From Ectocarpus siliculosus (Eukaryota; Sar; Phaeophyceae; Ectocarpales; Ectocarpaceae): a stretch of DNA of 40,316 nucleotides. The notes beneath the pieces are model-generated. The model was not told where the DNA came from. It made no database searches and saw only the letters and a list, made by a program, of their open reading frames with translations. The position numbers were made by a program, and so were the translations under genes. Position 1 is the stretch's first letter. Every line of letters starts with the position of its first letter. Where the stretch lies: NCBI GenBank assembly GCA_000310025.1, contig FN649743.1:1298540-1338855 (forward strand). Reading direction: 5' to 3'. Positions 1 through 40,316 of this stretch are shown here, one piece after another.

Positions 1-410
1 TCTTGGCGAGGGGGAAGCCGAACAACCCTTTCCGTGGAGTGTTTGGTCTTGCAGATGGTAAACCAACGCTTCTGCCCTTTTTTTGAACCCGCCAACGTGC
101 TCTGTCCTTCTTGCTATATCGTCGTGTTGTTTGTTCTCTGTCCGCGGCTCGATTACCGAAAAGGGCATGCAAGTCTCGTTTCGGGCAGATCGGTTCGTCA
201 GGGCGGCGTGCTACGTGCGAAGGGGGGAACTGGTGAGCGGCATACAAAAGTGACGTACGTACCATTTGTTCGGCTCGACGAAACACACACACACATATGT
301 TATCGCCGCCGTGGCTCCGGCATTGCCGCCTCCTACTCCCCCTATGTTCGCTTTGGGCGCGTTGGTCCAACCTTCCGTAATTTTTCGTGTGTGTTTTTTT
401 GGTGTATTAG

Positions 411-1641
411 GACCGAGGGAAGTTGGCCACGCCGGAAGAGGTAGCCGAGGCCGGGTCGCCGGACTGTTCCATCTGCTACGACCGGATGAGCCGGCCGCTG
501 CTGCTTCCGTGCAACCACCTCTTCTGCGGGGAGTGCGTGGCCGAGTGGTGAGTTGAGGGGCCTGCGAGCAGCTGCCCTGCTGCAACACCCGTACCGTACA
601 TGTAGATGCCTACAGTAGGGGGCACAACCCGATCATGTTTGCAGCTTTGACGAGAGTTGTATTGTACACGGGGACTGGTTGCGGTGGTGTGTGTGTGTGT
701 GTGTGGATCTTTATTATTAGCATCGACAGCGCTAACCGGCTGACCAATGAAAATACGTCAGTCTTAGTGCGGTTGAAAACACAAAACACTTGTATCTGCC
801 ATGAACTGGGAACCCTTGAGGGGGCAGCATGGGGGAGGCTAAACTACCCTTCGGATCGGTGTGTGTGTATGTGTTGGTCGTCGGCAGCAAGATGAGAGAT
901 GCTGCCGCTACACGTGCACCTCGTTCTCCGTGAGTAGCGTGTCTTAGGGACTCTCGAGTGTCTCTCTGTGTATGGACGTGATGGAAATATCTACTCAGCA
1001 ATCCGCCCCAACCAATGGGACGAAAAACCATGTTTGGACGGTGGGGCGAGGCACCGCTTGCGGAGGCACCACCCAACCCCTCTCCGAATGAGTTCATGTG
1101 CTCCGGCGATTTAACTCAAGCTCTCCTTCCTTTCTGTTCGACGCAAGTCCTTCCGTCGTCTTCGCCCCAGCAAGTTACAGCAGTACCTCCCACCATTCAT
1201 CTGCACGTCGATGTTTTCCTGTCGGTGTATTTAATGGTTCCACAGTTGGCAAGCTCAAAGCGTGATTGGTGGTGCTAGTTTGCTGCGGACGGTTTTCATA
1301 ATTTTTGTTTCCTCTCACGCCGGATCACGTTTATCATCGTAAATCCCGTTTCGTGGTATGTGTTTCTTCCCCTCTGGCCTGTTATGCCGTTCACTCTCCC
1401 ACCCTCCCTCACTCTCCGCCCCGCCCTCTCTCTCTCTCTCCCTCCCTCCCTCCCCCCCTCTCTGTATGTCTCTTCCCACCCTCTCTCTGATTTGCCTCCT
1501 TTTGTCCTCTGCGCGCATGCCGTCGTCAGGCTGGAGCGAGAGCGCACGTGCCCCCTCTGCCGCGCCGAGGTGCCGAGTTCCAACCCGATTCCTAGATCCC
1601 TGCGAGATGGCAGAACAACCGTTGTACCGCAGATTCTATGA
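411..1641 (+). CDS. RING-HC E3 ubiquitin ligase, RNFT1/2-like (3' end; 5' exons not in window)
   Basis: Two joined exons are visible, 411-547 and 1530-1641. The acceptor at 410 ends TTAG, the donor at 548 is GTGAGT and the acceptor at 1529 is CAG. The junction completes a TGG codon, so the phase is right. The product ends with a C3HC4 RING: CSIC, CNH, LFC and EC in the first exon and CPLC in the second. It is preceded by ATPEEVAEAG and followed by a short tail, RDGRTTVVPQIL. The EEV-EAG lead-in, the acidic/basic ERERTCPLCR stretch and the DG-T-T tail resemble RNFT-type RING proteins, which are multi-pass membrane E3 ligases whose RING is at the extreme C-terminus. The membrane domain would lie in upstream exons, which I could not locate in 1-410. 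The RING assignment is secure; the RNFT family assignment is an inference from the tail. Confidence 0.75.
548..1529 (+). repeat. Intron of the RING gene with GT microsatellite and long CT/CCCT tract
   Basis: This 982-base intron holds a (GT)n run at about 687-705 and an interrupted pyrimidine tract (CT, CCCT and CCTCC units) at about 1386-1500, just ahead of the acceptor. Reading frames across it are low-complexity and are not credible exons. Confidence 0.6.
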
Positions 1642-4600
1642 CACTGCACTACGCTACACTATATAATGAGACTCGGGGGGGTATTGCCCTCGGGACGGGG
1701 GGGGGTGTCTCTGCTCGATGAATATGGTCCCAATTTTTTCTGGATTTTTTATTTGTTGTTTCGAAAGGGCAGCAGCCGAAAGTTACACAGGCAAAGCTGT
1801 GCTGCCTGTGGGACCACTCTCTTGCATTGGTAGAGTGGCAGGTGTTTTTTAAAGTTCAATGAACTCCAAGTTTCTGCTGGTCTGATTGTTTTGGCTCCTT
1901 TGTACGTCTTAAAAGGCACGGGTTGTCTGTTGTAGATGGACTCTTGAGATGGTCTGTTGGTTCGTTGTAAGTCGTGAATTTTTGTATTGCCTTCTCCGGG
2001 TCGTGGTGTGCCTGTTGCTCTGTAGCTTGGGATCAGTCCTGGGACTGCTGAATCTCTTCAGACCTGGTTTGTCAAGGCTGCTGGTGCCCTCGCCCAATCT
2101 GTACTAATTCCGTCACGTGTGCCAGCTGTGCATGATAGACCTGGTTTCCGCCTTTATCCTTGACCACCGTTCGAGGCTGGCGACCCCGCTGAACTTTGTT
2201 GCTGTTTTATTCATTCTGCGCTGCCGACCTGGCCTGGTTGTTCTATGACCTACGGGTGGTACACGGACGGGGAGAGTGTCCCGGAACATTGCATTTGTGT
2301 CCCCACGCAAGTATGGAAGGCGCAGCACCGAGTCCTCACACGTACGGCAACAACCACCACAGGGCTTCCTTCCTTTCCCCTCCTTGTGGGCCATCCCTCG
2401 TGAAGTTGAGATTGTGTTCTTAGTTCTTTTGCGTGTTTGTTCTTTCTTGCTGTCATCGTTGTCGGGTGAACGACGCATGCACTGACCACCGCCCTAAACA
2501 CCGGTACGCCTTGTTCCGTGGCGATATGAGCAACATCCTAACAGTTTACTCCAACATTTTTACCTTGTTTTTGGTGCGGATCTGTACACGGTCAACATTT
2601 TGTGCTGCACGTTGTTCGTGTTACTCGATACGCTTGCCCAAGACACAGCTGGGAGATGTCGGGGTCCTCGGGAAGTTAAGTTGTCCTACAGCGTCTTCTA
2701 CTCTCAAGAGTACTACTCTGACTGTTGTAGTTCAAATCAAATAAACTCAGGGGGTCTGCCCCCCTGATCATGAAGATCAGCTAAAATTTTTGTGCAACTC
2801 TTCCTTATTTTCTTTTTCTTACAAGTCGATGAAAATCCTTTGGTCTTACTCCCCCCACGAAACATAATGAATCGGAGCACACACGCGGACATCTTCGTAC
2901 CCAAATGTACACACCAATCGCTACATTACTAACACCATAAACGCAAGGGTTGTTCAAACCTGAGACCACCCCTAACGAAATGTCCACCCGTGAAGTGTCA
3001 GTCACACTGCTCTCGCACACACCATACGTGCCCCTGGCCGTGATGCTGAGGGTTGATACTAAACCTATAGACTACATTCAAACGAACCATCGACACAATT
3101 GGACCAACCAACGTATTTGTGGCTGACGAGTGCCTCAACCCCGCCGTAGAGTTGTGCAATATCTTGGCTGACCTAGGGGCAAAAAGTCGGGTGCTCGTAG
3201 TCTGATCAGCGTACTCAAAACAGTGCATATCCCTATCATATCATGCCCTCCACAAGGGTAAAAAAGAGAGCGGGTAGCCGTCGAATCAAAACTCTTTTCG
3301 GCTCTCTCGCGCAAGCGCAGCATACCGCCCAGCGCTGCACTCTGTTGCGAACTCCAACATACTATCTAAATCTGCCCGAAACATTCGGGCATTGACCATT
3401 CATTGATCGCATGAATCAGCTACAGCTCCCCCAAGTGGACTCGGTAAAATCCCGACCTTCGTCTAACCCCCCCAAAAAAAACTCCAAAGGAGAGGGAGGA
3501 GCGTGCACAACGCACCTCCTGCGTGTGAATGTCTATTTAGTGCTACTGTTACCGGGTAAATAAAACACTTCCAGTCCAGGTCCACTTCTCTCCGACCACA
3601 AGTACTCGTTTTCCTATGAACGTCCGTCCCAACCGAAATAAAACGGGCTTTTTTCTTTTTTCCTGCCCACCAAAGCTGTTTTCGTTTTTGGAGGACCGTG
3701 CGAATAAAATCCACTCACTCACTTCCAACACTCGTCTCAACGGTTTACCAAACGCGCGTTGATGCCGCGGCCGCCCGCCAATCCTACCAGTGTCCCCCGC
3801 ACTTATCGCACAAACGCGGGCGTTGTACTCCCCTCCATGCGTAGTAGTCTCCTAGGGCAAACCAGGCACGATTGGACGCGGAAACGCACAGACATAAAAC
3901 ACACGACCAAGCCTTCCACACACATCCCTCCCCCTTTTTCCCAATCCCCCGGTGCTCAAAGCACTGCCGGTGTACGAAAACAGAAAACATGCCGACGTAG
4001 CACCACCACCTGAGGTTTTCTTCTGATGCCTGCGAATGACGCCCAAGAAAATAAAAGGATTCCAAGAGCACCCAATGGCTGGACCACTGGGGGCCCTATG
4101 AAGCCAACTCTCGGCTTGAAAAGCTACTACTGTGTTTCACTTTCAACCCATGGCACCTGATCTACAGCACCACAACTTTGCTGGCAGTATTCACACGGAT
4201 TTAAATAATTGTCCGATACGTCGGGTTGAGATCCAAACGAACTACGAAAACATCACACGATCGATAATCGCGAGAAGAAACCTTCCCGCGGGAAAAACAA
4301 GACTTGTGTTGTTCTTTTGGACGTGCCCGTCCACCGAACCCCCACAACCAACCGCGAACCTATCCACCGGGCGCTGGTGCTTGGCTAATGAAAGATACTA
4401 GTAGTTGGTGTAGAGCACCCCCGGGATGAGGCACCTTGTGGAGGCCCACATATAGCGGTCTGACTGCCTGTACACCCGTACCCAACTTATACGCCTCCCT
4501 CATTCATGCCATATGCCACTGCCGTATTTGATCAGCTACAGCAGGAAACACCGTCGTTGCCAGCACCGCTGCTATGAAGTGTAGTGTCCAAGTACCTCCT

Positions 4601-4730
4601 CTCTCATGGTCTCCAGCAAGACCTAGTCCCGCCCCGTGTCTCGTTTGTTTGAGAGTTTGCACGTGCCCTCGTCGCTGATTGGCGCCATGTTCTCGCATTA
4701 ACCGACGGGGACGGACGCAGTAAGCGCAGC
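1642..4730. other. Gene-free convergent 3' region (3' UTRs of flanking genes)
   Basis: No exon can be supported here. The left part is T/G-rich on the plus strand, as expected of a long 3' UTR of the RING gene, up to an AATAAA at 2740-2745. From about 2800 the composition switches to A/C-rich on the plus strand, which is T/G-rich on the minus strand and fits the 3' UTR of the minus-strand gene ending at 4731. No clear minus-strand AATAAA was found. Confidence 0.5.
2740..2745 (+). promoter_or_regulatory. Candidate polyadenylation signal AATAAA
   Basis: Canonical hexamer about 1.1 kb after the RING gene stop codon, close to where strand composition changes. It is a plausible transcript end for that gene, without proof. 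Confidence 0.35.
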
Positions 4731-6951
4731 CTAGTCGAACACCAGGGTCTTGTCGAGCGCCATGTCCACGTCCGCGATTCCTTCCGGCATCGTCTTGGTC
4801 TTGCCGGCGAACTTTGTCTTCTTCCACTCCCTCTCCGTATACACCTGTTCCGGATACACCAAACAATTCACAGAACGATGGCACATGGTTTCCTCACCGT
4901 TTCAGATAACAACACGGGTTCCTCAGCATAGCAGAGCAGCATGCTGCAAAACATAAGACCGAGCTTCAAAGTAGAGTAAGGGGGAGAGGAATCCTTTGTC
5001 TGCTTGGCGGGGAGTCGTGAAAGCGTAAAATACTTCTACAGATGGCCGCCAAAGTCACGATGGTTTCATGCTGCGGTCCAAAACAAGCATGCACGATGCA
5101 ATGCTTGAACACGTAAGGTTCTAGTGAGTCCACCAAAAGAAAAAGAGAACGCCGAAGAAGTACCCCCGAGTGTAAACGATCCCACCCCTGCAATGACCTG
5201 CCTCCCCCAATGCGCGGCACCCCGAAGACTAGAAACTAGATGTTGCTGAATCTGTTATCCCGCCAAGGTGGGAATTATTTCATTGGGCAGCCGCGTATAG
5301 CACGGCCGATGCTAAGTTACGGAACACTTGTACGTACATCCGCACGCACTCATGCACACACACACCATGGCCTTTGGAAGCATGTTGTGTGGTCAACCAC
5401 ACTGAGATTGACGTCCTTTTCATCGGTCAGCCGGTTGGCGCGGTCGACGCCAACAACAAAAAACGACACCAACGCACACACACCTGGGCCTTGGTGTAGT
5501 CCAGGCTGCCGGAGTTCTCCCAGGCCACCCTCAGCTTGTCCTTCCCGCGGCTGTGCTGTGACCGCAGCACCACCACCGTCATGGTCCCGCACTTGGTCTG
5601 GCAGAACCTTTCGTACACCCACGACTGCCGCATCAGCGCGAGCACGTCCGGCATGCTGATGCGGACGCCGAAGGGCACGGCCGCCCCCTCCGTGAAGCCC
5701 CCCATGTCCCTCACGTTGCAGTTGGTGGCGCCGCTGATGAGCTTCGAGATGCCCTTGAGGTGGCCAGGCGAGACGGGCCCGTAGGAGGCGTCGTCGTTGG
5801 GGGACACGAAGGAGTTGAACTCTCCGTTGGGCCCGACCCCGTTCAGCACCACCTGCGGCGAGCGTGGTTCATCGTGTGTGTTGTGAGGGAAGGAGGAGAG
5901 AGTGGGGTGAGAGTCGTGCAGCAAGCACGCTTAGATGAAGACCAACTGCAGGGGAGGCGACAGGCGTTACATGGACCCTTGTCCTAAAACAGAGGGCCTC
6001 AGCCACGTTCGTTCAGCGAACACAACACTGCTTGCTGTTCGAGGGACTCTCAACGATAATGAAGTACCAGACGTCTCCAAACAGCTGCCGCAGGCACGTA
6101 CGGGAGAAACAACGCAACGCACCGTGAAGTGCCCCGAGGATGATCGAGCTGTTGTTTCCGTGAGGTTGAGCTGCTCGAGGTGCGCCTTCTGCTCCGCTCG
6201 AACCTTGAGCTTCTTCTTGACCGCTCGGATGCTTCCTCGGACGATGACGTGTCCCACCAGGACAATCACCTGGCACAGATTTTTTTCCCCGTAAAGTAAA
6301 CATAGAATAGGGGGTTTCATATTTACCGCGTCTGAAAGACCTTGCGTTCCTGGTTTTGATCGTATATGCTCTTAGGGTTTGTCACTAGGAAAATGGCATC
6401 AAAGCGCAGGCTAGTGCTTCGGCAGCGCGCGGCTCTCAAGGGAAATATGTATGTTAACACGCCCCCCCCAGCCAATCCCTACATATCGATGCCCTTCGCA
6501 ATGTCTGTTTCTCCGCTTGAATCGTTTCTCGCACGAACCCCCCTGCACGACCACGACAACCAGCTGCGATGGATATGCATATGATACAGCGCTGGAGCCC
6601 CGAAGCAAACTGTCTCTTGGTTGCAACCCGTCCCGGCCACATCAATCACAAGGTCGAGATGCAGCATGCTTCTTGGGAGAACCAAGGGCTACTTGTAGGG
6701 AGAGTCCAACAGTGGCAAGGTGGCGGGCATCACGTGGGCCCGCCCAATCACAATTCAATCGGTCCAGAATTGAATGCAATGAAGGGGGGGGAGAATATTA
6801 AGTTACTACACAGACCGGCAGGACGCAGTTGCCTTGTTGTGTAAAACGGACGCTTCTTCCGCGGTGCAGGTTGGGAGGAATAAATAGATTGAGTTGGGCA
6901 GCAGAGCGTACTGCAGTAGTGTAGTGCAACCCCCACTACAGTATCGGCATG

Positions 6952-7000
<49 letters not shown>

Positions 7001-8635
7001 GCTACAGTGGGTGCGACCAATGTCGTGATTCCAGCCGCAACCATGACGGCTGACACGCCCGTCGAGGCAGCTTCCCCTCCCGCCCACTTCACAATCGCCT
7101 GGCTCCTGTCCACCGCCTTCTTCTTGCTGCCCTTCTTCGAGTTGTTCGACGGCAAATCTTCCTCCGAACCTGGAGAGGAAAAGACGACGACGACAAGCGC
7201 AGTGGTTGCTTCTCCCCTTGAGCACAATCAAAATCCCAATGCAAGCTAGAAGTGCAACGTAGGCGTCGCTAGTGTTCCAGGGGGGGTCAAGTCCAGGCCT
7301 TATCCTTTTGCATGCCTCCAACTCCTGACGGCATGCCTATGGTTCCAACTATTTGACCTTCCAACACGTACCTGCTTGTGGTAGGCATGCGAACATGATA
7401 AAATATCGAATAAGCACGTGCGTACACACCAAGACACGCTGCTATCACTCACGATGGTGCATACCCCCATAAAAGTACGCTAACTTGCGTACTATACAGC
7501 ATAGAACGCACATTTGTCGCACCTCCATCCATGGACACCCCAACAACCTTCGGAAGTTCGCACCCAAGCCGCAAGCGGGTGGATGGAACATGTTGCTTGT
7601 GCCTTCACCCGGATAAAAGTACCCATCATCGTGTGGCACCACTACTAACCCTCCGACCGAATCGCTACGGAAACATGAAGATTCTCCGGTGGTGCATCCC
7701 GGGAACAGATACAGCAGTACTAGAAGTATACTTGTACACAAAAACGTGGTTGTTGGGTACACCAATTGTTGAGTGAAAAGCCTTCCTTTGTAGAGACGCC
7801 GCCTGAGGTTCAACGACTTTCCCTCTCAACAGTCCATGCAAAGCCTGCGAATACTTCATATATATGCATATTTTTCATATTTTCATATGCACGACTTCCA
7901 CTTCCAACACACCCTCGAACGGGGTAATTTGTTCTTGAACGGGCGCTCCTTTGATGTTAACGCATAATGTAGTTTCAAATCTAGAAGTATTGTGCGAGAT
8001 CCACTGCTGTGTACGACATCTACGACGACTCTGCCGTCTGTGGTACCTCACTTACAATACAATAGTGTGTGCACGGATTTACTCTGCAGAGTTTAACGAC
8101 TCCCGGCCCTAACAGGAAGTTTAGTCTATGAAAATAAATACAACACACAGTAGTCGACGGACATAAGGCAACGTCTCGGCGGGGGATACATACCGAACGT
8201 TACGACACTGCATGGAACGTTACGACCAAAATGACCGGCGAGATGGATTCGTCGGGGTTCTTGTGGCCTTGTGCCATGCGTCGACCCCGCGTGTTACGTT
8301 ACCGCTGCGGCGCAAAAGAAGGGGTTGTTTCGACCCGTTTACGTATGGATGGTGATGGTGGTCGCGTGGTCGCATTAGCAGGCCATTCATTCCGTGCGGA
8401 GAGTATCAGAGCAAGGTCCCATCTACTACATCTTTACTTGCTGGGGCTCGACGGACGCCTGCCGGCGAGCCGGGCGAATGGCGATGGTTGCAACATTGAC
8501 ATTGCCAAGAAGCCTGCGTCACGTACAGTGATGTATCATACGGGAGTCTACTCCCAAACAGAGGCATCGTGCGTGTATTCTGGCGAGAGTACACGCTACG
8601 CATGAGCGAATACATAGGCTGGATGTAGCGTGATG

Positions 8636-8700
<65 letters not shown>

Positions 8701-9103
8701 GCAACACACACTTCGCATTTATTTACCACAGTGCTTCCCACGTTATTATTGTAGTTTCACGTGCGTGGTACGGTAAGAAGGCAGCTCCTGCCGTGTACCA
8801 TGCACAGCGTTGGGGTCTGAGAACACGCACGCCGACCGTGCAGAGCCACACATGCATAACAAACAGGCGGAGCGAACAACTCTGCGAGAGCGCGAGAAAA
8901 CGAGGAGCGTTGTCTGTGTGCAGGTTCTTCCAAAGGGGGTGCTCGGAAAAGTCTCTACTACTAGTAAAGGTCTGTCATCTGTACAATACTTTTAGTCTTC
9001 ACGGGAAGGGGAACAAAAGCTTTTACTGCTGTAGACTATAATTACCTGTGATATCCGACGAGTCGTACGCATACTCCTCCGCTTCGCCAGATGTTGAAGC
9101 CAT
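4731..9103 (-). CDS. Unknown 285-aa protein with a long hydrophobic segment, five exons
   Basis: Minus-strand exons, in transcript order: 9103-9046, 7169-7000, 6269-6123, 5852-5484, 4844-4731. All introns are GT-AG; the phases are 1, 0, 0 and 0 and the frame stays open to TAG at 4733-4731. The start is the ATG opening MASTSGEAEEYAYDSS. Residues 1-45 are acidic and then Ser/Lys-rich (likely disordered). Residues about 58-90, spanning the exon 2/3 join, are strongly hydrophobic (GVSAVMVAAGITTLVAP then VIVLVGHVIV), enough for one or two membrane passes. A basic, helix-prone stretch follows (RAVKKKLKVRAEQKAHLEQL). Exon 4 holds the largest globular-looking part, with NGVGPNGEFNSF, NCNVRDMGGFTEGA and a Cys pair in RFCQTKCGTMTVVVLR. 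The C-terminus is KTLVFD. I recognise no family. The gene model is well supported by splice phases; the function is unknown. Confidence 0.7.
6953..6997. repeat. (CT)22 microsatellite abutting a splice donor
   Basis: An uninterrupted CT run on the plus strand, read as GA on the minus strand. It begins inside the GTGAGAGAG donor that follows exon 2 of the minus-strand gene at 7000, so the intron opens directly with the repeat. Confidence 0.9.
8639..8698. repeat. (CAG)20 trinucleotide repeat
   Basis: Twenty uninterrupted CAG units on the plus strand (CTG in the sense of the overlapping minus-strand gene). It lies within that gene's first intron (9045-7170), so it is not predicted to be translated. 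Confidence 0.95.
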
Positions 9104-9260
9104 AACTATGATCCGGGTGAGTGCGTTGACCGAATAGTCGCTGCGCTGGTTTTCGCTTGGTTTGCACTGCAAAGTTCTCTGCGGGTGAGCGCTGTAGGCA
9201 GATGATGAGATGCGGGAGACACCGAGAGTGTGAGAGGTGATGAGAGATGAGACATGAGAG

Positions 9261-9509
9261 GAACTTGTTTGAGAATTTTTTTTTATTTTTCTTATTAAAC
9301 ACAACGAATCCATCTCTATCATAGAAAAGAGTCTGACAGATTAGCAATGAATTCATAGCGTCAGAAAGCACCTGTATGTCTACGATTTCCCAGACAGCAT
9401 ATAGGGACATCTCCCCTGCGGGTAACAGGCTCAACAAGACAGTTTGGTAGCTGTCTTGTGTGTCTCATATATGTTATGTTGGGAAGGTGAACTTGTTTGA
9501 GAATTTTTT
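9261..9509 (-). mobile_element. Short retroposed element with 21-bp target-site duplication and A-rich tail (repeat family copy 1)
   Basis: The 21-base sequence gaacttgtttgagaattttt plus one t occurs at 9261-9281 and again at 9489-9509. Between them lies about 207 bp that, read on the minus strand, ends in an A-rich tail. A long target-site duplication plus an A tail is the signature of LINE-type retroposition, for example a SINE or truncated LINE. The body (about 9300-9437) is shared with copies near 29.0-29.4 kb and at 40170-40316. It lies about 160 bp upstream of the minus-strand start codon at 9103. Confidence 0.7.
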
Positions 9510-12398
9510 ATTGTAATTTTTGCTGCCGTCGGTGGTTCCGCCGTTACGAAAGTCGACAAAAAAGAACAATAAATAAAGCACAGCTCCGGATTTGGAGGTT
9601 GAAGAACATAATAGCTCTGCTTTTCCCACAGATGTTCCCCGCGGCAGTCGCCAGCGGTTGTGTGTGTGAGGCCACTCCAAAGTTTCGTTATGGTGTACAT
9701 TCCGCAGCCACCCGTCAGTACCCGTTTTTTCACAGCAGTGGTGGCTTGCTAGTAATAACGTAATAACCCGATGACCTACTGCTGTCGGCAGTACTTAAAT
9801 CACTCATTGTTCATGTTCTGGTGCTGTGCGATCTTTGCTGTGAACTCTGTAAATACTGGACATGTAAGTATGGACAGGGTGAAATGGTTTTTAGAGTAAC
9901 GTCATCTCGGCGCCTCGAGGGTTCCATCCGTGATCTGCTTGGTTCTTATAATCTGCTCCATTGAACGCTCTCCTCCTCGATCGGCGCCCCGGGTGTTGTG
10001 CACGAATCTGCTGTGCACTACTGCTGTACCACAATTAGCCCGATTGCAGAGAGCTGATTGCAGAAGCGACTGAGAATTTTTTCCAAGATATTCCAAATCT
10101 CACGAGGTCTGATTGCCTTCCAGCACACCTAATATTGTAGGTGCAGAGCGCTCTGGCGTGAGTTGAAGTAGTGACTCGTACGTATTACTCGGAGTACTTT
10201 GTACAGCAGCACTTCAAATGCGCCCAAGCAAGCGCAGATTCTCCCCGTCGGCAACCAACGGTACTGGTTTTCATATTTTAATGGACCTGAGCAGAACCGG
10301 TGCTTCGTGACCACGGCCTACGCCCTACACCCCACTGCAGAAAGTACAGGCATCTTGACCGCAACTAACCCCGAACAACACGAGAACCATACAACATTCT
10401 ACACTTTGCTTGATGAAAAATGCACGATGAATCTACGCGGGTGTTCGCACCGCCTATTGCTGACTGACACCTCTATATACTCATAAACACCAAATAAAGC
10501 GCTTCCTCGAGGGTGGGGTCGGACAGGCACGTAGACGTGCGAGCAAGTAAAGCAAGTACAAGTCGCGCTGCGCTAAAATGTCGACTGCGAAAACTCAGCG
10601 CACCAGACCCACTTCATTCTGGCATCTAGGACGGAACGGTGCAAACCAAAGAAGGCTAAAAGGAGTGCGCCCGCTTGTCGCAAGAAGCAGCAGATCACAA
10701 CGAACGGTCAGCACGCACCGTTTTTTCGCACATTCCACACGATTTAAAACAGAACACACGGACAATCACAGACGACGAGCAAGGGCGGGGCAAATGAAGG
10801 GCCTGGATACCCGGGTGTGAAAAACCAAAGGACGACGGAGAAACGTTGCAAACAAGGCTAGCAGGTAACGGAGACCTGGCCTGACACGCCATCACGAAGG
10901 AAACAAAAAGGGGTAACACACAATATTTTGCCTCAAAACAGTAGCTCCAGATGCCAGCCGGGGACAACACACTTTGAAGTCAGAGCAAGCTAGTTCAGTG
11001 GGGCCTTCGAAAGAACAACCATCGGAACAAGTCGTCCTCTAGAAGGAGCGCCTTGCTTCAAGGATATCAGCCAAAAGTAAAGTCGAACCTGGGCTGGGCT
11101 GTACATTCATTCATTCCACAGTGGAGAAAACAAAAAAATGTTTAAAATTATCGAAAGCCCTTCCTGCGCAACCCGAGCTCTGTAGCGTGGCGGATATCTA
11201 GACTGGAGGGCATTCCGAGTGATCCGCCCATTTGAACATGCACCTAAGGCCGAAATGGTTAGACCTTTAAGACAGCGACAACAAAGGCGAAAACACAGAC
11301 ACCTGGCACAACAAACCCTTCAGCCAAAACAGACGTGGGGCCTTTATGGTACTGCGTGGGGCTTCCTCCTCAGCAAGGAGCACTCCCTCGCTCGCTCATC
11401 TTCCAACAGCGATAAAACAATTCCTCCGATCCATTGCGCACAATGCACAGGAAAACAACAAGGCTCTTTCAGTGGAAACACTACAAACACTACCCTATTC
11501 CGGCGTATACGGCGCGGAAGACCTACGCAGACGCGCGCACGTCACGCGCGATTGCAGGCAACAACAAGCACAAGCCTTCTTTCTCTACACTACACTATAA
11601 CTAAACCCCCAAAACGGACTCGTATATCTCACTCACCACACTCGGTCAAGTGCATCTAATTGGCCAGATGTAGAATTCAGCACCAGTACATCTATTGACA
11701 CGCCCCAACTCCACGGCTCGCAGAGGGCCCGGAGTAGTAACGGAAACGCTCAGCCACCCGCCAAGTTGTCAGGGTGAGAACGGTTGCCTTTCACCGAACA
11801 AGAACAGCAGTGGCCGAATGCCTCTCCTCTCCCTCTTTTCGACGAGCGTGCCACATGTCCGTGTCTCATGGATGACGGCCAGTCACATCAGGCATCAGTG
11901 CTTCTTCTGGTATTCCTGTTTTAAAAGCATGGCGGTGTACCATGGCGTGGGAAAAGCAAGGGTGAGTCAGGCAAGTCGTTGGGCAACAGGGTTCGCCCTA
12001 CATCTCAACTGGTAGTTATTTCCTGAAAAATTCCAACACAAATCATGTGGGAACCAGGGCAGAATGGCAAATCGAGATTCCGCTGTCATGATCAAACGAT
12101 ATTTGCACATGCCGGCTTCGCTCGTCTTACCTTCTACTGTTTCATGTGCCACTGGCATCAGATCTTTTGTGTCCATCGAAAAAATCGGGGGTTGGTTGTA
12201 ATGACAGCGGGTTATTAGGATGGAGAGCGTCAGAAAACGATCTGGAAGCTGCTATCCATGGCCATTCTAGAATGCGTACTTCCGAGGCTCTCTTCTCTTG
12301 AGTGTGCGTGTTGACGACTAACGTACCACCGCCTGCTCTCGCGATTCCCGTCAACGTATTCAAGTACATAAAAACAATCACGACTTCACTATTTGGTC
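9510..12398. other. Intergenic region without supported genes
   Basis: Lies between the minus-strand gene starting at 9103 and the minus-strand IQ gene ending near 12400. Open frames here are short, lack splice-compatible partners and show no domain. The right part is presumably the 3' UTR of the IQ gene. I see no tRNA or clear terminal repeats in it. Confidence 0.4.
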
Positions 12399-12406
12399 TC
12401 ATCTTC

Positions 12407-14631
12407 TCACAGCCGGCGCTGAAGCGCGTTGAGACGTCTCGACGTCGCGTACTTGTGCCTGAAAGTGTCCCGTCGGCTACAGCAGTGTGGATACACTACA
12501 CCGACATGAAAAAAGAAACACGGCAGTTATTTTTCTCCCTGTTTGGATTTAGGACTAACAACACGCCCCAGAGGCGCCGACCACGGCTTGGGGTCAACGA
12601 CAACAGTACCCCCCCACACAGCAGCCGCAGCAGAACCTCTTGGAAACGAAACCCGACCGTGTGGTGGGCGCTTGTGACTCGTTACAGCTTGTCCTTACCT
12701 TGTACTTCTTGAAGGCCGCCTGGATGATCATGGCGTTCATGTCCTCGCTCTTCTTGGCCTTCTTGCCGCCCTTTCCAGCTTGGCCGCCCTTGCCGGCCTT
12801 GTGCTTCTTGCCCGCCGTCTTACCGCCCATCCCAGTCCTGCGGCAGGACAAAAACCAAAGCAAAACGTGGCGGGTCTGTCAGAAACGAGGCGTCCACTCT
12901 GGGAGGACCCCAGAAACGAGTTCATGTCACGGTTCTCAATCCTCGTGCTGCAGACAGGGGACAGAGGATGCGGACCTCCTGTTGTCGGGAGGGCTCGACA
13001 GAAGTTGTTTTTCTTGAATGGACGAACGAGCCCAAAAACAAAAAAATGCTACTTCTGAAAGGTAGACTCTGTACCAACGGTGGGCATGCTTTCTACTTGT
13101 ACTTAAGGGGGTGCAGAAGACGAATTTTGATGTTGACTGCTTTTGAAATCATTGCAAGAGTACCAGAAATTGCACAACAGACACACCAGACCAGTAGGAA
13201 GCCAGCGCAAAAAACAGAAATCGTTGATTCTCGCACAGGGCGGCAGTAGAGGCTGCTCAAAACATATATTTCACGCGTCTACCTCCACACGCCCCCTTTG
13301 AAATCAAGATAAAAAATTCACATCATTCTAAATTATAGTCAAAAGAGCTAAAACGGAAGGCGCTCAAACAAGGTCAATTTTGAGTATTAGGTGTCGCATT
13401 CTATTGTCATCAGTAGAGGACATCATGAAGATGCGTCGTGCGTGCTGGCACGTTCAGGTTTGCTACTGGAGCTGAAATATCGAAGGTCGGAACCAAGCGG
13501 CATCCAACATTTGTCACAGTCGTGCTCGCCGCCACTGACCCCAATCCATTGAACCACGGGTCGTCAGCAGTAGCTAGTGGCTGTTTTCGGAGGCTGTTGC
13601 GACCTTCGATATTTCAGCTCCAGCAGCAAACCTGAATGCACCAGCACACACGACGCCTTTTCATGGTGTCCTCTACTGATGACAACAGAATGCGACACCT
13701 AACCCTGGCGGGAAGGTTGTTTTCTTTCTTTGTATAGGATGAAAGTGTGGGAAAAAGAGCCAGCGTCACTACCCCTTTTCTGCACCCCCCAACATTCCTG
13801 CAAGAGCAGTTGACCTTGAAAATCCCTACCGCATGAACCAAGACCACCTGGTAGGCGGCAGATAAATGATACCGCGGGCGACGGGGGTGTCATGCAACCA
13901 CAAGTGTACGTAAATGTTCGGTAAGCATATTGTTACGCCGAACAAATTTGGATGAATACGGGGAGCGCCGAAGAGCGACGACGACAAGAGAAAAAAGCGG
14001 AAATTGTTCGTGTTGAATGCATCCATGTTTTCCGAACTACACGCCCATCCCAAACAGGGGGCGATCGTGTGTATTTAAAACTGTAACTTTTACTGATTCC
14101 TTCTACAGTGTATGCACAAATCAATACCCAGACACAGCACCTGCTGTGTACTACAAGTGGTCGAAAGTCGAAAGGCAAACAACAACAATCATCCCCTCAA
14201 AGATCGAAACTACGAGCAGGAAAAATTTACGTGGCTGGAAAGTCCCAAAATTTTTCACCCGGTGGAGGTGTTTCAAACGTCACGTGCTCAGGAGCCAACT
14301 GCTTAACCGCGTTCCAGGAAGCGCGAAACTACAGAAATGGTTCCAAAGGTACCGGATACCTTCGGTCAGAACAAGAACAAGGCGACCACCAGCACGGCAG
14401 CACGCCACTACAACGAACCACCCTTTGGAACGAAGGAAGGAGCACCGAGCGAAAACACATAGCGTAGCGAGCGAGAACACGAGAGCCACAAAAAGTAATC
14501 AGAAATCCACCGCTACTCACAAGAAAAATACAACCACCCTCTTATCATTCAGTGACGACTCACTTGCGTTGGATGTACCCCCGAGCTGCCGCCTGCACCT
14601 TGGCTGCCATCTGATCCTTAAAGTCACCCAT
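12407..14631 (-). CDS. Small two-IQ-motif protein (calmodulin-binding type)
   Basis: Exon 1 (14631-14564) starts at ATG with MGDFKDQMAAKVQAAARGYI and contains a textbook IQ motif (VQAAARGYIQRK). Exon 2 starts at 12837 after a CAG acceptor, in phase. It encodes a Lys/Gly-rich linker (residues about 24-50) and a second IQ-like motif, MIIQAAFKKYK. Two donors are possible: GTAAGG after 12699 (strong consensus) or GTACAA after 12706. The likely terminal exon follows a CTTTCAG acceptor at 12459. The weaker donor gives a basic IQ continuation, HKYATSRRLNALQRRL, with stop at 12409-12407. The stronger donor gives AQVRDVETSQRASAPAVRR with stop at 12401-12399. Either way the product is roughly 80-90 aa. 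IQ motifs bind calmodulin or related EF-hand light chains. It starts head-to-head with the gamma-CA-like gene about 1 kb away. Exons 1 and 2 are solid; the last exon is tentative. Confidence 0.6.
13390..13699. mobile_element. MITE, Tc1/mariner-type, about 104-bp inverted arms
   Basis: The left arm (13390 to about 13493) and right arm (about 13597-13699) are near-perfect reverse complements starting GGTGTCGCATTCT and ending AGAATGCGACACC, around a core of about 100 bp. Both ends are bordered by TA (13388-13389 and 13700-13701), the target duplication typical of Tc1/mariner elements. There is no coding capacity, so it is non-autonomous. It lies in intron 1 of the IQ gene. Confidence 0.85.
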
Positions 14632-15625
14632 GGTTGATATGGAACGGCGGTGTAGGTACGCAGACCTGCTTCAAGCGACATGGTGACATGGAACAGCCGT
14701 AAATGCTTCCTTGTTCCTTCGTGCTATTTTCGATGGTGCGGAACAACTCCGGAGGGTCCGAGCGAAGAGAGTCAATCAAGCGAGCTGGCAGCAGACAGCA
14801 TACACACCAAAGGAAACCAATAGCAGTACCCACCCATGCCGTTCTCGTCTCTGGTACAGGACTGTTCGCCGGCGTATAATACAGCCCAGGAAATCACTTC
14901 CTCAGCAAACGTAGATAGTATCGGTTGTTTGGCGTGTGAGCGGTTCGTGTGGTCAAGATCGAGATCACCACACAACAATAATCTTGGTCGCTCATGCTGC
15001 GTGGAGAGGAAGCGTGGCTAGAAGATATCGCGTGTGTGCGCGCCAACAACACCTTCCGCCAGGGAATACGGTACAGGTACGCGACGACCCTCCTCGGACC
15101 CAGCATGGCTTGGGAATGGCGTACATGACACATGACATGGCAGAGCGCCGGAGGCGGATCGGAAGCTCAACCGCGTAAATATGCATAAATGCATATACAT
15201 AGAGCGAGCGCGGTCTTCCTCCTCTCTCGTCTATTTCCCTTCGCTAATTCCTGTGCAGTGTCTAGTTCTGCCACCCTTTCCTTCTCACCTTCGGCGCCTG
15301 AGCTCGATGGGTCGAGGGTATACGGCAGACAGGGGGTACAGGGAGGGTTGGTGGGGAAGGAAGAGCGAAGTTCTGACGTGTGGCGAGCGTCCAGCACCTG
15401 CCACGCTAAAAAAAAAACCGGGGGTCCGCGTTTTGCATGTATCGTACCCTACATACCCAAACCAAATAGGGGACATTTGAAGGCCCCCCTTGCCGTCGTG
15501 CGAGAGCAAGCAAGGTAGAGAGGAGAGCCTCTGTTCGACTCTGTTGCAACGGGCGCGGTCATCATCGCCTCTTAACGGAGTTGAATAAGGTGGAGAGTGG
15601 GAGAGTATTGCAAACGGGGAGAACG
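14632..15625. promoter_or_regulatory. Shared 5' region between divergent IQ and gamma-CA-like genes
   Basis: About 1 kb separates the two divergent start codons, so it should hold both promoters. An A/T-rich stretch with overlapping ATGCAT words lies at about 15177-15200. No clear TATA element or other motif can be assigned. Open frames here overlap one another and are not supported as genes. Confidence 0.4.
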
Positions 15626-18600
15626 ATGCTTGCGGCATCAGTAGTCAAGTCAGCCAAGCGAGGAGCCCTCGATGTTGCACGCCGGCGGGCTGCTGCTGCA
15701 TCAGCAGCATCAGCAGCGACCAAGACAAGGCCGGTAGCTAGCTCGAGCGTATCGATGACACAAGCCAGGGTGTTCTCTGCGGCTCCCAGCCCTGAATGTG
15801 AGCTTCCTCTGTCTTCTCATAATACCGCATTTGCATACGCGGAAGGCGTGGCTCATTCGTTGTGCACCCCGGGGAAGTACTCCCACCGCGGCCTGCACGT
15901 AGGATGTTACCCTTGGCCACAACCCAATACCTCTTTGTACGCAAACACACGCCATGGGCGTAGCTGGCCTGCTTGAGTATGGCCATGGAATTGAGTGGTA
16001 AATGGAAAACACGAGAAAAGCGACACGGAGAGCAAGGTATCCGAAGTATATCGAGTCACCCTACAATGTTCTACAGTAGTATGCATCCAGCACTCGTCCA
16101 ATGCTAGAGTTCGGCACGGTTCTGAGGACATGTGTACATCACCTCTTCGCGAGTCTACGATAGCGCCCGCCTTTGTTCGACGTGCTGATGAACCCATGCG
16201 GCGATTTCCGTCCATAACTCTCTATGGACGGAACAGCAAGTAGTTTGTAGCACCTGCCGTTATTGGTTTGGTACCCCACGTACTCAATCACGACCGCCGC
16301 GGGGCGCTCGGTCGGTATGTCTGCACATGTTCCGTGTCATATGCTTAAGGCTGTCTACTATACAGAACGTTCATGTATCAATATGCTGTTTTGATCTTGA
16401 ATGACTGGAGCACCGATAGCAGAAGAGTGCAGTGGTGGTTGAACACGCCGTGCGGAATAACACGCGAGAGGGCAGGGGTCTGTTCGCAACTTCCTGATAT
16501 ATGCAGCGAGCGGTCTGCGCACATGCGCCCACACGCAGGATGAACTCTGGTTTGAGACATGTTGCGTTGCTCACATGAGGTGTGGACTGACGCCCAGAAT
16601 ATATGCGACAACACGAAAGCCAACAGCACTTCCCCCCCCCCGTCAATTATTAGCAAACCCAGTGTCTGACCATGGAGCTTTTCATACTGCAACCGGTGGA
16701 TGCTGGTGTTTGCTGTATGCTGCTGTTGTTGTTTGTGGACATTATCGGTGTGCAGACCTGAGGCACCGCCCGGTGATGAATTTGCATGAGGAGCGTGGCT
16801 TCACCATGTCCACCACCTTCGTCGCACCGTGCGCGTCTGTCGTCGGGAACGTGAGGATCATCGACCACTCGTGCGTGTGGTACGGGGCCGTCATCCGAGG
16901 TAGGCTCGGTGTGCACCCGGACCGCTACATCTAGCATGAACTGAAGAGGCGATCCAGCGGAAGGGGCGGGGGGAGAGAAGAGGGTAGAAATATCGCATTC
17001 GTGTTCGCATCATGCCAATTTGAGTAGGCGGTGCGTTAGAGCGATTTATTCAGAGGCACTCTGATGTTTGTGCGCGAACCGTGTTTGTACGTCCACTACG
17101 TACGAGCGCAACAAGCCCTCTTTGCGGTCGGTGTGGTGTACGTGAAACGGTGTCAATACGGTAGGGCATGTTTGTTACATGCGACGAGTCACTCGCGTGG
17201 TCCGCGTGCATTGCCTTTGATACGACACATATCATCCAGCCCGTTGTTCGTTGTTTCGATTTCTGGGGCTGTGTCGCTCGTTTTTTCTGCGGGCGTGTTT
17301 CGCTCGTTGTTCTTTCGTGTTGATGCTCGGCACACGATAGGAAGAAGACTTACCTTTCTACCAAGCTGTAGCTGTTGCTCGCGTAGACGTCGGTATCAAT
17401 TTTCTAGGCTCTCCCGTTGCTTAACGCGTGGTTTTCAGCTCTACATTTCCTTGGCACGTACGCTGTACGGCTCGCTTTGTGCCTTCCCCGCTCGCTACCC
17501 GTTTGCTGTTATTTTCCTTCTTGTTGGATTGCTGTTGGTTCTCGTCTGCAGGGGACAAGAACAAGGTGAAAATCGGCGCTCACGTCCACGTTGGTGACAA
17601 AGCAGTGATCAACACGGTGGGACATGTCGACACCGGCTTCTCCGCGGAAGTTGCGATCGAGTCTTGGGTCGTCATCGAGCCCGGCGCGGTGCTGACGTCT
17701 TGCATGATCGGCAACAGGTGAATGGAGGGGTGGGGTATTGGCAGTAGCAAGCAAGTCAAACCTGGCAAAGTACTGCATGTCCTTACCGTGCGATTTTTCT
17801 CTCGAGACTACGGTATTCTTCATCTCTATGTATGTGATATGATTCTCAGAGTTTTGACTTCGACGATGTTGGGATCGAGCCCGTTGCTGTGTCCCTGCAA
17901 CTGGCACACGCGCTCCAACAAGCGAGCAGGACCATCCAAGGAACCGGTCGTTGTCACTAGCGACAGCATGTTTTTCTGCTCTCCAACCCTCTCTTGTGTT
18001 GCGCTGATGTGCCAGCCGTTGCCGACGAGCCCCACTCAAGCGACGCGGCACACACTTTGCTGTCAGCGGGCAGACAAATTTGAACCGTGCCGCTGTGAGA
18101 CGTCAATTGTTGCTGTGTGAGCCCGAGCCATGCGTTGCTCCGTGTGCCTTGTTTCGTGTTTTGACTGCGTACGGCCGTTTGCGATTGGCATTGATTTCTC
18201 TATTCGCAGGTGCAAGATCGGTGCCGGTGCCGTGGTCGCCGAAGGCTCGGTCATGGAAGAGGGGGGACAGATTGCCGCGGGAACGGTAGTGCCTCCGGGA
18301 TGCCTCGTGCCCAAGAACGAGCTGTGGGCGGGCAACCCTGCCAAGTGAGGATACGTGTTCGTTGGTAGGCCAAAACATGCTCAGCGAGAGAGAGAAGATA
18401 CATAGACAATTGGAAGGAGAGAGAGGAATCAGGGGGAGTTTAGAGTGATGAGCACAGAATCAATGAGAGCCGACAAGGGAAACCGAAGATGCAGCTCGGA
18501 AAGCGTTTTGACGGTCCATTTTCGTCCAACGCTTACTCTTCTTCTAGTGGTTGATCGGCCCCCTCCCTCCAAGGATTACAGGCCTGGCAATCGTATACCT

Positions 18601-19021
18601 GCCTGGTTGCAACAGCAAGACTCCGATGGAAGCGAATCAAAACGTTTTGATCCTCCTCCCTTCGACATGGTACCCACCAATTGCACCCGTCCTCATCCCT
18701 CTTTCTGCCTCTTCCCTGTCGTATTCACCCCCCCTGGTTGTTCTCCAAAAGGCAAACGCAGTAAGAAACAACGCTTACATAACCTCGGGAACGACGAGCC
18801 CCATATCTGCTCTTATTATTGACACAGTATGCCGCCGGCCCGTCTAAGTATTGTTTCTGTTTGCCATTTACTCCGTTCCATTCAGGTTCGTGCGCAAGCT
18901 CAGCGAGGAGGACGTGGCGGAGATAGAGGCAGAGGCCGAGCGAAGGAGCGCGCTGGGAGAGTTGCACGCGGACGAGTTCAACCCTTACGGCCAGGGGTAC
19001 GTCCAGGCGGAAGAGGCATGA
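15626..19021 (+). CDS. Mitochondrial gamma-carbonic-anhydrase-like protein (hexapeptide-repeat, probable complex I subunit)
   Basis: Five exons: 15626-15797, 16756-16899, 17552-17717, 18210-18344, 18886-19021. Phases are 1, 1, 2 and 2, all GT-AG, giving 250 aa. Residues 1 to about 55 are Ala/Ser/Arg-rich with almost no acidic residues (MLAASVVKSAKRGALDVARR), a typical mitochondrial presequence. The rest is a left-handed beta-helix built of hexapeptide repeats: VAPCASVVGNVRI, HSCVWYGAVIRGD, VKIGAHVHVGDKAVI, CKIGAGAVVAEGSVMEEG. It closes with ELWAGNPAKFVRKLSEEDV, the conserved family C-terminal box. In gamma-CAs three histidines bind the metal. The aligned positions here (VINT, VVIEPGAVLT) appear to be Asn, Pro and Thr, as in the non-catalytic CAL subunits of the plant complex I gamma-CA domain. 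The family is clear; the complex I role is inferred from plant and algal relatives. Confidence 0.9.
16206..16233. repeat. Perfect 11-bp hairpin in intron 1 of the gamma-CA-like gene
   Basis: TTCCGTCCATA (16206-16216) and TATGGACGGAA (16223-16233) are exact reverse complements around a 6-base loop. No terminal repeats or target duplications are seen, so its nature is unknown. Confidence 0.7.
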
Positions 19022-20441
19022 TTAGGCAGCCTACTTTCGTGCAGCGCGGCAAGCGTTTGTTCCTCCCCCCCCTTCAAGGAGGGGAGTGGGAGAAGAGAGG
19101 GTTATAGGTTTCGCCCTCGCCTCCGGTCGAATGTTCGGGTGTTCCCCGCTGAAACGCAGGCACGCTTGTTGGGATAGTTGTTCAGAAAGAGAAATGTCCT
19201 TGAACCACACGCAGACCTGAGGCGAACAAGGACAGACTATTGCTGTCTTGGTCTAGTGCGGGCTGTGCGTTTCAGAGAGAAGAGGGATTGGTGGAGGACC
19301 GAACTCGGGCTGTATTTCATGGGATAGTTCTAGGGAGGGTTTGCGTGTTTGTGGAAGAACTGTTCGACACCGGGAGATCCGAGCGGCAAACTTTGACGCC
19401 TTGATTTTGAATCGCCTGGTTGGAGCTGCAATGACACGACATGTTGGTGCGGTCTGTTGACATTCGTTTGGCCCGCGGATGGCAGAGTACAGCAGTGAAG
19501 GGATCTCAGTAGTGCCGGTGAAGTTTTCATGCCCGACACGGAAGTGCTGGTGGAATAACTCGGTACCGATGCGTCATCTACCTACAATATTGTATTGCTT
19601 GGAATTGTGCGGATGCCCACTTTAGTGTCGTTGAATTCGGCTTGCACATCCTGGCACTAGTTTTTCCCTCCCACTTGCCGCATCAATCTTCTTTTTGCGT
19701 GTGCGGTGGCGATGCTGGGGATAGAGGCACCGCTTGCAGGGAATCCGAGGAATATGAGCCCCACCAGATTCCGGGTTATGGCGAGAGAGGACGACAACAG
19801 CAATAGTCTAGTCGTCACGGGGATAGATCAACCGAGTTTGTGATTTTCTTCCCGCACGACTCAAAGCAGGAGCAGCGCCAAATGCTTGTGTAAGATTCGC
19901 TCGTGTGGTGGAGCTTTTTGCGTTGCGCAGTCCTTACCGCGAGGGCGAGGGAACGCCCGCATAAAGGACGCGATCGGGAAAGAGCCACATCATCCGTACA
20001 TGACCGTTGGTCGAGATTGGAGGGTGCAGGTCCACCGCCCCCTTTGCTTGTAGCTGGCAGCAGCGCTGTTTGCTATGGAGGTATGCACTCGTGGACTTAG
20101 TCGCGGATATCAACGAACCTGGTTCACTTGTGCTCTATGTGCTTGCGTCCTCGCTAACGAAGACACCCAGCAAGGTGTCCGTACGGTCAATTGCACCGCT
20201 GTTGCCTTCAGATAGCACCATGCATCGCACATGCAGCGATACCATCGTTCGTGTGTCGCATTCGAACCTTCAGTCTCTTGTACATGTACACTACACACTA
20301 TTACCCCGTTTACTCCGCGAAAAGGTTCTCTTGGTTCTGAATTCGGAATAGTTTGAGGCGAGGCAATTGCACCGTATTGACACCATCCAAATCACATTGG
20401 ATCCCTGTTCCACGGATCAGCAACACCGGCGCAAAGTCATC
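19022..20441. other. Intergenic: 3' UTR of gamma-CA-like gene and promoter of dioxygenase A
   Basis: No supported exon. The first part should be the 3' UTR of the gamma-CA-like gene. The last few hundred bases before 20442 should hold the promoter and 5' UTR of the downstream gene. No polyadenylation hexamer or promoter element is obvious. Confidence 0.4.
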
Positions 20442-21472
20442 ATGGCATCTTCCTCGCACGGTTACGACGATGGCGGAAGTGACGATGCCTCGGTGCAACT
20501 CAACCCCCGCCAAGAGGTCAAGCGCTTCATCAGGAACGTCGAAACTCCTGGTACCTTCGCGTTCGGCTCGAGCCTGCTCGCTCCTTCTCCAAAGCTCACC
20601 GTGCAAGGTCTCGGGAGCATCTCCCTACCCCTGAGCAACGAACACGTGGGCGCGCTGAGGGGTGCCGCCGAGCGCGCACCGTTCGGTCATGGAACAGAGA
20701 CGAAGGTGGACGAGAGCGTGCGTCGGGCGTGGCAGATCGATGCCTCCCTCCTCGGGCTCTCGAACGAGTTTGCTCAAGCCGTAGGGAAGAAGTACGCCTT
20801 GCACGCCGCGGGAAAGCTGGGGCTGAGGGCCAAGGCCTTGGGCGTGGAGGCCAGGCTGTACAAGCTCGTGATGTGAGTCGGCAGGGAAAAGAGAGACGCG
20901 TCGTGTACAGCTGGGCGTGGATGCATCGGGACCCAAGGGCAAGCTTGCAACATGTTCCGTTCGTCTTGAGAACAGAGTAAGCACTGCTGTGTGATTTTCA
21001 AACGGCGGGTTTTTCAAATTCAAAAATCAACCCCGTTCGTTCATGTGTACTGACTGCTGGTCCGTGAAACAGATAAACCGCGAGGTGCGTGTAGACTGGC
21101 GCCGGGAAAAGATTAAAAAACCCCAGAAAAACCATACACCAAATTGCGCACATATATCCAACATACAACAGTAGTAGCCTTGTGTAGTGTATCTGCTATA
21201 TGTACAGTATCCACGGTGGGGGTCCCTCTATAGTGCGGGTTATCTAGTGCGGGTGCCCGATATAGTGCGGGTGAAATCGCCTGGAACAACTTAGACCCCT
21301 CAATAGTGCGGGTGCCACCTCAATAGTGCGGGTGCCGCACCATTCGGGGAATCCCTCTATAGCGCGGCCTTTGTCCCTCTCCAGACCCTCAATAGTGCGG
21401 GTACCGACGTCACACCCTCAGAATATTGTAGCACCAGTACCGCACTTTGCAGCACATCTGCTGTCATTTTGT

Positions 21473-21508
<36 letters not shown>

Positions 21509-24500
21509 CTTCACGTTAAAAACCGTTCCGGTCTCCGTTCAGTACGTTCCAATGTCCGTACTATAACAGTCCAACTGACGCGGACGCCTTCCGTGGTCAC
21601 AAGCCAACTACCAGGTACCATTTTGCCGCACAGTTCTGCTGTCTTGTTTGGTACCGCATGCATGGAGTGTCTGAAGTAACATATGTACCTGTGTTGAATG
21701 AGCTACAGCAGATTCGAGTTACAAGTACGCCCCGTTTTGTTTCTTCGTGCGTGCAACCCACCCATCCCCGCAGACGTTGTGGTGTTGTGTAGAGTGGGGT
21801 TTTGTTGGGAAAGCTGAGAGGCTGTGGGTCCATATTGACGTGTTCTTTGTTTTTGGGGTGTTCCCCCTTTCCTTGTCGTATCTATCTGTGGGAGTCCGGG
21901 GTTTTGGGTCGTGCTGAAAGTTGTTTGAACGGTACGTGTTTTTTTATGTTTTGGCAAGGTTGGTCGTTCTTGCCTCGTACCAGTGGTAGATTATCCTGTG
22001 AACATTTATATGTACAAGGGACACTACACAATGGAACAACACACCTTTGCTACCAGCGTACATTGCGCAACATGTCATGGAGCACGTATAAATGTCTGGT
22101 GGTCTGTTCATGGATGTGGTATCACCGCTACGCAGTGTTCGCAACATGCTGTTGTGTTCTCGTCTTACCCACGAACGAACGCAGCCTTCTATCTTGCAGA
22201 CGCCACGTCGATTTTTCCCCCTCGCGTGTTGCGCGCATCATGCACTGCCGCCTGCATAGGCCTTTTGATTCATCCTGTTCGGACTCTATACCAGTGATAT
22301 CGCGAATAGTACGCCTTCCCGCACTATTGATGGTACTGAGAACCCTGAATAGCGCGTCGTTGAATATTTAGTGCGTCTTCCCGCACTATTCAGGCCCGAA
22401 ATCATGTAGTGCGGGTGCCCGCTATAGTGCGGGTGAAATCGCTTGGCACATACCCACACTATTGAGGGACCCCCATGGAATAGAGAGGAGAGGACGGCAG
22501 CTGTACTGGGGAGTAGGAAGTGGTTTGAAAAGGCGGGCAGGGATATCGTTAGGATAGACAGACTAGGGAAGACATTTTTGAGCCACCTTTGGCAAAGTAG
22601 GAAGGGACGATTGGCCATCGGTGATCGGTCCTGTGGGAACAATGCTCCGTCCTCTCGAGGACGCGTGGTCAATGGTCTAACCGCTAAGGCATGCAAAACA
22701 TAAGACTACGCCCCCCCCCCCCCCCCCCCCCCCCCNNGCTACAAGTCAGCGCTGACTTTGTAGTATGGTGGCTATGCTACATCTAACAAAAGTACCATCG
22801 GGGCCCTTCAACTCGTTTGAGCTGTTGGACCTCTTCGGTTTTCGCCCCAGGAGTCAGCGCTGACTTGTAGCATGGCGGATATGCTGCACATCTAACAAAC
22901 GTACCCCCAGGGTCCGTCAACTCGTTTGAGCTCTTGGACCTCGGTGTTAACCCCAGGGTAGGCTGTAAGACCATGTACGCACGTCAGTGTCAAACACCCA
23001 GTCAAGAAGCAATCGCACGTCAGCATTGTGTGTAAACAGGGGCAGCAGCTGCAACCATAAGCAGAAATATGTACCTTCAGCAGTCGAGTCATGTCGTGGC
23101 GTTGTCAGCAGAGGTGCAGAGCTAGGCAGACCGTGCAGACCGCCGCTCAGGTTGGGCCCGACGTCGGCATCGCGGCATACATAAATGCATACTATGCATA
23201 CTATGCCTACACACAGATACACATGCGTGCGGCATGCGGGGTTTCAACCAAGGAAAAGGTCGCCGAGCTCCTAAAAATGGAGCCAACACCTTTTGGAAGT
23301 AGTCTATCGATATATGCATACAACGTCTGTTTTTCCTCTGTCTGCTCTTTGCATGTTCTTGCGTCACCCCTTACCGCGGTGCCCTCTTTACCCCACTCCG
23401 GAGGGAGGCCTTGAAATCCCTGTACAATCAGCGCTGCCTCATGCGGTTAAGCGGCTTGCAGGCGGGAATAACGTGTTTTCACTTGGACGACTGGAATGTA
23501 TACCATGACTGTCAGGGGTGGATTCCAGACATTTTTATTTCCCGGAAAAAAGGCGTAACAAATGGTCACAGAGGGATTCGAACCCCGGTTGTACCTTTCA
23601 GCAACCAAGAACAAGAGGACCAGGAGAACCGTTCGTGTCGGAAGATGTTCAGAGATACCTCAGGTACTGCCTGCAGCAGCGGCGAACGATCGTCAAAATG
23701 AAGTTTCCAAACCCAAGCAACAACGTTAAGTCCATACACCCCTGAAGCACCTAGTGCATTGGACCCATCACATCTGGAGCGTAGAATTTAATTTTACTTT
23801 TCTCGCAATCCTGGTGTTATTTTTTGTTTTGCTGGACTCGTCCGTCAACTACGACGTGTTTCTCTCGATGTCACGTGCACTCCTATACTCTCTGTCCCTC
23901 GGCCTCTCTAGCACACGGGTGCATACAGAACGGGAAAGATGATGTCAAGCACGAAGTGAAGGAAATCTTAACCTTTCCATCTCCTAATCCCATGCTGGTC
24001 TTCAAAACAACTGCTGTTATTGTACCATTGTTGTGCTCAACTGTTAACCAGGGGCGCGGCAATCAACTCACTTCTGCTGCGCCGCACACATCGTAGAAAA
24101 TTCACAAGCACGAGATGTCGTCTCCATCAAAACTACCTTGTACTGCTAAGAAAAAGTCGAACCGTTAGTGCTTGCAACGAAATTTGTGATCAGGGTGATC
24201 ACACGCTATTTTTGAATCGTTTGCAAAGCCGAGAATAAGAACTGTTTGTGAGGACACAGGCTTTGCCTCGTTGGAAGGAGACCTCGATCGTAGTACCGGG
24301 GACTGGCAGTTCTCTTCGTTGAGATTTGGCAAGGAAGATCTCGAAAAAGAGAGAGAACAAGAGAGTGACACTCAAGGGAAGAGGGAAGCGAGGACCAAGG
24401 GTCCCGTCTCCGCAGGTGCCGCTGAAAGTCCGTATCCATGGTCAGGATTCTTGCTGTTCAACCATTAGCAAGATACTCCGCTCGGATCGGATCTTCCCAC

Positions 24501-27500
24501 CGTGTATGTGCAATAACGGTTGTAACACTTTTACACATGTGCTCCACATTTGCCCCAAGATACAGCGAGGCCTCGCTGGCTTCGAGTACTGCGGTTAGTC
24601 GCATATAGTGTATATTCACTCCCATCGAAGTTGCACTGCACCCGGATACTCAAGAGATATGTATGTGCAACATCGCAGCAGCACAACTCCTGCCGAATCC
24701 TGTGGTGGAAGGACTGGTGTTGTCCAAGGTCACCATTTAACGCCCACCGCGTGTTTCGGATGGCGTGTTTTTCGTCGGGTGTGGAGATATTCTCACATTC
24801 TGTCACATTTTGTGAGCCTTCTAGCATTCTCCCCCTCCTGAAAAATTCCCCTCCATTTGAAAATGGTCTGTGCTTCCAACAGGTACGAGAGTGGAGGACA
24901 CTTCCGGCCACACAAGGACACCGAAAAGGAGGCCGGGATGTTCGGAACGCTCGTGGTGCAGCTACCGACCGCCGCCGGGCACAAGGGTGAGTCTTTGATC
25001 GTGCGCCACCGCCGCAAGCAGCACGTCTTCGCCTGGGAAGACCCGGACGGGAGCTACGCCCGCAGACTTGGGGGTGGAGTGGCGGCAGCTGTGGCGGGAA
25101 CGGCAGCCGGCGTACCGACCGCCGCAGCGGATGGGGTCGCCGGGGGCATGGCCAGCACTCCGCCCTCTTCTCTTCCCGTGCGTTGCGCGGCGTTCTATGG
25201 CGACTGTGAGCACGAGCTGCAGACAGTCACGAGCGGTGTGAGATTGTGCCTCCTGTACAACCTCGTGCGGACCACGCCGGGTCCCCAGCCCGTCGGCGCC
25301 GTCGGCCAGAGCGGATCGGCGGCGTAGCTCCGTCTCTCGGACGCAGTAGCTGCGTGGGGCCGTCCCGGCAGCAGCTGCGACGCCGCCAAGTTCATCGTTC
25401 CGCTCGAGCACGAGTACACGAGGGTCAACATGTTGTTCGGCGGTCTGAAGGGTCGGGACCATGCGATGGCGGACTCTCTGCGCGCGTGCAGGGATCTGGA
25501 CCTGTACCTGGCGCACGTCGTGAAGCACGAGAGCGGCACCGCGGCTCCGCAGCATCCGCAGTACGGTTACCGTGGACGGGGGAGTAGCCCCGGTTATGGC
25601 TGCGGACCCCGGAAGCGGCGCAAGAAGTGTCCATACGACTCCGACTACACATCAGCAGACGACGACAGCGATCACGGCGACATGTTCAGCCCAGATTACG
25701 ACGACGACGACTACGAGTCGGACGCTGAAGACCAGGAGATGGACTATGAAAACGACGTCGAGACGGATGTTGCGGCGAAGAACTGGGTAGCTTGCAATGA
25801 CAAACGAATATATCTGGACCTCGGCATCGACATCGAAAGTGAACTTCTCGGCTGTGATGATGACGACGATGCTGAGTATGACGAGGAGGAGGCCATGGAA
25901 CTCCTATTCCCGGGCAACGAACCCGACAAGCGGGAGTACGAGGGGTACACGGGGAACTACAGCCCAAGCTTGGAGTTTTGGTACCACCGGGCTGTACTCG
26001 TCCTCTGGCCCGCCTCCGCCACGATGCGCACCGCCCTCCGTTGCGGGACTCACGCCGCTCTCAGCGCGGCCCGCCAACGCTCCGCCCGGTACGGCGCCAC
26101 CAACACCCTACCCTTGGCTGATCTCGCCACGATCGTCTCTCTCGCCGAGAGGAAGCCGGAAGAATACGAGTTCGCCAAGGAAGAGCGTTACGCGGCGACC
26201 GTCTTGGACTTGTGCGCCGGTGCCGGAGCGGCAGCGCTGGACTCTTCTCGCCGCTTCCTTCAACTCCTCGCCGGCGGTACACCGGGCGCCGTCGAGAATC
26301 TGGGTTTTCGAGGTGACGGTCTGTCGCAGGGAGTGGCGGCGCTAGTGAGGGCGGTCGGGTGGCAAGCGGTAGGGGGGGACGTGTTGCAAATTGTGAAGGC
26401 TAGCACACTGGAGCAAGCGAGATGCATCACCGGGCTTGCTTGGAAACTGTCCACGGTTCCCCAGCAACAGCAGCAGCAGCACGCTGCCGGGGGTGGGGAT
26501 TCCAACGACTCTTCGGCTGGTGCCCTGATCGCCAGCACTTACGCGGGTGGCATCGCTTCCGACCCTCCCGCTCTCGAGCGCGTCACCGCCTACGGAGCGG
26601 CCGGTATTGTCCGCCTGTTTCTTCTCCGACTCCCCTGCTGCAACGGCACATGTTACGGTACCGACCCCCAGCTCTTGTCGTTCGCTAGGGTTGGGAGCGT
26701 CCGCTTGCAGACAACCGCTTTGGCCGCGGCTGTTCACGAGTTTCTAAGGGGGCTACCAACTATCTTGAAAAATTCTATCGCTGCTGCAGGTGCCCACTCG
26801 TCCGCGGTGGTGACCCTAGCGACGAAGCTCTGTTCGCGTGGGTTTCAACACCTGGGTAAGACGGAGGTCAAGACGTTTGCGGAGGATGTGCTGTGGCTGG
26901 CGGCGCGCGTCGACGGCGCCGGCGGGTTGGAGCAGGCATTCGCTGGTGCGGTATTGACGAGCTTGAGAAGCGGCGACTCTCGTCAGGTCCGCAAGGGTCA
27001 GGGCAAGCTAAAGGCGGTGCTCAAATCCGAGACCGTGCAGGCCGCCGTCCGTGACGGCGGGGGCTCCGGTGCAGTGTTCTGGAGGACCCTCGTGTCAGAG
27101 CGGATGAAAAAGCTTCAGACAATCGCCCCGCCCGTGATGACCTGGCGACAGCCTAACGCCATCTTCCATGGTACGTGCTGTGTATCTGGGATTGCGCCGA
27201 AAACGTAGTGTCTAGTGTCGCTGTGCTGTTCATGTATTGTTGGGAGCAATGAATTCGTCCGCGGCAGTGACGAGGGGGTGACACCGATCGTTCCACATAG
27301 CGTGTTCGGAGTCAGGGCGTCCATCTTTCTCCAACCGGCGTTACGAAGCACCAGAGATCCTATGTTCGTCTTTTCAAGCGCCCCCCCCCCCCCCTTACCG
27401 CCCCGGGTCCTCGCAATACACACCACGTGTCTTTCCCACCACACCACACCTCAGAACACCCTCAAGTGCAGCAGTTCCTCCGCGGCCCCGAGCCGAATAT

Positions 27501-27945
27501 GACCTACACGCGATCGGGCACCTTCAGCAACAAACAGCACGCCAGGAATTTCGCCCGAAAGTACTTCTCGTCCAACTTCAGCGAACCCCGACACTTCAGC
27601 GCACGGTGCTACGAGCAAGGACGCGGGCGCAGCGCGTACGTCAGCATTACCAAAACCACGGAGTTTTACGACGAGGACGTCAGAGTTTACAAGGAAGACA
27701 CGGCTGAGGCCGCCGTGTTACGCGGTCTCTTGGGTAACAATAAAGCCAGCCGCAGGGGCAGGAGCGGCGGGGGCACCGCCGGGGGTGAGAACGGGGCTGC
27801 TGGTGCTGCTGGTGCTGCTGGTGGTAGTACGTCCGCCCCCCCTCCTTCTTCCGTGAGCGGGAACGCTAGAAACGGCGTGGGGACGGCAGCAGCCGGTAAG
27901 CGGCAACCCGAAAAGGTGGAAGCGATCGATCTGTGCAGTGACTGA
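20442..27945 (+). CDS. 2OG-Fe(II) dioxygenase paralogue A, interrupted by an in-frame stop
   Basis: Exons 20442-20872, 24883-27170 and 27455-27945 join in phases 2 and 1 into a frame of 1070 codons, with TAG at codon 292 (25325-25327). Residues 1-143 form an N-terminal region ending ARLYKLVM. The prolyl-4-hydroxylase-type core follows: GGHFRPHKDTEKE gives iron ligands H154 and D156, GDCEHEL gives H254, and GVRLCLLYNL gives R264, the likely 2-oxoglutarate anchor. After the TAG the frame stays open. It encodes a long acidic Asp/Glu stretch, the family block YEGYTGNYSPSLEFWYHRA, an Ala-rich helical region, and in exon 3 HPQVQQFLRGP, a Gly/Ala-rich linker and a final EAIDLCSD. Substrate is unknown. 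Paralogue B has CAG at the TAG position, so this is a point nonsense change. It could be a recent pseudogene, an allele, or a truncated 291-aa enzyme that keeps all catalytic residues. Confidence 0.8.
21218..22474. mobile_element. Non-autonomous DNA transposon with terminal and subterminal repeats
   Basis: The ends are inverted: GGGGGTCCCTC at 21218-21228 and GAGGGACCCCC at 22464-22474. Each is followed inward by an (A)TAGTG(C/T)GGGT motif. At least six copies of TAGTGCGGGT lie at the left end (21231-21402). Further copies in both orientations lie at the right end (22318-22460). Clustered subterminal repeats of this type are transposase-binding sites in several cut-and-paste families such as hAT and CACTA. 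No transposase is encoded in the 1.26 kb. A target duplication is not evident, so the superfamily is open. It sits in intron 1 of dioxygenase A. Confidence 0.65.
21471..21507. repeat. (GTT)n microsatellite
   Basis: About twelve GTT units, interrupted once by GAT, inside the TIR element of dioxygenase A intron 1. Confidence 0.9.
22711..22737. repeat. C homopolymer ending in two ambiguous bases
   Basis: Twenty-five C followed by NN at 22736-22737. The ambiguous bases mark a place where the sequence is unreliable. Tract length and the join to the following repeat may be artefacts. Confidence 0.9.
22738..22957. repeat. Two-copy tandem repeat, about 107-bp unit
   Basis: The unit contains the 12-base palindrome GTCAGCGCTGAC, then CATCTAACAAA, then TCAACTCGTTTGAGCT, TTGGACCTC and CCCCAGG. 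It occurs from about 22738 and again from about 22850, with roughly 85-90% similarity by eye. It lies in intron 1 of dioxygenase A directly after the ambiguous C-run. Confidence 0.8.
23563..23584. repeat. tRNA 3'-end-like sequence (primer-binding-site or tRNA-fragment candidate)
   Basis: TGGTCACAGAGGGATTCGAA plus CC is complementary to a tRNA T-arm and acceptor end; the minus strand reads GGTTCGAATCCCTCTGTGAC and then CA. A complete tRNA cannot be folded: no matching 5' acceptor strand or D-arm is found on the minus strand. The segment could be an LTR-retrotransposon primer-binding site (TGG start, preceded by AACA) or a tRNA-derived relic. No LTR pair is seen. Confidence 0.35.
25325..25327 (+). 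other. In-frame TAG in dioxygenase A (CAG in paralogue B)
   Basis: The context is GGATCGGCGGCGTAGCTCCG here against GGATCGGCTGCGCAGCTCCG in B (minus strand, near 33740). The flanking codons align exactly, so this is a single-base nonsense change and not a frameshift or an intron boundary. Confidence 0.9.
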
Positions 27946-29016
27946 CTTCATGTTTGTGTAGGACTCGTCCGGAGGTGAACATTTGATGTGCCTGCGGGAA
28001 AAGCTGAGGGAGCGTGAAAAGTCTTGTAGCGTCTGCGTGGCCGGGACGGGCGACCGTACGCTTTCGTGGTGCGTGTGGATTTTGCTCGGCTACTTGTTTC
28101 CCCCGAGGCGCTTTTGATAATCGCCCCACTTTTAGGCTTGTGTTGAAACCTCTATACACTGGACTGCACACCTGCACAACAAAGAGCCTTTGGCGCGTTA
28201 CGACCGTGGCACTTAGTTAGTGCAACCACAAAACGCAACAAGAGAGCGAGAGCGGTGTTCTCTGCCCGCACGAGAGGTTGGGGAATAGATCAAGAATCGA
28301 CACAAGTATTTCACCCCTTGTGGTGGTTGTTGTTCAGTCGGGGGTCGGAGGATACTGTTCCGACGAGGGGCTCCTCAATAAGGTAATTGGTACCCGGCGG
28401 TGCACGTTGCCTGTTCGTGACGCTTTTGCCCCCCTTGGCCATAACTTTGTTTCCCTCGGCTTATCTTTGTTGTGACCAAAAAGTGGTGTTTTTCGAAGGT
28501 GTTCTCTTCGTCGGAGATGGATCATTTGATGTAAGTGTTGGATTTAGCGAGGCCTCCTGTGGTCCCGCCCAACCTTGGGTGCATTTCGAATCTTGTGACC
28601 ATCGGCCCAGGTCCGCATTGAATGGAGGCTCGCCCAAACTTACCCTAGTTGTTGCTTGGGCATGCACGCTTGCTTGCTGACGGGGTTGGCTGTTGACGTG
28701 TTTTGTCGAGGCTCCGGTTCTCCGGAACCATGTCCGAGTTGGGCAACATCGTTGAGATATGTGTGTTTTAATTTCAGGGTAATGTGGTTGAACACACCCA
28801 TGTGGTTCACGGAGATACTAGCGGCTCTTGGCGGCATCAAAGTTGTCGTGGACATCTGGGATATAGTCAGCCGGGGATTTTTTTTAGTACTCTGATTTCG
28901 GATGTTGTCGGGGCTGATTGTCACGGTGAGGCTCGCATCCTTGCAGCAGTTCACAGTTGTTGGCAACATCAACCAGCGGACCAAACCGGAACTTTTGCCA
29001 GTAATATTTGAAAATT

Positions 29017-29391
29017 GTCTTGTAGAGCCTGATACCCACAAGGGAGATATCGCTGTGTGCTGCTCGGGAAACCGTGGAAATACAGGTACCGTAAGGTTGC
29101 GAGTCAGCGCACAAAGGTGCGAGCTATTTTCAAAGCGTAATTTTTCCACAACCAGGAGGCGACCACTGTCGAAAAGGGCGGTTTTGGAAATATCTCATCA
29201 CCTGACAAGTATCAGTTGGCGTTCGCACCCTTCTGGCTGTGGAGAAATTAGGCTTTGGAAATCGATCGCACCCCTGTGCGCTGACTCGCAACCTTACGGT
29301 AGCTTTCTCTGGCGATATGAATTCATTGCTGATCTATCTTAAGACTCTTTTCTTAGAGATGGATTCGTTGGGTCATAAGAAAAAAAGAAAC
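29017..29391 (+). mobile_element. Repeat family copy 2, split by a nested MITE
   Basis: The two parts, 29017-29088 and 29300 to about 29391, match copies 1 and 3. Shared blocks include TGTCTTGT-GAGCCTG-TACCC, ATACAGGTAGCTTT, ATGAATTCATTGCT and GAGATGGATTCGTTG. It ends in the A-rich ATAAGAAAAAAAGAAAC, as copy 1 does on its own strand. Orientation is plus, opposite to the other two. Confidence 0.7.
29089..29299. mobile_element. MITE, Tc1/mariner-type, 67-bp inverted arms, TA duplication
   Basis: Arms 29089-29155 and 29233-29299 are near-perfect reverse complements, opening CCGTAAGGTTGCGAGTCAGC and ending with its complement. TA flanks both ends (29087-29088 and 29300-29301). The related repeat copy at the right edge has the undisrupted ACAGGTAGCTTT, showing that exactly one TA was duplicated. 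It is 211 bp long and non-coding. Confidence 0.9.
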
Positions 29392-30459
29392 AATACCCTT
29401 GGCGAGTGCTTCACTCAGCCAATCGGCCGAATAGAGTACGGCCTGCTGATAGGAAACTCTCGTCCTCTGGAGGAAGTTCAGTCAGCCAATTGAATTGCGG
29501 TCGCTTGTCCGCTGTATCAGGACCGCTCACTGCCAAGAAGCCCATTGGTCGGGTTGGGTGCACGAATAATATTTTCTTGCACGCCTAGGTGCCTCCAGGG
29601 TGCTAAGGAGTGCACGGTCGCTCAATCCCTGCAACATTACCATTCCTTCTGTAGTTCTATGGCGCCCGATAAGTCGGAACTTTGCCGAGCAACGCCGATG
29701 CGCACCTCATTGACTACGCACCCGGGATTTTCTTTTGTGCCTGGGATGCAATTATTCTACGAGCAAACGAATTTTGCACATCCCCGGTACGCTCATGCCA
29801 GGGATTATTTCAGCTCCTCTTAAACCCAATAAAAACTGTGCTGGCCACGAGTTATCGCTGAGACCGGCAAAGACCATCCTCTGGTGAGATGAAGGCATCT
29901 CTCGCGCAGATCGGGCCGATACTGTAGTCGGCGAGATTGAATTGGTGTGGCCTACGCCTCTCGTGGGCACGGAACTAGGAAGAGGAGGTGGAGATAAGAA
30001 AATATACCCGTAGAAACTCAACAAAAAAATCACACGCTACTTGTACAGCTTGATTCCCCGGGGGGAAAACACCGCCGCGTCCAGAACACTTTGCCATGAG
30101 CCTATTTAACAGCCGGAGGTTTGTGCCCTCAGTTTGCCTAGAGGCAATCGTGGGGCGTGAACGCTGCATGAGCCTGGATCGCAAGCGCAAACAGCAAACA
30201 AATCAATCGCAGACACAACCGCCGAGTGCAAAGAAAACAAACCAATAACACACAAGACGTTCACCGCCTTGAATGGACAATGCTCGTTGTCGCACGCGAG
30301 CAGGACAGATCTTTCCTGCTAGAATACTTGAAGAAAGCAAAGAATACGAACAGAATAATGAACACGAAAAACAGTGCCACGTCTCTCCGCCCTCCCGCAA
30401 GAGCACAAATTTCAACGACCTCCGGCAGGCAGGCACTCCGGCCAAGAAATAAAACCATC

Positions 30460-33400
30460 TCACGGGCTGTCGCACAAATCAATCACCTCTCGCTTTGGGC
30501 GCCGCCCAGCAGCACCAATCTTACCGTTACCGGCTTCTGCTGCTCTGGAGACACCGGCCACGTTCCTGCTAACGGGAGCGAGAGGGGCCGTGGGACGACT
30601 CACTTCGTTGGCCCCACCTGCCGTAGCACCCCCCCCCCTACTCCCGATGCTCTTTAGGAGGGAGCGTAGGAGGGCGACCTCCGCTCGGACTTCCTTGTGG
30701 GCCTTGACTTTCTTTTCGTACAGATCCTTGGTCTTGGCGATCTCGACGTGTGCTCCCCGGCCGGCGCCTCGCGCGACAGCCTTGGCGTTGACCCCGTAAA
30801 AGCTGTAAGAGAATGTCCTGGCTTGGGCGATGCTCGTGAAGGGAGAACCGCGGGTGCCACGGTAAATCATGGTGCTCTGCGGTCCGCGTAGGAAGTGCTG
30901 TATCTGTGGATCTACACACGGTCGGAGAGGAAACAATCGCGTGACAGGAAAGTATGGAAACACGGACCGGGGAGAAGTGCCGGAAGCAAGGAGAGGCGAG
31001 CAGGTGCACCCCGGGGTATTCGCCGCCGTAGCTCATGCTGAAACGTAATTTTCCCGTGAGCTGCAACCATTAAATGAAGGTGGGGTTTCGCATCGTGAGT
31101 GAGGCTACGAAACCACAACAGCCCGCAGCAGAGCACCGTGGCATGAGCAAGCCCTTTTGTGCAAGCCAAAGCATAAATCAATACGGCTCAGCAAAATGCT
31201 ATTTCAAGATACTGTAGAATCACTAAAAACACAACTCATGCACTGCAGACGACCTCCCATCCGTAAACATCGCCGCACCTTTCGAGAAAACCGCGTTCGG
31301 CTGTCGCCAGCACAGCTTGGGCGCGGCCTGCGCCTCCAGGTTCACCAGTCGCTCCGACACCAAGGCCCTCCAGAAGACTTCAGAGCCTTTCTTGCCGCCG
31401 CCAGCCCCACCACCGCCACGAACGGCGGCCTGCACGGCCTTCGATTCGAGCACCGCCTTCAGCTTCCCCTGGCTCCTGTAGATCTGACTAGGGTCGCCGC
31501 TTCTCGTGCCCATCACCATTGCACCGACGAATCCCTGCTCCAACCCGCCGGTGCTGTCGATGCTTGCCGTCAGCCACAGCACATCCTCAGCGAACGTCTT
31601 GACCGCCGCCGCGGCCACGTCTTGGAACCCACGCGAGTAGAGCCCCGTAGCAAGGGTGACCACCGCGGACGAGTGATGGGGGGGAGGCTGCCCTCCCCCG
31701 GCGCCTGTGGCGGCTGCGGTAGAAGTTGAGGCAGCGGCGACGGTGCCTGACGTGACGGCGGGAATGGATCTCCCGGTGCTTGAAGCAGCGGCTACCGTGC
31801 CGTCCAGCCGGCCGCGGAACTCGTGAACCGACTTGGCCAAGACATCTGTCGGCAGATGGACAGCTCCCGATTTGGAAAATAACGCGAGGACAGGGTTGAC
31901 ACCGCTGCTAGCGTTGACGCTGAAGCAGGGAAGGTCGAGGAGCAGCAGGCGGACGATGGTGGGCACCTCCTTCGAGGTCACTCGCTCGAGAGCGCCAGGG
32001 TTGGAGGTGATGCCTTGTACATAGGTGCTGGCGATCAGAGCGCCCGTCGAACTGCTTTTTTCCTGCTGAAGCACAGGCTGCTGCGCAGCTTGGATCTCTG
32101 CCTTCACACCAGCGCCGTCTTGCTCAAGCCCAGGCTGCTGCACAGCTTGGACCTCAGCTTTGACATCAACGCCATCCTGAAGCTGAGGCTGCTGCGACGC
32201 TTGGGCCTCAACTTTGACACCAGCGCCGTCTTGCTCAAGCCCAGGCTGCTGCACAGCTTGGACCTCAGGCTTGACATCGCCAACATCGTCCTGAAGCACA
32301 GGCTGCTGCGCCGTTTGGACCTCAGCCTTGACATCAACACCGTCCTCAACCGCAGGCTGCTGCGACGCTTGGACCTCAGCCTTGACATCGTCAACACCGT
32401 GCTGAAGCACAGGCTGTTGCGCCGCCTGGACCTCAGCTTTGACATCAACACCGTCCTGAAGCTCAGACTGCTGCGACGCTTGGGCCTTACCCTTGACACC
32501 AGCGCCCTCCTGCTGAAGCTCCGGCTGCTGTTGCCGGGGAAGAACCAGCGTCGAAAGCTCTTCGACAAGCACGGCCACATTTCCCGCGTGTTCGAGACTG
32601 CAAGCCTTGACCACCCGAATCACTTCGCCCCCGATCGCTTGCCACCCAACCGCCCGCACTAGCGCCGCCACTCCCCGCGACACCCTCTCCGATACCAGGC
32701 CTGGAGTCCCGACCGCGCCCGATGTACCGCCCGCTAGGAGCCGCAGCAAGCGGCGAGAAGAGTCGAGGGCTGCCGCGCCGGCTCTCGAGCACAGGGCGAG
32801 CACATCTGCCGTGTCCCGCGCGTCGGTCATGAAAACATGGCCGGAGGGCGGCGCCGACGAATAGTAGGAGCCTTGACGGTGCGGCTTCTCTCGTTTAGTC
32901 TCGGCGAGGGAAACTATCATGGCGAGATCCGCCAAGGGCAGTTCGCCGGCGTCGCCGTACTCGGAAAAGCGCTTGCGGGCGACCCTGAGAGCGGAGCTAG
33001 GCCCGTTCTCCAGCTCCACGCGCATCTTTGCTGAGCTGGGCCAGAAGATGAGGGCCGCCCGGTGGTACCAGAAGTCTAGAGTTGGGCTACAGTTGCCTGT
33101 ATAACGCTCGTACTCTCGCTCGGTCGGCTCGGTATCAGGGGGGAACAGGAGATCAAGGCCTTTCGCGTCGGCGGAGTCGCACCCGTCATCATCGTCATCA
33201 TCGCTCTCCTCGGCGGATTCGTCCGGGTCTTCAAGCGGGAGATAGCCAAGAACCTCGTGGTCATTGATGTCCACGCCAGGGCCCGGACTCTGCAAATCGC
33301 CGTCACCATCCACCCAGTCCTCCGCCGTTATGGTCGTTTCGTGTACCTCCTCCATTTCCTTATCTTCAGGGTCTGACTCGTCGTCGGACTCGTCTTCGCC

Positions 33401-34184
33401 GCAGCACCCGCAACCTTCTCCGTCTTCGTCGTCGTCCTCCTCGCAACCGAAGCCCCAGCACCTAGATCGTTTGTGACGTTTTTCACGCTTGTAGTACCTG
33501 CTTCGTTCATAGGGGTCCTCCTGCGCGGTGCCGCTCTCGTGCTTCACAATCGTTACCAGGTACAGGTCCAGATCCCTGCACGCGCGCAGAGAGTCCGCCA
33601 TCGCACGGTCCCGACCCTTCAGACCGCCGAACGAAAGACTGGCCTTCGTGTACTCGTGCGCGAGCGGAACGATGAACTTGGCGGCGTCGCAGCTGCTGCC
33701 GGGACGGCCCCACGCAGCTACTGCGTCCGAGAGACGGAGCTGCGCAGCCGATCCGCTCTGGCCGACCGCGGCGACGGGCTGGGGACCCGGCGTGGTCCGC
33801 ACGAGGTTGTACAGGAGGCACAATCTCACGCCGCTCGTGATCGTCTGCAGCTCGTGCTCACAGTCGCCGTAGAACGCCGCGCAACGCACCGGAAGAGAAG
33901 AGGGCGGAGTGCTGGCCATGCCCCGGCCAACCTCGTCCGCTGCTTCGGTCGGTGCGCCGGCTGCCGTTCCGGCCACAGCTGCCGCCGCTCCACCCCCAAG
34001 CCTCTGGGCGTAGCTCCCGTCCGGGTCTTCCCAGGCGAAGACACGCTGCTGACGGCGGTGGCGCACGATCAAAGCACCACCATTGTGCCCGGCGGCGGTC
34101 GGTAGCTGCACCACGAGTGTTCCGAACATCCCGGCCTCCTTTTCGGTGTCCTTGTGTGGCCGGAAGTGTCCTCCACTCTCGTAC
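30460..34184 (-). CDS. 2OG-Fe(II) dioxygenase paralogue B (first exon not found)
   Basis: Minus-strand exons 34184-31279 and 30911-30460 join in phase 1. The first begins in the same phase as exon 2 of paralogue A, so an upstream exon ending in AT is expected but not identified. The core is intact: GGHFRPHKDTEKE (His codon 34156-34154, Asp 34150-34148), GDCEHEL and GVRLCLLYNL. It is followed by basic and Cys-containing acidic stretches, the family block YERYTGNCSPTLDFWYHRA, an Ala-rich region, and a Gln-rich repeat of eight to nine 18-19-residue units that A lacks. Exon 3 encodes DPQIQHFLRGP and ends EVIDLCDSP. About 1,120 residues are encoded here. The frame is uninterrupted, so it is likely the functional copy. 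Members of this family occur in fungi and other stramenopiles; I know of no established substrate. Confidence 0.8.
32064..32534 (-). repeat. Coding tandem repeat, 54-57-bp units, in dioxygenase B
   Basis: Eight to nine imperfect units read like QASQQPxLQDGVDVKAEV, with two alternating sub-types: LQDGVDVKAEVQ and LEQDGAGVKAEIQ. All units keep the frame. At the equivalent place paralogue A has only a short poly-Gln (VPQQQQQQHAAGGG). Gln/Val/Lys/Glu composition suggests an extended or coiled linker. Confidence 0.9.
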
Positions 34185-34445
34185 CTGTTCGGAAGTACAG
34201 ACAATTTTCAAATGGAGGGGAATTTTTCAGGAGGGGGTGTGTGTGCTAGAAGGCTCACAAAATGCGACAGAATGTGAGAATATCTCCACACCCGACGAAA
34301 AACACGCCATCCGAAACACGCGGTGGGCGTTAAATGGTGACCTTGGACAACACCAGTCCTTCCACCATGGGAATCGGCAGGAGTTGTGCTGCTGCGATAT
34401 CGCACTTCCACACATCTCTTGAGTATTCGGGTGCAGTGCCACTTC
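34185..34445 (-). other. Conserved intron segment shared with dioxygenase A
   Basis: The reverse complement matches 24625-24882 upstream of A exon 2 almost base for base, including ACGCCCACCGCGTGTTTCGG and the lead-in to the AACAG acceptor. Similarity fades beyond about 34450 and, in A, before about 24600. This supports a splice acceptor at 34185 and shows that the duplication includes intron sequence. Confidence 0.85.
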
Positions 34446-37400
34446 GACCGGAGACTATACTATGTGCAACTTAGCCGCAGCAAATCTAGGGAGAACGGTT
34501 GCTGTCCGCGGTATACCGAATAAATGAGTGATGTTTGTCACTCGGATCACTCTGTCCCTTCGAGTACAGTTCAATTACAATGGTCACTTTTCATCGTCTT
34601 GTAGATCGTTTCAGGATGGGGCCAACCTTCCTGCATGCGCGTGTTCAATGGTGGGTACTAAATACTCATCCTTTACAAGAGCATAACATTTTTACTTCTA
34701 CCCAAAGAAATCGAACAGATCAAACGGCTGCTACGATAAAGAAAGGGTAACAACAGCGAAAACGTACCCGCAGCTACCGGTTCTTTCCGCTGCTCTGTTG
34801 CCCCTGGTGTAAAGTAGTACAGCTGGAAAGCTACAAATGTATTTCGTTCCTGAGGCGACGCGTCATCTATATTATTTATGCCCCCGGCTACATCAGCTGA
34901 AGGAGAGAGCAAGTGCAAGTTCGCACAAAAAATGTCAGCGACGAAACTGGAAATTGTTAGTTGTCCGTTGCGTGCTTCCATGGCCTAGATTCGCATGATA
35001 TCTTGGGAGAAAGGTTGTTGTATCGTTTGGGAGGCCCCCATTTCATCGCGCTGCTGAGTACCGACGTGGTGTGTGAGTGGCGTCGCATGCTTTCACAGCG
35101 GCAGCAGGCAACCAGAAACGACACTAGAGGTGGTCCTTGAACTTGCAACGAACTGCCGATTCTTGTGGGTGGATAGGCGCATCGCCGCTATTCTCCACGT
35201 GTGTCTCTTCGACGAACAAAGGGTTTGAATGCGAACCAAGCGGGTTTACTGGGCGATTGCTGGGCCTAAAACATGTAGAGGTTTGATCGATCGCAGATTT
35301 ACAGCCCAAAAAATGTTTGAAAAGGCGTTTTACCCGTTGGTTGTTGCGTCCTCCCCATGTAAAGTCGGGTTTGTGCAATCCGCCACTCGTGCGTTCAAGT
35401 CGTTCTGTTTCCTCCAAGAGCGATTCCATTTTTTATAGCCTACACTCTATTTTTCGTGAGGAGCAGAGAGTAGTCTTAACGCCGTGACGTGTACAACAAC
35501 AGTCATCCTGAGACTGGGTGGGCCCACGGGCCTACTTCACCATAATAGTACCGCTCGAGTGTGCTCGATGCCGTGTGTGTCTAGCTTGTAAAGTATGTGC
35601 CTTACATACGCCGTTGCCTCATGAATCATCTTCAAGTAGCGAAACGGGAGAGCTGATCCGGTGTGGCGTTACCGTACGGATGCGAAACGCACAACAACGA
35701 GTGCCCCGAGAGTGGTTCTGGGGCACTCACTCACCGGAGGTACCTCGCGGTTTTATCGCGAGATATGTGTTGTAGAACGTACAAGGGGTGCTTCGGCCGC
35801 CCCCCTCGGGGACCCGTACCCGTGGGTAAAACATGCAAGTGTCACGGTTAATTTAGTTACGGTTTCAAGGAGTTGCACCTTTGGGAGGTTTGCATTATTC
35901 CCATAGAGTGCTGTATAGTTCTGTACATTCCGCAGAGCTCCTTGTAGAGCGTGTCGCCCGCGCACACGCTGCTCACTTCCTTTGTTGGCACTTGTGCTTA
36001 GCAATAATCAAAGCGAATACCGTATCCACGACCGGAGACCTTCTCCACGTTCCACAAGCCTCCTTCTAGGCTTTCTCTACCGCTGTTCAAGCGCTCCTTC
36101 GAACTCGGTGCAAGAGCGAGAGACTGCTACCAACAGGTCGGTAGCTGTTTAGTCACCATTTAGTCATGCGTGGGATCCTCTCAGAAACCAGACATGTGCA
36201 TATGTGACCCCTGCGAGCCTTGAACCAGAAGCTCGAGTCTTTTCCTACAAGACTTTCTCAAGTCACAGGATCCCTCTCAGATTACAGTCTCTCCACTTGC
36301 TACACAAGTGTCGAAGTTACTGACAACATCGATGTTTTAAGTACATCGAGGACAGATGCGTGTAATTCATAAATACATGCCACAGCAAAGAAACACATAG
36401 ATGCGGGTTCGCAGTCAGAGATTGAAAAGGTGCGTCACGGCTTGCTTGGTCGTGGTGCGGTGAGTTGCTGTTGAATTGCAATTGTTGAATTGCGGCGCTG
36501 AATCCCGGGGCAGAAATCCACACGAGATGGCGACTCCACGTGTGTGTTGTGCCAGAAGTGCCGGTTATTGCGTAGCTTTGGTTGCTGTTGGACACGTACA
36601 GCAGCAGCAACGCCAGACAGACGTTCGGAGAGAGCCTCGGAATCCGGCAAGCTGCCTATTCTCTCCTTTTGTTAAAGAGAGAGATGTGTCCCCGCTTTGC
36701 CCGCAGGTGGTGATCCTACAGCAGCAGTGTTTACAGCAGCAGTCCACATTCCCATGCATGGCTTACAGTGCGTGTGTACCTTCGCGTTAAGTGTATACAA
36801 CGGGTGTGAGTATGAATGCATGCAGGGGGGTTGGCTAGACGCATACAGTCAAGTTCAAATCCGTTCCCAAAAAGATCGGGTCGACAGAAAGAAAGAACGA
36901 AAGTGTCCGTGCGGGTAGCTCGTACGTTTCTTGGTAGCTCTTGGCACAGTGCACCGCAGGACGCAATACGTACGGGGCCCGCTGCGTATTCTGGCCTCCG
37001 GGAGCGGAAAGACTGAAAGGTTTTGGTTTAAACGGCGACCCTCTACGAACCTCGGATGTACCACAGCTCAGCGTTTCAGGCGTCACTCAGAGCTACACAC
37101 CGAAGCCCGGATCTTTAGACTCGAACCGGCGCGAGACAAACCCAAACAGATACAAGGCTCTCCTTCGGGAGTTAGGTGGCTTGCCTCCCGGGGGCGACGA
37201 AAGAGGACATTACCAATGTCATCACGGTTGCATCGTTGCATCTCAGCGTACGGTAGTGCCGGTTTTCCGTACAACCTGCAGAATTTGCGTTTTGTGCGGG
37301 GTATTGTTTCGTTTTCTCACCGTGACTTTTCGCGTGTGCATGAGTGCGTGCTGTTAGGTTGGCGGCATTTTGCCGCAGATCCTACTGCTGTGACCCGCTG

Positions 37401-40169
37401 CGTTTAGTCGCCCGTCTCATGGCATCTGTACCGTGATGCTCATGGTGTGTGGGAACATGTGTGCGTTGCGCAGGAATCAAAGTCTTCGTGTTTAGTCTAT
37501 GCAAAGAAGTTTGATTTTTTTTATTTGGGAATACATCCCCAGGAAGTAGACCCAGACTTTTTTTGGCTTTTTTACGGTACAGGGAAAAATTCTTTTTTTT
37601 ACAGGTGTATAAAATTTTTCCAAAAACGGGGTTCAGTTTTTCTTCATTTTTTTGTTCCATTTTGGTATTTTTTTTGGTAGTTGGGGGGGGGGGGGGGGGC
37701 AGGCAAGGCGTGCCCGGAGACGAACTTACTGACGTGCGTGAAGGACGATTTCAAGGCAGTCAGGGCAATACACGGATCCACGGACGACGAGCCACAAGTT
37801 TTCGAAGTCCCGAGATTACTTTGGACGCGAGCAGAGAAGGTGGAGTGGGGTGTGCCATGGCATGCGGGGGCATTGCATGGAGCTGAGAGGTCCATAACCG
37901 CCTGGCACAGGATGAAGAGGAGGATAGCCGACGACGAGAGCTGAAACGAGAGGAGACCAGCAACAGGACAGATATGGCAACAACCAAGGGAGCGAGAGGG
38001 GGTAGCAGACGGACGAGACGACAAGGGAAGAAAGCAAGAAAGAAGAGGTAGACCGAGTGAAGCGATTTAGGCCAAATTGAACTCCTTCGCTATTCGCCCC
38101 ACCCGCCCCCCCTGTAAGTTTGCTCTGTTTTTTTTGCGGTAACCATGATGGTGGTCTAGTAGATCACATGTGCTGGGTCGAGAACCTTCACTCCGCGCAA
38201 AGGGGATGGTCGCATCACGTTGTATAAAATTGGTCAAGCACCCTCGAGGCAGTTGCACAGTGTCTAAAACTGTCTCTGGAAGTGGAAGCACCAGATAATA
38301 AATCAAGTCATCCGCAGCTGTCATCCTTATGCAAGGAGGTAAGCACAAGATGTCTCGAACACCCTTAGCAGGATGCAGCGCACCCTCCATGCGACTCGCC
38401 AAATCCTCACGACGCTTCGCGCTTGGTGATGTGAGAGCCTTGTCCGGTGAGAACCCGGCGTGCTCTGTCCCGGCATTGTAGGGATGCGAGGTCAATGGTC
38501 CAACGACTACGGCAACACGGCTATCTATGCGTACACACATACCTCGTGATTGCACCATTCATTGCATCGACCCCCACGAGTGATGACATGCCTTTGCTGT
38601 TGCTGGTGGCCCTGATCTTGTTTGTTCGCTAGTGATTTGGCATTGCAATTGTCTTTTATTTTACTCATGTATACTTTCCTCCTTTTCTTTCTTTTGTATT
38701 TCTTCTCTTTTGTCCGTTTCGTTTCTTCCTCGGATGGTATTTTCTCTTCTCCATGCAGTACCAAGATTGAACAGGGGGGTGTACCTCTCTCTCTCTGGCT
38801 TATGATGTTGACTTCCAGCTTCTTTTCTGCCCCACATAGCGTGGAGACGGGCGCGGAGGGCGCCAGCCTATCTCTCGTTGATTTCAATTGACTTGCGGAA
38901 CGGGTCCATTTTATTTGAGTAAACGTTTTTTTGGCAAGTTATCCTGTGACCACGGGAATCGACTGGTCAAGTGTTTGATCAGTAGATATGTAGATGAAGG
39001 TGGGCAGAGATGTCGGAACGGTTTATAACGTGAAGACAACAACCACAACAATAACAGATTACCTTTGATGTTTGTTGGATGCATGGACAGTTTCGTGGGT
39101 GTCTTTGTGGGTGGACAAGTCGGGGTCACGTGGATGGGATTATTAATATATATAATTTTCTTAATAGACAGTTTCGGAACTAAAAAAAACGCTGAAATGA
39201 GGAAATATATTTTGAGTTAAGCCATCGTTCTGAGGAATGTTCCTGACAGTCTCGCCAGAACCCAAGATAAGGGAAAAATAAACAGATTTAACACCGGAGG
39301 GAGGCTCGTTCTGTGGAAATTTTGTCAACTTTTCGATTTAGCAGCTTTATTTGAAATAACACATCAGGCACCACACACAAAACATCATCAGGCACCACCC
39401 ACACGCACACACACAGTCTGCAAGAGCATGTCCAGCGGCCGCCCAAACGAAACCCAGCGCCCAGCGCAAAGGCCCTGGAGTTGGCGCGCCACCAACACAG
39501 AAAGGGGGAGGCTGCACGGTCAGACAACCAAGTTGGGGTTGGTTGTTGCGCGGCTTTAGGTCAGCAACACGCGCCCGTCACACACAGGTTGAAGCAAGGG
39601 GGAGAAAGAGCGCCGGAACGAACCGCGGCAACCAACGACGTAGAGGAGGTGGCAGCACCGCCAGCAAAGGGCAGAGAGGAGGAAGAGCACGCAGTTGCCT
39701 TCTGGTGACGGGCCGCAAGAGTATTCTCTGCTTCTACTTGAGAGAGCGTGTTTGACTTCGATGTGCCCCCGCCCCCAAAAAAACACCCTCTCCCCAACGC
39801 TTGAAATGCGATACACAGCACTTCGTACAGGGCTGCCGGGTAGTATGTGTACTTCCTGTCGCTGTTCTGGTGCGAGTTCGTGTGCTGGGGTTGAGGGGGC
39901 AACACAGACACGCACACGCATGCATGCACGCACACTCAACAGCAGTGGGAGCGCGGTGATCAGGGTGCAGCTGTCACGCAACGCACCACAAAAAACAGCA
40001 GTACCTGCGAACAGGGGAAGTTCGTTGGGTGACTGTCGTCCCACAGCCAATCACATGAAGCCGCCTTAAATCGGAAAATATTCGCCTGCAGGAAGGTTCC
40101 AGGAAACTTTCTTATCTCAAAATCTGTTTCCTTTTCTCAGCAAATTTGGATCCCCAGTCCGAAACTGTG
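34446..40169. other. No supported gene; possible intron 1 of dioxygenase B plus unclassified sequence
   Basis: No counterpart of dioxygenase A exon 1 was found here. The region includes twin hairpins at 35699-35728 and 35744-35762. It also has T-rich tracts at 37510-37680 ending in a 17-G run at 37683-37699. A short open stretch follows that run (37701-37944). A 163-codon minus frame lies at 38558-38067. A CT/T-rich tract at 38640-38758 ends in an AG acceptor-like site. A minus-strand AATAAA lies near 39345. None matches a family I recognise, and none has a splice partner I can defend. Confidence 0.35.
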
Positions 40170-40316
40170 TAATATGACACAACGAATCCATCTCTATCAT
40201 AGAAAAGAGTTAGAGACAGATTAGCAATGAATTCATAGCGTCAGAAAAAGCTACCTGTATGTCTACGATTTCCCAGAGAGCATATAGGGACATCTCCCCT
40301 GCGGGTAACAGGCTCA
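40170..40316 (-). mobile_element. Repeat family copy 3, cut by window end
   Basis: Nearly identical to copy 1 over about 140 bp, e.g. ACACAACGAATCCATCTCTA and CATATAGGGACATCTCCCCT. It differs by small insertions (AAAGCTACC for AAGCACC, GTTAGAGAC for GTCTGAC). Its AT-rich junction differs from the A tail of copy 1. It continues beyond the window. Confidence 0.85.

Follow-up and report, generated by a model that had tools for sequence, protein, structure and literature searches.

Probable ectopic gene conversion behind a near-identical block shared by two inverted dioxygenase-like genes

Two predicted genes, A and B, lie tail to tail in the window (the whole stretch of 40,316 nucleotides that was analysed here) and share a nearly identical segment of about 0.9 kb that includes both the end of an intron and the beginning of an exon. 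The question raised by this locus is how a block of such similarity, bounded on both sides and crossing a splice site, came to stand within a pair of genes that are otherwise strongly diverged. The anatomy of the two genes, the edges of the block and the divergence of silent sites within and beyond it are considered below, together with the explanations that they favour or oppose.

Structure and family of the two genes

The models of A and B (Table 1) are predictions made from the sequence alone. The predicted splice of A between exon 1 and exon 2, ...LYKLVM-YESGGHF, is similar on visual inspection to the arrangement in the relatives from Nocardia (...LHSMLVYEPGQFF), and exon 1 of A gave no Pfam match of its own. 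The phase of the splice between exon 2 and exon 3 is identical in A and B.

Table 1 Coordinates of the predicted gene parts, the shared block and the features within it (positions in the window)
Feature	Positions	Strand	Remarks
Gene A exon 1	20442..20872	+	Open frame from ATG (start codon guessed) to donor AT/GTGAGT
Gene A intron 1	20873..24882	+	About 4.0 kb; donor and acceptor from sequence
Gene A exon 2	24883..27170	+	H codon 24911, D 24917, H 25211, R 25241
Gene A exon 3	27455..27945	+	In-frame splice to ...HEHPQVQQFLRGPEP...
Gene B exon 2	31279..34184	-	Open throughout; H codon 34156, D 34150, H 33856, R 33826
Gene B exon 3	30460..30911	-	In-frame splice to ...KDPQIQHFLRGPQS...
Shared block, copy A	24589..25543	+	92.2% identical to copy B; change-point edges; dS of coding part 0.119
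Shared block, copy B	33524..34480	-	Self-blastn and change points
Divergent island	25113..25142	+	8 mismatches in 30; second cluster, with the first masked, 11/1000 permutations
Divergent island	25419..25434	+	7 mismatches in 16; top cluster of scan statistic, 4/1000 permutations
In-frame TAG	25325..25327	+	Codon 148 of A exon 2; B has CAG (33742-33740)

Both genes appear to be 2-oxoglutarate/Fe(II) dioxygenase-like. The Pfam profile PF13640 scored 21.8 bits on A (E 0.00038) and 19.2 bits on B, both under the curated cut-off of 27 bits, and NCBIfam gave no match for B at E 0.1. The resemblance of A and B to PF13640 is therefore drawn through their homologous relatives and not from their own profile scores; in the two bacterial relatives that were scanned, the same profile reached 46.6 and 29.3 bits, above the cut-off. 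Eight bacterial relative loci (L001-L008), seven from Nocardia and one from a Cytophagales bin, are 25-28% identical over the best segment. An alignment of nine rows was made from A, B and seven of these eight relatives, with L003 omitted as its reading frame seemed identical to that of L002. In these nine rows H10, D12, H110 and R120 are invariant, and all four are found in A and B; they would correspond to the iron triad H-x-D...H and the distal arginine of the superfamily. Past the block, the Y, G and N of Y-x-G-N and a W-Y pair are also invariant in the nine rows. The elements that A and B have in common with the aligned relatives in the 2OG-Fe(II) oxygenase superfamily (PF13640), all of them invariant in the nine rows, are H-x-D, H, R, FYGDCEHE and Y-x-G-N...W-Y. 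A C-terminal part and long inserts of low complexity are present in A and B and missing from the Nocardia reading frames. A coding tandem array with a Gln/Val-rich unit occupies 32061-32530 in exon 2 of B, with periods of 57, 111 and 168 bp and about eight copies of the 57 bp unit, and A has only a short Q-rich stretch at that place.

Structure prediction for 300 residues of B, the first of exon 2, gave a mean pLDDT of 38.3, which is unusable, and a search of solved structures with the Nocardia relative L002 as the query gave no match up to E 1. Viral contigs gave 28 pattern matches, none of them a relative.

Extent and edges of the shared block

When the window was compared with itself by blastn, the strongest match paired the two block copies in opposite orientations over 963 columns, with 92.2% identity and 10 gap openings. 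A likelihood model with two change points, fitted to 3061 aligned columns, placed the left edge at A 24589, within a range of 24587-24626, and the right edge at A 25511, within a range of 25505-25561. Under this model the identity is 93.1% between the edges, 42.6% before the first and 67.6% beyond the second. The initial annotation had put the block at 24625 to about 25545 in A and at 34445 to about 33527 in B, and both methods agree with these positions to within tens of bases; the high identity that it described is also confirmed, but its estimate by eye of 93-95% is replaced by a measured 92-93%. The block consists of approximately 290 bp of the 3' end of intron 1 and approximately 660 bp of the 5' end of exon 2. 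The identity is 92.1% in the intron part (290 columns) and 92.9% in the exon part (659 columns), and the intron is thus as conserved as the catalytic exon, as had been claimed. In total, 70 of 949 aligned sites are mismatched between the copies, and there are indels as well.

Outside the block, the identity of A and B is 41.4% upstream (440 columns), 67.5% in the remainder of exon 2 (1589 columns), which corresponds to the abrupt divergence of the coding sequence noted earlier, 44.6% in intron 2 (280 columns) and 57.7% in exon 3 (426 columns). In 30 shuffles of each segment, the number of identical columns averaged 101.6 and reached at most 125 for the 300 bp of intron upstream of the block, and averaged 102.8 and reached at most 128 for intron 2. 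The real counts were 108 and 119, respectively; as both are slightly above the shuffle mean yet within the range of the shuffles, there is no detectable similarity in either segment. The intron segment of the block is therefore far more similar than either of them. The right flank of the block is 67.5% identical, and the left is unalignable at present. The left edge is a ramp and not a step: identity is 85.7% over 24589-24697 and rises to 95.7% over 24698-24882 (Fisher p = 0.005, with the limits of the two segments, 109 bp versus the next 185 bp, picked post hoc from the alignment). The two copies of the block are approximately 8 kb apart, and the convergent, tail-to-tail arrangement described previously is confirmed.

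An artefact of the assembly, in the form of a collapsed or mis-joined repeat, is scarcely credible as the source of the block. The window does contain a 2-base N gap at 22736-22737, and the TAG in A could be a base error, but the gap lies outside the block and the copies differ at the 70 sites and the indels given above.

Silent-site divergence and the origin of the block

In the codon alignment of A and B, the 219 codons of the block have a dS of 0.119 and a dN of 0.058, and the 528 codons of exon 2 after the block have a dS of 0.845 and a dN of 0.357, although this remainder overshoots the predicted splice donors by a few codons, mostly in gaps. The dS values are simple Nei-Gojobori estimates on GC-rich codons, and they are approximately seven-fold lower inside the block than after it; the uniform synonymous divergence that had been named as evidence against conversion is not what is observed. 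The windows after the block are uneven, ranging from 0.22 to saturation with several saturated, and the silent divergence outside the block thus varies, since some later windows of exon 2 have a fairly low dS of 0.22-0.42. Among the 469 codons with the same amino acid in both genes, with Met and Trp excluded, the best segment of synonymous identity was A 24884-25571, which was matched by none of 10,000 permutations. Four-fold sites are identical at 112 of 121 positions inside the block and at 105 of 178 after it, a split that relied on the block edge from the same data; no such edge entered the permutation test. As codons are not fully independent, the permutation probabilities are to be read as strong and not as exact.

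Two further candidates from these comparisons were rejected. A second conversion tract near A 26795-27063 (80% identity; dS 0.22-0.35 in two windows) was not significant, being matched in 2128 to 5936 of 10,000 permutations of the 279 post-block synonymous codons under four penalties, and a lower divergence of the intron core than of the four-fold sites was unsupported (p = 0.31). The GC3 values were uninformative on the direction of conversion, being 0.80 for A and 0.77 for B in the block, 0.71 and 0.73 in the rest, and 0.76 in exon 1 of A.

Selection alone, acting as a constraint on the catalytic exon and on a regulatory end of the intron, is a very improbable explanation of these values. 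The block does span H, D, H and R, the expected catalytic residues; however, silent sites are little changed in the block and near saturation at the conserved motif just outside it, where the A-B dS is approximately 2.4 in a window of 39 codons starting at A 25895 and containing Y-x-G-N...W-Y. Because a conserved motif outside the block is near silent saturation, selection on the protein does not explain the block. Moreover, the intron part matches as closely as the exon part, and dN/dS within the block is approximately 0.5, which is not close to zero.

Ectopic gene conversion, from whichever donor, is very probably the origin of the block, and the neighbouring copy probably served as the template. 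The observations behind this reading are a bounded block of low divergence that spans a splice site, an exon flank that is strongly diverged together with introns that are unalignable, the inverted arrangement of the genes, and the clustering of the differences within the block. The initial annotation had proposed conversion between the convergent copies, and this proposal is supported, neither of the results that it named as refuting (uniform synonymous divergence, or an intron segment no more similar than the rest) having been observed. A and B would be old tail-to-tail paralogues, one of which, long after they had duplicated, would have suffered a break whose repair used a paralogous sequence as the template, the neighbouring copy being the likeliest. 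Approximately 0.8-0.95 kb would thereby have been overwritten, from the last part of intron 1 into the catalytic part of exon 2, in a transfer that was presumably non-reciprocal.

The differences that remain within the block are clustered (0 of 2000 permutations in both of the ranges tested). With island limits set post hoc at 25111-25150 and 25421-25437, 15 of 57 positions are mismatched, versus 33 of 756 in the rest of 24698-25510. The amino acid differs in all five codons from 25421 and, near the right edge, in all three adjacent codons of 25511-25519. As the differences are non-uniform, a single clean event is too simple. The clustering into islands suggests patchy or repeated conversion, and local relaxation or selection could be an alternative source of the islands. 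Under conversion, the islands and the left ramp may be remnants of older sequence or the marks of more than one event. Clustered differences would also suit several templates, as would be available if a third paralogue elsewhere in the genome had supplied the block to A, B or both in family-wide concerted evolution. Such a donor, which would be a case of conversion too and is counted within the probability given to it above, is possible but rather unlikely: there is no third copy in the window, where the B protein matched only A and B and everything else had an E of 0.36 or more, and A and B, at their distance of approximately 8 kb, are the simplest partners.

The left edge lies in an intron that is now unalignable, and there is consequently no visible flanking homology for strand exchange on the left. 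A partial duplication, or the formation of the left junction by end joining, is compatible with this edge. In a partial duplication, a segment of A would have been inserted upstream of an old fragment of B, and B would be a chimera without an exon 1 of its own. This course of events is in accordance with the left junction and with the search by tblastx and tblastn for exon 1 of B in the 5.8 kb at 34470-40316, in which no match rose above chance level (all had an E of 1.0 or more). However, exon 1 of B may lie past the window, intron 1 of A being already 4 kb, the frame of B is continuous across the right edge of the block, and the window yielded no additional catalytic segment of older date. 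We consider a partial duplication to be quite unlikely.

The in-frame TAG of A stands behind all of its H, D, H and R codons, and the protein up to this stop, with the predicted exon 1, has approximately 291 residues. A total of 626 open codons follow the TAG, approximately 614 of them ahead of the splice donor, and the TAG is probably recent because this frame is still open. When neutral decay of the 626-codon frame was simulated with substitutions only, 3.4% of 500 runs were free of stops at 0.06 changes per site and 0.2% of 500 runs at 0.1 changes per site. As half of the block dS is approximately 0.06, the stop is likely to be no older than the last exchange; it is probably younger than this exchange or of approximately the same age, and under gene conversion A would have gained it once this site had last been exchanged. 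The TAG could also be a base error. In a broader and rather doubtful extension of the conversion reading, repeated patchy conversion would keep re-equalising the catalytic segment of these diverging inverted genes, islands would escape it and change amino acids, and A would have become newly catalytic-only through the nonsense codon, with its active-site segment still common with B.

Precedents, significance and other features of the window

Similar cases are found in three studies. In Caenorhabditis (PMC3966223), conversion is described for neighbouring paralogues in inverted orientation, and tracts may extend into introns; the tract of A and B likewise spans an exon-intron boundary, and adjacent inverted pairs are among the examples given there, but the intron of A is long (approximately 4 kb) and only its last 290 bp or so are in the tract. 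The same study reports a suggestion that conversion is likelier for paralogues in the same orientation, which counts against conversion here, as A and B are inverted. The Hsp70 and Amylase pairs of Drosophila are presented in PMC3924832 as palindromic linked duplicates with ectopic gene conversion. A and B resemble them as linked inverted paralogues with a similarity exceeding the expectation from age, but differ in that they are homogenised over approximately 0.9 kb only, the other part of exon 2 being 67.5% and exon 3 57.7% identical. For the GOT1 paralogues of Tigriopus, PMC3728101 describes mosaic conversion with divergent islands that persist despite it, and A and B are also a mosaic of low and high divergence. 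Among the literature matches listed, no title or abstract opening concerned this gene pair. Conversion between inverted duplicates, introns included, is thus documented, and the tract of A and B adds a sound new case to a process that is already known.

Owing to the contrast within one gene, between the silent sites and intron 1 end of the block and the rest, gene conversion can be tested cleanly on this pair, in what is seemingly a large-intron eukaryote. Dating these duplicates by the catalytic domain alone would make them appear approximately seven times too young, as judged from the dS ratio. The TAG of A is also a nonsense allele for which other strains can be screened.

The window has a GC content of 53.5%, which together with the long introns may point to a brown alga, and searches of it with Rfam at gathering scores and with a tRNA scan gave nothing. 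Whole-frame Pfam scans covered six frames of approximately 1-15000 and four of the six frames of 14800-24404. At the left end of the window, a RING-type zinc finger (PF13445) was found at approximately 465-578 on the plus strand, with an E of 2.1e-7 and above the curated cut-off. An imperfect inverted repeat occupies 13387-13702; aligned with its reverse complement, it shows 78.5% identity in 326 columns. At 22711-22942, a run of 25 C is followed by the 2-base N gap and adjoins a 109-bp repeat, present in approximately 1.8 copies at 22744-22942. Between A and B, near the centre of the inverted pair, there is an imperfect palindrome at 29085-29304; the sequence beside it (approximately 29295-29394) recurs at 9299-9433 and 40177-40316 and may be a small dispersed hairpin element.
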